From: Acetobacter senegalensis
GTDB taxonomy: Bacteria > Pseudomonadota > Alphaproteobacteria > Acetobacterales > Acetobacteraceae
Direction: 5' to 3'
DNA: 64,000 nucleotides
Assembly (NCBI RefSeq): GCF_001580995.1
Contig: NZ_LHZU01000138.1
Span: 1-64,000, forward strand
The notes under the pieces were generated by a model. It searched no databases. It saw only the letters and a program-made list of their open reading frames with translations, and was not told the DNA's origin. Each line of letters begins with the position of its first letter. Within the stretch, counting starts at the first letter, position 1. Below, in pieces: positions 1 through 64,000 of this stretch. Both the position numbers and the translations under genes were made by a program.

Positions 1-730
1 TATGCGGACGCCTTTCGTTATAATGGGCGATCCATCTGCCAAGCCCGGCCCTCAGCTCTGATCCGGTCTCGAACGCGTGCAGGTAGACGCATTCATATTT
101 CAGCGACCGCCACAGACGCTCGATGAATACGTTATCCAGCCATCGCCCACGCCCGTCCATACTGATGCGGATCTGACGATCTTCCAGTATCCCGGTGAAA
201 CGGGGTGTCGTAAATTGCGACCCTTGGTCAGTATTGAAAATGTCCGGGGTGCCATAGCGCATGAGGGCATCCTGTAGCGCCTCGATACAGAACTCCACGT
301 CCATCGTGTTCGACAGACGCCAGGACAGGACCTTGCGCGTGAATCAGTCCATGATCGCCACGAGATAGAGAAATCCCCGTTTCATGGGAATATATGTGAT
401 ATCGGAACACCACACCTGGTCAGGCCGATCGATGACCAGATCCCGTAGCAGATATGGATATTTCCGATTGAACCGCACCAGGCTTAACGGACAGTCTTCT
501 CCGTACGCTCTGGGCCACACGTCCGCTATCCGGAAGGGTGGAGTTGCGCTCCGGCGTCCGCATAGAGGCGGAAGCAGCCAAGTTGCAATCGAGCAATCGT
601 AGACATCTGCGCTCCGCTTGAGTTTTCCCAACAGCAGATGTCTGCTCATGCAATTTCTCGCGCTTGAGCACGACACTGACGTGTGGGGTCGCTCTATTGA
701 AGATGCACCATTGCTGGTGGGCCACACGGA
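1..730 (-). pseudogene. IS3-family transposase OrfB remnant (partial, interrupted)
   Basis: Reading leftward, the frame contains the IS3 OrfB integrase core: RPDQVWCSDITYIPM and FLYLVAIMD near 350-450, then DQGSQF and FIERLWRSLKYE towards position 1. These carry the first two acidic residues and the glutamate of the DDE catalytic triad. A TGA replaces the Trp codon of the usual IMDW motif at about 341-343. Upstream of about 480 the reading frame no longer matches OrfB, so further frameshifts are likely. The C-terminus runs off the window at NERRP. OrfA is not recognisable. The copy should be inactive and marks the mobile edge of the accessory region next to the Kiwa-like pair. Confidence 0.8.
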
Positions 731-757
731 ACAATGTGTATATTGTTTCTCAGCTTG

Positions 758-1642
758 CTAGGGCGTGGGGGTGAGCGCTCGCTTTGAATTGGTAATAAAG
801 ATTTCTCCGCCAAGCGGGCCACGATATAAGCCATTGTCAAGGAAATGAAGGAGCGCTTTTGCTTCTGCTTTCACTGACGGAATGATGATCTTCCCGTCTG
901 CTACCGCAATTTGAAAGTTCTCACCGGCTGCAGCGACCTGAATCTGTGCAGGTGTAAAATCATTTAGCGTTCCTCGCTTAGTGATCGCATTGATCAGCTT
1001 TCGCATTTTTTGATCAGCGAGATTTTTGAATTTGCCGATGTCACCGACATCGATGCATTCAAGCTCACAGAAGCCTTCAACCTCAGTATCAGTTGCTTCC
1101 TGATAAAGGCTAGTTAGGTTGAAAATCAGCTTGATACGGCTGAATTTCTGGAACTTGATTTTGTCGCCTTCTACGAAGCCTGCTAGAGAGGCCCCAATCG
1201 CAAATGCGGGCTGAGTCAGTCTATTGAAGGTGTTGCCATCAAGTATTAGACTAAATCGGCGCTCAAGCATCTGGCGGGCAGAAAACTCTTGTAGCAGCAG
1301 GCGTGGTCCAGTTGAGTGTTGCACTAGGACACCCAGTGCTCTGATGTTCTCATTTTCGAAGTTCGCTGGATCGACTTCCGGCATTGCTACGATGTTACCT
1401 TGAGCGGCTGCAAAAATGGCGGCTGCTTCGTCCGTCACTTGGGCCACAAGATGCTCGTGCGGGTCGGGACTCCATCCTCCATCGAACGGTACCTCCTCGG
1501 TTACGCCATCAACAAACATCTGCTCCTGCTGGATGAAAATTCCCTCCAGCTGATTCTGAACCGTAGCCTTTACTTTGATCCGCTTCACAATCAAGCCGGT
1601 CGCCGAGCGACAAATAGCCAACAGATTAACAGGCATTCGCAT
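758..1642 (-). CDS. KwaB-like (DUF4868) putative anti-phage protein
   Basis: Protein of about 294 residues, close to KwaB of the Kiwa system (about 300). The N-terminal half is variable. The C-terminal half, from RRFSLILDGNTFNRL (about 145) to the end, resembles the DUF4868 domain, with a terminal block FLDNGLYRGPLGGE then TNSKRAL like the conserved end of that family. In Kiwa, KwaB is the cytoplasmic, DNA-associated effector working with membrane protein KwaA. The gene overlaps the end of the membrane-protein gene by 17 bp, so the two are translationally coupled; ATG codons at 1642 and 1636 are both possible starts. The gene is intact although both sides are IS or gene debris. I recognised the family from the C-terminal pattern by eye; a distant DUF4868 relative outside Kiwa is possible. 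Confidence 0.55.
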   Translation of the reverse strand: MRMPVNLLAICRSATGLIVKRIKVKATVQNQLEGIFIQQEQMFVDGVTEEVPFDGGWSPDPHEHLVAQVTDEAAAIFAAAQGNIVAMPEVDPANFENENIRALGVLVQHSTGPRLLLQEFSARQMLERRFSLILDGNTFNRLTQPAFAIGASLAGFVEGDKIKFQKFSRIKLIFNLTSLYQEATDTEVEGFCELECIDVGDIGKFKNLADQKMRKLINAITKRGTLNDFTPAQIQVAAAGENFQIAVADGKIIIPSVKAEAKALLHFLDNGLYRGPLGGEIFITNSKRALTPTP

Positions 1643-2156
1643 CCTCTAGATCGATCAAAATGTATTCGGTTAACTGGCCGACGTGATTTATTGTGCTCGT
1701 ATTCCTGAGCTGCTTGCGTGTGATGAGAACGTAGGTCACGCCTTCTGTAGACTCGACTTTATAAAAATGCCAGCCAACTAGGCCGAGCAATGGATTGAAA
1801 TGATAGTTATATCCTGTTGCCGTCAAGAGTGTGAATATGAACAGTGTTGGTATGAGCAGATTGATGTTGATCTGTCCAAGTTCGGAAGTAAATAGCGGAG
1901 AGAGGTAGAGAAGCATGAACGCGATATTCTCGCGATCGGCTGGCTCAACACTGGTAATATTGAGCGGAAAACGTTCCAAAGAGGTACGGGCCTGCCGAAG
2001 CAGGTACACGCAGATCAATACCAGCATCGCGCATGCGGCAACAATGCCCATCGCAATGCTGTGTTGCTTGTTGCACCAGGCGAGCCACGCGTAAACGAGC
2101 CCTACGGGCGCTAAGGCCGAGGCAATCAGCAGAAATTTGGCGAGCCTTCCAAGCAT
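1626..2156 (-). CDS. KwaA-like membrane protein, partner of DUF4868 protein
   Basis: A 176-residue protein with four predicted membrane segments: about 7-29, 35-53, 83-96 and 102-119. It ends in a cytosolic tail containing FNPLLGLVGWHFYKVE and YVLITRK, a layout I associate with small membrane proteins encoded beside KwaB/DUF4868 genes. KwaA senses phage attachment at the inner membrane and assembles with KwaB. Here it is the upstream gene and its stop lies inside the KwaB-like start region. The ATG at 2156 follows an AGAGA stretch, a weak ribosome site. Function rests on the gene pair rather than on a catalytic motif, and another two-component membrane defence module cannot be excluded. Confidence 0.5.
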   Translation of the reverse strand: MLGRLAKFLLIASALAPVGLVYAWLAWCNKQHSIAMGIVAACAMLVLICVYLLRQARTSLERFPLNITSVEPADRENIAFMLLYLSPLFTSELGQININLLIPTLFIFTLLTATGYNYHFNPLLGLVGWHFYKVESTEGVTYVLITRKQLRNTSTINHVGQLTEYILIDLEDANAC

Positions 2157-2224
2157 TCTCTATTTGTTCCATATTTTTCCGGGAGAGTCGAGGTTATCGG
2201 TTTAATACTTCGTTCAGATCATGA

Positions 2225-2590
2225 AGAGCCGGTTCAGCAACCTTGATCTGCTTGCCTTCAGGCGATTGAGTATCGTGTTGACGTAAAAAATGCCAGGGAA
2301 GGCCGCAACCGCGTGATCTGGCAGCTCACGGTCGAGCGTTAAAAACTACGAGGCCGACGCCCCAAATGCTACATAGTCAGGTTAGTCCGTTATGTCGTCG
2401 CACGTCGTGGTGTGAGGCACGACGATGTAGCTTTTGTAGCTGAACAGGCGATGGGCGACCGCGCGACCGAAGGCGACGACGGACTGGCACAGGCCGACCT
2501 TGATCTCGACGGTGAAGATTTGCGGCCCGAATTTGAAAATGTCCTGCGCGCGCGCTTTCAGCGCGCCGATCACGTCGGGCGTACCCTAAA
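2225..2590 (-). pseudogene. Decayed PD-(D/E)XK nuclease-like gene fragment
   Basis: Pieces of one protein appear in three frames on the minus strand. The first, after an in-frame TAG at 2586-2588, reads TPDVIGAL, then a spacer, then FTVEIKVGLCQ with AFGRAVAHRLFSYKSYIVVP, which is a PD-(D/E)XK core (Asp of PDV, Glu and Lys of EIK) with its typical helix and strand. After a stop at 2382, a shifted frame gives LCSIWGVGLVVFNA. After another shift, FPGIFYVNTILNRL continues to about 2225. At least two frameshifts and two stops show it is dead. It lies directly upstream of the Kiwa-like pair, so it may be the remnant of a defence or mobile-element nuclease; the family is not identified. Confidence 0.5.
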
Positions 2591-2940
2591 CTCGTTCTAC
2601 CGCAGCCCACCTAATAATGTCGGCTTTCGGGCAACCTGCACAATTGCTTGGATGTCTGATTTGAGGGCGTTAACAGGCTTTTCCTATAGCGCCCCTTCAG
2701 AATCCCTTGGTAGGTATTTTATGTGGTATAAAAAATTACAAATTATATAAAACCAATTATTATCAATATGTTATATGCTATTCATGGAGGACTCCCTCTC
2801 CGCCATTTGATATATCCCATGACGGTTCTTAGCGCTCATTTCCCATAAACAGCGGCGGATTTCTGCTGTTATGCGCTTTATGACGCTCTGTGATGTTCCT
2901 TCAAGCTCAAGCATTGGGGGTAGATATGGGGGTATCATTT
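2591..2940. other. Intergenic, AT-rich, no gene supported
   Basis: Between the decayed nuclease and the IS5 terminal repeat there is an AT-rich stretch (notably 2715-2780) with no open frame that resembles a protein. A minus-strand frame crossing 2771-3061 runs over the IS end and has the composition of a chance frame, so it was not called. Confidence 0.5.
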
Positions 2941-4241
2941 GGAGGGATCGAAGAACCATTGTTTGTTTCTCTAGGCTCCTGATTTCAGATTTCTGGCGTG
3001 CTGATTGACGGTTCTTGGGTCTGATTTTCGCGCTGCGTTTTGAGCTGCGGGGATTTTGCACTCTGCCTTACTATACGGCGGAACTGATTTTCTCGAGTAA
3101 GAGGAAGCGGCGCATATTTATAGATGATAGTGGCGAGCCCGATCCTCATGGTGGCACGGGTGATGCCCATTGCCCGGATGAACAGTCCCGTCTGTGATTT
3201 CTGATCGGCTCTGATCGGGGAAGACATGCTCAACACGGCAGCGTATGACGGATTTTCCGGTATTGGATCTCTGGATGTGCCGCGGCATGGATTTGAGATG
3301 CGGCTTTTTCTTATGAACCTTTGAGACAAAGCCCTGCTTTTCCATGAAGGCTTCATTGGCTTTTGAGCCATATGCCGTGTCCGCCCAGACATCGGATGCT
3401 GTATTGCTGCGGTCAAGCAGACCTTCTCTCAATCGCGCACCATCGCTGGCCACGGCATCTGTCGCTTCCTTCTTCCGGATCAACCGGAACTTCCGATCAA
3501 TGGAAATATGGGGTTTGTAGCCAAAAAAACGGGATAGCGAGATCCGTTGACGGGATCGTTCCATCATCCTGCCGCTTCGCTTTGGTGAACTTCAGTGTCC
3601 ATCGAGCCTGCCTGTCCTTGTACGACAGCTTCGCCGGTTTGTCCTGCCAGCCTTTGGGGATCCGTCCTTCCTGAAGATCCGCCTCCTCCTCATTGGTGTT
3701 GCGCTGCTTTGGAGCTGCCACCAGCGTTGCGTCCAGAATCTGGCCTGACATCGGTAGATAACCGGCGTTCCGCAGGGTCGCGTCGAACCGGTCAAACAGT
3801 CTTTCAATAGCACCAGCCTGTGTCAGGTGTTTGCGAAACAGTCAGACTGTTTTGGTATCAGGCACGTGGTCTGACAGCCCCAGACCAAGAAAACGCATAA
3901 AAGAGAGATGGTCGTTTATCAGGTATTCTGTTAGTTCATCAGGCAAATTGTTCAGCTGCTGGATCACCAGAGTTTTGAACATCAGTACCGGATCATAGGG
4001 AGGACGGCCGCCTTTGCGCCCGTCTGAAGAGGCCGGAGCTTTCTCCAGATCAGGATGAAATATCTTAAAATTCACAGTCCGGGAAAACGCTTCGAGTTGG
4101 TCACCAAGCCCGCTCAATCGCGCAAGCCGCTCTTCAACATCAAAGAAACCGGACTGTTTTATATCGCCATTCCTTCAATAAAAACCGAAGAAATGGAATC
4201 ACAGAGAGAACCTTAAACCCAAGAGGTTTTTAGAACCTTCC
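2941..4241 (-). mobile_element. IS5-family insertion sequence, complete but dead copy
   Basis: A 1301-bp element with 17-bp imperfect terminal inverted repeats: ggagggatcgaagaacc at 2941-2957 and ggtttttagaaccttcc at 4225-4241, which pair at most positions after reverse complementing. The transposase is read on the minus strand, starting about 84 bp inside the right end. No convincing target duplication is visible in the flanks (attt on the left, agat on the right). Fragments or single ends of the same family occur at 14531-14630, 44340-45148, 46125-46141 and 52774-52902, so this element has been active several times in the replicon. Confidence 0.75.
3060..4160 (-). pseudogene. IS5-family transposase, multiply frameshifted
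   Basis: The order of recognisable pieces is KQSGFFDVEERLARLSGLGD at about 4160-4100, GGRPPYDPVLMFKTLVIQQL and LSFMRFLGLGLSD to 3850, MSGQILDATLVAAPKQR at about 3750, then VWADTAYGSKANEAF and KPHLKSMPRHIQRSN to about 3230, and finally TMGITRATMRIGL-like sequence in another frame to about 3060. This is the IS5 domain order, with the DDE aspartate in DATLVA and WADTAY. The family start codon ATG appears as ATA, there is a stop after PDTKTV near 3842, and at least two frameshifts follow, so the gene cannot make active enzyme. Confidence 0.8.
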
Positions 4242-4432
4242 AGATGACGATGAGCGAGACGGAGCGGGTCTGGGGGAGGCGGTTGGCTGCCGGAGTTGGG
4301 AGGGTGATCCCGAGGAGGGAGATGCGGGATTCCGAGGTTTCGGACACGTGTGTCGATGCTTGCAGTAGGTCAGCCGAGATTGAGGGCGCAGGGTGCCCTC
4401 GGGCGGTGGATGGGGCAAGGGCAAGGGGATTT

Positions 4433-5518
4433 TTATGACTGGTTTTTAGGTGGCGGTTCCGGTGAGGGACTGAGCGCGGTCGGGGGACGGATGTCGCGTG
4501 TTGACAGGCGCCGGTCCCGGACGGAATCCCGCACGACGAGGGAGGCTGCGATGCGGGTTACACCGTGACGGACCTCCGGGTGCGCGATGGCGTCGAGCAG
4601 TCTGTCCGCGCCGATGCGGCCGAGTTCCGCGGCGTCCTGCCGCACGGTTGTCAGTTTGGGAGTGACCAATTCCGCGAGGCTGGTGTCGTCAAATCCGATA
4701 ACGGACATGTCTTCGGGCACGCGCACGCCGTTGCGCCTGAGCTCCTCAAGCATGCCGATGGCGATGTAGTCGCTGGCGGCGAAGATTGCGTCAGGCAGAA
4801 TGGGAGATGAAAGGATTTTGCGCGCCACCTCCCGGCCGAACTGCTGGGTGTAGTCGTGATGAAAGATGTGTGTGTCGGGGCAGGGTAGTGCAGCTTCCTG
4901 GTGTGCAAGGCGGAAGCCTTCCAGGCGCTCTTTGACGCTCATTAGGGAGGACGGGCCGGTGACGTGGAAGATCCGGCGGTGTCCGGTGCGGATGAGGTAG
5001 CGTGTGGCGTCGCGGGCGCCTTCGATATTGTGGCAGAAGACTTTATCCTGCGTTGTGCCGGGGATGTCCTCGTCCAGCAAGACGACGGCGCGGTAACGTC
5101 GGATGTCGAGTTGCAGGCGGCGGTTATCGGGCCGGTTTGTCACGAACAGGAGGCCGTCGACGATGGAATCATCGATCCAGCGGAGAAAGCCGAGTTCCTT
5201 ATCGGGATGATTCCGGCTGATGCCGAGGATGAGATTATATCCTCGCTCCGAGACTGTCTGTTCGACGGCCTCGGCCATTTCCGAGAAGAAGGTGTTGGAG
5301 ATTTCGGGCACCACGAGGCCGATGGTTTCACTTCCGCCCTTGCTCAGGCGCCGGGCGATCGAATTTCGCCTGTAGCCCAGGGCGCGCACGGCGTCATCGA
5401 TTTTCTGCCCTGTTTCTTCCGGGAGTCTGATCGACTTGTTCAGGTAGCGTGAGACGGCGGCCTTTGAGAGACCTGCTCTGTCCGCGACATCCTGAATGGT
5501 CGGGCTCTTTTTTTTCAT
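4433..5518 (-). CDS. LacI/GalR-family transcriptional repressor
   Basis: A 361-residue regulator. The N-terminal helix-turn-helix reads TIQDVADRAGLSKAAVSRYL, with hinge helix SIARRLSKG near residues 55-64, followed by a periplasmic-binding-protein-like effector domain (IGLVVPEISNTFF, then SVIGFDDTSLAELVTP near the C-terminus). ATG at 5518 is chosen; the codon before it is a TTG. It is divergent from the ABC importer operon, and the intergenic region holds the palindrome TAAACCGGTTTA, the standard CG-centred LacI-family operator. The same palindrome precedes the TonB receptor at 11777, so it most likely represses both and is released by the imported ligand or a breakdown product. The ligand domain resembles ribose/purine-type members. 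The downstream 190 bp to the IS5 end is GC-rich with no clear gene. Confidence 0.88.
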   Translation of the reverse strand: MKKKSPTIQDVADRAGLSKAAVSRYLNKSIRLPEETGQKIDDAVRALGYRRNSIARRLSKGGSETIGLVVPEISNTFFSEMAEAVEQTVSERGYNLILGISRNHPDKELGFLRWIDDSIVDGLLFVTNRPDNRRLQLDIRRYRAVVLLDEDIPGTTQDKVFCHNIEGARDATRYLIRTGHRRIFHVTGPSSLMSVKERLEGFRLAHQEAALPCPDTHIFHHDYTQQFGREVARKILSSPILPDAIFAASDYIAIGMLEELRRNGVRVPEDMSVIGFDDTSLAELVTPKLTTVRQDAAELGRIGADRLLDAIAHPEVRHGVTRIAASLVVRDSVRDRRLSTRDIRPPTALSPSPEPPPKNQS

Positions 5519-5623
5519 CAACGGCGTCAGCCACCTTCGGGTCCGGAGTGGGGGAAGTCCACTCTGATCTTTGTTGTAATGAGCAATCCGTCCTCACACA
5601 ATGTCGGGTTTTCTCATTCCGGC

Positions 5624-5668
5624 TTGACAACATAACTGACATCGGATTTTATTCGTTAAACCGGTTTA
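5624..5668 (+). promoter_or_regulatory. Promoter with LacI-type operator for ABC operon
   Basis: TTGACA at 5624-5629 is followed, 17 bp on, by TTTTAT at 5647-5652, a good sigma-70 layout. The perfect 12-bp palindrome TAAACCGGTTTA lies at 5657-5668, just downstream of the -10, where a bound repressor would block initiation. It points at the binding-protein gene starting at 5727. An identical palindrome lies at 11665-11676. Confidence 0.75.
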
Positions 5669-5726
5669 CAAGTTAAGGCAGGGAGACCGGACCTGCTGAC
5701 CACTCAGGACCTCTGGCCCGTTTATC

Positions 5727-6671
5727 ATGCTGACAGTGCATCGAAGAAAACTGATCTGTGGGGTGCTGACCCTGTGCCTGCCGAATAGGCGAGCCGGGGC
5801 GGCATCCGGTCGGGCTGACGCTGTTCATGTCGCGCTGGTTCAGACCACGGAGTCTTCGCAATATTTCAATGAAATCACGCGGGGAGTCCGGAATGAGTGT
5901 GAACGCTCCGGCTACGGTCTTTCGGTGTTCGATGCCGATAACAGCCCGGTTGCTCAATCGGACGCCATTGAAAATTATGCCGGGCAGCATGTAAGCGCCA
6001 TTCTTCTGTGCGCCATCGATGTGTATGGCGTGCGCGATGCCATCAGCACTGCGGCCAGTTACGGTATTCCCGTGGTTGCTATTGATGCGATCGTTTCCGG
6101 GAAAACGATTGCGCAGATCGGCGTGGATAACATCAGCACCTCGGCGCGTCTGCTTGAGGCTCTTTTGCAGTCTGGTCCGATCTCGCCAGTGAGTGTCGGC
6201 ATTGTTGGCGCTACCAGCTCCTATATCCAGACTCTCCGCTATAGCGGCTTTCTCGATGCCATAAAAAAACAGGCTCCGTTCATGCATATTGCCGGATTTG
6301 TCGATGGTCAGAACATCCTTGATTCAGCGCAGACTGCGGCGGAGGATCTGCTCGCCGCGGCGCCGCAGCTTGATCTTATCTACGCGACCGGAGAGCCGGC
6401 GATGATCGGCGCGCTGTCCGCGCTGGAGACCAGTCCGCCGCGAAAGCGCGTTCATGTGGCCGGGTGGGACATGTCTCCCGAAATCGCGCGGGGGCTTCGG
6501 AACGGGACGGTTCTGGCCACGGCAGTGCAGGATACTATCCGCATGGGCGAAGCGGCTGTGACTGCTGTTTCCGACTGGTTGGGGCATCGTCCTGCGCCGC
6601 ATGATATCGCCGTGCCGGCTGCCATCGTCACACCGGCCACCCTGGCCGCATGCGGGTCCTGCCAGTCATGA
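5727..6671 (+). CDS. Ribose-type ABC transporter, periplasmic binding protein
   Basis: A 314-residue substrate-binding protein of the RbsB/LsrB type (periplasmic binding protein family 4). After a short hydrophobic leader (about residues 8-20) and a likely cleavage after AGA, it shows the first strand HVALVQTTESSQYF, the hinge GIPVVAIDA and the C-terminal helix-strand GLRNGTVLATAVQ typical of sugar-binding proteins. It is the first gene of a six-gene operon and its stop overlaps the ATPase start (ATGA). The leader is short, so an alternative start is possible. The ligand cannot be read from sequence; the downstream hydrolases suggest something other than a simple pentose. Confidence 0.82.
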   Translation: MLTVHRRKLICGVLTLCLPNRRAGAASGRADAVHVALVQTTESSQYFNEITRGVRNECERSGYGLSVFDADNSPVAQSDAIENYAGQHVSAILLCAIDVYGVRDAISTAASYGIPVVAIDAIVSGKTIAQIGVDNISTSARLLEALLQSGPISPVSVGIVGATSSYIQTLRYSGFLDAIKKQAPFMHIAGFVDGQNILDSAQTAAEDLLAAAPQLDLIYATGEPAMIGALSALETSPPRKRVHVAGWDMSPEIARGLRNGTVLATAVQDTIRMGEAAVTAVSDWLGHRPAPHDIAVPAAIVTPATLAACGSCQS

Positions 6672-7435
6672 CCGGTCTGCCTCCTGCCGTTGAAATGCGC
6701 GGCATTACCCGTCGGTTCGGGGCGATTCAGCCTCTTCGGGGTGTCAATCTGGCGCTTGGGCGTGGTGAAGTTCTTGGCCTGCTGGGCGACAACGGCGCCG
6801 GCAAATCCACGCTCACCAAGATCCTGTCGGGCGCTCTGGCGCCGACGGACGGGGAGATTCTGATCGACGGACAGCTTTGTCGCTTCGCGTCTCCGCGTGA
6901 TGCTCAGGACGCGGGCGTGCACATGGTTTATCAGGATCTGTCTCTGTGTGGCTCTGTGGATGTTGCGGGCAATCTGTTCATGGGCCGTGAGCCGGTTCGC
7001 CGTGTTCTCGGACTTCCCTTTCTGGACACAGCGACGATGCACAGCCGGGCTGCCGAGATGCTTCAGGGGCTGGGTGTTGTGATCCGCGACACGCATGCGC
7101 GGGTTGAGGGGCTGTCGGGTGGTCAGCGCCAGGCCATTGCCATCGCGCGCGCGGCGGCCTTCAATCCGGGGGTTCTGATTCTGGATGAGCCGACTGCTGC
7201 GCTGGCCGTCATGGAAGTTGAGGCTGTGCTCAGCCTGATTACCAGGCTGCGTGATCAGGGGGTGACGATCATTCTTATCACCCACCGGCTGCAGGATCTC
7301 TTTCACGTCTGCGACCGCGTCGCCGTTATCCGCAATGGTGTTGTGGCTGCGGAGCGCCAGATTGATGAAACCAGCATTGGCGAGCTTGTCGATCTCATCG
7401 TGGGAGAGCGTTTTCATGCCCGCTCAGCACACTAA
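6668..7435 (+). CDS. Ribose-type ABC transporter, ATP-binding protein
   Basis: A single-domain ATPase of about 255 residues. Walker A is GDNGAGKST, the Q-loop is VYQDLSL, the signature is LSGGQRQAIAIARA, Walker B is VLILDEPTAAL, and the H-loop His is in ILITHRL. RbsA and MglA usually carry two such domains in about 500 residues; this is the half-length form found in many alpha-proteobacterial ribose-type systems, which would work as a homodimer. The ATG at 6668 overlaps the stop of the binding protein (ATGA), and the gene overlaps the permease by 20 bp, indicating tight translational coupling. Confidence 0.88.
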   Translation: MTGLPPAVEMRGITRRFGAIQPLRGVNLALGRGEVLGLLGDNGAGKSTLTKILSGALAPTDGEILIDGQLCRFASPRDAQDAGVHMVYQDLSLCGSVDVAGNLFMGREPVRRVLGLPFLDTATMHSRAAEMLQGLGVVIRDTHARVEGLSGGQRQAIAIARAAAFNPGVLILDEPTAALAVMEVEAVLSLITRLRDQGVTIILITHRLQDLFHVCDRVAVIRNGVVAAERQIDETSIGELVDLIVGERFHARSAH

Positions 7436-8474
7436 AACCGTGACTGTTTCAAAGAACGGCGTCGGGCGCGCGCCGGGCCGTCTGCTGCACGGGATTGCGC
7501 TCGGGTTTGAGAGGCAGCCCGGGCTCGCCAGCGTCTGCTGCCTGCTGTTCATCTGCGTTACGACTTTCTCCGTGTTCGCACCATCCTTTCTCTCCGTCAG
7601 CAATTTTCTGACCATTCTTCGGCAGAACGCGGCGGCCTTCATCTCTGCCGCCGCTATGACCTTTGTCATCACCACGGGCGGCATCGATCTTTCGATCGGG
7701 GCAGTTGCTGCGTTCAGCGGCATCGCCATGGCGGTTCTGGCCACCTTCTGGCATATGCCGCCACTGCTGGCGGTTGCGGGAGCACTGTGTGCTGGTGCTG
7801 TGGCGGGGGCTGTGAATGGTCTTCTCATTACCCGCGTTGGTATGGCGCCTTTTATCGTGACCCTTGCTACCATGTCGGTCTTCCGGGGGCTCTCTCTGGT
7901 CACCGCTCAGGGCTATTCTCTGCCGCTGCCGGAGGACTCTGCGTTGCTGGAGTGGGCTGGACGCGGCTGGATCGGGCCTGTGCCGGTTCCCGCGCTGATC
8001 ATGCTTTTCTGTGTCGCGGCCGCCAGCATTACGCTTCACCGCACCCGTTTCGGGCGCTATGTGACGGGGATCGGCTCGAACCAGGAGGGCGTGCGGCGTA
8101 CCGGGGTCAATGTGCGTCGGGTTTCGCTGATCGTTTATGTTTTCAGCGGTCTGGCCGCGGCTCTTTCGGGTGTCATTATGGCCGGGCGCCTCGGCAGCGC
8201 ATCCTCAAATATCGGTGTGGGTTTCGAACTTGATGTCATTGCCGCCGTGGTTCTGGGGGGCACGAGCCTGACGGGCGGGTATGGCTCCGTCATCGGGTCC
8301 GCTCTTGGCATTCTTACTCTGGCTTGTCTGAAAAATGGCCTGATCCTGGCGCATATTTCTCCATTCCTTACACAGATATTCACCGGTCTGATCACGCTTG
8401 GCGCCATATGGATCAATATGAGCCTCAAGGGCCGGGATCTCTTTGGTATCAGGAAAAACCGCGATGACAGATAA
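7416..8474 (+). CDS. Ribose-type ABC transporter, permease protein
   Basis: A 352-residue RbsC-type permease with about eight to ten hydrophobic segments. The family's diagnostic stretches are present: AMTFVITTGGIDLSIGAV in the second helix region, GLLITRVGMAPFIVTLATM in the middle, FGRYVTGIGSNQEGVRRTGV in the cytoplasmic loop that contacts the ATPase, and VVLGGTSLTGGYGSVIG near the end. The start at 7416 lies inside the ATPase gene, and its 3' end overlaps the phosphotriesterase-like start. A single permease gene implies a homodimeric channel. Confidence 0.88.
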   Translation: MPAQHTKTVTVSKNGVGRAPGRLLHGIALGFERQPGLASVCCLLFICVTTFSVFAPSFLSVSNFLTILRQNAAAFISAAAMTFVITTGGIDLSIGAVAAFSGIAMAVLATFWHMPPLLAVAGALCAGAVAGAVNGLLITRVGMAPFIVTLATMSVFRGLSLVTAQGYSLPLPEDSALLEWAGRGWIGPVPVPALIMLFCVAAASITLHRTRFGRYVTGIGSNQEGVRRTGVNVRRVSLIVYVFSGLAAALSGVIMAGRLGSASSNIGVGFELDVIAAVVLGGTSLTGGYGSVIGSALGILTLACLKNGLILAHISPFLTQIFTGLITLGAIWINMSLKGRDLFGIRKNRDDR

Positions 8475-9573
8475 GTCTTCCGCAATGGAACCTATGTCTG
8501 TCGGCGTGCGCAGCGGGCGTATCATGACTGTCAACGGCCCGGTGAATGCAGGGGAGATGGGCGTTACCCTGGTGCATGAGCATATTCTGCTCGATGCTTC
8601 GAAAAAGTGGAGCACGTCCTTAACATCCGCTTCCTGCGCCTGCCACAGTTCATGGAGCATGCGTCCCCTGAGCATGGACATGCTTGGCGAGATCGTGATG
8701 AATCCGCTGGGCAACCGCGACAACTGCATGCTCGACAATGCTGAACTCGCGGTTGAAGAACTGAAGATGTTTCATGATCTGGGCGGCCGTACGGTGATTG
8801 ATCCCACCAATGTTGGCATTGGACGGGATCCTGCGACGTTGCAGAAGATCTCGCAGCAGACCGGTCTGAACATTGTCATGGGCGCGGGTTATTATCTTCA
8901 GCCTTCGCATCCCGATTACGTACATCCAGAGAGCACCGATCAGCTTGCCCGGCGCATCATCCAAGATGTCGGTGGCGCGGAACGGACCGATGATAATGGA
9001 AATCCGTCTGTTCTGGCTGGTGTGATCGGTGAAATCGGTATTTCCTCCGTCATGACGAAAGACGAGGAGAAAGTCCTGCGCGCCGCCGCGATTGCGTCGG
9101 CGGAGACCAGTGTTCCGCTTTCCGTTCATCTGCCCGCATGGATGCGCGTCGCGCACACGGTGCTCGACATTGCGGAGGAAGAGGGAGCGGACCTCGATCA
9201 TGTGATTCTGTGTCACATGAACCCCAGTTTTTCAGACCCGGATTATCAGCACAGCCTCGCTGATCGGGGTGCCTTTCTCGAATACGACATGATTTCCATG
9301 TCGTATTACTACCCCGAAGAGGGTGCCCAGTGCCCTTCCGATGATGAAAACGCCAAGGCCATCACACGTCTGTTCGAGCGGGGATATGGAAAGAAACTCC
9401 TTATCTCCCACGATGTGTTTCTAAAAAGCATGCTGACGCGCTACGGGGGGCACGGATACGGATATATTCTCCGGCATTTCGTGCCCCGCCTGAAGCGGTG
9501 CGGCCTGCAGGAACGCGACATCGAACAGCTGCTCGTCAGTAATCCCCGGCGTGTCATGTGTGGTGGCAGATAA
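8464..9573 (+). CDS. Phosphotriesterase-family metal-dependent hydrolase
   Basis: A 369-residue amidohydrolase-superfamily protein of the phosphotriesterase (PTE/PhP) family. Metal-binding HEH lies at residues 38-40, TVIDPTNVGIGRD near 110, AGVIGEIGIS around 185 (a Glu where classic PTE has the carbamylated Lys), PLSVHLP near 220, ILCHMNP near 250 and LISHDVF near 310, giving a full set of candidate ligands. In this family the conserved tail GGHGYGYIL is typical of lactonases and of phospho-sugar or organophosphate hydrolases. It starts within the permease gene, so its substrate is probably what the importer brings in. A lactonase, esterase or phosphoester hydrolase are all possible. Confidence 0.75.
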   Translation: MTDKSSAMEPMSVGVRSGRIMTVNGPVNAGEMGVTLVHEHILLDASKKWSTSLTSASCACHSSWSMRPLSMDMLGEIVMNPLGNRDNCMLDNAELAVEELKMFHDLGGRTVIDPTNVGIGRDPATLQKISQQTGLNIVMGAGYYLQPSHPDYVHPESTDQLARRIIQDVGGAERTDDNGNPSVLAGVIGEIGISSVMTKDEEKVLRAAAIASAETSVPLSVHLPAWMRVAHTVLDIAEEEGADLDHVILCHMNPSFSDPDYQHSLADRGAFLEYDMISMSYYYPEEGAQCPSDDENAKAITRLFERGYGKKLLISHDVFLKSMLTRYGGHGYGYILRHFVPRLKRCGLQERDIEQLLVSNPRRVMCGGR

Positions 9574-9594
9574 ACCCTGAAACAGAGAGAAACT

Positions 9595-10359
9595 ATGTCG
9601 TCCAGAAAGAAAATCCTCCTCGTCGGCGAATCCTGGATCAGCTCCGCCAGTCACGCCAAGGGGTTTGATCAGTTCTTTACCACCACGGCTCATAATGGCG
9701 CGGTCAATTTTCTTAAGGTCATGAGTGACACGGATTATGATGTCACCCATATGCCTTCGGAAGTGGCGCAGAGCCAGTTTCCGGCGAAAGCGGAGGACCT
9801 CGCGCAATATGATGCCATTATCCTTTCCGATGTGGGGGCGAACACGATCCTGATTCATCCGGACACATGGCTGCACAGCAAGACCTTTCCCAATCGCCTG
9901 AAGGTTATCGCCGAATATGTGAAAAATGGTGGTTCCATCATGATGGTTGGAGGATATCTGAGTTTTCAGGGCGTGAACGGTCAAGCCCGTTACCGGAATA
10001 CGCCGATTGAAAAGCTGCTGCCGGTCACGTGTCTGCCTTATGACGACCGCCAGGAAACGCCTGAAGGCAGTGAGGTGAAAGTGGTTAACTCCGCGCATCC
10101 GGTTGTCGCCGGGCTGCCTGCTACGTGGCCGGTTCTGCTTGGTTATAATGAGGTCATTCTTCATCCGGAAGCGACACTTGTCGCGACTGTCGGGGAAGAT
10201 GAGCACCCGCTGATTGCCGCGCGTGATATGGGCAACAGCCGGTCGCTCGTCTGGACCAGCGACATGTCCGCACACTGGATGCCTGATGATTATCTTGCCT
10301 GGCCCGGCTACAAGGCGCTCTGGGTCAACTGTCTTGACTGGCTGACGGCACGGGCCTGA
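9595..10359 (+). CDS. PF07090-type glutamine-amidotransferase-like protein
   Basis: A 254-residue protein with the class-I glutamine amidotransferase-like fold of PF07090: ILLVGESWISSASHAKGFDQ at the N-terminus, the strand YDAIILSDVGANT, the glycine-rich turn GGSIMMVGGYLSFQG at about 120-134, and LVWTSDMSAHW near the C-terminus. The nucleophile elbow has Gly rather than the catalytic Cys of true amidotransferases, so a sugar-binding or trehalose-utilisation-like role is more likely than amide transfer. It sits 21 bp after the phosphotriesterase-family gene in the same operon. Proteins of this family often lie next to ribose-type ABC importers; the reaction is unknown. Confidence 0.6.
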   Translation: MSSRKKILLVGESWISSASHAKGFDQFFTTTAHNGAVNFLKVMSDTDYDVTHMPSEVAQSQFPAKAEDLAQYDAIILSDVGANTILIHPDTWLHSKTFPNRLKVIAEYVKNGGSIMMVGGYLSFQGVNGQARYRNTPIEKLLPVTCLPYDDRQETPEGSEVKVVNSAHPVVAGLPATWPVLLGYNEVILHPEATLVATVGEDEHPLIAARDMGNSRSLVWTSDMSAHWMPDDYLAWPGYKALWVNCLDWLTARA

Positions 10360-10364
10360 ATCTT

Positions 10365-11498
10365 TTGACCGAAAAACATACCGACCCCGTGGTTCTTCTT
10401 CAGGATCTGATCCGGATACCCAGCGTCAATCCGCCGGGTGACGAGGCGGCCTGCGCCGCATTGTGCGCTGACATTCTCACGGATATCGGGTTTGAAGTCA
10501 CGTTGCATGACTTCGGGGAGCGACGGGTGAATCTTGTTGCCAGGCCACCGGGAAAGCGGCCGGGCGACAATCTCGGATTTTCCGGTCATCTTGATACGGT
10601 TCCGCTTGGGGGCAGCACTTGGGCATATCCTCCTTTCTCCGGCGAGATTGCCGATGGCCGTGTCTACGGCCGCGGCAGTTCGGACATGAAGGGGGGGATT
10701 GCTGCGTTCATCGCTGCCTGCGGGCGACATTATGCCCGCACAGGACACTGTCCGGACGTGACGGTGATCCTGACCGGCGGAGAGGAGACTGGGTGTGAGG
10801 GCGCGACCGCCCTGGTGTCTGATCCTCTGTTTGCAGACTGTTACTTTACCGGTCTTCTGATCGGCGAATCCACCCGCAATTATCCTGTTATTGGCCATAA
10901 AGGCGTTCTCTGGTTTGAATGCACGGCGGAGGGGCGCACGGCTCATGCCGCGATGCCTGATCTTGGGGTAAATGCAATTTATCGGGCGACGGATGCCATC
11001 ATGCGGATACGGTCGGCCGATCCGGGGAAAGACGATCCTATTCTTGGAAAAAATACTGTCACGGTAGGCACGTTCCGTGGCGGGATGAACATCAACTCGG
11101 TGCCCGACCGGGCCCGTTTCAGTGTCGACGCGCGGACCAGCAGTGCGGAGGCGCATAGCGGCATCAGCGGAACGATAAGAGGCTGTCTCTGTTCCGCGAT
11201 GTCCCTGCAGACACTTCTTGATATTCCCCCTGTCATCACGGCTTCCGATCATCCGTTCGTGCAGGCCGTGCATACGCTTGCCATCCGGCACGGTGTTGTC
11301 GATCGGGGGATCGTCACTGTTCCGTATTTTACAGATGCGGCCATTTTTTCTCCGGCTTTCAAAAACTCTCCGTCCGTGATCATCGGGCCGGGAGAGCCTG
11401 ATGTGGCGCATAAGACAGACGAATACTGTCCGGTGGATTCGCTCATGACAGCAGCCAATCTCTATAGTGACTGTATCGATTTTTTCTCCCGGAGCTGA
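10365..11498 (+). CDS. M20-family metallopeptidase/deacylase (ArgE/DapE type)
   Basis: A 377-residue M20 hydrolase. Metal and catalytic motifs are in order: GHLDTVPLGG near 70, YGRGSSDMKGG near 100, TGGEETGCEG near 137 (base Glu and metal Glu), and VAHKTDEYCP near the C-terminus with the last metal His. The dimerisation domain lies between about 180 and 290. The start is a TTG at 10365, six bases after the previous stop; no in-frame ATG occurs before the conserved fold. Family members remove N-acyl groups or cleave dipeptides, so with the upstream hydrolases it suggests an amide-containing substrate. It is the last gene of the operon. Confidence 0.8.
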   Translation: MTEKHTDPVVLLQDLIRIPSVNPPGDEAACAALCADILTDIGFEVTLHDFGERRVNLVARPPGKRPGDNLGFSGHLDTVPLGGSTWAYPPFSGEIADGRVYGRGSSDMKGGIAAFIAACGRHYARTGHCPDVTVILTGGEETGCEGATALVSDPLFADCYFTGLLIGESTRNYPVIGHKGVLWFECTAEGRTAHAAMPDLGVNAIYRATDAIMRIRSADPGKDDPILGKNTVTVGTFRGGMNINSVPDRARFSVDARTSSAEAHSGISGTIRGCLCSAMSLQTLLDIPPVITASDHPFVQAVHTLAIRHGVVDRGIVTVPYFTDAAIFSPAFKNSPSVIIGPGEPDVAHKTDEYCPVDSLMTAANLYSDCIDFFSRS

Positions 11499-11634
11499 CG
11501 AATGGGATATCTGGGTTTTTTATAATCGTGCGGATATGTGATCGCTTCATCTTTATCCGTTCTTTTGAGATGCTGTTTTCGTATTTCTGACCCCGTTCCA
11601 AGCGGAAAACATTTTAATACGATATCGAAACATA

Positions 11635-11677
11635 TTGACATATCTATTTTCCCGTTTCACTAGATAAACCGGTTTAT
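11635..11677 (+). promoter_or_regulatory. Second LacI-type operator, TonB receptor promoter
   Basis: TTGACA at 11635-11640 is followed by a perfect palindrome ATAAACCGGTTTAT at 11664-11677, whose 12-bp core is identical to the operator at 5657-5668. The best -10 candidate, tagata at 11661-11666, overlaps the operator with a long (20-bp) spacer, so the promoter is weak or needs checking. The site lies 100 bp before the TonB receptor start and ties that gene to the LacI-family repressor at 4433-5518. Confidence 0.72.
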
Positions 11678-11776
11678 TGCTCCTGATCGCAAGGCCTACC
11701 CGATTCGTCAGCCTGATCCGGAATATTTCGAAAAACGATGTCCTTTTAACGATGCGCACGTTATGCGGAGGAAAAC

Positions 11777-14212
11777 ATGGGTCTAAAAAGCGCTCTATTC
11801 GCGAGTTCAGCATTCGTTATTCCCCTCTTCAGCCTGCTGGCTCTCGGAAAGGCGGAAGCGGCACACCCCCGCCATGCGACAACGGTGAAGGCTGCCACTT
11901 CTTCCGGTTCCGCGGCGCAGAAAGCCCCTGCCCGGAAAACTGCTGTTAAATCAGTTCAGAGTGCGAATGCCGAAGAGATCCGGGTTACCGCGGCGCATCT
12001 GCGTATTTCATCCGGCGGAGGCATGCTTCAGCGACGGGATGACACGCGCTCGGTTCAGTCCGTGAGTGCGGACTATATTGCCAAACAGAATCCGACATCG
12101 AACGTTGTTGGCCTTTTGGCGATGATGCCAAGTGTAAACTCGATGTCTCAGGATCCTACGGGAATTTTGAGTAATGGGATCATGGTCCGGGGGCTGACGG
12201 TTGATGATATAGGCTGGGTGCTGGACGGCGCGCCGACACTTTCCCCTGGCGCAGGCAAGTTTCAGGCGGAAATGCTTGACAGTGAAAATATGGATCGCGT
12301 TTCGATTACACCAGGCTCCAGCTCAACTGATGATCCGGTCACCTCCGCCACGGGTGGCGTGATCTACACGAAGATGAAAGATCCGACGAGTAAGGCTCGT
12401 GCTCAGGTTGATTTCACCTATGGTACTTTCAACACCTATCGTGGCTTTGTCAGACTGGATAGTGGTGAGATCGGTCATTCGGGTGTGAAGGCATTTGTTT
12501 CCTACTCGAACGCATCAACTGATTTCTGGCGTGGTCCCGGGATCGCGAAGAAGCAGCATGTTGATTTTAAGCTGCTTAAATCATTCAATAACGGCAGCAC
12601 GATTGCGCTTGAATCGGTTTTCAATAATAATAAAAATGGTTATTATTACTATCCAACCCAGGAAGAGTGGCGGCAGTATCGCTGGGTCAACCCGAGTGCG
12701 ACTTATGGAGGCATTCATGACGGATCGTATTATAAGCTGAATCAGACTTCTCTTTTCTACAGCGGGACGGTTCTGGCCCCTGCGCATGTGGTAATCACGC
12801 CGCATCTGACATGGGATACGACGCCGTATTTCTGGTATGGTTTCGGCTGGGGACCTGGCGGCACCACCATGACGCAGGGGCAGACCTACTTGGGCAACCA
12901 GCGTGTTGACGTCAACCTTGCCCAGGGTACGGGCGGGACGGCCCAGAACGGTCAGCAATATCTTGCCTCGACCGGATTTGGCGGCCCGACCTATATTGGT
13001 GGCATCACCTCAAAGCTTGCCTGGACGCAAGGGCATAACACTCTGACGGTCGGCTACTGGTATGAAAACTATAATCTGCGCGAGAAAGATCCGGTAGGCT
13101 TTGTTAATCAGGAGACAGGTGATCCCGCCGACCTCAGCCATTCTTACAACTACTATCGTCTGGCGAATGGGAATCCTTATTATTATGATAATTACTTTCT
13201 GCACTATCAGATTAATGCGCCTTTTGTGATGGATACGTTACGCCTGCTGAAAGACAGGCTTGTGATCAATGCGGGTTTTAAGGATGTCATGGTGACGCGT
13301 GGTGTCGATAACTATATTCCTGGCTCAACACCGCATATGGGCATTAGTGAAAACATCCCTTTACCCTCTCTTGGTGCGCGCTATAATTTCGACCGTACCA
13401 ATCAGATCTATATCAACGCCGAGGGTGATTACCGTCAGCCCTTCATGGGATCGACGGCGCAGCAGTACAGCGTCACGACCGGGGCCATGACGACCGGGGC
13501 TAATTCTCCGAAATCTCAATATGCTATCAAGGAAGAAATCGGTTATCGCTATAATGGAGAGAAAATCGTTGCGTCGATTTCTTTCTTTAACATGAACATG
13601 ACGAACCGTCTATTGACGCTCAACACCTATCAGGAAGGCGTTCAGGTTCAGCGTGAGTTCAATGCCGGCGGCCAGACCAGCCGGGGTGTTGATATCCAGG
13701 TTGGAACGACGCCGCTCTGGAAACGCTTTACACCCTATGTGACTTTTGCCTATCTCGATGCGCGGCAGGACAATAATCTACAAACCGTCAATAGCGCCGG
13801 ACAGACAGATTATCTTCGTACCGCCGGCAAGACGCAGATTGCCAGTCCGCATTATCAGGCAGGGCTGGGGTTGTCCTACGATGACGGCACCTTTTTCGGC
13901 AGCGTGAATGTCAAATATATCAGTTCTCAGTATTCGACTCTGATGAATGACGAAAAAATGCCCGGTTATGTCACCAACAGTGTGATTCTGGGATACAGGC
14001 TGCCGAAGTTTGTAGTATTCAACCGTCCTTCCATTCAGGTGAACCTGAACAACATCAGCAACTCCACTCAGAGAACGGGTGTTTACAGCTACAGTGACAA
14101 TGCCAGAACGACGAAGGGTGTTTTCGGGGGCAGTATCGGCGGCAGTTCTCCGACCTATTATGTCGAGCCGGGTTTTTCCGCTCTTATGACTGTGCGCGTG
14201 CCGATTGAATGA
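11777..14212 (+). CDS. TonB-dependent outer-membrane receptor (LacI-regulated)
   Basis: An 811-residue receptor with a signal peptide (residues 1-29, ending in KAEAA), a Lys/Ala/Ser-rich linker, a plug domain (about 90-210, containing SNGIMVRGLTVDDIG and VSITPGSSSTDDP), and a 22-strand-type barrel ending in ALMTVRVPIE. The barrel interior is rich in Tyr, Asn and Gly. ATG at 11777 follows a strong GGAGG. The upstream operator matches that of the ABC operon, so this is probably the outer-membrane entry route for the same compound. The barrel resembles receptors for carbohydrates or other large solutes more than ferric siderophores, but that is only an impression. Confidence 0.85.
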   Translation: MGLKSALFASSAFVIPLFSLLALGKAEAAHPRHATTVKAATSSGSAAQKAPARKTAVKSVQSANAEEIRVTAAHLRISSGGGMLQRRDDTRSVQSVSADYIAKQNPTSNVVGLLAMMPSVNSMSQDPTGILSNGIMVRGLTVDDIGWVLDGAPTLSPGAGKFQAEMLDSENMDRVSITPGSSSTDDPVTSATGGVIYTKMKDPTSKARAQVDFTYGTFNTYRGFVRLDSGEIGHSGVKAFVSYSNASTDFWRGPGIAKKQHVDFKLLKSFNNGSTIALESVFNNNKNGYYYYPTQEEWRQYRWVNPSATYGGIHDGSYYKLNQTSLFYSGTVLAPAHVVITPHLTWDTTPYFWYGFGWGPGGTTMTQGQTYLGNQRVDVNLAQGTGGTAQNGQQYLASTGFGGPTYIGGITSKLAWTQGHNTLTVGYWYENYNLREKDPVGFVNQETGDPADLSHSYNYYRLANGNPYYYDNYFLHYQINAPFVMDTLRLLKDRLVINAGFKDVMVTRGVDNYIPGSTPHMGISENIPLPSLGARYNFDRTNQIYINAEGDYRQPFMGSTAQQYSVTTGAMTTGANSPKSQYAIKEEIGYRYNGEKIVASISFFNMNMTNRLLTLNTYQEGVQVQREFNAGGQTSRGVDIQVGTTPLWKRFTPYVTFAYLDARQDNNLQTVNSAGQTDYLRTAGKTQIASPHYQAGLGLSYDDGTFFGSVNVKYISSQYSTLMNDEKMPGYVTNSVILGYRLPKFVVFNRPSIQVNLNNISNSTQRTGVYSYSDNARTTKGVFGGSIGGSSPTYYVEPGFSALMTVRVPIE

Positions 14213-14343
14213 GGTCTTGTCCTCGAAATGTTATGTGCTTTACAGAGGCGGAGTAGGATTTGCCCCGATCTCAGCCTTTCAGATGCAGTGCTTACAGTAT
14301 GCAGCATGCTTGCCACGCTTTCTGTTCTCTCTCGTGGTAAGCA

Positions 14344-14525
14344 TTATGGCCTTGAGCTATCAAGCCCGGAACTTAGCCGACAGGCGCGCTCGTCTTGGGT
14401 AGCGCCTTCGTAGACACGTGCTGTAACATCGTTGCTGTGTTCCTGAAGTTGATGGGCAATGGCGTGGCTCTCATCGGCAAGCACGTCACATTCTGCAATT
14501 GTTAGAAAGCATGGCGGCGGGGTTA
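14344..14525 (-). pseudogene. Alpha/beta-hydrolase C-terminal fragment
   Basis: Minus-strand frame PPCFLTIAECDVLADESHAI followed by AHQLQEHSNDVTARVYEGAT matches the strand-acid-helix-strand segment of Aes-type esterases, where the Asp of AECDVL is a catalytic acid. After EGAT the usual HGF (catalytic His) segment is replaced by unrelated sequence ending at 14344. The upstream part is lost: a 100-bp MITE lies at 14531-14630, and beyond it only an 80-bp open stretch of unknown origin remains before the IS110 copy. From 14213 to 14343 nothing else is supported. Confidence 0.5.
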
Positions 14526-14530
14526 CAATT

Positions 14531-14630
14531 GGAGGGTTCTAAAAACCCTCTTTTCCGCCTGTATAAAAATCGTAACTCATTGATATTACCACTACTGGAA
14601 AAATCAAAATAGGGGTTTTTAGAGCCCTCC
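14531..14630. repeat. 100-bp MITE with IS5-type terminal repeats
   Basis: Left end ggagggttctaaaaaccc and right end ggtttttagagccctcc are inverted repeats that differ at one position over 17 bases. They match the ends of the IS5-family element at 2941-4241. The interior is AT-rich and codes nothing. It is a non-autonomous derivative that the IS5 transposase could mobilise. Confidence 0.75.
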
Positions 14631-14719
14631 AGATATGTACCTTTGGCCAGCGCAAAAGCTTGATCGAACGCCTCTGACATTTGGTCCGCGACCGGGCGCA
14701 CGGGGGCAACTGTGTTGAT

Positions 14720-15785
14720 CATGTGATCTGCAAAGGCTGACGTTTCTGGATCATGGCATTGAGGATGACGAGGAGCTGGCGTGCGACGGCGATAAGGATG
14801 GTCTTGGGTGCCTTGCCCTCGGCGTGCATCTTATCGCGCATGGTGATGAGCGCAGGATGCGGCGGGACGCGGACAGGGCTGCGAGAGGGCTTCGCGGACC
14901 TTTCGTCGCCCGCCCCAGATGCGTCGTGTGCCCTTCCGTGTGCCGCTTTCGCGTGCATGGGGTGCCAGACCGGCAAGAGAGGCGATCTTGCGGCGACACC
15001 ATGTGCCGAGTTCCGGTAGTTCGCCGAGCAGGACGGCCATTACGGTCGGGCCGATGGTGGGCACGGCGCTCATCAGGGCGGCCTGTTCCGCGAGCGCGCG
15101 ATCTGCAGCGATTATGGCTTTGATGCGCTGATCGAGCACACTGATCTGGGTCGAGAGCAGAGCGATCATGGCGTCGATCTGCTCGGCGATGTCATCATGG
15201 CCTGCGCTGTGACGACGCAACTTCTCGGCCTTGCGCATGTCGACCAACTGCCTGCGGCGTCGCAGGAAATCGGCCAATGTCGCACGGGCCGGACTGACCG
15301 GACGGGTGACAGGCAGATCCAGGGCTGCGCCCATCTGGGCCAGCACGCGCGCATCGACGCGGTCGGTCTTGGCCAGAACGCCGGTTGCGCGGGCGAACTC
15401 GCGAGCCTGACGCGGATTGACGCGCGAGAACGGATGCGCGCGTTCGGTCAGGGTGGCGATGAGGATGTCGTCGCAGCCGCTGGTGGCCTCGAAAACGACG
15501 AGCACATCAGGCGTGAGCGTTTCGGCCCATTCGGCGATGGCGTCACGGGTATTGGGAATGCGCTGCATCCTGCCGGAAGGAAGGTCGCAGAGATCGAGGA
15601 AGGCGCGCGAAAGATCGCAGCCGATGACTGGCTGTGGCATGGTGAGGGTTCCTGTCCATGTCGTGCGGGATCGAAAGTCCCAAGCAACTGTTCAGGGTTG
15701 AACGAAGGTGGAAGGGACCCATGCTCCCAAACGGGCTCCAGACCCTCGGGGGGGACGGGCTCCCTTCCACCGCCCACTTTCGCAC
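14720..15785 (-). mobile_element. IS110-family insertion sequence, frameshifted copy
   Basis: The element carries one transposase read leftward from 15640. Its approximate limits are inferred from where neighbouring coding sequence breaks off: an unknown fragment at about 14720 and a short-chain dehydrogenase interrupted at about 15785. IS110 elements lack inverted repeats, so exact ends cannot be set by eye. The 140 bp upstream of the transposase, 15641-15785, is non-coding and would include the element's end sequence. Confidence 0.65.
14722..15640 (-). pseudogene. IS110-family DEDD transposase (frameshift near C-terminus)
   Basis: The first 250 residues are intact: IGCDLSRAFLDLCD (first Asp), VVFEATSGCDD (Glu), LAKTDRVDARVLAQMG (two Asp) form the RuvC-like DEDD catalytic core, and VPTIGPTVMAVLLGELPELG starts the C-terminal transposase-20 domain. 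After GGRRKVREAL the frame slips near 14880; the family's ending, with PALITMRDKMHAEGKAPKT and LIAVARQLLVILNAMI, continues in another frame to 14722. The conserved Ser of the C-terminal domain falls at the slip, so the copy is probably inactive. Confidence 0.85.
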
Positions 15786-16105
15786 ATCACCAACAGACAG
15801 AGGGGGAGAGCCACCGGCATTGTTGACAAGTATATCGAGTGCGCCAAAACGTTCCCGAACCTGTTCATGCGCTGCAACAACACTTCGTCCGTTGCTGATG
15901 TCGCAATGCACGGCAAAAACTTCTCCACGATACTCCTGTATAGCGGAGACCACTCTTCCGGCTGCGTCGGCTAGCTATGATAGCCTATTGCCACGGCGCT
16001 GCCGCGCGTGGCGAGGTGTTCGGCTATGGCGCGGCCTATTCCGCGCGCGTCACCCATTACAAAAGCGAATTTTCCGTCAAGCTTGGAAGCGTTATATCGA
16101 AGCAC
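15785..16105 (-). pseudogene. Short-chain dehydrogenase, truncated by IS110 and frameshifted
   Basis: From a GTG at 16105 the minus strand reads LDGKFAFVMGDARGIGRAIA, an altered Rossmann TGxxxGIG motif with Gly-Asp in place of Thr-Gly, then AVAIGYHS and a TAG near 15972. In the next frame the protein resumes with DAAGRVVSAIQEYRGEV, and RFGALDILVNNAGGSPPLSV carries the NNAG motif. It ends at the IS110 junction. The catalytic Ser-Tyr-Lys half is gone. It starts just after the rhodanese gene and may once have been cotranscribed with it. Confidence 0.75.
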
Positions 16106-16109
16106 GGCT

Positions 16110-17231
16110 CTAGCTTGGCTCAAATTCTCGTCTTGTATCGGCTTTTTCTGCTTCGGCTTGGATATGTGTGTGAACGCGTACCTCCCACCCCCTGCGAGCG
16201 AGCCAGAATGCCGTTGTTTTCGCGCGTGTACCCGTGTCGTCGACGAGCACAATACGCGCACCGCGGACTGCAACGGTTCGATGCGACACGGCGATAAGTT
16301 GACCACCAGGTGAGGAGAGTGCACCGGGCAGGTGCCCCTGCGCGTATTCATGGGGTAGCCGCACGTCCAGCACATAGGTTGTGCGGCCACTTTCGGCGCT
16401 CCATTTGTCAATGCCCGCGCGGTCGATTGTTTTCAATCCGCCCCGTCGCACCAACTTTTCTGCAACTTTCAGGCCGAATTCCACGGCTTTGGAACTGGGG
16501 TGGGCGAATGTTTCAGCATGGCCGCTTTCAAGCTCCCGACCGGAACGCGTCCAGGCCGGCGTACCATCAATCAGATAGACGACCTCATTAGGCACCCCGG
16601 CGCTGATAAGAGTCTGTGCGCCAAGTATGGCGCGCGGCAAGCCCGCGCATGAAACGATCACGCGGGTATCGGGCGACGGAACATAGTCAAGAAAACGCTG
16701 GAGTAGTTCTGCGACCGGCAGGTTGCGCGCGCCAGGTACATGGCCCAGCTCGAATTCGGGGGGCGTGCGGGTATCCAAAATCGCAATATCTGCTTTCCGG
16801 GCCTGTAGTGCAGCGAGTTCGTCAACCGTGATCCCCGGTGTTCCGTCGACATCCTGCACAGCCGTCGCGAAAATGACGCCGGGGATATCGAATGTCGGAG
16901 AGCCATTGCCGCCATTGTCCAGCCAGCCGGGAATGCCACCACGTAAAACGTTGATATCTGTATAGCCCAGTCGCTCGAGAATTTCAGCTCCTTGATGTGC
17001 AATCTTGTGGCCTCCATCCACGAGCACAAGACGCGTGTCCTTGCGAGGCACGAAGGCCGATGCTTCCGCCTCGAGGCGGCGCAGAGGAACGTTAGTCGCG
17101 AAGAGTGGATGACCCTTGGCAAAATCCGCTTCATTGCGCAGGTCGAGAAGGCCAGTTTCGACACCTTGGCTGAGGCTGCCCTCAGTCAGCCAGGTCTGGA
17201 GTGTCGCACGATGAATTTCCTTGATCGCCAT
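16110..17231 (-). CDS. Multidomain rhodanese-like sulfurtransferase, C-terminally truncated
   Basis: A 373-residue protein with three rhodanese folds. Domain 1 (about 1-110) ends with the loop VLVDGGHKIAHQGA, which lacks a catalytic Cys. Domain 2 (about 128-235) has VIVSCAGLPRAILGAQTL, with a loop Cys able to take the persulfide. Domain 3 (about 265-355) has IVLVDDTGTRAKTTAFWLAR, without Cys. Relatives usually have four domains in about 530 residues; here the protein stops soon after domain 3 with an unrelated tail, so the fourth domain was lost. Relatives occur with sulfur-scavenging genes, consistent with the island that follows. Upstream is a 450-bp AT-rich gap. Confidence 0.75.
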   Translation of the reverse strand: MAIKEIHRATLQTWLTEGSLSQGVETGLLDLRNEADFAKGHPLFATNVPLRRLEAEASAFVPRKDTRLVLVDGGHKIAHQGAEILERLGYTDINVLRGGIPGWLDNGGNGSPTFDIPGVIFATAVQDVDGTPGITVDELAALQARKADIAILDTRTPPEFELGHVPGARNLPVAELLQRFLDYVPSPDTRVIVSCAGLPRAILGAQTLISAGVPNEVVYLIDGTPAWTRSGRELESGHAETFAHPSSKAVEFGLKVAEKLVRRGGLKTIDRAGIDKWSAESGRTTYVLDVRLPHEYAQGHLPGALSSPGGQLIAVSHRTVAVRGARIVLVDDTGTRAKTTAFWLARRGWEVRVHTHIQAEAEKADTRREFEPS

Positions 17232-17678
17232 TTCTTGTGTCCTATCGATTGAAGACGTGTTGGTCAGGTATTTTTACTCACATGCAAAAACAGAAGATCC
17301 GTTTCAGAGTATTTTTTGTATCTACACAATAATGGTAGTTGCATTTATTGTAGGATGTCTGTGTATCAAGCCTTCTGTATTTTCTGTGTTTTATTATTAT
17401 CAGTGTCTCGGTATGGAAGATTGGGCTGCATATTTAACTATACAATGAAGTTGATTGTTGGGGTTGCCCCATATTCATCATTATTATGAGATTTAATTTT
17501 GAGTCAATCAAAAAAATAACGAATGAAAACGATTATAAATTAGGAATATGTTGTTAAAGTACAACAAAATAAGTCATTATTTTATAGATATCTCATTATA
17601 CCGCTATTATAATTGACTCATAATTAATCGTAAATTTAAAAACGCACATAAATGATAGTGTTTTTTGGTTGGACGATA
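17232..17678. other. AT-rich divergent intergenic region
   Basis: About 450 bp separate the rhodanese gene (leftward) from the TonB receptor (rightward). The stretch 17260-17650 is strongly AT-rich with poly-A/T runs, suitable for divergent promoters. No clear -35/-10 pair, operator palindrome or coding frame was recognised. Confidence 0.5.
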
Positions 17679-19955
17679 ATGACACGCCTGAGATTGATGA
17701 AAATAGAGGCTCTGGCATCCAGTGCCATACATGCCAGTAGGCGGGACGGGATTCTGGTTCCAGTAACGCTTGGCGTCCTACTGTCCTGCGGTACCGCGAA
17801 TGCAGTGTCAGGAAAGGGAAAAATTGCCGCTCAGGATGGAAAAGTCGGTGTTTCCACTCCCGCGGGAAAAGTGGTTTCGGCGCAGGCTGCTCAGGGGCAA
17901 GGCCAGCAGCCTGTGGCAATTGTTGGAGCAGCCCGAGCGGAGGCGGTCGAAGTCAGTGGTCAGTCTCATACCGCCGCGCGAAAATTGAATCTGGGCAAGT
18001 CTGTCGAAAATGATATTGCAACGGTTTATCGATTGACCCAGAAAGATATTCAAGCGCAAGCCACATCATCCTCGATCGATCTGTTCCGCAATGTTCCCGG
18101 TGTCTATGTGGAGGATTACGGCAATGGCGGCATTGCGCAGGGCTTTGGCATGCGCGGATGGTCCGGTAACGCGAACGGCAATTATGTAGCAGCCTATATC
18201 GATGGTTATCAGCGCAACATGTATTCGGGTGCGCAGAGCAATGGCTATAACGACCTCAATGTTCTTATTCCCGAAATCATCGGGGATATTAATGTCATCA
18301 AAGGCCCGTTCGATACGCGTTATGGCGGCATGCTTGCCGTCGGTGGGTCTGTTGTCATTCATACAGCCGATTTCTATCGAACCGGTTTTTCTCAGAGGTT
18401 TGGATCTTTCGGAGAGGCACGGTCGCTGCTGAGCTATGGTTATGACGGTGGCCGCCTGAAAAGCTATGTTGTGTTTGAGGGAGGCAGGGATGCGGGATAT
18501 CGTGACAATGCCGCCCAAGACAAGGTCAATCTGTTCAGCAAGACGACCTATTCTTTTACATCTGAGGACAAGCTCTCATTTTCGGCGCAAATCTACAACG
18601 CGAATTATGGTCAGCCCGGTTACATTCCCATCTCCGTTGCTCGAGTCAATCCGAAGGCCGCCATGAATATGGAAGATCGAGGTGACAAGACGCAGGAGAC
18701 GTTCAATTTCAATTTTACCCATACTCACGGGAATTTTCAGCTCGACGCCAATCTGTTCGTGGATAATGTCTATCTCTACCGTTCGATAACGCGTGGTTAT
18801 TATCCTGCGTCTGTGCCGCGGGCCGAGCAGAATGCCTCAATCGATTCCCGCACCACAGTAGGTGCAGGTGTTGATCCGTATTGGAAATTCAAGCTGCCTT
18901 TGGGCATGCAACTCGATCTGCGGGCCGGAGCGCTTGTCCATGTGGATATGGCGAAGGCGTGGAATTATCCGGCGCTGAATAATCAGGCAATTCCGGCGCC
19001 ACAAGCTTATTTCGGATCGATCAACTATTTCAACAAGGCGGATTTCACCGAAATAAACCCCTCCCTCTATCTCGATATGGGCTTCAAACCTGTCAAATGG
19101 ATGAAAATATCAGCAGGTTTTCGGTACGATAGCTTCATATTCAGCGACAATGTTTTAAGCTGGGTCAAACCCAATAACCTTTTGCGCCAGTATATTACCA
19201 ATTGGGCGGGGCATATCAGTCCTAAGCTGGGTATTGCCTTTTATCCGGCCACCGGTTTGACGTTGTATGGTAACATGGGAGAAGCCGTTCAGGCACCTAA
19301 CGCGGTTTTACAGCTTAATTTGAATCCCTCTCTCAAGACATCGCCGATGCGGAGCTACGAGGGGGGGCTTGCTTATGACAACACAAAACTGGGCTTTCAT
19401 TTTGGCGCTGATGTTTATACGACCAACGCCAGTTCCGAGATCGGCACATCGACAACGACAGGCGCGCTTGAGAATATTGGCTCGTCACTTCGCGTGGGTG
19501 AAGATTTCGACGTCAGGCTGTTCCTTATCCGTAACAGCCATATCGAGCTTGATGTCGCCGCGAATTACAGCCGTGTACGTGCCCGCCTGACCGGCAACTC
19601 ATGGGGATATGTGCAGTTCGTTCCGGATGAGCAGAAGGATTATCAGATCAACGTTTCAGCGCCAGTACACTTCTGGGGCGACCCGAATGAGCGACTTGCC
19701 TTTAATTTCGCGCATCAGTTCATAGGCGAGACCAAACTTTCAACTGACGGCAGGCAATCCAGTTCTCCTTATCAGCGCATTCAGGGCAAATTGACCTATT
19801 CCAATCCTACTCGGCATAATCTGTCCTTGTATCTGTCGGCCATTGCATTTCCGACCGATCGTTTCTCGGAAATCAATTATTACGCCAACGGGGTCCGTTA
19901 CGTCGGCGTGGAGCCTCGTTTCCGCATTCAGGGAGGCGCCAATATTAGTTTCTGA
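17679..19955 (+). CDS. TonB-dependent receptor at head of organosulfur island
   Basis: A receptor of about 758 residues with a hydrophobic leader (about residues 25-45, VTLGVLLSCGTANA), an Ala/Gln/Gly-rich linker, a plug starting around 110 (TVYRLTQKDIQAQ, LFRNVPGVYVEDYGNG, GDINVIKGPFDTRYGG) and a barrel ending RIQGGANISF. The ATG at 17679 follows a weak GGAC; the 17652 and 17697 codons are alternatives. It is followed at 55 bp by an acyl-CoA-dehydrogenase-like flavoprotein typical of sulfur-starvation loci, so it probably imports a sulfonate, sulfate ester or other sulfur source across the outer membrane. Confidence 0.82.
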   Translation: MTRLRLMKIEALASSAIHASRRDGILVPVTLGVLLSCGTANAVSGKGKIAAQDGKVGVSTPAGKVVSAQAAQGQGQQPVAIVGAARAEAVEVSGQSHTAARKLNLGKSVENDIATVYRLTQKDIQAQATSSSIDLFRNVPGVYVEDYGNGGIAQGFGMRGWSGNANGNYVAAYIDGYQRNMYSGAQSNGYNDLNVLIPEIIGDINVIKGPFDTRYGGMLAVGGSVVIHTADFYRTGFSQRFGSFGEARSLLSYGYDGGRLKSYVVFEGGRDAGYRDNAAQDKVNLFSKTTYSFTSEDKLSFSAQIYNANYGQPGYIPISVARVNPKAAMNMEDRGDKTQETFNFNFTHTHGNFQLDANLFVDNVYLYRSITRGYYPASVPRAEQNASIDSRTTVGAGVDPYWKFKLPLGMQLDLRAGALVHVDMAKAWNYPALNNQAIPAPQAYFGSINYFNKADFTEINPSLYLDMGFKPVKWMKISAGFRYDSFIFSDNVLSWVKPNNLLRQYITNWAGHISPKLGIAFYPATGLTLYGNMGEAVQAPNAVLQLNLNPSLKTSPMRSYEGGLAYDNTKLGFHFGADVYTTNASSEIGTSTTTGALENIGSSLRVGEDFDVRLFLIRNSHIELDVAANYSRVRARLTGNSWGYVQFVPDEQKDYQINVSAPVHFWGDPNERLAFNFAHQFIGETKLSTDGRQSSSPYQRIQGKLTYSNPTRHNLSLYLSAIAFPTDRFSEINYYANGVRYVGVEPRFRIQGGANISF

Positions 19956-20009
19956 TTCCACTGGCGTGAGAGAAGATGCTCACAACGCGAGATGTAAGGA
20001 ATAGACGCC

Positions 20010-21239
20010 ATGAGCGGAAAAAGTACGGATGTCATGATAGCCCCCAGAAAGCAACGGGTGCAGTCTTATCCGGCCGATCATTATCTGGCTTTGGCTCGTG
20101 ATCTGGCAGACCGTTTTGCAGTAGATGCCGCCGGATACGACCGCAGTGGCGCATGCCCCGAGCGGAATCTCGATCTGCTGTTCGAAAGCGGCCTTATGGC
20201 TGTCACCATAGCGCCGGAAGCGGGAGGTGCGGGTGGCGGGTTACAGCTTGCCCGTGCGATTGTGTCTGAAATCGCGCGTGGAGAACCCGCGACGGCACTT
20301 ATCCTTGCCATGTATTATGGAACACATGGTCAGATCGCCCGTGGCAGCCAGTGGCCGGAGGCACTGGGCAATTTTGTCGTGCGTGATGCACTTTCGCATC
20401 GTGCGTTGATCAATGCGGCTCAGGTTGAGCCTGAGACGGGTTCACCTTCGCATGGGGGCGTACCCAGGACTGTCGCACGGCGCCAGGGAGACGGCTGGCG
20501 GATCACGGGTCACAAATGTTACTGCACCGGTTCCACGGCCTTGCGCTGGATACTCATATCAGCCGTGACCGATGAAGTTCAGCCGCGTATTGCCTCGTTT
20601 CTTGTGCCGGCGGATGCGTCCGGTGTTTCGTTCAGGCCGGCGTGGGATACGACAGGTATGCGGGCAACAGCGTCGCATGACGTGATTCTCGATAACGTCG
20701 AGGTACCATATGGTCATATTCTGCACGATCGCCCGGCAGGTGCGCCGCTTGTACGCGAAGCGGTGGGAACGGTGTGGCATTTTACTCTTGTGGCATCGGT
20801 CTATCATGGCGTGACACTGGCCGCGAGAGACTGGCTGGTTAAATTCGGGCGCGAACGTCGCCTGAATGCGACTGGCGATTCGACATTATTCGGTCTTCCA
20901 CATTTTCAGGAAGGTCTCGGTCGTGCAGAGATTCTTATCCAGACGAATGAACGGTTGCTGCGCGCGACCGCACGGGAGGCAGATGAGGGCAGGCCGGAAG
21001 CACTGGAAGGGGCTTTGCTAAGACACGCCACGACCGAAAGCCAGCTTGCCCTGCATGCGCTTTTTCTTGAACTTACCGGTGCGGTAGGGCTTTCCCGGCA
21101 CGATGCCCTGGAGCGTTATTGCAGGGACTTGGCTTGCGTGCAGTCCCACGCGCCCAATTCCCGAGCCATAAGGCTCATGGTCGCACGCTCGGCTTTCCCA
21201 TCCGATGAAGACCAGACGACAAACCATTTGAAAAATTAA
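20010..21239 (+). CDS. Acyl-CoA-dehydrogenase-fold flavoprotein, SfnB-like
   Basis: A 409-residue flavoprotein with an N-terminal helical domain (about 20-130; GLMAVTIAPEAGGAGGGLQL), a middle beta domain (about 135-250; GWRITGHKCYCTGSTALRW and DTTGMRATASHDVILDNVEV) and a C-terminal helical bundle. Relatives in sulfur-acquisition loci (SfnB and related) act with reduced flavin on sulfones or related compounds instead of on CoA esters. RBS aaGGA lies 8-12 bases before the ATG. It is convergent with the SfnG/SsuD-like gene downstream. It differs from the other two acyl-CoA-dehydrogenase-like proteins of the island, lacking their DDWDG and DRHWRN signatures, so a distinct substrate is likely. Confidence 0.7.
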   Translation: MSGKSTDVMIAPRKQRVQSYPADHYLALARDLADRFAVDAAGYDRSGACPERNLDLLFESGLMAVTIAPEAGGAGGGLQLARAIVSEIARGEPATALILAMYYGTHGQIARGSQWPEALGNFVVRDALSHRALINAAQVEPETGSPSHGGVPRTVARRQGDGWRITGHKCYCTGSTALRWILISAVTDEVQPRIASFLVPADASGVSFRPAWDTTGMRATASHDVILDNVEVPYGHILHDRPAGAPLVREAVGTVWHFTLVASVYHGVTLAARDWLVKFGRERRLNATGDSTLFGLPHFQEGLGRAEILIQTNERLLRATAREADEGRPEALEGALLRHATTESQLALHALFLELTGAVGLSRHDALERYCRDLACVQSHAPNSRAIRLMVARSAFPSDEDQTTNHLKN

Positions 21240-21364
21240 GCGAAGGGCCGGAACCTGATCGGTAAGCCAGATCCTTGGTTTTCGGCCTGCGCGCTGTTCT
21301 GCGCGTTTGTTGCAATAGGACCCATGACTTTCACATCATAGGTCCTGTCGCGTAATATGGGGCC

Positions 21365-22480
21365 TTAAAGGCGCAGGCCGGCCTGCTTCATGAGCGGAAG
21401 GACGCGTTCGCCAAAATAACGCAGTTCGGGCAGAAAATCGTAGAATCCAAGCTGTACACCGTCGATTCCTGCCCGTTTGAGCGCGACAAGCTGGTCCACG
21501 ACCTCTTCAGGGCTGCCAATGATCTCGATATTTCCGCCAAGCCCGAGCCCTTGTTTGGCATTCTGGTTCAGCCGCCCACGCCAGGCATGAGCATCGCTAT
21601 CATAGTTGCCGAACCCGGTTGAGTTGGTTGGAGCCAGTTTGTTCCGGGCAATCGCATGGGCATAATCATGGGCTTCGGCTGATGTGTCGCGGCAGACAAC
21701 CAGCGGGTTGATGATTGTTTTGACGTGACGGCCAAAGCGGGCGGCTGCTTGATGAATATTCGCGATATGGGCGGGCAGCGTTGCCAGTGCGCTGTCAATA
21801 TGCGCTCCGCCAGGGCTGGTAATGAACAAAAGATCGGAATATTGCGCGGCAAAGGCGATTCCGGCTTCCGACCCGGTTGCCGTGACTAGGACCGGCCGCC
21901 CAAAGAGCGGCTTGGGGGTAATGTAGCCATTCCTGATTTTCCAGCTTGAAAGCCTGGAGGCATGGCTGAAATTCTCGGTATCGCTCCATAAATGTTCGAC
22001 GGCGCGGTGGCCGGTCACGATGTTGATTCCCCATCGGCCTTTGGAAATATGATCCAGCGTGGAACCGTATTTCGCAAGATGCAGTGGATGCCATGGCCCA
22101 TAGAGTACGTGAATGGTCGAAATCAGCAATATGCGCTTCGTTATCGGAGCAAATGCGGCAACTCCGATAAAGGAGTCGAGCGAGGCGTCACCGTCATACC
22201 CCCCCTTGGGCAGCCATTGTGTACGGCTGAAGACGATCTCGAAACCCAGACTGTCACCCAGTCGGACGATTTCGGCATTGTGGTCGAAGGTCCAGGTGGA
22301 TCCGGTAGGATATGTCGACACCCGTATATCCTGAAAATTCAGAAACAGGCCAAGCATCAATGGCTGTTTGACCGCGAGCGAAAGCGGGCTGTCCGGGAAA
22401 TCCAGCGGGGAGGGAACAATGGGGGAGAAAGACGTGGCGGCAGATGACGCGAGTGTATCGGCCTGTGAAACCTCGGACAT
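21365..22480 (-). CDS. Luciferase-like flavin monooxygenase, SfnG/SsuD type
   Basis: A 371-residue class-C flavin monooxygenase of the bacterial luciferase-like fold. Recognisable are NAEIVRLGDSLGFEIVFSRT, then WLPKGGYDGDASLDSF, STIHVLYGPWHPLHLAK, ISKGRWGINIVTGHR near residue 150, and EIIGSPEEVVDQLVALKRAG near the end. These match the alkanesulfonate (SsuD) / dimethyl-sulfone (SfnG) / DszA-related group, which uses FMNH2 and O2 to cleave C-S bonds. The ATG at 22480 is preferred because GGAGAAG lies just upstream; the frame extends a further 31 codons without a ribosome site. It is divergent from the SsuA-like gene across an AT-rich gap that probably holds both promoters. Confidence 0.8.
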   Translation of the reverse strand: MSEVSQADTLASSAATSFSPIVPSPLDFPDSPLSLAVKQPLMLGLFLNFQDIRVSTYPTGSTWTFDHNAEIVRLGDSLGFEIVFSRTQWLPKGGYDGDASLDSFIGVAAFAPITKRILLISTIHVLYGPWHPLHLAKYGSTLDHISKGRWGINIVTGHRAVEHLWSDTENFSHASRLSSWKIRNGYITPKPLFGRPVLVTATGSEAGIAFAAQYSDLLFITSPGGAHIDSALATLPAHIANIHQAAARFGRHVKTIINPLVVCRDTSAEAHDYAHAIARNKLAPTNSTGFGNYDSDAHAWRGRLNQNAKQGLGLGGNIEIIGSPEEVVDQLVALKRAGIDGVQLGFYDFLPELRYFGERVLPLMKQAGLRL

Positions 22481-22662
22481 GGGAAACTTCTCCTGCGCCA
22501 TGTGGTCCGGGCAGATCGGTCCCGGGTGCCATGGTGCAAATGCCGGTTGAGGAGCGGCGTGATGACGGTACAAAACACACTAAAAATTAGAGTGCTATAT
22601 TTTTTATGTGTATAATTATACGATATTGACATCAATATCAAAATTAGACACTTTAAGATCGC

Positions 22663-23721
22663 ATGTTAAAAAATATTACAAAATTAAACGTTTTTTATCT
22701 TGTTCTGCGGAGCCGGGCTGTCGGGCGCGCGCTGCTCTGTCTTTATCTGTGCGCCGCTGTCGGCACGGTCGAGCGCGCCTCTGCCGCCACAGCCGATCTG
22801 TCGCAGGTAACGATTGTTGTTGGAACGCCCAACAAGACTGGTCTGGAGCGTGAGCTGATCGCCTCGGGTGAGGATCAGGGCACGCCGTACGCCATCAAAT
22901 GGGCTGTTTTTGATTCAACCCTGCCTTTGACAGAAGCTCTGAGAGCAGGTCGGGTGGATGTAGCGGCCGGAGGCGAAACAGGCGTGCTGTTCGCCATTGC
23001 GCACGGCGCGCAGATCGCCGTTCTGGGTGCGACACGCTACAGCGGCCCTTCAGGCAGCGCTATTCTGGTGCGGAAGGACTCGCCATTGCAAAGCGTGTCC
23101 GATCTGCGCGGCGCCGCAATTGCGCTGCCTTACTATACAGCGCAGCATTATCAACTTGCGAAAGTGCTCGACAAGGTCGGTATTCCCTGGGACAGTAGGA
23201 AAATCCTTAACCTGGATACGTCGAACGGGCTTTTCTCACTGCTGAGCGGCAGGGTCGACGCGTTCGTAGTCTGGGATCCGAACGTGGCAATCGCCCAGAC
23301 CGAACATGGAGCGCGGGTCATTGCGTTTCTGGATCGGACTGTGCAGCCTGCGGGAATGCTGTACGCCAACGCTGCCGATTTGCGCGATCCAGCCAAAACC
23401 GCTGCCTTGAAGGATCTGACGCGGCGCATACTGCGTGCTCGCGCCTGGGTTAATGCGCACCCGGATATCTGGGCGGCTCAGATGTCCAGTATTGCGCAGG
23501 TGCCACTTGCGGCGGCGCGGCTGACGGTCAGCCGCGCGACCGCACGCTACCTGCCGGCGGACACGCCTGACGTGCTGGCCGCATGGCAGCAGGAAATAGC
23601 CTATTTCCATACGATCGGCCTTTTCGGCAGGACATTCGATATCAAAGATAATCTCGTCCCCGGTTTTGACGATATTATCAATGCGGAGAATGCGGGGCTG
23701 GTCGCGGACAGGCATGAGTGA
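22663..23721 (+). CDS. ssuA: SsuA-like aliphatic sulfonate ABC binding protein
   Basis: A 352-residue periplasmic binding protein of the NMT1/SsuA/TauA type. There is a signal peptide (about 22-41, ending ERASA), then VTIVVGTPNKTGL, the opening strand, PLTEALRAGRVDVAAGGETG, the ligand-side helix, and SAILVRKDSPLQSVSDLRG, the characteristic family repeat, with DAFVVWDPNVA in the second lobe. It lacks the CPxP motif seen in the two DszB-like proteins later in the island, so it is a transporter component. It overlaps the permease start by four bases. Ligand type is inferred from family and context. Confidence 0.8.
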   Translation: MLKNITKLNVFYLVLRSRAVGRALLCLYLCAAVGTVERASAATADLSQVTIVVGTPNKTGLERELIASGEDQGTPYAIKWAVFDSTLPLTEALRAGRVDVAAGGETGVLFAIAHGAQIAVLGATRYSGPSGSAILVRKDSPLQSVSDLRGAAIALPYYTAQHYQLAKVLDKVGIPWDSRKILNLDTSNGLFSLLSGRVDAFVVWDPNVAIAQTEHGARVIAFLDRTVQPAGMLYANAADLRDPAKTAALKDLTRRILRARAWVNAHPDIWAAQMSSIAQVPLAAARLTVSRATARYLPADTPDVLAAWQQEIAYFHTIGLFGRTFDIKDNLVPGFDDIINAENAGLVADRHE

Positions 23722-24557
23722 GATCGGGCATGAATACTCTCCTTTTCCGACAGGGTGGAATGCAGATCATAGTACCCCGTCCGCAGGGGCGTTCCGGTCT
23801 ACCCAGGCCTGTCAGACGCCTGCTCGGGCCAGTTCTTCTGCTCGCAGTATGGGAAGGCGCTGCTCTGGCCGGGTGGGTCAGCCCTGACACCCTGCCGGCT
23901 CCGCATAGCCTGTTTACGACGTGCCGGGAGCTTGCCGCAGGCGGAGAACTGGCCCATGCCCTTGAGGCGTCGCTGGCAAGGGTGAGCATTGGCGTCGTTA
24001 CCGGCCTGGCATGCGGTGTGGGACTGGGGCTGCTTTCCAGCCTGACCGCGTTGGGTGAAGATCTGATCGACGGCGTAGTGCATATGGCGCGGACCCTGCC
24101 CTGGGTCGGGCTTATTCCGCTGCTTATCATATGGCTCGGCATCGAAGAGGCCTCAAAGGACGCGCTGATCGCTCTTGCGGTATTTTTCCCGGTTTACATC
24201 AATCTTGTCTCGGGTGTCCGCCAGGTCGATCCGGGGCTGATTGAGGCAGGTCGTACACTTGGGCTGAGCCGGCTGGGGGTTGTGCGCCATGTTCTTCTTC
24301 CTGGCGCGATGCCGAACCTCCTGACAGGACTTCGGTACGCGCTGGGCAGCGCATGGCTGGCGCTGGTTTTTGCCGAACAGGTGAACAGCCTCAACGGGCT
24401 TGGCTACCTTATCAATCATGCCAGGGAAATTTACCGCACCGATATTATTGTCGTTTGTCTTTTCATTTACGCATTTCTTGGTCTTGCCGCTGATTTTTCC
24501 ATCAGGTTCCTCGAATCCCGGCTGCTGGCGTGGAACGGAGCATTTGCGACCTCATGA
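23718..24557 (+). CDS. ssuC: SsuC-like sulfonate ABC permease
   Basis: A 279-residue inner-membrane permease. It has about six membrane segments (for example LLGPVLLLAVWEGAALAGWV near 35-54) and the cytoplasmic coupling motif of binding-protein-dependent permeases, EAGRTLGLSRLGVVRHVLLP, at about 175-194, followed by PNLLTGLRYALGSAWLALVF. GTG at 23718 overlaps the upstream stop; an ATG at 23730 is an alternative start. The 3' end overlaps the ATPase gene by the ATGA pattern, giving an ssuA-ssuC-ssuB order. Confidence 0.85.
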   Translation: MRSGMNTLLFRQGGMQIIVPRPQGRSGLPRPVRRLLGPVLLLAVWEGAALAGWVSPDTLPAPHSLFTTCRELAAGGELAHALEASLARVSIGVVTGLACGVGLGLLSSLTALGEDLIDGVVHMARTLPWVGLIPLLIIWLGIEEASKDALIALAVFFPVYINLVSGVRQVDPGLIEAGRTLGLSRLGVVRHVLLPGAMPNLLTGLRYALGSAWLALVFAEQVNSLNGLGYLINHAREIYRTDIIVVCLFIYAFLGLAADFSIRFLESRLLAWNGAFATS

Positions 24558-25282
24558 CTCGAACGGTGTGTCCCCCACAGTCTGCCCCTGCGGTACGCGT
24601 AAGAGGTCTTAACAAGAATTTTGGGGCCCGCCGGGTTCTGGCGGATCTTGATATCGATATCCGGCCCGGAGAATTCGTGGCCCTTCTGGGGACCAGCGGT
24701 TGCGGCAAAAGTACACTTCTGCGGATTCTTTGCGGGCTCGATACCCAGTTTGAGGGCGAGGTGGCTGTGCCGTCCAGGCGGGGTGTTGCCTTTCAGGCGC
24801 CACGGTTGATGCCATGGAAGCGTGTTTGGGAAAATGTTGTGCTCGGTCTCTCGCCGCCCGGTTCGCTGGCGGATGCGGCGTCCGTGCTGGCGGAGGTCAT
24901 GCTCGAGCACCGGGCCGCCGCATGGCCACGTGAACTTTCAGGTGGGGAGGCCCAGCGCGCAGCTCTGGCGCGAGCGCTTGTCAGGCAGCCCGATATTCTG
25001 TTCCTGGATGAACCATTTGCCGCCCTTGATGCGCTTCTTCGCTTGAAGGCACAGCAGCTCGTGGCACGCGTATGGGAACGGCACGGTTTTTCAGTACTGC
25101 TGGTCACACATGATGTGGAGGAGGCTCTTCTGCTCGCGGACCGTATAGTGCTGATGTGTGACGGTGCTGTGGCATGTCAGATGGACGTTACTCTGGCGAG
25201 ACCGCGCGACGTGTCCGGCCCGGGTTTCGGGGCGATGCGGCGAACTTTACTGGCATGGCTTGGTGTCTCCGGCGATGTTTGA
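24554..25282 (+). CDS. ssuB: SsuB-like sulfonate ABC ATPase
   Basis: A 242-residue ATPase. Walker A is GTSGCGKST, Q-loop VAFQAPRLMPW, signature LSGGEAQRAALARAL, Walker B ILFLDEPFAALDA and H-loop LLVTHDVEEALLLADR, the EEALLLADR run being typical of the nitrate/sulfonate/taurine group. ATG at 24554 overlaps the permease stop (ATGA); a GTG at 24530 is less likely. A DszC/SfnC-like monooxygenase follows at 33 bp, so import and oxidation are probably cotranscribed. Confidence 0.87.
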   Translation: MTRTVCPPQSAPAVRVRGLNKNFGARRVLADLDIDIRPGEFVALLGTSGCGKSTLLRILCGLDTQFEGEVAVPSRRGVAFQAPRLMPWKRVWENVVLGLSPPGSLADAASVLAEVMLEHRAAAWPRELSGGEAQRAALARALVRQPDILFLDEPFAALDALLRLKAQQLVARVWERHGFSVLLVTHDVEEALLLADRIVLMCDGAVACQMDVTLARPRDVSGPGFGAMRRTLLAWLGVSGDV

Positions 25283-25315
25283 AAAACAGATATCCGCAAA
25301 GGAAAACAGACGATC

Positions 25316-26545
25316 ATGACACAGGTTGAGCGGGGGTGGGGCGGTGGGCCGGGTCTACGCTACGAGGAACTGGCCGGGCTCTTTCGCGGGGTCTTCGCGC
25401 AGCTTCGCGCAGGTGCCGCCGACCGTGATCGTGGGCGCATTCTGCCCTGGGCGGAGGTCCGACTACTTAAGGAGGCGGGCTTTACGGGCCTGCGTGTGCC
25501 CGAACGCCTGGGCGGTCTGGGTTTTTCTCTGCCCGAGCTTTTTAACCTGCTCATCGAGCTTTCCGAAGCCGATCCCAACTTGACCAATATCTTCCGCTCC
25601 CATCTCGGCCTGACGGAAGACCTGCTCAACTCCAGCGAAAAAGAGCACTCCGAATTCTGGTTGAACCACTTTGCGCAGGGCGGGCTGGCGGGCAGCGGTT
25701 TTTCAGAAGCCGGCGGGCGTGTTGTGGGCGATTACGAAACCCGACTTGTGCGCGAGGGGGCTCACCGGCGCCTGAACGGTCGTAAATTCTATACCAGTGG
25801 CGCACTTTTTGCGGACTGGATCAATTTCGGCGCCGTGGATGAGAACGATGCCCCTGTCAGTGGCTTGGTTCCGACCCATGCCGTAGGGGTCACCATTCTG
25901 GATGACTGGGACGGCTTCGGCCAGGCGTTGAGCGCCAGCGGTACGGCCATATTCGAGAATGTGCTCGTCGAAGAATCGTGGGTTCATCCCGTGCGGGGGC
26001 GCTGCCGTTATATCGGTGCATTTTTCCAACTCGTTCATCTTGCCGCCCTCGCGGGAATCGGGCGTGCTCTTTCAGACGACGTGGCGCGCCTTGTGGCTGG
26101 GCGGAAGCGGGTCTACGCTCAGGGCAACGGGCCAAAAGCGGCCGAAGATCCGCAGATTCTTCAGGTGGTCGGGCAGTTGCGTGCCGCAGCCTATTCAGCG
26201 GGGGCCATCGTTTTAAAGGCCGCAGAGGCAATCCAGCGGATTGATGACGCACGTCTCGCCCGGAATACGCAGGATGAGGCGCAGGCCGGACACATAGGTG
26301 CGCTTGAGGTCGATCAGGCAGTACCCGTCGTGACCAGCCTTGTCCTCGATGCCTCGACGGCTGCTTTCGACGCGCTGGGCGCGTCTGCTGCCAGCAAATC
26401 TCTGGGCCTTGACCGCCACTGGCGCAATGCGCGGGTTATTGCTTCGCATAATCCACGTATCTATCGCGCGCGCAGTGTTGGGGCTTTTGCGGTCGGGCGT
26501 TTTTTGTCGCAGGCGGATCAGGATTTGAGCCGGAGCAAAGCGTAG
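25316..26545 (+). CDS. DszC/SfnC-like FMN-dependent monooxygenase
   Basis: A 409-residue group-D flavin monooxygenase with the acyl-CoA-dehydrogenase fold. The N-terminal helical domain includes GFTGLRVPERLGGLGFSL, the central domain LNGRKFYTSGALFADW, then VTILDDWDGFGQALSASGTA at about 200-219, and the C-terminal FAD/FMN-contact segment SLGLDRHWRNARVIASHNP at about 362-380. The DDWDG and DRHWRN signatures are those of the DszC/SfnC family, which S-oxygenates thioethers or hydroxylates carbon next to sulfur using FMNH2 from a separate reductase. It is the last gene of the ssuACB operon and its end overlaps the convergent binding-protein gene by 28 bp. Confidence 0.78.
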   Translation: MTQVERGWGGGPGLRYEELAGLFRGVFAQLRAGAADRDRGRILPWAEVRLLKEAGFTGLRVPERLGGLGFSLPELFNLLIELSEADPNLTNIFRSHLGLTEDLLNSSEKEHSEFWLNHFAQGGLAGSGFSEAGGRVVGDYETRLVREGAHRRLNGRKFYTSGALFADWINFGAVDENDAPVSGLVPTHAVGVTILDDWDGFGQALSASGTAIFENVLVEESWVHPVRGRCRYIGAFFQLVHLAALAGIGRALSDDVARLVAGRKRVYAQGNGPKAAEDPQILQVVGQLRAAAYSAGAIVLKAAEAIQRIDDARLARNTQDEAQAGHIGALEVDQAVPVVTSLVLDASTAAFDALGASAASKSLGLDRHWRNARVIASHNPRIYRARSVGAFAVGRFLSQADQDLSRSKA

Positions 26546-28131
26546 TTTTCGTAAATTCCGGCTGCACCGCTCTCAAATCCAGAAATCGAATCCCGGTATA
26601 CGAGGGGTGTCGAAATATCGACCAGCGGAATACGTGGCAGATCCGTTTGGGCGATTACCTGAAAATCTTCGTAATGGCGTCGTCTATCGGCCAGGTCCGG
26701 GGCTGACTGCGCGGCTTCCAGGGCGGCATCGGCAGCGGGTGAATCATAATGGGCGGTATTGGCAAAAGCGACGCCACGGTGGAAGCTTTTCGACCAATAA
26801 AAGCGTTGCATGCCAATTGCAGGGTCCGGCCCCATCTGTGCTGCGACGAGTGCGGCCTCGAAATCACGGTCAGTATAAAGACGCTTGACGAAAGATGCGA
26901 AATCCTGCTGACGAACGACGACGCGAATGCCGATTTCCGCCAGCGCGCTACGAACGTAATCCGCAATCTGGACACTGTACCCCGCAGTAGGGGTGGGGTC
27001 GAGTGTAAAAGACAGGCGCGTGCCGTCAGCGCCGCGTGTCAGTCCTATTCCGTCGAGCAGGGCATTGGCCTGTGTTGGTGAATAGGTATAGTCCGGTACC
27101 TGCGGCGTATAGAAGGCCGAGAGTGCGGCCGGGATCGGCCCCGTGGCGATGCTTCCTTCGCCATAGAGAATGGTTTTGAGAATGAACTCCCGGTCAATCG
27201 CATGCGCAATGGCGCGGCGGAGCACGACGTTGCGGAATTTGTCGAGATCGAGATTGAAATCCAGCGCCAGTGTCGCGACGGCGAAAGGACGGGGCGTACG
27301 ATCGACGACGATCTGCGGAATACGGGCCAGGCGCTCGACATCGCTAGGTGAAAGCTGTGGGGCAATCTGCACCTCTCCCGCCTCGACGGCCGCTGCCAGG
27401 GAGGCACTGTCGGCGATAATGCGGAAGATCAGCTGGTCTGCCGCCGGCAGGTCCTTGCGCCAGTATTCAGGATTGCGCTCCAGAGTGATGTGGCTGCCGC
27501 GTTTCCATGTCTGGAAACGGTAGGGGCCTGTTCCTACCGGTTGCGTATTGGCGGGATTGGAAAGAACATCCCTGCCTTCATAAAGATGTCGGGGCACCAC
27601 CTGAGATTCGTTGGCGCCGAGCGCATTGAGAATATACGGGCTCGGCTCAGAAAGCTCCAGAATCACCGTCAGGTCGTCGGGCGTGTGTACCGCCGTGACA
27701 TTGGCAAAAGTCGTGCGGCCCCTGCTGTGATATTTCTTCCACAGTTCAGTCAGTGAAAATGCGACATCCCCGGAGGTGAAGGGCTGGTTGTCATGCCAGC
27801 GCACACCTGGGCGGAGCCTGAGTGTCAGTGAACGATTGTCGGGCGCACTTTCCCACGCCACGGCAAGAGCGGCTTGAGGCTGAAGGTCGGCGCCGTAAGT
27901 CAGCAGTCCGTCGAATATCTTACTCGTCACCAGTTGCGCCGGTCCGTCCGAGCTGATGGCGGAGGTCAGGAAAAGCGGATCGATGTTTATCCCGACCACG
28001 ATATTATGCCGCTTGGATCTGTGCTTGCCGCATGCGCTCAGGAGCGGCAGCAAAGATACGCCTGCGGCGCCTGTAAGGAACGTGCGACGTCGGAAAGACG
28101 GCCCTACTGGGGAGAAGGGGGCGTGGCTCAT
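26518..28131 (-). CDS. Peptide-type ABC binding protein, Tat lipoprotein
   Basis: A 537-residue family-5 solute-binding protein (OppA/DppA/GsiB group). The N-terminus has a twin-arginine motif, SFRRRTFLTG, followed by a hydrophobic stretch and a lipobox LLSAC, so it is probably exported folded and lipid-anchored. Family features are ALAVAWESAPDNRSLTLRLR, GVRWHDNQPFTSGDVAFSL and VLRRAIAHAIDREFILKTIL. It is the last gene of a nine-gene minus-strand run that begins with the matching permeases at 36555, so the binding protein is far from its ABC partners, and it starts inside the end of the DszA-like gene (ATGA). Likely ligand: an organosulfur amide, thioether or small peptide. Confidence 0.82.
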   Translation of the reverse strand: MSHAPFSPVGPSFRRRTFLTGAAGVSLLPLLSACGKHRSKRHNIVVGINIDPLFLTSAISSDGPAQLVTSKIFDGLLTYGADLQPQAALAVAWESAPDNRSLTLRLRPGVRWHDNQPFTSGDVAFSLTELWKKYHSRGRTTFANVTAVHTPDDLTVILELSEPSPYILNALGANESQVVPRHLYEGRDVLSNPANTQPVGTGPYRFQTWKRGSHITLERNPEYWRKDLPAADQLIFRIIADSASLAAAVEAGEVQIAPQLSPSDVERLARIPQIVVDRTPRPFAVATLALDFNLDLDKFRNVVLRRAIAHAIDREFILKTILYGEGSIATGPIPAALSAFYTPQVPDYTYSPTQANALLDGIGLTRGADGTRLSFTLDPTPTAGYSVQIADYVRSALAEIGIRVVVRQQDFASFVKRLYTDRDFEAALVAAQMGPDPAIGMQRFYWSKSFHRGVAFANTAHYDSPAADAALEAAQSAPDLADRRRHYEDFQVIAQTDLPRIPLVDISTPLVYRDSISGFESGAAGIYENYALLRLKS

Positions 28132-29462
28132 GCGTATGCTCCGGCGGTATCTGAAGCGGAAGGGTAGGGCAGGCCGTACCGGTCCCGGACCGTACTGTTC
28201 TCATAGCGGCGACGGTAGACGCCTCGATCCTGAAGGATCGGGATAACTTTCTGGATGAATTCCACAATATCGTCAGGCGCGCGCGGCGGCTGCAAGGTGT
28301 AGCCATCCACTGTTCCGTCCTGCCACAGGTCGATTAGCCCGTCGGCCACGTCTTCCGGTGTGCCCAGAAGCAGACGGTGATGCCCGGCGGAACGGCGCAC
28401 GACCTGCCGTGCAGTCAGCTTTTCGTGGGTCAGCAGGTCGTACAGGCCCAGCCCCATGCCGAGGGCTTGAAGCCGGTCGGACGGAGGCAGGAAATGCTTG
28501 GGGTCGAGTATGGCGTCGGCGTTGAATGTATCGGGGGCGAACCCGTGTTCCTTGATGAAGCGGGCAATCAGCCCATCTTCCGATCCTGCACCCGTATAGA
28601 GTTCGTGGCGACGGAAGGCCTCCTGCCGCGTTGCCCCGAGAATGACCACGACACCGGGCACGATGCGGATACCAGCCGGGTCGCGGCCCGCTGCGCGGGC
28701 ACGTTCGGCCACCCGGGCGCGAAAATCGATCCCGGCTTGCCGGCAGAGAATATTGCAGTAAATAATTTCGCCATGCCGTGCCGCCAGCTCGATCCCGCCA
28801 GCGGAAGCGCCGGCCTGTGCGATCACGGGATAGCCCTGCGGCCCGCGTGGCACGTTCAGCGGCCCGCGTACCGAGAAATAGGGGCCGGTATGATCGATGG
28901 TCCGAGCGGCCGATGCATCCCAGAAACGGTTTTCAGGCACGGCCTGTTCGCGGCTCCTGTCCCAGCTTGCCCATAAGGCCTTGGCGACATCCATGAACTC
29001 AAGCGCACGGGCATAGCGTTCGCTGCGCGGCGGCAGGGGCGCGTTGCCGAAATTAGCCGCCACGTCGCGGTTAAAGGAGGTCACGATGTTCACGATCAGC
29101 CGGCCACCGGAGAGAATATCCGCCGATTGCGTGCGTCGGGCCAGATTATATGGCGAGTTGTACGTGCTCGACATGGTCGCCACAAAGCCGATATCAGGCA
29201 CCTGCGCAGCCAGATGCGTGGTCAGCATCAGGGGGTCCAGCGTATGGAAGGGGCGCCCGGTGGCTTCGGTCATCAACGCCGGATGGTCCGAAAGAAAAGC
29301 TGCGTCGAACAGTCCCGTATGTGCCAGCTCGGTCAGGGCGCGGTAATATGCTGGGTCGGTTATGTCGGCGCTGCTACCGGTCCTGTAGCGCCATGCTTCG
29401 GGCAGGTAGCCGGTGGTGTTGATGCCGACATTCAGGTTGAGAAAGCGACCCTTCTGGTTCAC
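28128..29462 (-). CDS. DszA/NtaA/SnaA-family FMN-dependent monooxygenase
   Basis: A 444-residue luciferase-like monooxygenase. Motifs in order: FDAAFLSDHPALM near 60, VATMSSTYNSPYNLARR near 105, LSGGRLIVNIVTSFN near 130, GPLNVPRGPQGYPVIAQAG near 215, and the C-terminal PILQDRGVYRRRYENSTVRD. This end block is shared with DszA, the dibenzothiophene-sulfone monooxygenase, and with nitrilotriacetate monooxygenase. A GTG at 29462 is chosen because AAAGGA lies nine bases upstream and the product then has the family length; an ATG at 29510 overlaps the preceding gene's end and has no ribosome site. Next to a DszB-like gene, a sulfone or sulfonate C-S cleavage role is most likely. Confidence 0.78.
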   Translation of the reverse strand: MNQKGRFLNLNVGINTTGYLPEAWRYRTGSSADITDPAYYRALTELAHTGLFDAAFLSDHPALMTEATGRPFHTLDPLMLTTHLAAQVPDIGFVATMSSTYNSPYNLARRTQSADILSGGRLIVNIVTSFNRDVAANFGNAPLPPRSERYARALEFMDVAKALWASWDRSREQAVPENRFWDASAARTIDHTGPYFSVRGPLNVPRGPQGYPVIAQAGASAGGIELAARHGEIIYCNILCRQAGIDFRARVAERARAAGRDPAGIRIVPGVVVILGATRQEAFRRHELYTGAGSEDGLIARFIKEHGFAPDTFNADAILDPKHFLPPSDRLQALGMGLGLYDLLTHEKLTARQVVRRSAGHHRLLLGTPEDVADGLIDLWQDGTVDGYTLQPPRAPDDIVEFIQKVIPILQDRGVYRRRYENSTVRDRYGLPYPSASDTAGAYA

Positions 29463-29514
29463 TTGGGAAAATCCTTTCGACAGGGGCCAGATATTATGGT
29501 TCCGGACCATTTTT

Positions 29515-30726
29515 TCAGGTTGCCAGCCCAAGGCTGTGCCGCAGCGCATCAAGAGAGGAGCGAACCGCATGCTCACCGTGCGTGCGCATGGCGCCTTCAT
29601 ATTCTCCTACGGCCTGCCGCAGTGGCGTGCCCTCTTTTACGCGGGCGAGTTCTGCGGCCAGCAGGCCGGAATCGTACAGGGCGGAATTACACCCGAGCGC
29701 GCGGAAATAGGTCATCGCATGTGCCGCGTCGCCCAGAAGTGTCACTGGCCCTGCAGACCAGGAAAGGCCAGGTTCGGAACTGAAGACTTTCAGCAGGCCC
29801 ACGGTCGTGGGCTCGGTCGCGCGGATCAGCTCAAGCAACCGCTGGTCCCATGTTGCAATCCGGCTGAGCAGGAGGCACAGCAACTGTTGCCCGTCCAGCG
29901 TTTCCAGTCTGCTGTCGGGGGCAAGGCTGTCGCGCGTATAGGCTGTGTTCCACCAGATATAACTGGTTGTGTCGTCGAGATGCAGGCCACTCTCCGCCGC
30001 TGGCGGATCGGTCAGCCCATGCCGCCGGCGCGATGCCGTATCAACGACGTGGCTGGTTATCATCATCGATGCGCCGTCATGCGGGCGAATGTTGACGTTC
30101 TTTTCCCAAAAAAGAGGAAGCAGCCCCAGATGTTGCGCCCGATGCAGCGGAATTTTCCCGGCAAGACGTCTTGCCCCGGTGTCGATGCTTTTTGCATCGG
30201 GAACGAGTTGCTGGCGCACGCGTGAGCGGGCTCCGTCCGCACCCACAAGCAGGTGGGTGCGTATGGCGGAACCGTCTGCAAAATGTGCGAGAACATGGCC
30301 GTTCTCGCCGGTTTCGTAATGGGTGAAGGCAATGCCTGATTGCAGAATGTCTTCCAGCCCGGAGCGCAGTATACGGGTAAGCGTGATCCGGCTTACCGAA
30401 CGGTCGATATGCGCATCTTCCTTCTCCCCGTAGTCACGTGTGCTACTGGGAACGGGGCGCAGGTGTTCGTCCAGGGCAATGCTATCAGCCGGGGCGCGAC
30501 CGGCTGTTTCCTCAAGCGCGGTAAAAAGGGCGGATGGAAGATTGGAGCGCAACGCCTGTATACCGCGCTCGCGTACGCGCAGGCGGAACCCCTGAACATA
30601 GTCCCGACGTTCCAGATCGCGTTCCACCACGCGAACGCCGATCCTCCTTTTTTTGAGCCCCTGCGCAAGGGAAAGGCCACCCGGCCCACCACCGATAATG
30701 AGAACGTCGACGAAAGGAATGGTCAT
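29515..30726 (-). CDS. FAD-dependent aromatic-type hydroxylase (PHBH fold)
   Basis: A 403-residue group-A flavoprotein monooxygenase. The N-terminal dinucleotide fold is VDVLIIGGGPGGLSLAQGLK, the DG motif is LVGADGARSRVRQQL near 165, and the FAD-ribityl GD motif is VTLLGDAAHAMTYFRALG near 320. ATG at 30726 is the natural start; the frame continues further upstream without homology. These enzymes use NAD(P)H directly, so unlike its neighbours it needs no separate flavin reductase. It lies between a DszB-like and a DszA-like gene and may hydroxylate an aromatic product of desulfurisation. Confidence 0.78.
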   Translation of the reverse strand: MTIPFVDVLIIGGGPGGLSLAQGLKKRRIGVRVVERDLERRDYVQGFRLRVRERGIQALRSNLPSALFTALEETAGRAPADSIALDEHLRPVPSSTRDYGEKEDAHIDRSVSRITLTRILRSGLEDILQSGIAFTHYETGENGHVLAHFADGSAIRTHLLVGADGARSRVRQQLVPDAKSIDTGARRLAGKIPLHRAQHLGLLPLFWEKNVNIRPHDGASMMITSHVVDTASRRRHGLTDPPAAESGLHLDDTTSYIWWNTAYTRDSLAPDSRLETLDGQQLLCLLLSRIATWDQRLLELIRATEPTTVGLLKVFSSEPGLSWSAGPVTLLGDAAHAMTYFRALGCNSALYDSGLLAAELARVKEGTPLRQAVGEYEGAMRTHGEHAVRSSLDALRHSLGLAT

Positions 30727-30739
30727 GGTCTCGGGGCTC

Positions 30740-31801
30740 CTATGCCGCGAGACCGGCAGCCAGACCGGAAGGGGCTGGGTCGGGAATGCCTTTCCACGGC
30801 CTGTGATCCGCCCAGTCCTCGATCTGGAAATCACCTGCAAGAAAACCATGCCGCAGCAGAAAATCCTTGTAGGACGACACAGCGGCAAGAAGCTCCGGCG
30901 CGAGGCTGAGGCCCAGATGGCGGTGCACCTCTGTTCCATTCGCGGCGAGCACCTGCTCTTCGGATGCGCGGGATTCCCGGGCGACGAAACGCACAGTCTC
31001 GTCAGGGTGTCCTTCGGCCCAGAGCGATGCCTCTCTCAGCGTCTCGATCAGCAGTCGTACCAGATCTGGTCGTTCATCGGCCAGCAGCGCGTCGACCGTC
31101 AGCAGCCGGGGCGAGCCGGAATTGATACGGATGGCAGGGTCCGGGTGGAATCCGAAAGACTCCAGGGCGACGGCGCCGATCAGATTGGCGACGGCTGTGC
31201 CTGGCGTGCCCTTGACAAAAAACGCGTCAATTTCGCCACGAATGAGCGCCGCCGCTTCCGGGCCATAGGGTATGCGGTGGTTTAACTCGAAGAGCGAGGG
31301 TGCAAGACGGTCTTCCAGCACGGAGGTTTCGAGTGTGATGTCGACGAGTTCGACCTCGTCAAGGCTCAGCCCAGCGAGGGAAAGACCTGATTCAAGCCCC
31401 TTGAGTGCTGTCGCTGCCATAAAATCCACAATACCGGCCGGACGACGGGCGATACCAACCCGCCGTCCTTTCAGCTCGGAGGTTGTCCCAATCTTGCGTG
31501 AGGGAAGGGTGATGATCGCCTGGAACTCGTCTGTCCAGGTAATGCCTGCAAGGCGTGTCGAGCGCCCTTCCGAACGTGCGCGGATCGGGGGAACGTTGCC
31601 ACCATGGCGGAAAGACCATGGCAGGGTGTGATCGAAATGGCTGCGCCGGATTTCGGGGTCGCGTGAATCGATGATGGATTCAAGCACGATCCCGGCCTTT
31701 CCGAAAGCGTTCTCCAGAAGGCCGAGTTGCGCGGCGAGGCCAAGTGGCGTCGGCACTGGGCAGCGTGTGTACCAGATTGTCGCGGGAGTTTGTCGGCTCA
31801 T
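30740..31801 (-). CDS. DszB-like sulfinate desulfinase
   Basis: A 353-residue protein with the SsuA/NMT1 binding-protein fold but no signal peptide, as in cytosolic DszB. Rhodococcus DszB uses Cys27, His60, Arg70 and Gly73. Here the N-terminus reads IWYTRCPVPTPLG (Cys14), then RRSHFDH (His55) and SFRHGGNVPPI (Arg65, Gly68): the same residues, with identical His-Arg (10) and Arg-Gly (3) spacing. DszB hydrolyses an aryl sulfinate to the hydroxylated aromatic and sulfite. ATG at 31801 is chosen; the longer frame reaches back into the reductase gene. With DszA- and DszC-like neighbours it forms a plausible desulfurisation set. A transporter-protein annotation would be the usual automatic, and probably wrong, label. 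Confidence 0.75.
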   Translation of the reverse strand: MSRQTPATIWYTRCPVPTPLGLAAQLGLLENAFGKAGIVLESIIDSRDPEIRRSHFDHTLPWSFRHGGNVPPIRARSEGRSTRLAGITWTDEFQAIITLPSRKIGTTSELKGRRVGIARRPAGIVDFMAATALKGLESGLSLAGLSLDEVELVDITLETSVLEDRLAPSLFELNHRIPYGPEAAALIRGEIDAFFVKGTPGTAVANLIGAVALESFGFHPDPAIRINSGSPRLLTVDALLADERPDLVRLLIETLREASLWAEGHPDETVRFVARESRASEEQVLAANGTEVHRHLGLSLAPELLAAVSSYKDFLLRHGFLAGDFQIEDWADHRPWKGIPDPAPSGLAAGLAA

Positions 31802-31832
31802 GGAGAACGTTCCTTTCGGGAGGGGAGAGGCG

Positions 31833-32840
31833 TCAGGCTGTGACGCGGCCTTCAACGGGATGGCTGGGGTCGTTGAAGCCGGGGGTCGAGGCGTGTCCGG
31901 GCGTGACGAGCGAGTCGACAAAAACTTCGTCCTCTGCCGTCAGTTTTGTTTCGAGCGCGCGGATATACCCGTCCCAGTGTTCTTCTGTGCGTGGGCCGGT
32001 AATGCTTGAACTGACAAGACTGTTACGAAGCACCCAGGCAATAGCGAAATCTGCCGGTGTGAAGCCACGCGAGCGGGCATAGGCATTGATTTTCTCTGCA
32101 ATTTCGAGGGATTCTGGACGCCATTCGGTTTCCAGAATGCGCTTGTCCCCCCGGCCCGCACGGGTATCGGGCTCGGGCGCCTGGCCGGGCTGGTATTTGC
32201 CTGTCAGCACACCTCGTGCAAGCGGAGAATAGGAGATTACGCCAACGCCGTAATGCGCGGCGGCGGGCAACTGTTCCGCTTCAGCCTGACGGGTGACGAT
32301 ATTGTAAAGTGGCTGACTGGCGATGGGCCGGTCGATACCCAGTGAGTCTGCGATACGCGCTGCTTCGGCGATCCGCCAGCCGCGGAAATTGGAAACGCCG
32401 AAATAGCGCAGCTTGCCCTGTCGCACGAGGTCCCCGAGCGCGCGGATCGCTTCTTCCAGCGGGGCGTTGAAATCTGCGCGATGGAAGTAAAGGATATCGA
32501 TGTAATCCGTTCCAAGGCGTTTCAGGCTGGCTTCGGTGTTTTCGATGATCCATTTGCGCGACTGTCCGCGGGTATTGGGCGCGGTGTCCCGACCGTTGCC
32601 GAATTTCGTCGCCAAAATCCAGCGGTCACGATGCGCCTTGATCCCGCGCCCGACAACAACTTCCGACTGCCCATTATTATAGACATCCGCAGTGTCGATC
32701 GAGTTGATGCCCTGGTCGCGGGCTTTGTCGATGATACGATGAGCGGTTGCTTCGTCCGTCGCGCCGCCGAACATCATCGTACCGAGCGTCAATGGGGAAA
32801 TCTGAAGGGCGGATTTACCAAGATAGCGATAGTCGACCAT
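31833..32840 (-). CDS. Aldo/keto reductase
   Basis: A 335-residue NADPH-dependent reductase. Catalytic residues can be followed along the barrel: Asp and Tyr in SIDTADVYNNGQSE near 49-56, Lys in WILATKFGNG near 80, and His in DILYFHRADFN near 122. NADPH-binding appears as RSRGFTPADFAIAW and SSITGPRTEEHW near the C-terminus. Subfamily resembles YajO/YghZ-type members. It sits between the ABC ATPases and the DszB-like gene with short spacers. Its substrate is unknown; an aldehyde released on C-S cleavage would fit. Confidence 0.85.
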   Translation of the reverse strand: MVDYRYLGKSALQISPLTLGTMMFGGATDEATAHRIIDKARDQGINSIDTADVYNNGQSEVVVGRGIKAHRDRWILATKFGNGRDTAPNTRGQSRKWIIENTEASLKRLGTDYIDILYFHRADFNAPLEEAIRALGDLVRQGKLRYFGVSNFRGWRIAEAARIADSLGIDRPIASQPLYNIVTRQAEAEQLPAAAHYGVGVISYSPLARGVLTGKYQPGQAPEPDTRAGRGDKRILETEWRPESLEIAEKINAYARSRGFTPADFAIAWVLRNSLVSSSITGPRTEEHWDGYIRALETKLTAEDEVFVDSLVTPGHASTPGFNDPSHPVEGRVTA

Positions 32841-32857
32841 AGTTCAGTATCTGTCCT

Positions 32858-33670
32858 TTAATTGGAGAAAACCGTTGTTTCAGCTTCCTTGGGAACGTTG
32901 CGCGTTTTGCGCCGTCCTGGGTGAGGTGCGGCGTCAAGCAGAGCGCGGGTATATGGATGGCGCGCATCGGCTTCCATTGTTGCGGCCGCGACCGTCTCGA
33001 CGATCCTGCCGTGGTGCATGACCATGACGCGGTCGCAAAAATACCGGACCACGGAAAGATCGTGCGAAATGAAAACATAAGAAAGATTCTGACTCTGCTT
33101 GAGTGCAACCAGCAGGTTGAGAATCTGTGCCTGGGTGGAAAGATCCAGTGCTGAGACGGGCTCGTCGCAGATCATCACGGACGGACCCAAAATTAGCGCA
33201 CGGGCTATTCCGATACGCTGCCGCTGTCCGCCCGAGAATTCATGGGGAAAACGCTCCAGTGCATCGTCAGGCAGATTGGTCTCGCGCAGAACCTGTCTTG
33301 CCCGCGCCTCGCGCTCGGCCGGATCACGCATGCCATGCACAGCAAGTGGTGTTGTAAGGGCCTTGCGGATTTTCTGGCGAGGATTGAGCGAGGCGAACGG
33401 GTCCTGAAACACCATCTGCACTTCACGCCTGAAACGGCTGAGCGCAGCCGGACGGGCATGGGTTATATCCTCGTTCTCGAAACGGATGGAACCGCTTTCG
33501 GGAGAAAGAAGACGGATGAGTGCGCGCGCCAGCGTTGTCTTTCCCGAGCCGGACTCTCCGACGATCCCGAGTGTTTCGCCGCGTATCAGCGTGAACGACA
33601 CAGCGTTCACGGTGGGGACGGGCGCGCCCGGGTGGCGTACAATCAGGTCAGAAACGCTAAAAGGCACCAT
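32858..33670 (-). CDS. Peptide-type ABC importer ATPase, OppF-like
   Basis: A 270-residue ATPase. Walker A is GESGSGKTT, Q-loop QMVFQDPFASLNPRQ, signature FSGGQRQRIGIARALI, Walker B VMICDEPVSALD and H-loop VFISHDLSVVRYF. The C-terminal extension with HPYTRALLDAAP is characteristic of the Opp/Dpp family. It starts two bases after the OppD-like stop. Together the two form the heterodimeric motor of the importer. Confidence 0.87.
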   Translation of the reverse strand: MVPFSVSDLIVRHPGAPVPTVNAVSFTLIRGETLGIVGESGSGKTTLARALIRLLSPESGSIRFENEDITHARPAALSRFRREVQMVFQDPFASLNPRQKIRKALTTPLAVHGMRDPAEREARARQVLRETNLPDDALERFPHEFSGGQRQRIGIARALILGPSVMICDEPVSALDLSTQAQILNLLVALKQSQNLSYVFISHDLSVVRYFCDRVMVMHHGRIVETVAAATMEADARHPYTRALLDAAPHPGRRKTRNVPKEAETTVFSN

Positions 33671-33671
33671 G

Positions 33672-34547
33672 TTACGCCTCCCCCATAATGGCAGGAAGTT
33701 CGGTGAGGGGCCCGTCCGTGTAATGTCTTACCTTGCCCTGACGGGGCGAGGCGGCGAGCAGCGCACGCGTGTATGGAGCTTGTGCGTGAGTAAAGAGCCG
33801 GGATGCATCTAACGCCTCCACAACCTGTCCGGCTCTGGCGATCACCGCCCTGTCCGCCCATTGCGCCACGATGTCGAGATCGTGTGTGATAAGGAGGACC
33901 GCCATCGAAAGTTCGGCGCGCAGGGAGTCTATGAGTTCGAGGACCTGCGCCTGGATAGTGACATCCAGCGCGGTGGTAGGTTCGTCCGCGATCAGCAGGC
34001 GCGGGTGGCAGGCGATCGCCATTGCGATCATGACGCGCTGGCGCATCCCGCCGGAGAGCGCATGCGGGTAAGCGGCCGCGATCCGCCGTGGATCGTTGAT
34101 GCGTACAGCGTCCAACAATTCAACCGTCCGGCTTTGCGCGGCGCGACGTGTCAGGCCCAGATGCAGGTAAAGGACTTCGGCGATCTGACTTCCGACGGTC
34201 AGAACTGGATTGAGCGAGGTCATCGGTTCCTGAAAAATCATGCCGATGCGGCTGCCGCGTAAAGCACGGAGTGGGGCGGTCCCTAGACGGAAGATATCCT
34301 CGTTTTCAAATATCGCCGTGCCGCTCAGGCGACGTGCGCCACGCGGCAGCAGGCCGAGAAGGGAGAGCGCTGTCAGTGACTTGCCCGAACCGGACTCGCC
34401 TACCAGCGCGACGAACCCGCCTTCGGGAATATCAAAGCCTATGGACGTTACCGCGGGCCGCACTCCTTGGGTACCGGGCCCCCTGACCGGGAAATCTATT
34501 GCGAGGTCGCGCAGGGAAAGCAGAGGGGGCATGCTCTGTATGCTCAT
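33672..34547 (-). CDS. Peptide-type ABC importer ATPase, OppD-like
   Basis: A 291-residue ATPase. Walker A is GESGSGKSL, with Leu after Ser instead of the more common Thr/Ser. The Q-loop is [14 protein letters not shown], the signature [16 protein letters not shown], Walker [14 protein letters not shown] and the H-loop [13 protein letters not shown], with [13 protein letters not shown] at the C-terminal end. The start at 34547 overlaps the OppC-like stop (ATGA); an upstream extension of 42 codons lies inside oppC and is ignored. Confidence 0.87.
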
Positions 34548-35512
34548 GGGGTGCGTGCGCTGGCCCGGTCTGCCCTGTGCGGGTTGAGATACCGGGCCAG
34601 CCCGTCTGCGAGCAGGTTGAAGCCGAGTACTGTGGCCATGATCGCCCCGCCGGGAATGGCGGACAGATACCATGCGGTGCGCAGGAACTCGCGGCCGTTG
34701 CCGATCATCAGACCCCAGCTTACGGTATTCGGGTCTCCGAGACCCATGAAGGCAAGAGCCGCCTCCATCAGGATCGCGGAAGCGACGGATACCGACGCGA
34801 TGGCAATAATGGGTGGCAGCGCGTTTGGCAGGATTTCCATGACGATAATACGCGCTGGACCATAACCTAGTGTGCGTGCGGCAAGCACGAACTCGCGTGA
34901 ACGCAGGGCCATGAACTCAGTACGGGCAACGCGTGCCATCATCGGCCAACTGACGAATGCGATCGTGCCAGTAATGGAAAAGAGCGATGGCGGGACAATC
35001 TCCATCAATACCATAAGGAGAAGGAAGCCGGGTATCGTTTGGAAAATTTCTGTCACCCGTACAAAACTACGGTCCGCCCAGCCACCGAAAAATCCCGCCA
35101 CTGCACCGGCGGCAACACCTGCCAGTGTTGAAAGAAATGCAGCACCCATGCCGACAAAGAGGGAGAAACGTGCGCCATGAGCAATACCGGCTGCGACGTC
35201 CCGGCCGAGTGCATCCGTGCCCAGACTATGACCGGCGGCCTCGCCCGGCCATAAGAAAGAGGGGCCGGTAATGGCCAGAGGATCACCCGGGAAAGCGTAC
35301 GGCGCCACCAGTGCTAGCGTGAAGATCACGCTCAGAAGAGCTGCGCCAGCAATAAGCGTGCCTTCCCGTCGGGCGGCAAACAGCACGGATGCCAAGCGCC
35401 CCGTGTGTCTGGCCGAACTTGCGCGATGCAGGCTTGCTGGCTGCTTCGCATCGAAGGTGACCTTGAATGTGGCCGCTGACGCGTCCTCCATTCTCTGCCC
35501 TGCCGCGCTCAT
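34544..35512 (-). CDS. Peptide-type ABC importer permease, OppC-like
   Basis: A 322-residue permease with an N-terminal OppC_N-type helix (about 50-72, LIAGAALLSVIFTLALVAPY), then LGTDALGRDVAAGIAHGARF, the hallmark of DppC/OppC, and the ATPase-coupling loop FVLAARTLGYGPARIIVMEI near 215. Start and stop codons overlap both neighbours by the ATGA pattern, so the four transporter genes are translated as a unit. Confidence 0.87.
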   Translation of the reverse strand: MSAAGQRMEDASAATFKVTFDAKQPASLHRASSARHTGRLASVLFAARREGTLIAGAALLSVIFTLALVAPYAFPGDPLAITGPSFLWPGEAAGHSLGTDALGRDVAAGIAHGARFSLFVGMGAAFLSTLAGVAAGAVAGFFGGWADRSFVRVTEIFQTIPGFLLLMVLMEIVPPSLFSITGTIAFVSWPMMARVARTEFMALRSREFVLAARTLGYGPARIIVMEILPNALPPIIAIASVSVASAILMEAALAFMGLGDPNTVSWGLMIGNGREFLRTAWYLSAIPGGAIMATVLGFNLLADGLARYLNPHRADRASARTP

Positions 35513-36555
35513 TGGATACGCAGCCGAGGATCGAGAAGGCGTTGCCCCAGATCGGTCAACACATTCGCCACAACCACAAATAAAGACGCAAACAGCAAAA
35601 CGCCGAGCAAGACGATAAAATCGCGGCCCATGATTGCGTCATAGGCCAAGCGGCCCAGACCGGGCCAGTCGTACACAGTCTCGATCACGACAGCACCTCC
35701 GAGCATGCTTCCTATGTTCAGTCCAACGATGGTGCTCAGCGGCAGCAGGGCGTTGGGCAGGATATGCCGCACCATCACCCGAGCGGATGAAGCGCCCTTG
35801 GCGCGAGCCGTGCGTACATAGTCCTGAGATTGTTCATGAATGAGGCTGCCACGGAATACGCGCGCATAGAGCGCGGCATAGAACAAAGCGAGCGAAATGG
35901 CGGGCAGGAGAAGATGAAGGAAGCGGTCGTACAACCACTCGATGCCCCCCAGATCTTCCCCGATGGTTTCGATGTTCCCGCTAGGCAGCCAATGCAGTCG
36001 GATCGAGAAAAGTACGATCAGCATGAGGCTGATCCAGAAAACCGGTGCGGAATACAACATGATCGAGAGGGTTGACACAATCTTGCCGATCAACCGCTGC
36101 TCGCATGCTGCCATGATAATGCCCCCGGCCACTCCGACAGCGAGCGCGAGAACGAGGCCCGCAAAGGCAAGAACGATTGTCGGCCCGGCATGATCTGCGA
36201 TCAGGTGCGATACCGGAGCATTGAAACGAACGGACCAGCCGAGGTTGCCATGCATGAGATCCTGGATATAGGCGAGAAACTGCACCCAGACCGGCTTGTC
36301 GAGCCCGTAATGGGCCCGCAGGATGGCTGCGTTGTCGGCAGATGCCCCGCCTGCTGCCCCCATAATCTGGTCGATTGCATCGCCTGGCGCGAGTTTGAGC
36401 AGACTAAAGCCGACGACCATGATGGTGGCAAGTGTCGGCACCACGCGCATGATGACCCGTATGGTCAAGCGCGGCGTCAGCGCGACCGCGTGCGCCACGT
36501 TCAGCCACGTGGCTGGGGTAGCAGCATGGGGCTGAACGATGTCGGCGCGCACCAT
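35509..36555 (-). CDS. Peptide-type ABC importer permease, OppB-like
   Basis: A 348-residue permease and the first gene of a nine-gene leftward operon. Typical DppB features are TIMVVGFSLLKLAPGDAIDQ in the first helix and loop, LRAHYGLDKPVWVQFLAYI, GNLGWSVRFNAPV, the coupling loop QDYVRTARAKGASSARVMVR, and the final WPGLGRLAYDAIMGRDFIVL. ATG at 36555 follows AGAGAG; an in-frame GTG lies two codons earlier. The gene is divergent from the DszC-like gene at 36793. Confidence 0.85.
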   Translation of the reverse strand: MVRADIVQPHAATPATWLNVAHAVALTPRLTIRVIMRVVPTLATIMVVGFSLLKLAPGDAIDQIMGAAGGASADNAAILRAHYGLDKPVWVQFLAYIQDLMHGNLGWSVRFNAPVSHLIADHAGPTIVLAFAGLVLALAVGVAGGIIMAACEQRLIGKIVSTLSIMLYSAPVFWISLMLIVLFSIRLHWLPSGNIETIGEDLGGIEWLYDRFLHLLLPAISLALFYAALYARVFRGSLIHEQSQDYVRTARAKGASSARVMVRHILPNALLPLSTIVGLNIGSMLGGAVVIETVYDWPGLGRLAYDAIMGRDFIVLLGVLLFASLFVVVANVLTDLGQRLLDPRLRIQ

Positions 36556-36792
36556 TTTCACTCTCTTTTATAGTTGTTAATTTCAATTTAGTTATATTGT
36601 GATGTTTTTTTATGGTGGTCAAGCTTATTGCGATATAACAAAGTGCATTATATTATTTAATTATATTATTGTGTGTAATTTACTCTGTGATTGAGTAAAT
36701 TATCAAAATTAATAGCTATTTTTCAAACGGGCGATTGGGCTTTGGTGTTTAGCGTGTCGCGTTCTGTAGGCGCCGCACAAGGAGAGGTGAGC
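36556..36792. promoter_or_regulatory. AT-rich divergent control region of desulfurisation genes
   Basis: About 240 bp between the oppB-like start (leftward) and the DszC-like start (rightward). The section 36570-36720 is strongly AT-rich (for example ttatattatttaattatatt near 36650) within a GC-rich island, so it probably holds the two divergent promoters for the nine-gene operon and for the dszC/dszB-like pair. No operator or riboswitch could be recognised, and there is no regulator gene nearby. Confidence 0.55.
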
Positions 36793-38076
36793 ATGCCGGC
36801 TTCAGAATCAATTTTTTCCGCCGATACGAGAGGCGGCACGCGAACTGCGCATGCAGTGCCGTCTGGTGCGAGTCGTGAGGAAATACTTGCGCAACTGCCC
36901 GCTATCGTCGCGGAAATTGCGCAGGGCGCGGCAGAGCGTGAACGGTGGCGGGAGTTGCCTTTCCCCATTTTCGAGCGATTACGCCAGACTGGGCTGACCT
37001 GGTTGCGGATACCAAAATTGCTCGGTGGGCCGGGCGGCTCACTCTCCGATCAGATCGAGGTGACGTGCGCTCTGGCATCGGGTGATTCGAGTGTTGCGCA
37101 CGCCCTGAGAAGTCATTTCGGCTTTCTGGAATCCATCGCGCTTGCCCCAGAATCGAAGGCTGCGCGGCGATATGCTCCGCTTATCCTGCGGGGCGCTCTG
37201 ATGGGGGGCGCGCATATGGAGATCAACACGCCCAGACCTAATATGCTGCGTACACGTCTGACCCGGAAGGGCGACCGTTATCGTCTCAGCGGTCATAAAT
37301 ATTATGCGACTGGTGCGGCTTACGCAGATTACACGAGTTTTACGGCACTGAACGATGAAGGGAAAATAGCGAGTGTTCTGGTGCCGGCACATCGCGAAGG
37401 CGTCAATATTCTCGATGACTGGGATGGCATGGGGCAGCGCATGTCTGCCAGTGGCAGTGTGGAACTCGTGGATGTAGATGTGGCGCCCGAGGAGATCGGT
37501 GCGCACGGTTTTTTTGAACATGGCGACAGCACGGCGGGTTTTATCCAGCGCCATGGCGCCACCCGTGCGCAACTCCATCTCATGGCTGTCGTCTGCGGGA
37601 TTGTGCGCAATATCCAGCGCGATGCGATTGACTATGTGACGAAGCGCGCCCGCTCGGCGAAACACAGCGCTTCCGAAACGGCGCGTGGCGATCATTTTGT
37701 CCAGAGTATCGTGGGGGAAATCGCGGCACTTTCCCATGCGGTCGATGTGCTTGTTGCCAGTACTGCACGCAGTCTGGATGTTTCCGCGCAGGCGATCCTC
37801 GATAGGGCAGTGAATCTGGATGACATTGTTCTGAAAAGCCAGATCGAGAATTCCAAAACGCAAATTGTCGTCGGGCGCCTTGCAATTCAGGCCGCAGAGA
37901 AGATTTTTGACACAGGTGGCGGTTCAGCGACGTCCCAGAAAAACAACTTTGATCGACACTGGCGCAATATCCGTACCCTCCTCAACCATAATCCCGCATT
38001 CCTGCGTGGCAGGGTTCTTGGTGACTATTATCTTAACGGCGTTCGCGATGATTTCGATGAAGGGCGTGTTTTCTGA
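36793..38076 (+). CDS. DszC/SfnC-like FMN-dependent monooxygenase (second)
   Basis: A 427-residue protein of the same group-D family as the one at 25316. It has GLTWLRIPKLLGGPGGSLSD near 90, RLSGHKYYATGAAYADY near 170, NILDDWDGMGQRMSASGS near 215, and NNFDRHWRNIRTLLNHNPAF near 395. ATG at 36793 is chosen over the 34-codon-longer frame because AAGGAG stands nine bases before it. A DszB-like gene follows after 50 bp, so oxygenation and desulfination genes are paired. Substrate unknown, presumably an organosulfur compound different from that of the first copy. Confidence 0.8.
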   Translation: MPASESIFSADTRGGTRTAHAVPSGASREEILAQLPAIVAEIAQGAAERERWRELPFPIFERLRQTGLTWLRIPKLLGGPGGSLSDQIEVTCALASGDSSVAHALRSHFGFLESIALAPESKAARRYAPLILRGALMGGAHMEINTPRPNMLRTRLTRKGDRYRLSGHKYYATGAAYADYTSFTALNDEGKIASVLVPAHREGVNILDDWDGMGQRMSASGSVELVDVDVAPEEIGAHGFFEHGDSTAGFIQRHGATRAQLHLMAVVCGIVRNIQRDAIDYVTKRARSAKHSASETARGDHFVQSIVGEIAALSHAVDVLVASTARSLDVSAQAILDRAVNLDDIVLKSQIENSKTQIVVGRLAIQAAEKIFDTGGGSATSQKNNFDRHWRNIRTLLNHNPAFLRGRVLGDYYLNGVRDDFDEGRVF

Positions 38077-38126
38077 ACACGGTGTCTCACAGGGCTAAAT
38101 CTACAGATATAGGAAAGAGGCACGAG

Positions 38127-39116
38127 ATGAACGATATCTTTTATTACACACGTTGCCCGGCTCCAACGGCGGTCGGGGTTGGGGTCGCGACACGTCAACT
38201 GCAACAACTGATTGAAGCGTCAGGACTGACGCCGCAGGCATTGCAGGATGTATTGAATCCTGCAATTCGGCGGCATCATTTTGAACATGGAATTGCGAAC
38301 CTGCTGCGCGAGGGCGGCAATATCCCGGCTATATGGGCTCGTTCGCGCGGTGCCCGAACTCGTCTTTTGGGTATTACATGGCTGGACGAATTTCAGGCTA
38401 TTCTGGTACGTGCGGACAGTTCAGCGGTTTCTATACGAGATCTTGTGGGTCTTCGGTTTGCTGTGCCCGACAATCAAGGCCAGAAGCTCGACGTGGCGCG
38501 CATTAGTGTACTGCGAGGCATTCAGCAGGCCCTCCGTACAGGAGGTCTCGAACCGAAAGACGTCCAGCTTGTCAGTGTGCTCGGGGGATGGAGCACATCT
38601 CCGGGAGAACGTGGCGTAGAACAGTTCGACGCCGAACTTCAGGCTCTGGACCAGGGGAGTGTAGACGCCGTCTGGGTGAAGAGTGCCGCCGGCGCAGCAG
38701 CGGTTCGCAGCGGGATGTATCGCGTGTTATTGCGGATCGACACATTGCCGGATCCGTCGTTGAGGATCAATAACGGCACGCCCCGTACGTTGACATTCCA
38801 TGAAGATTTTCTTGCCGCACAGCCTGCTCTGGCCGCTGGGATTGTGAATGAAATTACAAAAGCAGTTGTTGACATCGGCGGTGACCGGCAACGCCTTTGG
38901 AGCCTGCTGGCAGATGAGACCGGTCAGGCCATAGAGGATGCAGAAGCGGCATTTACACGCTTCCAAGCGGATAATCTCATTCCCCGGCTTACGCCGGAGC
39001 GCGTGTCGGCTTTGCAAGAGCAGGCGGATTTCCTGTTCGCTGAAGGTTTTATCATTCAACCGGTCAATGTCAGCGAATGGGCGCTTGATCCGTCTACCCT
39101 GTCTCCCACGTCCTGA
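38127..39116 (+). CDS. DszB-like sulfinate desulfinase (second)
   Basis: A 329-residue protein without signal peptide. It opens with IFYYTRCPAPTAVG (Cys10), then RRHHFEH (His51) and LLREGGNIPAI (Arg61, Gly64), reproducing the Cys-His-Arg-Gly set of Rhodococcus DszB with the same His-Arg and Arg-Gly spacing, and the same Cys-His spacing (41) as the copy at 30740. The middle and end follow the SsuA fold (DLVGLRFAVPDNQG, DAVWVKSAAGAAAV). ATG at 38127 has a GA-rich ribosome site; the frame upstream overlaps the DszC-like gene's end. It should release sulfite from a sulfinate made by the oxygenases. Confidence 0.75.
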   Translation: MNDIFYYTRCPAPTAVGVGVATRQLQQLIEASGLTPQALQDVLNPAIRRHHFEHGIANLLREGGNIPAIWARSRGARTRLLGITWLDEFQAILVRADSSAVSIRDLVGLRFAVPDNQGQKLDVARISVLRGIQQALRTGGLEPKDVQLVSVLGGWSTSPGERGVEQFDAELQALDQGSVDAVWVKSAAGAAAVRSGMYRVLLRIDTLPDPSLRINNGTPRTLTFHEDFLAAQPALAAGIVNEITKAVVDIGGDRQRLWSLLADETGQAIEDAEAAFTRFQADNLIPRLTPERVSALQEQADFLFAEGFIIQPVNVSEWALDPSTLSPTS

Positions 39117-39198
39117 ATGGTCGCAGGTTTTGGAGAGGGGGCTCTGTGTTTACCGGTCAGATGCCTGACATCGAAAATTGATGGTGTCTATTTTCACT

Positions 39199-39309
39199 AT
39201 GAAAAAAACAGCACAAACAGGTATCATCGCAGAATATTATGACTGCCTTCCAAAGCATGAACAACCGGAACCTGGCTGGTATTATTGGTCTGTTTTGGCA
39301 TGGGTATAA
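39199..39309 (+). CDS. Possible 36-residue small ORF, PGWYYWS motif
   Basis: An ATG frame of 36 codons contains EQPEPGWYYWSVLAW. The PGWYYWS core recalls short uncharacterised bacterial proteins that continue with a Cys-Phe-Pro-Gly segment. Here the frame ends two codons after LAWV, and the next frame continues with CFGMGIRR, so it may be a frameshifted remnant. It lies between the convergent DszB-like and TonB receptor genes; the rest of 39117-39525 holds only the hairpin terminator. Confidence 0.25.
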   Translation: MKKTAQTGIIAEYYDCLPKHEQPEPGWYYWSVLAWV

Positions 39310-39430
39310 GACGCGTCGACAGCCAACGCCTATCTGGAAAAATCAGTTATCAGCGTCCAGGATAAGGTAATACATCTGTGTTATGCAGATTTTTACATCA
39401 ATTATGATAGTTTACCCACGTCTCGTGCAA

Positions 39431-39464
39431 TAAACCCGCTTACCAAATATGGTAAGCGGGTTTA
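39431..39464. terminator. Hairpin terminator between convergent genes
   Basis: A perfect 14-bp stem: TAAACCCGCTTACC at 39431-39444 and its complement GGTAAGCGGGTTTA at 39451-39464, with a 6-base loop. T-rich sequence follows on the plus side. It lies between the DszB-like gene (ends 39116) and the convergent TonB receptor (ends 39526) and could stop transcripts from both sides. Confidence 0.8.
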
Positions 39465-39525
39465 TTTGCGTTTTATCGGCTGATGTATTGTCTGAGGGAT
39501 TGCTGCAAAAGTGGCTGTCTTTATC

Positions 39526-42132
39526 TTACCATTTGGCATCGAGCCTAGCGTAGTAGAATCCTCCGTCGTTTCCGTAGGGGGAATACCAGTTATAAGCTGG
39601 GTTCGAGATGGGGACGCTCGCATATTTTCGAGCTGAGGCTGACCATTGCGTGGGACGTTTATTCGTCACGTTATTCGCACCAAAAACGACGGTCATGTGT
39701 GAATTGACGCGGTAGCTGACATTGATATCGGTCGTGAAAGCCGCAGCATTATGCTGATCCAGTTGCGGGCCATTCGCGTCTTTGTAGTTTGTGCTGCTCC
39801 AACGATATTCCTTTATCATCAGATCCCAGTTCCCGATTTGCCAATCTTGGGCAAGGGTCGTGACGTTCTTGGGGTACCAGCTGGTAAGCTGGCTGGTGAC
39901 CGAACGCCCCCATCCGATGCCGCTGCCAGCTAAAGCGCTCGGGATTCCGGACAGGCCAATGATCGACGTATTGTTTTCATCGCTAACCAGCGTCCACCGC
40001 AACGTACCCCATTTTCCAAATTTTTCGAAATGTTCAAGACGAATATCAAACCCTTTGGTGAGGGTATGTGCGGCATTAGTATAGAGTGTGACGCCGGTTA
40101 CATTGTAGATTCCAGCAGCGTTCAGAACTTTTGTGACGGTGCTGCCCTGCAGGGTTGGCGTGATGATGATCCGGTTGCGGATATCAATAACATAACCATC
40201 TGCGGTGAAGGTTGTTCGCGGCAGCGGATGGGTCACAAAACCAAGGCTGGCGTTAAGGCTGTGTTCTGGCTTGAGCGCCTGTGCGCCCAATGCATTGGCA
40301 ATCGCGCTTGTGGGTGACGCCTGGACCGTATATTGCTGATAAAGCTGTCCTGTGGTCGGATTGGTGACATATCCACCTGTGGATTGGGTATAATGCTCCT
40401 GTTGGAGTGTGGGGGCCGAAAATCCGTTGCTTATGGTTCCACGCAGGGCGAATTTCTTGTTGAAATCATAACGCCCGGAAATCTTGCCAATCGGAGCACT
40501 GCCGAAGTCGGTCCAGTACTCATAACGGCCTGCGACATCGAGTGTAAGTTTGTCCGTTATTTTCTGGTTTAATTCTGCGTATACAGCCGCGTTGTTACGG
40601 CTCCATCCTCCAACATCCTTGGGGTCGAAGCCTTTCATGCCCGATGCGCCGGGGTTGGGCGCGATTCCTGCATTGGCGCTTCCCGCAGGCCAGATAAAGC
40701 TACCATCCTCGTAAGATGCCCATTCTCCCGCGTAGGAGTTGAAGGTTTCTCGCCGATGTTCGATCCCGAGTGAAACCGAAAGCGGACGGGAAAAAAGCCC
40801 GGTGTCGAATTTTCTGGAAAGATCGAAGTTATTGACCCATTCGCCGTTTATAAGCGCGCCATCATAGAAATTATGCTTGTTCTCGTATTGGCGGCCGAGT
40901 GAAGGGTTGAGGCTGTTGAGTGTGTAAACCCGTGCCCGATCACTGCCATAGCTTGAACTGACATCCCATTTCCAGCCAAAGAAATCCTTGCCCTTTAATC
41001 CGAATACAGCCTGATAGTCATTCTCTGCAATTGACGAAAGTGGCATATATCCGTCCGGATAGATCCAGGGAAAATTCTGTGGTGATATGGCAGTGCGGTA
41101 GAAAAGATAGCCATCCGAGTTCCGGTGATCGAACGTGGCATTGCTGTAGAAAACTACTGAATCGTTCAACGGGACCGCAGTATTATAGGCAAAACTGAAA
41201 TTCCTGGCGGCGGGTTGACCTTCGACCTGGCGGAATCTGGACATGCTATATTCGCGCGGATCAAGCTGACCATTACTTAGTTTGGGATAGATACGGGACG
41301 AGAGAGGATATGAGCCATAGACGTTTGTTGGGGATTTGATATCAATATTACCACTGAGCGAGAAAAAACTGCCTTCCGGCCCAAGGTCGAAACCCTGATT
41401 GAACTGTATCGTACCTGTCCGGCCCCAAAGGTCCGACCGGTCGCCCACGGTAGAGCCGTACTGGCCGTAACCGAAGCTGGCCGCGCCGCCTTTTGCGTTT
41501 TTCTTCAGGACGATATTGATGACGCCGGCTATTGCATCTGAACCGTATTGCGCGGCAGCACCATCTTCAAGAATCTCGATATGGTCAACCGCGCTCATCG
41601 GGATCATGTCCAGATCTGTCGGTGATTCGCCGGAAATGAAAAGCGATGTTTTATGCCGCCGTTTTCCGTCCACGAGGATCAGGGTATCCTTCGAGTCCAG
41701 ACCGCGTAAACGTGCAGTGCGAACGGCTTCACCCTGCTGCCCTTGATAACCGGCCGTGCTGGTATAGCTTGGAAAAAGCTGAGCCAAAGCATCGCGAAGG
41801 GTCTGTTTCCCGGTCTTTTTGATGTCTGCTGAGGTCACAAGGGCAATGGGCGTCAGGCTGTCCTCGACCCGACGCGCACCGCTACGGCTACCGGTTACGA
41901 CCAGTTGCTCTGCCGCTGAACTGACCTGAGGACGAGGAGATGCCCCAATAGTCGCAGCGATAGTCTTGGCGGCATCGGTTGTCTTCAGTTTTACGGGGGC
42001 AGGGGCAAATTTGTGCTTCTGGAATGGCTTCGGGTTGATTGCCGTCTCGGCCCTGGCCTGCTCAGGCAGGGAAAGGCTTAAAATCGGTGGCAGTAGAAAC
42101 GGGATCACGAATTTGCGGTGCTGCGCCAGCAT
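39526..42132 (-). CDS. TonB-dependent receptor closing the organosulfur island
   Basis: An 868-residue receptor. The signal peptide (1-28) ends PEQARAETA. A plug of the type with VTSADIKKTGKQTLRDALAQ lies around 100-120, and LILVDGKRRHKTSLFISGES, DLDMIPMSAVDHIEILEDGA and YGSDAIAGVINIVLKK follow around 150-210, which is the conserved plug core. The barrel ends GGFYYARLDAKW with a terminal aromatic residue. The plug VDGKRRH form is common in receptors for nonferric substrates in this family. It faces the DszB-like gene, so uptake of a sulfur source is inferred. Confidence 0.85.
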   Translation of the reverse strand: MLAQHRKFVIPFLLPPILSLSLPEQARAETAINPKPFQKHKFAPAPVKLKTTDAAKTIAATIGASPRPQVSSAAEQLVVTGSRSGARRVEDSLTPIALVTSADIKKTGKQTLRDALAQLFPSYTSTAGYQGQQGEAVRTARLRGLDSKDTLILVDGKRRHKTSLFISGESPTDLDMIPMSAVDHIEILEDGAAAQYGSDAIAGVINIVLKKNAKGGAASFGYGQYGSTVGDRSDLWGRTGTIQFNQGFDLGPEGSFFSLSGNIDIKSPTNVYGSYPLSSRIYPKLSNGQLDPREYSMSRFRQVEGQPAARNFSFAYNTAVPLNDSVVFYSNATFDHRNSDGYLFYRTAISPQNFPWIYPDGYMPLSSIAENDYQAVFGLKGKDFFGWKWDVSSSYGSDRARVYTLNSLNPSLGRQYENKHNFYDGALINGEWVNNFDLSRKFDTGLFSRPLSVSLGIEHRRETFNSYAGEWASYEDGSFIWPAGSANAGIAPNPGASGMKGFDPKDVGGWSRNNAAVYAELNQKITDKLTLDVAGRYEYWTDFGSAPIGKISGRYDFNKKFALRGTISNGFSAPTLQQEHYTQSTGGYVTNPTTGQLYQQYTVQASPTSAIANALGAQALKPEHSLNASLGFVTHPLPRTTFTADGYVIDIRNRIIITPTLQGSTVTKVLNAAGIYNVTGVTLYTNAAHTLTKGFDIRLEHFEKFGKWGTLRWTLVSDENNTSIIGLSGIPSALAGSGIGWGRSVTSQLTSWYPKNVTTLAQDWQIGNWDLMIKEYRWSSTNYKDANGPQLDQHNAAAFTTDINVSYRVNSHMTVVFGANNVTNKRPTQWSASARKYASVPISNPAYNWYSPYGNDGGFYYARLDAKW

Positions 42133-42284
42133 GGAGATGCTGTTCCTTCTTGATATATCACTTAAAGATATGGATTAAACAAAAAACACACATAAATATT
42201 CGATATATAAATTAAAACACAGAGTCAAAGTGTTTCACATTAATAGCGTTATTAAATAGTTATTAATGTGCGTGGGTTCTCTAC

Positions 42285-43450
42285 CATGGGAGCACTGCTT
42301 TCCTGACGGACTGCGAACCGATGCTGGGCAGGTGCGCGGTTTATCACACGTTCAGCCTCGAAGATGGCGTCGATCGGGCGCACGGCCTCTATGGCAATGG
42401 GGCCTTTGTCCTTTTCTGCAATTTTGAACAGCCCCCTTCGCCTATGCGTCCAGCACCCTGCAGACACGACAGGTGCAGGCTGACGGCCCGGTTTTGCCAG
42501 AGCGTTATATCCGGCATAGGCATCGGATTGCACGATCCCCGTCCAGCCCGAAAGATGATCGACAGGATGTTCGCCCTTGCGGTCCCGTGAATAACGGAAC
42601 CATACGGCTGGGGGCGCTGTGCCTCCAAAGGGGTGATCGTCCCGCACATAATTCCACAATCGACCGGCGACTGTCCGGCCCTTCGCCAGCACGGGCACGG
42701 TGGTGTCATCCGCATGCAGACGATCAGCTGCCAGCACATGTACCCGGATCAGCGCGTTCAGAGGGCCAGGGTCGCTGTGCAGGCTCCCTCCCAGTCGGCT
42801 AACGTTGACGTGTCGAGATCAATCCCTTCGCGTGCAAAGGCATCACTCTGCCTGTTCAGCGGCAAATGCAGGAGATACTTGTCGCACAGAATGCCCGCCA
42901 GCAGTTTTGGCCCTGCACGCCCCCGTGAGATCGGGTAGAAAGGCGCTGGTGGCTGGGTGATGCTCTCGCAGTCTCGGCAGGTGAACTTCTCCCGCACCGT
43001 TTGGATGGTCTTGAACTGGCGTGGGATCACTTCCAGCGTCTCAGTGATGCCTTCGCCCAGTTTACTCAGGCGCGTCCAGCCACAGCACGGACACTGTGTT
43101 GGCGCAAGAAGAACCACCCGTTCGCGTGGCAGGTCGGCGGGTAAGGGTTGCCGCCCCCGGTTATTCCGCGGTGCTGTTGCACCGACAGTGGGGTCCGCCG
43201 CATTTTCGGACGCGCCTTCGGCTTGCGTTGTTTCCAGCTCCTCCAGCAGGCGCCGCCCCCGTTCCGATGACGCCCCGAAGCGGTCTTGACGCATCCGTGC
43301 AACAAGATGTTTAAGATGGGCAATCTGCGCTTCGGCGCTGACTGTTCGGGCTTCAGCGTCTGTGGCCCGGGTTTCGGCAGCACGGGCACGCGCCTCGGCA
43401 GCGGTAAGTGCCGCACGTAAGGCCGTCATGTCATCCATGCTTCCCATCAT
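42285..43450 (-). pseudogene. IS66 transposase TnpC, frameshifted and 3'-truncated
   Basis: The N-terminal part (43450-42758) has the coiled-coil leucine-zipper region (AEARARAAETRATDAEAR), the zinc-finger-like CPCCGW and FTCRDCES motifs, and GPKLLAGILCDKYLLHLPLN. A frameshift near 42750 follows at DWEGACTATLAL. The next frame supplies HADDTTVPVLAKGRT, the first DDE Asp region, and VQSDAYAGYNALAK, the second. It breaks off after RFAVRQESSAPM, losing the catalytic Glu region and C-terminus. Confidence 0.82.
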
Positions 43451-43557
43451 GAAAAACAGTTCAGCACAAAACCGTTCAAAAGGGTACAGGACTATGGATC
43501 ACGATCCCCTTTTTGTTATCCCGCCAGTTCAGGTCGCCATGTTTTCTGCGGATTACG

Positions 43558-43863
43558 CTAGTCGATCCCTTCGAGCTGACCACTTAATTGTGACGGCGTC
43601 AGATGGATGGTCCCGTCCTTTGCTGAGGGCCAGATGAAATACCCACGTTCAATCCGTTTCGCATAGAGGGACACTCCGATCCCGGCATGCCAGATCAGTT
43701 TCACCAGATCACCGTGGCGACCCCGAAAAGCGAAGACGTTACCAGCAAAGGAATCATGGCCCAATGACTGCTGAACTTTCAAAGCCAGACCGGGCATGCC
43801 AAGGCGGATGTCTGTCGTACCTGCCGCCAGCCATATCTTCAGGCCAGAGGGAAGAGGGATCAT
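43558..43863 (-). CDS. tnpB: IS66 accessory protein TnpB
   Basis: A 101-residue IS66 Orf2-like protein, intact. It contains KIWLAAGTTDIRLGMPGLAL, the conserved opening (usually GTTDMRKGFDGL), then GNVFAFRGRHGDLVKLIWH and SLYAKRIERGYFIWP. It is required with TnpA and TnpC for IS66 transposition. Its start overlaps the tnpA end by four bases. Being next to broken tnpA and tnpC it has no likely function here. Confidence 0.88.
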   Translation of the reverse strand: MIPLPSGLKIWLAAGTTDIRLGMPGLALKVQQSLGHDSFAGNVFAFRGRHGDLVKLIWHAGIGVSLYAKRIERGYFIWPSAKDGTIHLTPSQLSGQLEGID

Positions 43864-44295
43864 GAGCGTAAAACCTGAAGGAGTTTACGGAGATCTTCAA
43901 TCGCGATCCGGCTGTCAACCATCAGCTTCTCGCCACCAGGAAAAAGAATGCTGGCTTCATGTCCACTCCCGCAGGACTGGTCTCCTCCCAGCCCTTCAAC
44001 TGGGGATGTCACGTGAACCGGCACAAAAGAAAGCTGCTCTTTAGCAGACGGGTTTACGAAATCCAGTCTCTGACGCCATCGGTAAACGACGCTGACGTGG
44101 ACACCAAACTGGCGCGCAACAGCACGGACTGACTGACCAGTTCCCATAAGAAGCCAGTACAACCCGATGCCTGAACGTGTCATCATAGGCCCGGCGTCGT
44201 TCACCAACAATTTCAATAACCGGATGAAGGGCTCGCGATGCTTTCGCAGCGAATGTCGCTGCGAAAGCATCATTCTGTTCTGATCGCTCTGTCAT
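43860..44295 (-). pseudogene. IS66 TnpA, frameshifted
   Basis: The start frame (44295) encodes RALHPVIEIVGERRRAYDD then TFRHRVVLAS, matching the usual TnpA opening. The helix-turn-helix continues in another frame as SVRAVARQFGVHVSVVYRWR with RSGIGL upstream. A frameshift near 44150-44200 separates the two. The C-terminal part IAIEDLRKLLQVLRS is normal. Confidence 0.75.
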
Positions 44296-44339
44296 GAACA
44301 GAACACGTCACCACTCCATAAACTCAACAAGGACCTCAT

Positions 44340-45148
44340 ACCGGAAGCTTACGACTGTCCAGCATTCGACCTCTGGATATGTCGTGGCATGGGCTTGAGA
44401 TGAGGCTTTTTCCTGTGAACCTTCGAGACAAAGCCATGCTTTTCCATGAAGTCCTCATTGGCTTTTGAGCGGTAGGCTGTATCTGCCCAAACCGTTGAGG
44501 CGGTATTGGTTTTATCCCGCAGCCCTGACGATCCTTGTGAGATAGCTGTGAGGGCTTGTCCTGGCAGTCTTGTGGGATCATCCGTCCTTCCCGGGAGCTC
44601 CGCCATGTCAGTCGCTGCTTGGGAGCCACTACCAGTGCTGCATCCAGGATCTGGCCGGACATGGGCAGATAACCGGCATTGCGCAGGGTCGCGTCAAACC
44701 GGTCAAACAGTCTTTCAATCGCCCGAGCCTGGTCGGGCGCTCGCGAAACAGCCAGACCGTTTTGGCATCCGGCATGCGGTCTGACAGCCCCAGACCAAGG
44801 AAATGCATGAAGGAGAGCCGGTCATTGATCAGGTATTCTGTTCGCTCGTCGGATAGGTTGTTCAGCGTCTGGATCATAAGGATCTTGAACATCAGCACCG
44901 GATTAAATGGCGTTCGCCACCTTTCCTGCCATCTGAATAGGCCGGAGCCTTGTCCAGATCAGGACGGAACACCTCAAAATCCACAGTCCGGTAAAAGGCT
45001 TCGAGTTGGTCACCAAGCCCGCTCAAACGGGCTGGGCGTTATTCAACATCAAAGAAACTAGGTTGCTTCATTCCAGCCATCCCTTATCACAAGATGAAAG
45101 AGGGAATCATACAGAACCTATCAAAACTAGGGGTTCTGCGAATCTTCC
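44340..45148 (-). pseudogene. IS5-family element remnant with one terminal repeat
   Basis: Pieces of the transposase seen at 3060-4160 recur: MLMFKILMIQTLNNLSDE and LSFMHFLGLGLSDR (44898-44800), MSGQILDAALVVAPKQR (44660), and VWADTAYRSKANEDFMEKHG with KPHLKPMPRHIQRSN (44500-44350). They are in at least three frames, with an internal deletion. The 5' end has the leader and a terminal repeat ggttctgcgaatcttcc at 45132-45148. The 3' end is cut at the IS66 junction. Confidence 0.75.
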
Positions 45149-45473
45149 GGTTTGTTCGCAACTATCGTCCCGATAGCCAATCTGCACGACGGCAATAATC
45201 AATCAGGCGTTTGGTTGACCTTTCCCGATTATCCAATCGCGGGAGCGCCGGTCATCATAGAATTGCGATAGCCCAGCATAGGACCTCGACTCTACCGTTT
45301 CTTGTGAAGAACAACGCAGCACAAATTCTACTCAGCGTAGTTCCATATCTGGTCTGCGCTCTACGATCACGTTGTTCTCTACCACGCAAAAATTATGCGG
45401 GAGGCGCGAGCTAATTTCATCACAAACAAGGTTTGCCGCACACCTCAATGGACGTCGTGCTGCATTGTTTGTC
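45149..45473. other. Intergenic, nothing recognised
   Basis: About 325 bp between the IS5 remnant and the ankyrin pseudogene. No frame with protein-like composition, no repeat end and no hairpin with a T-run was seen. Confidence 0.5.
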
Positions 45474-45986
45474 TCAGCGTTTCACTCCCGACGGTGGCCA
45501 TTTGCCCGCCTTGTCGAGAGCCAGAATCTTGGCACGGGAGGGCGGAGGAAACGGATAGCCTCGTGCCTTGAGTTTTTCGATCACCCGTAGCCGGGCTGCA
45601 TCCTCGGGAGAGCCACGCAGGATACGGCTGGTGAGCGTGCGTTGGGCAGTCGTAATGCCGAATCTGTCATGTGCCCAGATATCAGCGCCATGGTCGATCA
45701 GGATCTCCACGACCGGCTATTGATCCGTATCTGAAGCCGCTATCATCGGCGTTGACTGGTCGTCTGTATCACGTTCATCCAGTCCCTGATGTCGTTCTGC
45801 AAGGCGTCTGACTTCTTCGGTTTCCGAGTTCATGACCGCGCCAAGCATGAGCTGACTGTTGTCCAGCGGTAGCGTCTGATTGACAGGGGATATGGGTTTG
45901 TTCTCCGGTTCACAGGCTACCAGTCTTGCATGAAGAGCGAGGCAGGTAAGAACGGCAATGCCTGCCACAACACGTTTCTTCATCAT
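45474..45986 (-). pseudogene. Ankyrin-repeat exported protein with internal TAG
   Basis: From ATG at 45986 the frame gives a signal-peptide-like start (MMKKRVVAGIAVLTCLALHA), a linker, then LMLGAVMNSETEEVRRLAER and DDQSTPMIAASDTDQ, the end of an ankyrin repeat. A TAG at 45717-45719 interrupts it. The same frame continues as PVVEILIDHGADIWAHDRFG, the next ankyrin repeat, to 45474. Apart from that one stop, about 170 residues are open, so the mutation is recent or the stop is suppressed. Function unknown; periplasmic ankyrin proteins often bind partners. Confidence 0.6.
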
Positions 45987-46124
45987 GGGCAATCGTCGAC
46001 AATAAGCGCTTGCTCGTTCCGGACCTGCCTGCGCTTCAACGCAGAGAAACCGGGCAGCCTCATGCCACCATCCCCTCATCACGACACAGAGGATCGAATT
46101 ACGGAAAAGCACTCAAAATCAAGA

Positions 46125-46141
46125 GCTTTTTAGAACCCTCC
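46125..46141. repeat. Solitary IS5-type terminal repeat
   Basis: gctttttagaaccctcc matches the terminal repeat of the IS5-family element at 4225-4241 at 15 of 17 positions. No transposase or opposite end is present next to it, so it is a leftover end, just upstream of the ankyrin pseudogene. Confidence 0.55.
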
Positions 46142-46232
46142 TCGTCCTGGACAACTGCCGATATGCTGTGGGTTATCGGATAATGCTAAAGTGGTACTAT
46201 ATTTTTTGAACTTGTAGATGAGTAGGTATTTT

Positions 46233-47498
46233 TCAGAATAGTGCTTGAACCGCAGTCGCAAAGCTAGGCGAGAGCGGGAGGAGGGGGGTCAATGTTGACT
46301 GCCAGGCATGGTATAGATCTGCTTTGCCAGCATAAACGACTTCCGAAGGACGGTTCTCGCCATCCAGTTCCTGAAACCATCCGCCATTATGTCGGTCGAT
46401 CATATAAAGATCGATATAGTCCCATAGGGTCTGATACCAAGTTTCATATTTGACATTGCCAGTCCGCTTCAGCAGAGCCGCGGCCGCTGTAAGTGCTTCG
46501 GCTTGTACCCAGTGTGGACGGTTTTCCACAGCAGGTTCGATATCGTTATTGACGGTGTAAAGCAGTCCGGGTCTGCCATTTCGGCTCCATCCCGCTGCGA
46601 TACCCTTGTCAAAAAGGGCAATGCTGTCGGTTAATAACCATGCCGGAGCTGTCCCACTTTCGCGAAGGAGAGCTGCTTCAAGTTTCAGCAGGAGGTGAGA
46701 CCATTCAACAAAATGACCTGGGGTCAACCCATAAGGTCGCAGGTCGTCTGTTGGTCGGGTGCGATTATAATCCGCAAGATACGTCCAGTTGCGATCGTAA
46801 TGTTCCCGTACAGCATAGTCGGAATCTCGTGCAAGAATATGGATGAAACGCTCGGCCGAACGAAGGGCGCGATGTCGCCATACCGGATTTTTGGTAACGT
46901 CAGCAAGCGCCATGCAGGCTTCGACAGAATGCATGTTGGAGTTCGCACCACGATAATCCTCTTCACATGACCAGTCGGCTTGAAAACTCTCGCGAAAAAC
47001 ACCTTCCTCTGCACTCCAGAAATGTGTTTCCCAAACTGATGTCGCCTGTTCCAAAAGCTGTGCGGCTCCCGGTAGACGTGCGACAACAGCAGTGGACGCT
47101 GCCAACGATATGAAGGCATGAAGATAATTCTGTTTGCGTTGCTGCGTTTCCGTCGGTCTGCCGTTTGTCAGGCCGCCAAACCATCCTTCATGCTCTGCAT
47201 CCTGTAACGGCCCAAGAAGCGACTGGACACCATGTGCAGCCAACATTCTACATCCGGGTAGCCCCCGAATGGCTGCGGTAGCATAAGAATGGGTCATTCT
47301 TGCCGTAAGGGTCGTGTCTGGTTGGGTATCTGGTACGAGCTTTCCTTGATTGTCGAGAGCTCCAAATCCATCGTTTAATCTGGATGCTTTCGAAAAATCC
47401 AGTAACCGTAACCCTTGATATTCCAGCCAGTATCGATGCGGGGTTGAACGTAGCCAACTGGAGGTTGGCACCATCAGCGATGGCAGCATTTCAGCCAT
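46233..47498 (-). CDS. AGE-family aldose-ketose isomerase, YihS-like
   Basis: A 421-residue N-acylglucosamine-2-epimerase-family (alpha6/alpha6 barrel) isomerase. It aligns by eye along most of E. coli YihS: RYWLEYQGLRLLDFSKASRL, TTLTARMTHSYATAAIRGLP, EEDYRGANSNMHSVEACMAL, GLTPGHFVEWSHLLLKLEAA, PHWVQAEALTAAAALL and GGWFQELDGENRPSEVVYAG. The arginine and histidines that line the YihS active site (TARM, NMHSVE, PGHFVEW) are present. YihS isomerises sulfoquinovose, and close relatives isomerise mannose, glucose and fructose. ATG at 47498 is preferred for the GGAGG 11 bases upstream; it overlaps the SDR stop. No other sulfoquinovose genes are nearby, so mannose isomerase activity is equally possible. 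Confidence 0.75.
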   Translation of the reverse strand: MAEMLPSLMVPTSSWLRSTPHRYWLEYQGLRLLDFSKASRLNDGFGALDNQGKLVPDTQPDTTLTARMTHSYATAAIRGLPGCRMLAAHGVQSLLGPLQDAEHEGWFGGLTNGRPTETQQRKQNYLHAFISLAASTAVVARLPGAAQLLEQATSVWETHFWSAEEGVFRESFQADWSCEEDYRGANSNMHSVEACMALADVTKNPVWRHRALRSAERFIHILARDSDYAVREHYDRNWTYLADYNRTRPTDDLRPYGLTPGHFVEWSHLLLKLEAALLRESGTAPAWLLTDSIALFDKGIAAGWSRNGRPGLLYTVNNDIEPAVENRPHWVQAEALTAAAALLKRTGNVKYETWYQTLWDYIDLYMIDRHNGGWFQELDGENRPSEVVYAGKADLYHAWQSTLTPLLPLSPSFATAVQALF

Positions 47499-48351
47499 TA
47501 ATAATTTTACCTCCATTTACATGCAGGGTCTGCCCAGTCATGAAGCTGGAATCTTCTGAGGCAAGATAGACATATGCTGGCCCCAATTCGGCCGGTTCAC
47601 CACAACGGCCCATTGGCGTGTCTGAACCCAGTTCTGCTACCGCCTGCGGATCAACAGGGCCCCAGCTCGCGGGTTGCAAAGGCGTCCACACGGGGCCAGG
47701 CGCTACAGCGTTAACACGGATACCCTTATCGGCCAGTTGCAATGCGAGTGCCCGTGTAAAGCCCATTTCGGCGGCTTTGGTCGTCGTGTATGCCACCAGA
47801 GATTTGTTGCCGGAAAATGCGTTTATGGAAGAAGTTGAAATGATCGTGGCTCCCTTTTTTAAATGGGGGAGAGCCGCTCGTGTTATGTAGAAGTAACCAT
47901 TGATATTTACGTCCATGTGATGCTGCCAGACCTCATCAGTAATATCCGTGAGGTCCTCACTGACATATTGGATGCCCGCATTATTGACCACGATATCAAG
48001 GCCGCCCAATGCTTCGACAGTCTGCTTCACAGCTTCGTTGCAAAATGTGCTGGATGCGACATCACCCGGAATCGCAATAGCCTTGCGTCCTTCATTTTTG
48101 ATCAGACGAACGGTTTCCTGTGCGTCCTCATGTTCTTCAAGATAGATAATGGCTACGTCAGCGCCCTCGCGAGCGAAGTGCAAGGCAGCAGAACGCCCGA
48201 TGCCACTGTCTCCGCCGGTTATCAGCGCTTTCCTGTTGGTGAGTTTGCCGCTGCCACGGTAATCGGGCCTGATGTGGACGGCTAGTGGCTTCATGACTTT
48301 CTCAATGCCAGGCTGGTGAGATTGGCTTTGGGGAGAGATTGTAAGCGGCAT
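47491..48351 (-). CDS. Short-chain dehydrogenase/reductase, YghA-like
   Basis: A 286-residue SDR. Cofactor motif ALITGGDSGIGRSAALHFAR near 42, the NNAG motif DIVVNNAGIQY near 127, catalytic Ser in IISTSSINAFSG and Tyr/Lys in YTTTKAAEMG (YxxxK) near 190-200, then VNAVAPGPVWTP and GQTLHVNGG at the end. The N-terminal extension with PDYRGSGKL is typical of YghA/general-stress-protein-39-type SDRs. It precedes and overlaps the YihS-like isomerase. A polyol or sugar dehydrogenase role would fit its partner. Confidence 0.83.
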   Translation of the reverse strand: MPLTISPQSQSHQPGIEKVMKPLAVHIRPDYRGSGKLTNRKALITGGDSGIGRSAALHFAREGADVAIIYLEEHEDAQETVRLIKNEGRKAIAIPGDVASSTFCNEAVKQTVEALGGLDIVVNNAGIQYVSEDLTDITDEVWQHHMDVNINGYFYITRAALPHLKKGATIISTSSINAFSGNKSLVAYTTTKAAEMGFTRALALQLADKGIRVNAVAPGPVWTPLQPASWGPVDPQAVAELGSDTPMGRCGEPAELGPAYVYLASEDSSFMTGQTLHVNGGKIING

Positions 48352-48408
48352 AAGGCTTCCTATCGTTGTTAAATTAACGTCCTCTCCAATTAACAAATGT
48401 CTTTGCAT

Positions 48409-48879
48409 AGGGTTTCATAGAAAATAGTCCGTGCAAGGCATTGTAAAAAGAAATTTGTGATATATCCAAAAACGATATATCATTTATACAATTCTAATGT
48501 CTTTCTTTATCTGTAACGGAATGGTGTTCATAAGGTAATGGCCTCGTCTCAGAAGATATGACGGTTTGGTTCACGTGTTTAATGTAGTCTGATAACTGGG
48601 TTGAATGCGTAAGCTTGTATTAGCAGTTGCCGAACGACGAACTGGTATTTCGCTCGCTTAGCTTTTAGGAAACGGGATTTTTTATATTCTGGTTTGATCG
48701 TAACCGGCTTCTTAAGCCCAAGCATTGATCAATTTGGCAAAAAGATAGTTTTTCTACCGAGGTAGATGGATTCAGTGACTCTTCGGCAGGATTATTCTCA
48801 ATGGTAGTGTGGCTATCTTCCACGAGGCTAATTGGAGGTTTTACGAAATTCCTAGGTTATAGAAAGCAAAGAACACTAT
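48409..48879. other. Intergenic, no gene recognised
   Basis: About 470 bp upstream of the SDR and downstream of the MFS transporter. It is AT-rich at both edges (48450-48500 and 48860-48880). No open frame with protein-like composition, terminator hairpin or IS end was recognised. A promoter for the SDR-isomerase pair should lie near 48360-48500. Confidence 0.5.
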
Positions 48880-50349
48880 TTATTTTTTGTGTATTTTATA
48901 GAAATTTCCATGCCTTAAAGACTCTTCGATATATTCCAATGTCGTGCCGGCTGTTTCAGGAACATATTTCCAGATGAATAGGAATGCCGCGACGTTAACA
49001 CCCCCGAATAGCCAGAAGGTTCCTGTCGTGCCTAATGCTTCAACCAGAGAAAGTGTAATCAGGGATACGATGGTATCGGAGAACCAGACTGTGGCACTTG
49101 CTAGCCCCATTGCTTTGCTGCGTATAATAAGAGGGAACACTTCAGACGCAACCAGCCACACCGCAACGGACAGTGAGCCAAAATTAAAGAAAATATATCC
49201 CAACAAAGAAATTATCATCAGAGCCAGACGTGCACCGGAGAGTGGTGCGGAACTGATGAAAATGGCACCCAGCACAAAGAGGGAGAGCGCAGCCAGCGGA
49301 AGCATGGCCAGCATCATGCGGCGTCTTCCCACTCTATCAATCAGGGCGATCCCCAAGGCTGTTGTGATAGTGGAGGCCACGCCAACAGAAACAGATGTCA
49401 GTAATGCCGCGGAATGTCCCAAGCCAGCTTGTGACAGAATAATAGGAGCATAATAGACAATCACGTTGGGGCCTGACAGTTGGGAAAAGGCGGCTATTCC
49501 TAAAGCGGCAATAAGTGCTGGTCTTACCCATTTCTGCTTCAGGATTTTCCAATCGCCTTCGTTGTGCTCACCTGTTCTGACAACAAGTGCTTCATCAAGC
49601 TCATTGCGTACCACGTCCTTATGGCCACGGAGCCGATAAAGAACGGAGACGGCATGTTGCTCCTGCGCGTTATGCAACAACCAGCGCGGGCTTTCGGGCA
49701 AGAACAGCATGCCAAAAGCAAGGAGCAATGCCGGCAGGGCTCCAAGCATGAACATGGCCCGCCATGATTCAGCACTGCCTGCAAGTTCGTAACCGACAAA
49801 AAACGCCAGAAGCAGCCCTAAGGAGAATACAAGCTGGAAGAGCGATACCAGACTGCCCCGACGAGACGCAGGGGCCAATTCCGCCACATAGACTGGCACG
49901 ATCTGCGTAGTAGCCCCAATAGCAATGCCCAGACCAAGCCGGGCGCAGATCAGCACTGCCACATTGGGGGCCAGTCCACATCCGATTGATGCCGCGATGA
50001 AGACCACCGCTGCAGCCATAATGGCAGGGCGCCTGCCCCAGCGGTCAGAAATCGGACTGCTGAACACTGCGCCGAAAATCGCACCGATGTTTAATGAAGC
50101 AGCAACCCATTCCTGCCCCATTGTGGAAAGAGAGAACGTCTGCGTCACAAAAATCAATGCGGACGCTATGATGCCGGTATCATAGCCAAAAAGAAGCCCA
50201 CCAACCGCAGCGACAGCAGCAGCGATGGAGACATACCGACGCGCAGATTTGCGTTGATCCTCTTCATGGGCCTGAGCATGAAAGGCAGATATGGCACGCT
50301 TATGCATTAAGGACGTGGATGTGTTGTGGGTGCCCGGCGCGGCAGTCAT
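48880..50349 (-). CDS. MFS sugar porter (SP family)
   Basis: A 489-residue transporter with 12 predicted helices. SP-family signatures are present: GGLLFGYDTGIIASALIFV in helix 1, SDRWGRRPAIMAAAVVFI in loop 2-3, PESPRWLLHN before the central loop, DRVGRRRMMLAMLPL in loop 8-9 and VPETAGTTLEYIEE at the C-terminal end. XylE, GalP and AraE are the best-known relatives; the substrate is likely a hexose, pentose or cyclitol. It is followed 470 bp later by the SDR and YihS-like isomerase on the same strand and preceded by the dehydrogenase and LacI genes. Confidence 0.87.
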   Translation of the reverse strand: MTAAPGTHNTSTSLMHKRAISAFHAQAHEEDQRKSARRYVSIAAAVAAVGGLLFGYDTGIIASALIFVTQTFSLSTMGQEWVAASLNIGAIFGAVFSSPISDRWGRRPAIMAAAVVFIAASIGCGLAPNVAVLICARLGLGIAIGATTQIVPVYVAELAPASRRGSLVSLFQLVFSLGLLLAFFVGYELAGSAESWRAMFMLGALPALLLAFGMLFLPESPRWLLHNAQEQHAVSVLYRLRGHKDVVRNELDEALVVRTGEHNEGDWKILKQKWVRPALIAALGIAAFSQLSGPNVIVYYAPIILSQAGLGHSAALLTSVSVGVASTITTALGIALIDRVGRRRMMLAMLPLAALSLFVLGAIFISSAPLSGARLALMIISLLGYIFFNFGSLSVAVWLVASEVFPLIIRSKAMGLASATVWFSDTIVSLITLSLVEALGTTGTFWLFGGVNVAAFLFIWKYVPETAGTTLEYIEESLRHGNFYKIHKK

Positions 50350-50392
50350 AACGGCGCCTCCATTTTCTGTGATCAGGTGCAGTGCCCGGACA

Positions 50393-51253
50393 TCATTCCG
50401 CGTCAGATGTGTTGAATATGTTGCTCAACGTACGCTGCATAACGGTCGCATCAAGCGTCTTGCCCAGCCAGAGTTCCACCCCGATCACGCCCTGATTGAC
50501 GAGCATTCCAAGTCCGTCAAGCGGCGTGCAGCCCCGCTTCTTTGCTTCACGTAGGAAGCGTGTCATCGGTGGGTTGGGGATAACATCCGCAACCACCTGG
50601 CCTTTTTTAAAAGTATCGACATCTACTGCCGCCATGGCGTCTGCGTTACCAAAGCCAACCGAGGTCGCATTGATCACGATATCCGTATCAGCCGGGATGC
50701 GCGCTTCGCCTTCCCATAGGTGTGCAGTCGCATTGCATTTGGTGTTATCACGCACGAGATCAGCAATGGTGTCAGCGTGCGCCTTTTTCATATTGACCAC
50801 GGTTATATGGGCTGCGCCTGCCAGACCAAGCTCAACGGCAATTGCCCGCGCGGCTCCTCCGGCACCAAGAAGAAAAACCTTCTTATCTGTAGGATCGATG
50901 ACGGTCCTGAGCGAGGCAAGAAAGCCCTTGCCATCGGTGTTGTCGCCTATCAGTTTGCCATTACGAATGCTGACGCAGTTGACGGCACCGATAATTCGGG
51001 CAGCTTCGGCCATGTCATCAAGATACTCGATAACAGCAACTTTGTGCGGCAGGGAGCAATTAAAGCCAGCCCATTCCATGGCCAGAGCCCCGCGTACTGC
51101 CTCGCCTAGGTGCGCAGGTTTCACGTCACAGTTGATATAACGCGCGTCCAGTCCTGCGTGCTGAAACCCGGCTTCTATCATCGCGACGGTAGGGTTGTCT
51201 GCGCATGGCGTCGAGAAAGAACCCGTGAGAATGCTACGGAAAGTGCGGTGCAT
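50393..51253 (-). CDS. Shikimate/quinate dehydrogenase-like oxidoreductase
   Basis: A 286-residue protein of the AroE fold. The substrate domain has NCSLPHKVAVIEYLDD (the NxTxPxK-type catalytic-lysine region), GAVNCVSIRNGKLIGDNTDG (Asn and Asp binding the substrate), the NAD(P) fold KKVFLLGAGGAARAIAVELG and the end GLGMLVNQGVIGVELW. The N-terminal SxS motif appears as GSFSTPCADN, unlike housekeeping AroE, so a paralogue acting on quinate or another cyclic polyol is more likely. ATG at 51253 starts MHRTFRS. It is between a sugar porter and a LacI regulator, so a catabolic role fits. Confidence 0.75.
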   Translation of the reverse strand: MHRTFRSILTGSFSTPCADNPTVAMIEAGFQHAGLDARYINCDVKPAHLGEAVRGALAMEWAGFNCSLPHKVAVIEYLDDMAEAARIIGAVNCVSIRNGKLIGDNTDGKGFLASLRTVIDPTDKKVFLLGAGGAARAIAVELGLAGAAHITVVNMKKAHADTIADLVRDNTKCNATAHLWEGEARIPADTDIVINATSVGFGNADAMAAVDVDTFKKGQVVADVIPNPPMTRFLREAKKRGCTPLDGLGMLVNQGVIGVELWLGKTLDATVMQRTLSNIFNTSDAE

Positions 51254-51344
51254 CGTGTTGCATTCCTTTTTAGTGGCTATGGAGCTTGTATGCATAGCTA
51301 TGCAATGAAGACCATTTTTGCCTGGGAGTGCAACCCCTAATCCC

Positions 51345-52355
51345 TTATTTGCCTGTGCGCGTGCTGCCGCGTTCGATCAACTGCGCGTTAATGGTGCGGG
51401 TTTGGGAATACGGATGATCGACCGTCTGAAGCGCCTCATTCAGCATATCCATAGCGACTGTCACCATCTGATCCGTCCGTTGGTCAAAAGAGGTCAGATC
51501 ATAGCCATGCCATGCTGCCTGGGGGATGTTGTCGTAACCCAAAACGATCACATCATCAGGGCAACGCAGATCTGCGCACTCACGCAGGGCATCCAGCACA
51601 CCACAGGCCATCATATCGTTACTGGAAAAAATACCATCGGGACGTAAGCCTCGCTGCAAGAGGCGGCGAATAGCCTTATAGCCGCTCTGATAGGTATCAT
51701 CGCCACGAAGCCGGACCAGTTTTCCGAAACAGTCAGATGTCTCTTTCAGGGTATCGCAAAATCCTTCTCCTCGTGCGCGGGAGGCCGCATTTTTTGCGGG
51801 GCCTGCCAGCCATACAGGATGTGTTACGCCATGTTTGATGAAAATTTGTGCTGCGATCTGGCCTGCCCCGTAATTGTTGGATACGACCGTGGATATCCAC
51901 GGCCCCACAAAAGATGAATTAAAACAGATCACGGGGGTATGAAGTTCGGACAGTGCCTGAACGACGGATTGCGAGCCCACGGCCAATGAGGTTACCACTG
52001 CATCAATTCTGTAGCTGGCTAACTGGTCAAGCGCTGTATCCAAAGTCAGCGCGTCGTCAACCTGAACCAGCAGAACCTGCAGTCCTGCCTGGCGAAGGGC
52101 TATTGCCAGCCGTTCGAGTGCGGAAGCATAAAACGGATTATCTAGCCCTCCGATAACCACACCAACCATATGAGATCGTCCGGAAAGCATGATGCTTGGT
52201 ATCCGGTTGGGGCGATATCCGAGCGTGGCAGCCGCAGCCAGTACCCTTTCTTTCGTCTCGGCGGAAATGCTCGCATTTGAAGAAAAGGCACGGGAGACAG
52301 CCGACTGGGACACACCGGCCAGCTTTGCAACATCTATCGACGTAACGGAGCGAAT
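51345..52355 (-). CDS. LacI/GalR-family regulator with non-standard start
   Basis: The conserved regulator: helix-turn-helix SIDVAKLAGVSQSAVSRAFS, hinge helix IPSIMLSGRSHMVGVVIGG, and effector domain through DVIVLGYDNIPQAAWHGYDL. The first half of the helix-turn-helix lies upstream of the first GTG (52313), so that codon cannot be the real start. No ATG, GTG or TTG occurs in frame between the helix and the upstream stop near 52425. The best candidate is ATT at 52355 or ATC at 52358, 6-9 bases after GGGAG. A start lost by mutation is the alternative. It probably controls the dehydrogenase, sugar porter and isomerase genes downstream on the same strand. Confidence 0.72.
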   Translation of the reverse strand: MRSVTSIDVAKLAGVSQSAVSRAFSSNASISAETKERVLAAAATLGYRPNRIPSIMLSGRSHMVGVVIGGLDNPFYASALERLAIALRQAGLQVLLVQVDDALTLDTALDQLASYRIDAVVTSLAVGSQSVVQALSELHTPVICFNSSFVGPWISTVVSNNYGAGQIAAQIFIKHGVTHPVWLAGPAKNAASRARGEGFCDTLKETSDCFGKLVRLRGDDTYQSGYKAIRRLLQRGLRPDGIFSSNDMMACGVLDALRECADLRCPDDVIVLGYDNIPQAAWHGYDLTSFDQRTDQMVTVAMDMLNEALQTVDHPYSQTRTINAQLIERGSTRTGK

Positions 52356-52430
52356 GATTCTGGTCTCCCTTGGTTCATGTGAAGTTGCTGTAGAGACTGA
52401 CCGAAGGCAGCTTATAGTTATCTACTACGG

Positions 52431-52773
52431 GTAAGTAATAGCTGCCAACCTCTACATTTTTCTAGCAGTATGCTTCGCGTAATGGTCAAGCACGGTCGTT
52501 AAACCGATCAGTTCCAGTGTGGCGAATGGAGTGCGCCAAACACGCATGATAACATATCTGTGCTTGATGGTGGTGCTTGTGCCCATTTGTGAGATGTGAA
52601 CGGAATGGCACTACCGAGTGCTGGCAGGCGATGTTTTTGTTGGGCGTGGTTCTGGCGCCGGAATATCGGAGGACATGGGGCGCGATGGGAAGAACTGAGG
52701 CTTGCTAGGAAATGTCCGGCCTTGATTGCCGCCTTGGGCATAGCTGCTCTCTCCCAGTCGTCAGCTCAGACGT
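52431..52773. other. Intergenic with a short SDR-like fragment
   Basis: Upstream of the LacI-type gene, 340 bp without a gene. At 52514-52540 a 27-bp stretch is identical to part of the SDR gene at 60322-60348, and the minus strand reads LAHSIRHTG there. Nothing else was recognised before the IS5 end at 52774. Confidence 0.5.
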
Positions 52774-52902
52774 GGAGGGTTCTACAAACCTCGTGGTTTT
52801 GCGTGCGTGTCTCTGCTTCCATGCTTCTTATGGTGAGCGGGGGGCGGAATAATCATGAAGCAGGCGGGTTTCTTTGATGTTGAAGAGCGTCTGACTGGCT
52901 AA
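52774..52902 (+). mobile_element. IS5-family left-end remnant with transposase start
   Basis: Terminal repeat ggagggttctacaaacc at 52774-52790 is followed, 78 bp from the outer edge, by an ATG at 52855 that reads MKQAGFFDVEERLTG and then TAA. This is the true N-terminus of the IS5-type transposase whose remains lie at 3060-4160 and 44340-45148, here truncated after 15 codons. It shows the start ATG that those copies have lost or altered. Confidence 0.7.
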
Positions 52903-53117
52903 TATCATCTACAATGCGCCGTTTCCTCTTCCTGAGCGGATCAGCGCTGCCGCATAGCAATCCAAGGCCCCCCACTTTGCCCCAATGTAGAGGGAAGGCC
53001 ATAGTGCAAAAACCAATAACCAACGCAGCCTTGCATGAAATCAGGGTGATTATGCTTCAAGCAAGGTTTTTTCGATCTTTCCAGCTATAAAGAAAAATGG
53101 TCTTTCATTTTTTCTTA

Positions 53118-53159
53118 TACCAGAACAGACCGTTTCATTTAGGAAAGTCTGTTCTGGTA
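53118..53159. repeat. Inverted repeat, possible terminator hairpin
   Basis: TACCAGAACAGAC at 53118-53130 and GTCTGTTCTGGTA at 53147-53159 form a perfect 13-bp stem with a 16-base loop, 24 bp after the 3' end of the ferredoxin-reductase gene (minus strand). On that strand the stem is followed by A-rich, not T-rich, sequence, so it is not a textbook terminator. On the plus strand a T-rich run precedes it. The remaining gap 52903-53117 is empty. Confidence 0.45.
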
Positions 53160-53183
53160 AGTAACAGGGGAGGTAAGTTTTAT

Positions 53184-54413
53184 TTAGTAATCGGTTAAGT
53201 CTGTTGTTGGATCTGCTAAAATATCTTGTGGTACTGCGCTGGCATTGCTGACTAATCGCCGTAATTTGCGTAACTCGCGCGTGGCGTTAACAGCCGTTAT
53301 CCCGCAGATAACTGAGTCATTAAGGTGGAAAATAACAAAAGCTCCATCGTTCGGGTTACCGCGTACAACTTCGCTGGTTCCAAGCGGGTTACCTACAACT
53401 TGAATGTTAAAGGTGTACTGGTCTGTCCAATATGACCCTGGTGATGAGTAATCATCAGGCACACCAAGAATCGCTTTGGCTACGTGCTCGCCATGGCTCG
53501 CTGCGTGCTGCCATGTTTCATCACGGCGTTGCGTGCCGTAATGTACGTTGTGATGAAAGGCGACCTCTCCCGCAGCATAAATGTCTTTAATGCTGGTTCT
53601 GCCTTGTGCATCGACAGAAATGCCACCAGCTGCAGCCTCAATCCCAGCAAGGCTGCCAAGTTTGTGCTCAGGGCACACACCAATGCCAACAACAATCAAA
53701 TCTGCAGCGAGGGTGCTCTTGTCAGAGAGGGTGAGAGAGTAGCCAGACTTGCCTTTTTCTACATCTATAATATGCGTTTGGCACCGAATATCTACACCGT
53801 GTTTCGTGTGTTCCGCCGCAAGAAAGCTGGCCAGTAACGGGCTGCCAGAGCGCGCCAGCGGCCTTTCCCCAGCCTCAATAACAGTAACATGAAAGCCTTG
53901 TGCCGTTGCCGCGGCAGCGACTTCAAGGCCAATAATGCCTGCACCCACAATAACCATGCTGGCCCCTTTGGGGAGGCTTTGCATGTCCTGTCTTAGTCTT
54001 TGCGCATCAAGGGACGTGCGCAAATAATGGATAAAGGGCGCACCGTAAGGAAAAAGAGGCAGTGTGCGGGGGCGTGAACCTGTGGCCAAAAGGAGCGTAC
54101 TGTAAGGCAGTTTTGTACCATCAGAGAGCGTTACAAGGTGGGCTGCAGCATCAATAGCGGTCGCTTCGGCACCTAGCCTCAGGTCTATCTGGTTTGTCTT
54201 GTAAAAGGCTTCGTCACGGAGCAAGAAAGTGGCGGGCGGTGCGCTTGTATGCAGAGCATCTTTAGAGAGCGGTGGCCTGTCATAAGGCATTGTATTTTCA
54301 CGGCTTAATAAGATAATCTGCCCGTCAAAACCATTTTCTCGCAGGGCTTGGGCAGCAGATACGCCAGCTATGCCAGCCCCTACAATGACAACCGTTTTTT
54401 CTTTCACTCTCAA
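53184..54413 (-). CDS. FAD-dependent ferredoxin reductase (BphA4/rhodocoxin-reductase type)
   Basis: A 409-residue reductase. FAD motif VVIVGAGIAGVSAAQALREN at 8-27, the family block YDRPPLSKDAL near 45, NAD motif MVIVGAGIIGLEVAAAATAQ near 153, and DIYAAGEVAFHHNVHYG near 285, with the C-terminal dimerisation domain including YWTDQYTFNIQVVGNP. Such reductases pass electrons from NADH to a [2Fe-2S] or Rieske ferredoxin serving an oxygenase. A Rieske-type ferredoxin gene begins at 63928 and a di-iron hydroxylase at 54896, both plausible partners. The DNA is clearly more AT-rich than the 4-42 kb region. Confidence 0.85.
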   Translation of the reverse strand: MRVKEKTVVIVGAGIAGVSAAQALRENGFDGQIILLSRENTMPYDRPPLSKDALHTSAPPATFLLRDEAFYKTNQIDLRLGAEATAIDAAAHLVTLSDGTKLPYSTLLLATGSRPRTLPLFPYGAPFIHYLRTSLDAQRLRQDMQSLPKGASMVIVGAGIIGLEVAAAATAQGFHVTVIEAGERPLARSGSPLLASFLAAEHTKHGVDIRCQTHIIDVEKGKSGYSLTLSDKSTLAADLIVVGIGVCPEHKLGSLAGIEAAAGGISVDAQGRTSIKDIYAAGEVAFHHNVHYGTQRRDETWQHAASHGEHVAKAILGVPDDYSSPGSYWTDQYTFNIQVVGNPLGTSEVVRGNPNDGAFVIFHLNDSVICGITAVNATRELRKLRRLVSNASAVPQDILADPTTDLTDY

Positions 54414-54895
54414 CTCTCACTTACTTGTTAATGCGCATACAAGCAAAAAATAATACTTTACCCCTATGTCAGATAAATTTTTCCATCACAAGAGAGGGAA
54501 TATATTAAAAATTACGTTGTAATAAGAAAAAATCATGTTTGTTATGCGACATGAATAACTTGGGAGTTGTTCCTGATTGACGAGTGGAATACACTATTTT
54601 AATCAGCGGGCAGGACGCACAGGAACTTCTTACGCAGCATCACTCGGCTCTCATATTAAAAATTATCAATATTGTGCTCTGTAAAGCATAAATATCTCTT
54701 CATCTTTCGTGCGCTAGAATTTTAAAAAGACTAAAAATTTCTAGTGCATATCACCATAAAAAGCGCTTAAAAGAGAATTGTTGCGTTTCAAGAACGGAAA
54801 AGCCAGCCAGAAACCCTTCGGGCTGCGTCGAATGACGTATGAAACTCTGATGGAGAATGAGGTAAATTCAAACCAATGAATTTTTGGAGGTGGAG
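54414..54895. other. AT-rich divergent intergenic region
   Basis: 480 bp between the leftward reductase and the rightward hydroxylase. AT-rich throughout, with no frame that reads like a protein. Divergent promoters are expected; none could be placed with confidence. A short frame across 54790-54990 on the minus strand is a shadow of the hydroxylase start. Confidence 0.5.
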
Positions 54896-55891
54896 ATGAG
54901 CGGAACTCGCGTTGGAAACAGAGTGATCGGTTCGCAAGCTCCCGTCACGATTGGCTGGGATAATATACCAAAAGTGGAGGGGGGTAAGGTTAAGCAATTT
55001 GTCTTCACCTATTTTCAGCCGGCTATGCTCCTCGCCTTGATTGTTTTTTGGTATTACGCTCCCAATTCAATAGCGACGGCCACAACAGCCATCTGGATAG
55101 GCGTAGGCTTTCGGGTTCTCTTGATGGCGCTTGAGTGGGTAAATCCACGTTATGAAAGTTGGCGTTTGACCTGGAAAGAGCTGGTCACGGACCTTTTTTA
55201 TGTCGGCGTCGGTTATACTTTTTTACGGATTGTAAATAGTTATATTGGTAGTGATGCGGTGATTGATTTCATCCAGAGCTATTTTCATTTTGATAAAGTT
55301 ATGTGGTTTCTTGTTCTTCCTCTTTTGGTTCAGGCGTTTATTATTTCATTTATTTTTGATTTTGGTCAGTACTGGATGCATCGCGGTATGCATACATGGT
55401 ACCCGCTGTGGTTACCGCACTCGGTTCATCATTATGTTACCCAATTAAATATTAATAAAGGTGCAGTGGGCAATCCAACTGAGTTGTTTCTTATCGGACT
55501 TGGTTTGGGTGGCTTTTTTGATTTTTTGCCACGAGCTGTTTTGTTGGCTGGAGCCATGTCTATGGCAATTGGCGAATATCAGCATATTAACGTAAGGTTT
55601 AACACGCCGCGTTGGTGGAGATATTTGTTTAATACTACGGAGCATCATAGTTTGCATCATGCACAGGATTATGAAGCAACATGTAGCAACTATGCGAGCG
55701 TTTATATTTTCATAGATAGAATGTTCGGTACTTGCGTTGACGGTGAGGCTGAACTGCTTGGAACAGAAGGCGGGCGTCGTCTTACAATCAGTGAACAAAT
55801 GACGTACCCGTTCACGAATGGTTGGCGCTACTACAAGAGGAAAGTCAAAAAAATGACCAAGCAATGGTTTGGAACAAAAGCGCGGCAATAA
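54896..55891 (+). CDS. Sterol-desaturase/fatty-acid-hydroxylase-family di-iron enzyme
   Basis: A 331-residue integral membrane protein. Hydrophobic stretches at about 45-60, 65-90 and 140-160 precede the three histidine clusters of the family: MHRGMH near 166-171, HSVHHY near 181-186 and HHSLHH near 252-257, which ligate two irons. Family members hydroxylate or desaturate sterols, carotenoids or fatty acids with O2 and electrons from a redox chain. ATG at 54896 follows GGAGGTGGAG. Two plus-strand genes follow, with a nearby ferredoxin reductase as a likely electron source. Substrate unknown. Confidence 0.82.
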   Translation: MSGTRVGNRVIGSQAPVTIGWDNIPKVEGGKVKQFVFTYFQPAMLLALIVFWYYAPNSIATATTAIWIGVGFRVLLMALEWVNPRYESWRLTWKELVTDLFYVGVGYTFLRIVNSYIGSDAVIDFIQSYFHFDKVMWFLVLPLLVQAFIISFIFDFGQYWMHRGMHTWYPLWLPHSVHHYVTQLNINKGAVGNPTELFLIGLGLGGFFDFLPRAVLLAGAMSMAIGEYQHINVRFNTPRWWRYLFNTTEHHSLHHAQDYEATCSNYASVYIFIDRMFGTCVDGEAELLGTEGGRRLTISEQMTYPFTNGWRYYKRKVKKMTKQWFGTKARQ

Positions 55892-55964
55892 GCCCTAAAT
55901 CATTGTTTCATTACTATTGAATGGGTTTGACCACTTAAAATGGTTAAAGAGAAGGGGCACAAAA

Positions 55965-56579
55965 GTGAACTGGCATCTTATTGATTGGATATGGCATGTA
56001 AGAGGATGTCTTTCAATTCCCGCGCAACAAACCAGCAGCGAAGTCTTTTGTAAAATAGATCCTTTGTTTCAGGAATTTGGAACAACGCATGAATTGAAAA
56101 ATGAGAGTCTGGTTTTTTCTAAAAAAAATCAACCTTCTCAAGATAAGATGGCTGTATTTGATGATGGTGTTTTGAGCATAGAGAGCAAAAAAGAAGGTTC
56201 TGTTTTACAGTATGACTTAAGAAGTAAAACACTCCTTTTTTGTTTTCTGGCACCGTTTTTCTTTCTGGCAATGGCCGAACTCACAATTGTGGTTAAACAC
56301 CTCCAAAAGCCATCAACTGAGGTGTCACAGTCTTTAGCCGAGAAGGAAAAAGAGGAAGAGGCCAGATATCTTATTCAAAGCCCTATAGACAAAGCTTTGG
56401 GGGTGCCCGCGCCAGAAAAGAAAACAGATAAAGATGACGAGAAACAGGGCAAGAAAAAACTCTCTCCCGTAGCGGCTTACGTTTTTGCCGGTATCTTTTC
56501 GATCTTATACGTTATCGGCAGGATTAGCGAAGCTTTGTCCGTAAAGTCTCTTTTTAGAAAATATTTGTCTGAGTATTGA
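55965..56579 (+). CDS. Uncharacterised membrane protein, NWHLIDWIWHVRG family
   Basis: About 205 residues from GTG at 55965, which has AAGGGG upstream; the frame extends 16 codons further but without a conserved start. It opens NWHLIDWIWHVRGCLSIP and has SKKNQPSQDKMAVFDDGVL, then a membrane segment (about 93-115, LLFCFLAPFFFLAMAELTIV). A Lys/Glu-rich linker follows, and a second membrane segment LSPVAAYVFAGIFSILYVIG lies near 175. I recall similar proteins annotated as hypothetical in alpha-proteobacteria, with this opening and the FCFLAP segment conserved. It sits 73 bp after the di-iron hydroxylase on the same strand and may be part of the same unit. Confidence 0.65.
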   Translation: MNWHLIDWIWHVRGCLSIPAQQTSSEVFCKIDPLFQEFGTTHELKNESLVFSKKNQPSQDKMAVFDDGVLSIESKKEGSVLQYDLRSKTLLFCFLAPFFFLAMAELTIVVKHLQKPSTEVSQSLAEKEKEEEARYLIQSPIDKALGVPAPEKKTDKDDEKQGKKKLSPVAAYVFAGIFSILYVIGRISEALSVKSLFRKYLSEY

Positions 56580-56608
56580 TTTTCTAAGACATTCGAAAAG
56601 GTTGCGGT

Positions 56609-57556
56609 GTGCGTATTAAAAAAATACTAAAACATGCTTTAATGTTGGCGGTGTTTTCACCGGTCAGTTGTCTCCCTCATGTATTTGCGGCAACAGTGCC
56701 AACACAGCAGGTTATGCATGTACCGGGTTCACCTGATTTTCTTGCCGTTGATGGTGCCTCAGTTTGGGTTATGAACAGAGGGCGTGTAGAGCACTGGTCT
56801 GTGTCGGGAAAACTGGCTGAAGTTAAGTTGGGCCATCCTTGTGGTGCCATGTCAGTAGCGTTTGGCTCCCTTTGGGTTGCTGATTGCAAAGCGAATACCC
56901 TCAACCGGATAGACCTCAAGACTGCACAAAAAGACGTTGTTATTCAAACAGGTATAGCAAACCCCAGAGGCGAGCTGAATGTTGTCAGTGGGGAGGGTTC
57001 TATCTGGGTAGCCAGTGATGGCAGTGGGAAAGTTGCCCGTGTTGACCCACTTACAAACAAAGTCATTGCATCTATCCCGGTCGATTCTGAAACCTATTAT
57101 CTTGCATTCGGTTATGGTGCCCTATGGGGTGTAAGCGCTACCCATAACACGCTTCAAAAGATCGATCCGCAAACTAACACCGTCGTCAAAAAAACCGCCC
57201 TTGGGCGTGCTCCTGGCTTTCTTGCTGCGGGGGAGGGGGCTGTTTGGGTACAAGAGCAGGGTGACGGAACAGTTGCTCGCGTCTCCCCAGAAACAGGAGA
57301 GGTTTCTGGTCGGGTAAAAGTCGATAACTCATTGATGTATGGGGATATTGATGCCGGGGGTGGTAAGGTCTGGCTGCGTACCACAGACCATCAGACATTT
57401 GTCGTCATTGACCCCCAAACTCTGGCCATTCGTGCACGAATTGGTGCACAAACGGGCAGTGGCGCGTTGCGGTACACCCCAGAAGGTATCTGGACAACAT
57501 CTCACGATATTCATGTTCTGGCATGGTGGGCAAACCCGGAAAATATCGGGAATTAA
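56609..57556 (+). CDS. Exported beta-propeller protein, Vgb/YVTN-like
   Basis: A 315-residue protein from GTG at 56609 with a signal peptide (about 6-28, ending FAATV). It has repeated blades with a W-V-A core: SVWVMNRGRVEHWSV, SLWVADCKANTLNRIDLKT, SIWVASDGSGKVARVDPLT, ALWGVSATHNTLQKIDPQT, AVWVQEQGDGTVARVSPET and KVWLRTTDHQTFVVIDPQT. The spacing of about 44 residues gives six or seven blades, as in virginiamycin-B-lyase-like and YVTN propellers. The lyase catalytic His/Glu set is not evident, so a binding or scaffolding role is more likely. It is the third gene of a plus-strand run with the hydroxylase. Confidence 0.7.
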   Translation: MRIKKILKHALMLAVFSPVSCLPHVFAATVPTQQVMHVPGSPDFLAVDGASVWVMNRGRVEHWSVSGKLAEVKLGHPCGAMSVAFGSLWVADCKANTLNRIDLKTAQKDVVIQTGIANPRGELNVVSGEGSIWVASDGSGKVARVDPLTNKVIASIPVDSETYYLAFGYGALWGVSATHNTLQKIDPQTNTVVKKTALGRAPGFLAAGEGAVWVQEQGDGTVARVSPETGEVSGRVKVDNSLMYGDIDAGGGKVWLRTTDHQTFVVIDPQTLAIRARIGAQTGSGALRYTPEGIWTTSHDIHVLAWWANPENIGN

Positions 57557-57705
57557 AAAGCTGAAGAAAGTTACCTTATAGAGTGGCAGATGCTTCATCC
57601 TTGTCGGGTAGTATCTGCATTTTATAAAAGTAGTGACAAGGTAAGCCCTGCCTGTCTAACTCAGCCAATATAGAGGCGAGCACAAAAAAGCACCCTCTTA
57701 TAAAG

Positions 57706-57731
57706 CTCACCCTCTTATTGGGTGAGTTTTT
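57706..57731 (+). terminator. Rho-independent terminator after propeller gene
   Basis: CTCACCC at 57706-57712, a 7-base loop, GGGTGAG at 57720-57726 and then TTTTT. It lies between the plus-strand propeller gene (ends 57556) and the convergent oxidoreductase (ends 57765), so it closes the plus-strand unit. Confidence 0.8.
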
Positions 57732-57764
57732 CAAAAGCGAGAAACAATCCCATTACAAATTGGT

Positions 57765-59969
57765 CTAAATTGAACCGAACTCGCCATTAAAGAAATGTGG
57801 AGAGAACGGATAGCGCCTACATCTTTTGCCTGTAGCATTAAAAAGTGCATTGCCAAGTGATGGAAACGCAGCAGTCGTACCGACCTCTCCAATACCGCCG
57901 GGGCTGTCAGTACTTTTGATGATATGCACATCAATGGGCGGTACGTCATTAATGCGCATAAGCGGGTAGTTATGAAAATTACTTTGCTCTATGCGCCCAT
58001 TTTTTATGGTTATTTCTCCATAAAGCGCGGCGCTAAATCCAAAAAGAAGTCCACCTTCCATTTGTGCTATAAGTGCATCCGTATTAACGGCTATGCCGCA
58101 ATCCACAACGGCGGTCACCTTCTTTATAGCAATAGATTTTTTATCCGTTACCACTGCTTCAGTGACCACAGCGCAATGGGAGCCAAAAGCATTATGTAAG
58201 GCCAGGCCACGGCCGGTGCCTGTAGGGAGCGGTTTGCTCCATTGGCTTTCTTCCGCAGCACGTTTTAGAACTGCTACAGAACGAGGGTTTTTGCCCAAAA
58301 GGCGTAACCTGTATTCAAGCGGGTCGGTATGTGTTGCGGCGGCTAATTCATCTATAAAACTTTCTACTACGTAAACATTATGCGCTGGGCCAACACCCCG
58401 CCACCAGCCAACTGGCACAGGTGTATCAGCGCGCGTCCACGTTACAAACATCTGGGGCAAGTCATAAGGTGTATCTACTGCGCCGGCGACAGCATCAGTA
58501 TCGAGCTTGCCTACGGGCAACCCGCCTGGGGCAAAGCGGTCAACGACAGAAGGCCCACTTACATGGTGCTGCCAAGAAAGCGGCTGCCCATTTTGACCCA
58601 GTGTTGCACTGATACGGTCATAGTACGCGGGCCGAAAAAGATCCTGACGGATATCTTCTTCCCGGCTCCAGATAAATTTTACAGGGTGAGAGACCTGACA
58701 GGCGAAGTGTGTTGCCTGTTCCAAAAAGTCTGTAGCCAGCCTACGCCCAAAACTACCGCCTATCATGTGGTTATGAATTGCAACTTTTTCTGGCGGCAAA
58801 CCTGTTATCTTTGCAACGGCAGCCCGTGCACGGGTTGGAACCTGCGTACCCATCCAGACATCGCAACGCTCTGCACGCACATGTAGTGTTACATTGGCGG
58901 GTTCCATAGGTGCATGAGAGAGAAATGGGAGCTCATAAGTCGCTTCCAGTTTTTTGCCAGACTCTGCAGAAGTATTCTTGGGTTTATCATTGCGCGCAAT
59001 AATTTCTGGCACAGAAAGGGAAGCATCGCGGATTTTTCGTCTGATGTCCTCAGAGCTAAGAGAAGAGTTTTTTCCTTCTACCCACTTAATTTTGAGAGCT
59101 GCTAAGCCTTTTTTAGCGGTCCAGTAATTCCTTGCTATAACAGCAACGGCTGTGCTGGTTTTTAGAACATTCAGAACACCAGGGATAGTCCTGCACAGTG
59201 TGTCATCAAGGGTGTCGAGAGTAGCGCCAATAACAGGTGCTCCCATAACAGCGCCAATCGCCATTTCTGGCACACGCACATCAATACCAAAAACAGCAGT
59301 ACCGTTCGTTTTGGCAGGAATATCAACCCGCGGGAAAGACTTGCCTATCAATTTCCAGTCGCTGGGTGATTTTAGAGGCACATTTTGGGGTATGTTCTGC
59401 CGGGCGGCATCAACCGCAAAGTCACCATACTGTGCACAATGCTGGCCTGTATGGTCTTTTATGTAACCATTTTCGGCTGCTAACAAATGCTGCGGTATAT
59501 TCCAGCGTGCAGCAGCAGCAGTAAGAAGCATAAGCCGAACCGTTGCGCCAGCTTGCCGTAAGGGTACCCACCCATTACGGACAGAGCGGGAACCGCCTGT
59601 TGAAAGGGATTTTAGAAACTTTGGAGCAACATCACTCACGTCCTGCGGCAATGCAGGCAGGACAGTAATGTCTTTAGGGTCTACTTCCAGCTCTTCTGCA
59701 ATAATAATGGCTTCAGTTGTGTAAATACCCTGTCCCATTTCAATGTTTGGAACAATGAGAGATATTTTATTATCGCTCCCAATACGAACAACACCCCCAA
59801 GAGTAATATCTGATGGGGAGTGAACATTCTGGCTTGTTTGCGCCAAGGCCACTTTACTACGTGCAGCAGGTAGCCCTGCAAAAGCAAGCGCTATGCCCCC
59901 TCCCAAGAAGTGGCGCCGTAAAAGAGGGTTCAAAGCGTTGTCAGTTTTGCTAACAAAAAGAGAAGGCAT
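57765..59969 (-). CDS. Molybdopterin oxidoreductase large subunit (IorB/aldehyde dehydrogenase type)
   Basis: A 734-residue protein of the isoquinoline-1-oxidoreductase beta/aldehyde-oxidase family. It has a Tat-like leader with RRHFLGGGIALAFAGLP near 20-36, then a first domain with IEMGQGIYTTEAIIIAEELE, then a second with GGSFGRRLATDFLEQA (a cofactor contact) and PVGWWRGVGPAHNVYVVESF. SPGGIGEVGTTAAFPSLGNA near the end has the catalytic Glu (GEVG). IorB normally pairs with a small [2Fe-2S] subunit and often a cytochrome c; neither is adjacent. In acetic acid bacteria such enzymes oxidise aldehydes or hydroxylate heterocycles in the periplasm. A start at 59984 is also possible. Confidence 0.8.
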   Translation of the reverse strand: MPSLFVSKTDNALNPLLRRHFLGGGIALAFAGLPAARSKVALAQTSQNVHSPSDITLGGVVRIGSDNKISLIVPNIEMGQGIYTTEAIIIAEELEVDPKDITVLPALPQDVSDVAPKFLKSLSTGGSRSVRNGWVPLRQAGATVRLMLLTAAAARWNIPQHLLAAENGYIKDHTGQHCAQYGDFAVDAARQNIPQNVPLKSPSDWKLIGKSFPRVDIPAKTNGTAVFGIDVRVPEMAIGAVMGAPVIGATLDTLDDTLCRTIPGVLNVLKTSTAVAVIARNYWTAKKGLAALKIKWVEGKNSSLSSEDIRRKIRDASLSVPEIIARNDKPKNTSAESGKKLEATYELPFLSHAPMEPANVTLHVRAERCDVWMGTQVPTRARAAVAKITGLPPEKVAIHNHMIGGSFGRRLATDFLEQATHFACQVSHPVKFIWSREEDIRQDLFRPAYYDRISATLGQNGQPLSWQHHVSGPSVVDRFAPGGLPVGKLDTDAVAGAVDTPYDLPQMFVTWTRADTPVPVGWWRGVGPAHNVYVVESFIDELAAATHTDPLEYRLRLLGKNPRSVAVLKRAAEESQWSKPLPTGTGRGLALHNAFGSHCAVVTEAVVTDKKSIAIKKVTAVVDCGIAVNTDALIAQMEGGLLFGFSAALYGEITIKNGRIEQSNFHNYPLMRINDVPPIDVHIIKSTDSPGGIGEVGTTAAFPSLGNALFNATGKRCRRYPFSPHFFNGEFGSI

Positions 59970-60125
59970 TTGTGCGCCTGTCACCTAATAGTCTCAAGGG
60001 AGAGGAGAGAAAGTAACGCGAGTAAAAAGAGTTCCACACAAAGCGTCTGTCAGGGTTATTGGACTGGCCAAGGCAAAGTTCTTGTGAACTCCGACTTGCT
60101 TTTCAAGTTTATTCTAAAGCCGAGC

Positions 60126-60824
60126 TTAGTAGCTTTCCTCTGCCCTGCAATTTACGGGAATTTCCGAAATACTAACCTCATTGGGTGACGTGACAAGGAA
60201 ATGCGCAACGCGGGCAATTTCTTCTGGTGGGGTCATGTTCAGTTCCGGCATCATGCCTTCAACCATGTCGGTCTTTACAAAGCCAGGGCAGATCACCGTG
60301 GCTCTAATGCCATATTCAAACCCAGTGTGGCGAATGGAGTGCGCCAAAGCAAGCGTTGCAAATTTGGACACGGCATAAGGGCCAGAATCTGAATCATAAA
60401 CACGTTTGCTCGACAGGGAGCCAATCATAACAACTCGGCCGCTGCCACAGGCAACAAGTTGTTCCCATGCAGCTTTTACGAGGCGGCGGGGGCTTTTAAT
60501 ATGGACGTCCAGCAGGTCATCCATCTCATCTTCGGAGATGTCTATAATGTTTTTCCATATGCCAATGCCAGCATTGGCAACAACTGCATTAATATGCCCA
60601 AAATGGCTTATTGTGCTTTCAACCCAACTGGCTTCTGTTGTTGTGTCTAAGGCATCGTAGTGGCCAATCAAAACGCGCTCTTTGTCTGTTGCCCATGCTG
60701 GTATCAGGGATTTGCGCATACCAAGGCTAACACACCAGCCTTCATCGTAAAACTTTTTGGCAATCGCAGCCCCCATGCCTCTTGCTGCGCCTGAAACCAT
60801 AATGACTTTTTGTGTTGTTCCCAT
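60126..60824 (-). CDS. Short-chain dehydrogenase/reductase
   Basis: A 232-residue SDR: VIMVSGAARGMGAAIAKKFY (cofactor motif near 6-25), AVVANAGIGIW in place of NNAG, IGSLSSKRV with the catalytic Ser, YAVSKFATLALAHSI with Tyr and Lys, and VICPGFVKTDMVEGM. Similar to members annotated as 3-oxoacyl or alcohol dehydrogenases. It is located between the molybdopterin enzyme and the TonB receptor and oriented like both. A 27-bp piece of it is repeated at 52514-52540. Confidence 0.82.
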   Translation of the reverse strand: MGTTQKVIMVSGAARGMGAAIAKKFYDEGWCVSLGMRKSLIPAWATDKERVLIGHYDALDTTTEASWVESTISHFGHINAVVANAGIGIWKNIIDISEDEMDDLLDVHIKSPRRLVKAAWEQLVACGSGRVVMIGSLSSKRVYDSDSGPYAVSKFATLALAHSIRHTGFEYGIRATVICPGFVKTDMVEGMMPELNMTPPEEIARVAHFLVTSPNEVSISEIPVNCRAEESY

Positions 60825-60898
60825 CAGAAATTTCCCTGCTTATGGTAATTTTTTTGAGTTGATATGAGCATCGAAACAAGGTGCACACCAAAATAATA

Positions 60899-60944
60899 GA
60901 AAGACCCCCGTATGGAAAATATGTTTCACATAGAGGAGTCTTTC
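60899..60944 (-). terminator. Hairpin at 3' end of TonB receptor
   Basis: GAAAGACCCC at 60899-60908 and GGAGTCTTTC at 60935-60944 pair with one mismatch, 28 bp downstream of the receptor's stop on the minus strand. T-rich sequence (tctttctattattttgg on that strand) follows, fitting a terminator of the receptor gene. Confidence 0.55.
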
Positions 60945-60971
60945 TTTGTGGTATCAGTCAGGCACTAATTT

Positions 60972-63458
60972 TTAGAAATGTGCGCTTGCTTCCAGCCCAA
61001 AGGTGCGTGGTGTTAAAACACTATAGGCATAATAACGTTCAGCAATGCCATCACGGGAACGAATGGAGCTCATATCATTACTGACTGCAGTTACAGCATA
61101 CTGATCAGTCAGGTTATTGACAAAAAGATCAACACTCCATTTCCGTGTGTTGTATGTAATAGACGCTCGGTGCGTTACATAACTGGGCATGCGGTAGCCG
61201 TAGCCTTCTAGCCCCACACGAGAGAAGATGCTGCCTTGATAAGTGGTCGCCCAATTAAACTGGATATTTCGGTCCTCATCTAGGGGGAAGGTATAGTTTG
61301 CAATAATACTGCCCGAATTCTTGGTCGAGCCGGGTAAACGGTCCCCTGGTTTTCCTGCATAGGAGCCTAGTACGTTGGTGACTAATCCTGGAGAGTATTT
61401 TGTCAAGTGTGCATCAACATAAGAATAGGTCGCTGAAATCGTAAAGTTTGGCAGAACCTTCACATTCACAGACGCATCGAAGCCCCTTGAGACAGCAGCC
61501 GCGCCGTTTTTCGTAATTCCAACATTCCCATATTGAGTCTGGCCGGGAACCTGTATGTTCGTCCAGTCAATATTGTAGCCAGCCAATGTAAATATTAACC
61601 GACGGTGGAAAAAATTCCCACGGATACCAAGTTCAGCATTGCGTGTTTTATCTGGTTTATAACTGACTTCATTGGGGAGGGCACAAGCATGCTGGACGCT
61701 TGTGTCCAATGGCATGGAGCAGGGGGCCACTTTGTTTACCCCACCCACACGATAACCAGTGCTGTAAGTAAAGTAGGTCATGATATTCGGGTTAATACGG
61801 TAGGAAATGTTCGCTTTCCACATGGTGCCATTGGCACCGGTAGAACCCTGTTGTGAGCTATAGTTTACATTCGGGTAGGTTTGGAAGAGCGGCAATGCAG
61901 TGCCACCATCTACCGAAGAGTCATAATCAAAGTACCGGAAGCCGCCTGTAATCTGAAGATTTTTCAAGATATGGTAGGTAAGCTCGCCATACACTGCGCG
62001 CTCCTGCGTTTTGGTGTGCACGCGTGAGGCATACTCAAGTTCATCAGGCCGATCGATACCCGCCCAAGATGTATACCCAGGGACATACTCATGGCGGTTG
62101 GTATCTGTTTTCTGGTTGTTGTAAAAACCACCAATAACCCAGCTTATCGGCCCCTTATGGGTAGAAACAAGGCGCAGCTCTTCGTTGAACTGTGTGTATT
62201 TTCTGTGACTCACGGCATAGGAAGAGAAGTTTGGGAAGGCTTGGTACCCATAATCAAGATCAAGCAGAAGATCCGTATTATCTTCAACTGAGTCTATGGT
62301 CTGGTGTGTATAAGCCGTTGTGTTGACCAACTGAGCAAAGTTGAAAATGTTGAAATAGAATTCCCCGCTATAAAGGTCTGATTTGCGGTTTACTGGCTCC
62401 TGATAGCGCCACGGTGCATCATAATGGCCAGTCCCGAGCACGCCCGCAGCATTGGCCTGCTGGCCGCCTGTACGGGTTTCCTGGTGCATGTAGGTCAGGT
62501 AACCCTTGATGTTAGGGTTAACCTGCACTAAGAGCTGGTTACGGGTTGTAAAGGTGTGGTCGTAGTTCAGATCTTTACGGCGGTAAAAATTCTGGGCGCG
62601 CTGTTCAGCTGTACCCAAAGAGTTAGCACCCGGCTGCGGGTTAGAAACTCCCGGTGTTTTCAGCAGGTAATTGTAGTCCATAAAGCCGGGGTCATTATAG
62701 TACCCAACAACCGTTCTGAACGCCAGATGGTCTTTGATGAGTGGAATATTAAACGTGCCCGTTGTTTCACCACCGGGGGAGCCACTGTGCGATTCCCCAA
62801 AGGTCTTGCCGGTTACATCTGCAGACCAGTGGTTCAGAACCGGGCGGTGGGGCATATAACGAATAGCGCCAGCCAAGGTGCCTAAACCGTATAGGGTGCC
62901 CTGTGGCCCCTGTAGCACTTCAAGGCGATCGATATCGACCATCTTGAAGTCTGTATAAAGCGGTACTTCACCCAGATAGACACCAACCGAGTTGTTGGTG
63001 AAGTTCCCGGTTGTTGACGTTGAGCCAGAAGAAAGGCCGCGCATAATAATGTTACCGGTATTGCCCGGGCCGTTATCGGTAATGGTCAAACCCGGCACAA
63101 AAGAGCTCAACTGGCGAATGTCAGTGATCCGCTCATTCTTCATCAGCTTCTGATCTATGACAGAAATATTGATGGGCGAGTCTTCCAGCTTGGTTGAACG
63201 CCGCGTTGCGGTAACCATAATCTGCTCTTCTTGGGCAGCATGTACTTTCTGCTGAACAGGCTTAACCGCGGCGGCTTTCGTTGTTGCAGGTTGCTGCTTT
63301 GCTGGTGCGCCAGAGCGTGTCTTCTTTTCTGCCACTGGGCCATTCTTCTGGTCAGACGAGGCTGCATGGGCAGAGGCAGCGAGAGCAAAGGGAGCGCCAC
63401 TGATCAACATGGTGGCGCAAAACAGATATGCCCTTCTTTTGGCCGGACAATCCTGCAT
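60972..63458 (-). CDS. TonB-dependent receptor, sphingomonad-type
   Basis: An 828-residue receptor with a signal peptide (about 8-33, ending SAHAAS), an Ala/Lys/Gln linker, a TonB-box-like EEQIMVTATRR, the plug at about 92-210 (INISVIDQKLMKNERITDIR, IIMRGLSSGSTSTTG, VDIDRLEVLQGPQGTLYG) and a barrel ending in RTFGLEASAHF. The LEVLQGPQGTLYG and SVGVYLGEVPLYTD features are those of the large receptor class common in sphingomonads and acetic acid bacteria, which import varied organic substrates. It is in the AT-richer segment with the hydroxylase, reductase and Rieske genes, so a common substrate is plausible. Confidence 0.85.
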   Translation of the reverse strand: MQDCPAKRRAYLFCATMLISGAPFALAASAHAASSDQKNGPVAEKKTRSGAPAKQQPATTKAAAVKPVQQKVHAAQEEQIMVTATRRSTKLEDSPINISVIDQKLMKNERITDIRQLSSFVPGLTITDNGPGNTGNIIMRGLSSGSTSTTGNFTNNSVGVYLGEVPLYTDFKMVDIDRLEVLQGPQGTLYGLGTLAGAIRYMPHRPVLNHWSADVTGKTFGESHSGSPGGETTGTFNIPLIKDHLAFRTVVGYYNDPGFMDYNYLLKTPGVSNPQPGANSLGTAEQRAQNFYRRKDLNYDHTFTTRNQLLVQVNPNIKGYLTYMHQETRTGGQQANAAGVLGTGHYDAPWRYQEPVNRKSDLYSGEFYFNIFNFAQLVNTTAYTHQTIDSVEDNTDLLLDLDYGYQAFPNFSSYAVSHRKYTQFNEELRLVSTHKGPISWVIGGFYNNQKTDTNRHEYVPGYTSWAGIDRPDELEYASRVHTKTQERAVYGELTYHILKNLQITGGFRYFDYDSSVDGGTALPLFQTYPNVNYSSQQGSTGANGTMWKANISYRINPNIMTYFTYSTGYRVGGVNKVAPCSMPLDTSVQHACALPNEVSYKPDKTRNAELGIRGNFFHRRLIFTLAGYNIDWTNIQVPGQTQYGNVGITKNGAAAVSRGFDASVNVKVLPNFTISATYSYVDAHLTKYSPGLVTNVLGSYAGKPGDRLPGSTKNSGSIIANYTFPLDEDRNIQFNWATTYQGSIFSRVGLEGYGYRMPSYVTHRASITYNTRKWSVDLFVNNLTDQYAVTAVSNDMSSIRSRDGIAERYYAYSVLTPRTFGLEASAHF

Positions 63459-63927
63459 ACATTACTCCTGTTTTCACTTTGGTGAGTGTCTTAGTCGCCA
63501 GTTTGAGCAACCAAGAAGAGAGTTGCTAAACAAATTCATATGGGAGCGTAGATAAATTATTCCGTAACCGATATATGTTGTTTGACGTAATTAAAGGTGT
63601 TTGTCATCAAAAAAGCATCGGTTTTCAAACATGAAGTGCATTAAATGATCGTTATCATTGAGGTGTGGTGAGGGTCTCAGATGCAAAACAGAGATTTTCC
63701 TATTTAGATAATTTTGAAAAATAATGATAAAACAAGAGATATTTCGGGTTATGTGGGGTGATATAACGGCACGTACCAAGCGTGCTGTAGGCATAATCTG
63801 GTTGGGTAAAATATTTTTTGTGGCATAGGGAGGGCATGGTGATTGTAAAACCAGTCAACCTATGTCAGCTTCTATTCTCAGATCAAAACGGTCTATAAAT
63901 TTACAAAAATATATGCTGGAGAAAGCA
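63459..63927. promoter_or_regulatory. Divergent control region with possible Fur-like site
   Basis: 470 bp between the leftward TonB receptor and the rightward ferredoxin gene. An inverted repeat AATGAT-cgtt-ATCATT lies at 63644-63659, reminiscent of Fur boxes but with a 4-bp instead of 1-bp centre, and ataatgataa at 63721-63730 resembles another half site. This hints at iron control, but is weak. Otherwise AT-rich with no coding frame. Confidence 0.3.
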
Positions 63928-64000
63928 ATGGTCGAAAAAGTTTTTTTGTGCCGTAACAGCGAGCTTAAAGAGAGCGCTATGCGCCAGGTGGCCGTTGCGG
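63928..64000 (+). CDS. Rieske-type ferredoxin, N-terminus only
   Basis: ATG at 63928 with GGAG seven bases upstream starts MVEKVFLCRNSELKESAMRQ, and the frame runs off the window. The opening (short, V-x-L-C, then a SELKES-type helix) resembles the first strand of small Rieske ferredoxins, whose Cys-X-His metal motifs would lie beyond the end. It is divergent from the TonB receptor. If correct, it is the expected electron carrier for the ferredoxin reductase at 53184. Only 24 residues are visible, so the call is tentative. Confidence 0.45.
   Translation, partial: MVEKVFLCRNSELKESAMRQVAVA

Follow-up and report, generated by a model that had tools for sequence, protein, structure and literature searches.

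The genes at 53.2-64.0 kb of the window, the 64,000-nucleotide stretch of Acetobacter senegalensis DNA analyzed as a whole, are the left half of a guanidine-breakdown island of about 24.8 kb (53.1-77.9 kb). The island overruns the window end at 64000 and stops at about 77.9 kb on the 93,445-bp contig C62, whose numbering continues that of the window. A probability of roughly 50% is given to the reading that an island for guanidine assimilation was acquired horizontally, that these genes make up its left half, with an oxygenase module at the front, and that the membrane hydroxylase HYD of this module cleaves a guanidine compound. The gene of HYD lies among guanidine-breakdown genes in many bacteria, and the enzyme probably releases guanidine from a bigger natural compound.

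Gene content and extent of the island

The following features were annotated on the contig:

53184-54413, minus strand: ferredoxin reductase of the FAD/NAD type with a Reductase_C domain (Pfam Pyr_redox_2, 224.6 bits; Reductase_C, 70.2 bits), left end of the island
54884-55891, plus strand: HYD, membrane hydroxylase of the FA_hydroxylase superfamily (PF04116, 76.5 bits, cut-off 31)
55917-56579, plus strand: TWO, membrane protein of two helices and a small alpha/beta domain (assigned to no family by Pfam or NCBIfam)
56609-57556, plus strand: PROP, beta-propeller (DUF6923, Vgb_lyase and YVTN repeat matches)
57765-59984, minus strand: molybdopterin-binding hydroxylase large subunit (Pfam MoCoBD_1/2)
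60126-60824, minus strand: SDR, short-chain dehydrogenase (Pfam)
60972-63458, minus strand: TonB-dependent receptor (Pfam)
63928 (ATG; another at 63913) to 64248, plus strand, crossing the window end: Rieske ferredoxin (PF00355, 68 bits)
64516-64616, plus strand: Guanidine-I riboswitch (RF00442, 95.7 bits, gathering score 63)
64822-65553, plus strand: CgdA (TIGR03425, 306.1 bits, over cut-off)
65490-66200, plus strand: CgdB (TIGR03424, 327.8 bits, over cut-off)
66261-69893, plus strand: guanidine carboxylase (TIGR02712, 1825 bits, over cut-off)
69898-71712, plus strand: allophanate hydrolase (TIGR02713, 759.3 bits, over cut-off)
71857-73575, plus strand: hybrid histidine kinase (Pfam)
73562-74488, plus strand: response regulator (Pfam)
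74664-76253, plus strand: TPR-sulfotransferase (Pfam)
76398-77912, plus strand: APC permease (Pfam), right end of the island

The G + C content of positions 53184-64000 is 0.468, compared with 0.567 at 4-42 kb and 0.524 at 42-53 kb, and it ranges from 0.518 to 0.605 across 85 windows of 10.8 kb to the left of 53184. The lower G + C content from 53 kb onward relative to 4-42 kb had been reported in the initial annotation, and all genes listed there were recovered as open frames at the same places and with the same families. Its picture of an oxidative cluster that combines a reductase and a ferredoxin with a membrane hydroxylase and a TonB receptor was borne out as well, including the assignment of the 63928 gene as a ferredoxin, which is of the Rieske type and carries the ligand motifs CTH and CPLH (CxH, CxxH). 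The terminal Rieske oxygenase or P450 that had been considered possible past 64000 was not found by Pfam among the 12 frames at 63.9-80.6 kb of the contig; HYD itself is the likely terminal oxygenase of the cluster.

Of 49 Acetobacter genomes, three carry the island. In one of the other two, G172, the 24.8 kb are syntenic as a single block in different surroundings, and synteny stops at 77912; in the A. malorum-type genome G165 the gene of the molybdopterin large subunit carries an internal deletion. The cluster is conserved elsewhere, as anticipated, in two more Acetobacter genomes and partly in sphingomonads. By blastn against 48-93.4 kb of the contig, the left end of the island matched only itself and one 27-base stretch and the right end only itself, and no tRNA genes were found at 62-82 kb.

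After 64 kb, the sequence is predicted to encode a complete guanidine carboxylase pathway together with a riboswitch, and the profiles of the CgdA/CgdB pair and allophanate hydrolase all score over cut-off. Guanidine carboxylases are described as having Asp at the positions corresponding to 1330 and 1584 of the K. lactis enzyme (PMC11410670). Both residues are present in the island carboxylase as D716 and D963, matched to the K. lactis numbering by eye on the alignment. They were found in 4/4 island-type, 22/22 HYD-positive sphingomonad and 7/7 control carboxylases, and 2 of 9 other alphaproteobacterial carboxylases have N at the first position. Every part of the known guanidine carboxylase loci (guanidine carboxylase, CgdA/B, allophanate hydrolase, riboswitch) also occurs in the island, to which the oxygenase module is added. 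The APC permease scores 578.8 bits against the profile of the urea-carboxylase-system permease (TIGR03428, cut-off 740.45), and no ABC binding protein like those of the sphingomonad loci was seen in the Acetobacter island. HYD itself does not lie behind the riboswitch in Acetobacter. In G037, from another genus of the Acetobacteraceae, a Guanidine-I riboswitch lies immediately 5′ of a carboxylase-HYD-TWO string; a search of nine sphingomonad stretches, of which seven contain CgdA, detected none at gathering score.

HYD is linked to guanidine-breakdown genes across genomes

HYD or its paralogue (E ≤ 1e-25) was identified in 52 of 397 Sphingomonadaceae genomes. The CgdA pair is present in 48 of these 52 genomes and in 7 of the 345 HYD-negative ones; the 2 × 2 Fisher value for these counts ignores relatedness, the 52 genomes representing 22 genera. 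Conversely, 48 of the 55 genomes with CgdA carry HYD and 7 do not, at a CgdA cut-off (E ≤ 1e-20) that was chosen after the table had been seen; 109 of the 397 genomes match at 1e-10, and the 54 weaker matches were left out as they were judged to be other DUF1989 proteins. The four HYD-positive genomes without CgdA are G584 and G692, both with the paralogue only, G770 and G796. The close form, HYD1, lies 5.9-15.9 kb from CgdA in 37 of 50 genomes and is distant or on a separate contig in 11. The carboxylases joined to HYD belong to at least two distant lineages whose importers and regulators differ, and in a carboxylase tree (quick search, SH-aLRT support only) the HYD-positive label on the sphingomonad carboxylases needs three changes. 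The linkage (48/52 versus 7/345) and the G172 block in other surroundings argue against a chance adjacency to the guanidine genes.

TWO follows HYD directly on the 3′ side and on the same strand in all 29 HYD1 loci examined. For the other companions, 19 HYD-positive sphingomonad loci, chosen for HYD close to CgdA and 40 kb each except two (29.7 and 38.5 kb), were compared with seven hydroxylase-free guanidine loci, which are shorter stretches of 18-20 kb. In this comparison, TWO was found in 19/19 versus 0/7, PROP in 18/19 versus 0/7, a related TonB receptor in 17/19 versus 0/7 and the TPR-sulfotransferase in 16/19 versus 0/7 loci. PROP, the sole companion also sought genome-wide, is present in 8 of 9 HYD-positive genomes, the single miss being G796 (71% complete), and in none of 23 HYD-negative genomes (0/7 with CgdA, 0/16 others).

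The ferredoxin reductase (E ≤ 1e-60) and HYD share their distribution among the 49 Acetobacter genomes, both occurring in the same three. Neither a relative of it or of the Rieske ferredoxin near HYD nor a homologue of the molybdopterin large subunit was found in the 19 sphingomonad loci. A molybdenum aldehyde-oxidizing complex with a 2Fe-2S subunit and cytochrome c was considered for 57765-59984 and rejected, as neither neighbor was seen beside it; a paralogue on contig C104 has both the small subunit and the cytochrome adjacent.

Identity of HYD, a proposed route and its rivals

The only Pfam match of HYD is PF04116, and the eight conserved histidines of this superfamily are present: nine are invariant in all 47 aligned sequences and a tenth is found in 44 of 47. 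An MgdH-type 2-oxoglutarate/Fe(II) dioxygenase was rejected on the basis of this single match. The best NCBIfam match is OlsE (NF052566) with 64.3 bits over residues 40-311. The structure prediction of HYD was unusable (pLDDT 34.7), and its profile matched no solved structure up to E = 1. The model of TWO reached a pLDDT of 71.5, and Foldseek returned no PDB match at E ≤ 0.001; the best-ranked hits, kinase-associated domains, BamC and polyketide cyclases, were weak and set aside. PROP is apparently exported, judging by eye from an N-terminal hydrophobic stretch. The propeller of PAL-type lyases has three metal-binding histidines; a zinc lyase of this type was rejected for PROP, in which just one histidine is conserved (25/25 sequences).

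We infer that the substrate of HYD is most likely an N-substituted guanidine, hydroxylated next to the nitrogen. A guanidine-bearing compound would enter via the TonB receptor, and HYD with its constant partner TWO would hydroxylate the carbon adjoining a guanidine nitrogen, upon which the hemiaminal would collapse to free guanidine and an aldehyde, perhaps with the help of PROP or another protein. Co-occurrence suggests that in Acetobacter the electrons would pass from NAD(P)H via the ferredoxin reductase and the Rieske ferredoxin to HYD, and the aldehyde might conceivably be handled by the SDR and/or the molybdopterin enzyme. Free guanidine would turn on the Guanidine-I riboswitch and would be carboxylated, deiminated by CgdA/B and converted by allophanate hydrolase to ammonia and CO2, a known pathway for which all genes are present, and would serve as a nitrogen source. 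In its full form this is a tentative proposal: a new route to guanidine in which HYD-TWO, as a membrane monooxygenase of the di-iron type that receives its electrons from the Rieske ferredoxin in Acetobacter, cleaves a natural guanidine compound imported through the TonB receptor, with PROP as hemiaminal lyase or substrate-binding partner.

HYD and its companions might instead process another amphiphile, by hydroxylation and subsequent sulfation, or take part in its uptake or sensing, with guanidine arising elsewhere as a shared signal or end product. The nearly constant sulfotransferase and TonB receptor fit such a function, as do three loci without nearby guanidine genes (G584, G692, G770) at which PROP stays beside HYD. 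It is nevertheless considered unlikely, given that the module is missing from all seven HYD-free guanidine loci and that a mere shared signal explains less well why HYD re-associates with different carboxylase lineages.

A lipid hydroxylase similar to OlsE, which hydroxylates ornithine lipids in their ornithine portion (PMC3972451), is rather improbable. Its linkage to the guanidine genes would reflect a membrane lipid change that protects against guanidine or amphiphilic stress, and OlsE is the best-matching named family; the score of HYD is far below the cut-off of 475 bits, and OlsE itself was rejected as its identity. The OlsB-type acyltransferase domain (PF13444) is present in 4/4 Acetobacteraceae genomes, whereas 19 HYD-positive sphingomonads gave one strong match, three at or barely over cut-off and 15 without a match, so that most of those tested are without the usual enzyme for the ornithine-lipid precursor. 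The near-constant TonB receptor indicates a substrate from outside, which also argues against a lipid modification.

The sterol-like, terpenoid or fatty substrate of the initial annotation, with the guanidine genes adjacent by chance, agrees with the family name FA_hydroxylase and with the molybdopterin enzyme, SDR and receptor in the cluster, but is very improbable and unsupported because the genes that follow, like the neighbors of HYD in other genera, belong to guanidine assimilation, with CgdA frequencies of 48/52 versus 7/345 and a single 24.8-kb syntenic block in other surroundings in G172.

Relation to known systems and significance

Guanidine-releasing oxygenases are already known, but they are of a class other than HYD. 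MgdH/MgdL are described as demethylating methylguanidine and in Vreelandella boliviensis are encoded within the guanidine carboxylase operon (PMC12508155). They share with the HYD system the extra oxygenase genes in a guanidine-riboswitch-regulated carboxylase operon and, as proposed for HYD, the hydroxylation adjoining a guanidine nitrogen with release of guanidine. MgdH is a 2-oxoglutarate/Fe(II) dioxygenase, whereas HYD is a membrane protein of the FA_hydroxylase superfamily, and is accompanied by TWO, the propeller and the TonB receptor, to which Acetobacter adds the reductase and Rieske ferredoxin. Plant homoarginine-6-hydroxylases (2-ODD-C23) are reported to free guanidine by hydroxylating the adjoining carbon (PMC11018352); unlike HYD, they are cytosolic, eukaryotic 2-oxoglutarate enzymes.

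Within the FA_hydroxylase superfamily, alkylglycerol monooxygenase (AGMO) is described as hydroxylating the alpha position beside a heteroatom, with collapse to an aldehyde (PMC3617469); in contrast to HYD, it cleaves ethers with tetrahydrobiopterin and has no known guanidine link. Among named families the profile of OlsE comes closest to HYD. OlsE introduces a hydroxyl group into an amino-acid head group, and HYD differs from it in the guanidine-catabolic company of its gene. In the openly licensed papers searched, no link of the HYD family with guanidine genes was found, nor a paper on a 'sterol desaturase' with guanidine and a riboswitch or with urea carboxylase.

The natural supply of guanidine has been described as an open question (PMC12186494). 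A conserved oxygenase-receptor module accompanies guanidine breakdown in 48 of 55 CgdA-positive Sphingomonadaceae genomes and is present as a block in three Acetobacter genomes, and identification of the compound on which receptor and hydroxylase act would make one natural source of guanidine known. If the proposed route is correct, the FA_hydroxylase ('sterol desaturase') superfamily would gain a nitrogen-catabolic role instead of a lipid role, cleavage by HYD-TWO would be the usual function of the extended guanidine carboxylase loci in Sphingomonadaceae, and the findings would point to an unrecognized environmental pool of guanidine compounds.

Continuation of the cluster into a guanidine island

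All genes listed in the initial annotation of the AT-richer cluster (53184-64000) were recovered as open frames with the profile families claimed, the lower GC content of this DNA was borne out, and the ferredoxin-like gene at the window end is a Rieske ferredoxin running to contig position 64248. The cluster, read earlier as possibly oxidising a sterol-like, terpenoid or fatty substrate, is the left half of a guanidine island, whose continuation was examined in positions 62001-82000 (L005) of the 93,445-bp contig C62, of which the window forms the first 64 kb.

Features of the island (contig coordinates)
54884-55891 (+), membrane hydroxylase of the FA_hydroxylase superfamily (HYD)
64516-64616, Guanidine-I riboswitch, 95.7 bits
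after the riboswitch, carboxyguanidine deiminase pair CgdA and CgdB, guanidine carboxylase and allophanate hydrolase, every one above the NCBIfam cut-off
next after the allophanate hydrolase, hybrid histidine kinase, response regulator, TPR-sulfotransferase and APC permease

The island carboxylase has Asp at both alignment sites distinguishing guanidine from urea carboxylases, a criterion given in an excerpt of PMC11410670, and the pathway encoded is that of guanidine.

The block shared with an A. orientalis-type genome spans 53251-77912, the compared stretches having no flank in common, and that shared with an A. malorum-type genome (G165) spans 53096-77933, with a separate shared left flank at 48736-52462. 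Because the shared blocks end there, the island comprises about 24.8 kb; its GC content is 0.481. The hydroxylase shares 98% identity with its A. malorum counterpart and 95% with the A. orientalis one, and occurs with the ferredoxin reductase in the same three of 49 Acetobacter genomes. CgdA scores 521-564 bits in the three island genomes, whereas it reaches at most 132 in the remaining 21 CgdA-positive Acetobacter (24 in all); judging by this gap, the island brings its own guanidine operon, distinct from the usual Acetobacter one. To the right of the island (78900-80599 and 80805-83663) lie a sigma factor, a FecR-like frame with a DUF4880 score just below cut-off, and a large frame resembling, by eye, a TonB receptor.

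In G165 (L057/L058, against window positions 58315-59894) the molybdopterin gene has an internal deletion, so the enzyme may be dispensable. Two paralogues of its subunit exist in the A. senegalensis genome, one (C24:3193-5159, L006; 69% identity) adjoining a TonB receptor and a protein of the subtilase family, and one (C104, L007) accompanied by a 2Fe-2S subunit and cytochrome c.

Linkage of HYD to guanidine genes

Sphingomonadaceae carry close relatives at 63-79% identity (HYD1) and a paralogue at 37-44% (HYD2). Among 397 genomes, HYD1 was found in 50, HYD2 in 44 and either in 52 (22 genera), and 48 of these 52 fall among the 55 with CgdA (E<=1e-20). HYD1 lies <25 kb from CgdA in 37 of 50 genomes; in 2 the two genes share a contig but are far apart, and CgdA is on a different contig in 9 and absent in 2. 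HYD2 lies <25 kb from CgdA in 38 of 44. The linkage has exceptions in both directions. Outside this family close HYD is rare, being present in 2 of 150 Acetobacteraceae (A. senegalensis and G037; next-best matches are generic relatives, E>=5e-14), 2 of 289 Alphaproteobacteria and 3 of 319 genomes across the phylum, each count including A. senegalensis.

The 19 HYD-positive sphingomonad loci contain HYD1 (19), the two-helix protein TWO (19), the beta-propeller protein PROP (18), TonB receptor (17), TPR-sulfotransferase (16), HYD2 (14), a protein read from its sequence, without a family search, as metallo-beta-lactamase-fold (14), histidine kinase (12) and response regulator (10), besides carboxylase, Cgd and allophanate hydrolase, which all 19 possess. 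Seven HYD-free guanidine loci, where the stretches are shorter, lack all nine extra module parts; all seven have carboxylase, Cgd, allophanate hydrolase and an ABC binding protein. In all 29 HYD1 loci examined, TWO is the next gene. By whole-genome search, PROP is present in 8 of 9 HYD-positive versus 0 of 23 HYD-negative genomes, and it also adjoins HYD at three loci without nearby guanidine genes (G584, G692, G770). A 2OG-Fe(II) oxygenase (DIOX_N and 2OG-FeII_Oxy) lies in a Sphingobium plasmid locus (L049, 16631-17629), with a related frame near HYD1-TWO in at most three more loci (G839, G751 and PP1Y; same cluster mark, c21).

Separate combinations and regulation

The island carboxylases (from three Acetobacter and G037) form a separate clade in the carboxylase tree, outside the sphingomonad and ordinary Acetobacter carboxylases, and HYD presence within sphingomonads requires 3 changes. 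The HYD tree nests the island sequences within the HYD1 clade, their branch being short (0.12) and many forks there open; 0 of 200 bootstrap trees placed sphingomonad HYD1 alone on one side of a branch. HYD has thus been paired with differing lineages of carboxylase; the importer (APC or ABC) and the regulator (riboswitch or ribbon-helix-helix protein) differ as well.

In G037 (L056), a riboswitch at 8851-8955(+) immediately precedes carboxylase-HYD-TWO, with a carboxylase-HYD gap of about 160-200 bases. A second, divergent Guanidine-I riboswitch (8619-8721(-)) is present there, one of the two facing permease-CgdA-CgdB-allophanate hydrolase and the other carboxylase-HYD-TWO. No Guanidine-I riboswitch reached the gathering score in the nine sphingomonad stretches searched. 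L049 encodes a ribbon-helix-helix regulator (29976-30452) whose C-terminal domain is that of NikR, and relatives of this regulator occur in 17 of the 19 HYD-positive loci; it sits in guanidine loci where the searched stretches gave no riboswitch at that score, and may be a protein sensor replacing the latter.

Proposed role of HYD

The analysis shows the island anatomy, the HYD-guanidine linkage, the re-association and the identity of the guanidine pathway. HYD itself would free guanidine from an N-substituted guanidine by hydroxylating the carbon adjoining the guanidine group, as superfamily chemistry and two precedents from another oxygenase class agree. Alkylglycerol monooxygenase, of the same superfamily, cleaves via the same kind of step (PMC3617469, in part); MgdH/MgdL (PMC12508155, in part) offer a precedent for guanidine-adjacent hydroxylation, as do plant homoarginine-6-hydroxylases (PMC11018352, in part), but both belong to an oxygenase class other than that of HYD. 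Structure prediction of HYD gave no usable model. In Acetobacter, the ferredoxin reductase and Rieske ferredoxin would be the electron donors, because both are co-present with HYD; no relatives of either were found in the 19 sphingomonad loci. The TPR-sulfotransferase is left unexplained by guanidine release and counts against it, as do the two-way exceptions to the linkage. The presence of a TonB receptor suggests a substrate bigger or scarcer than guanidine itself; prenyl-, alkyl- and agmatine-type guanidines can be named as guesses at it.
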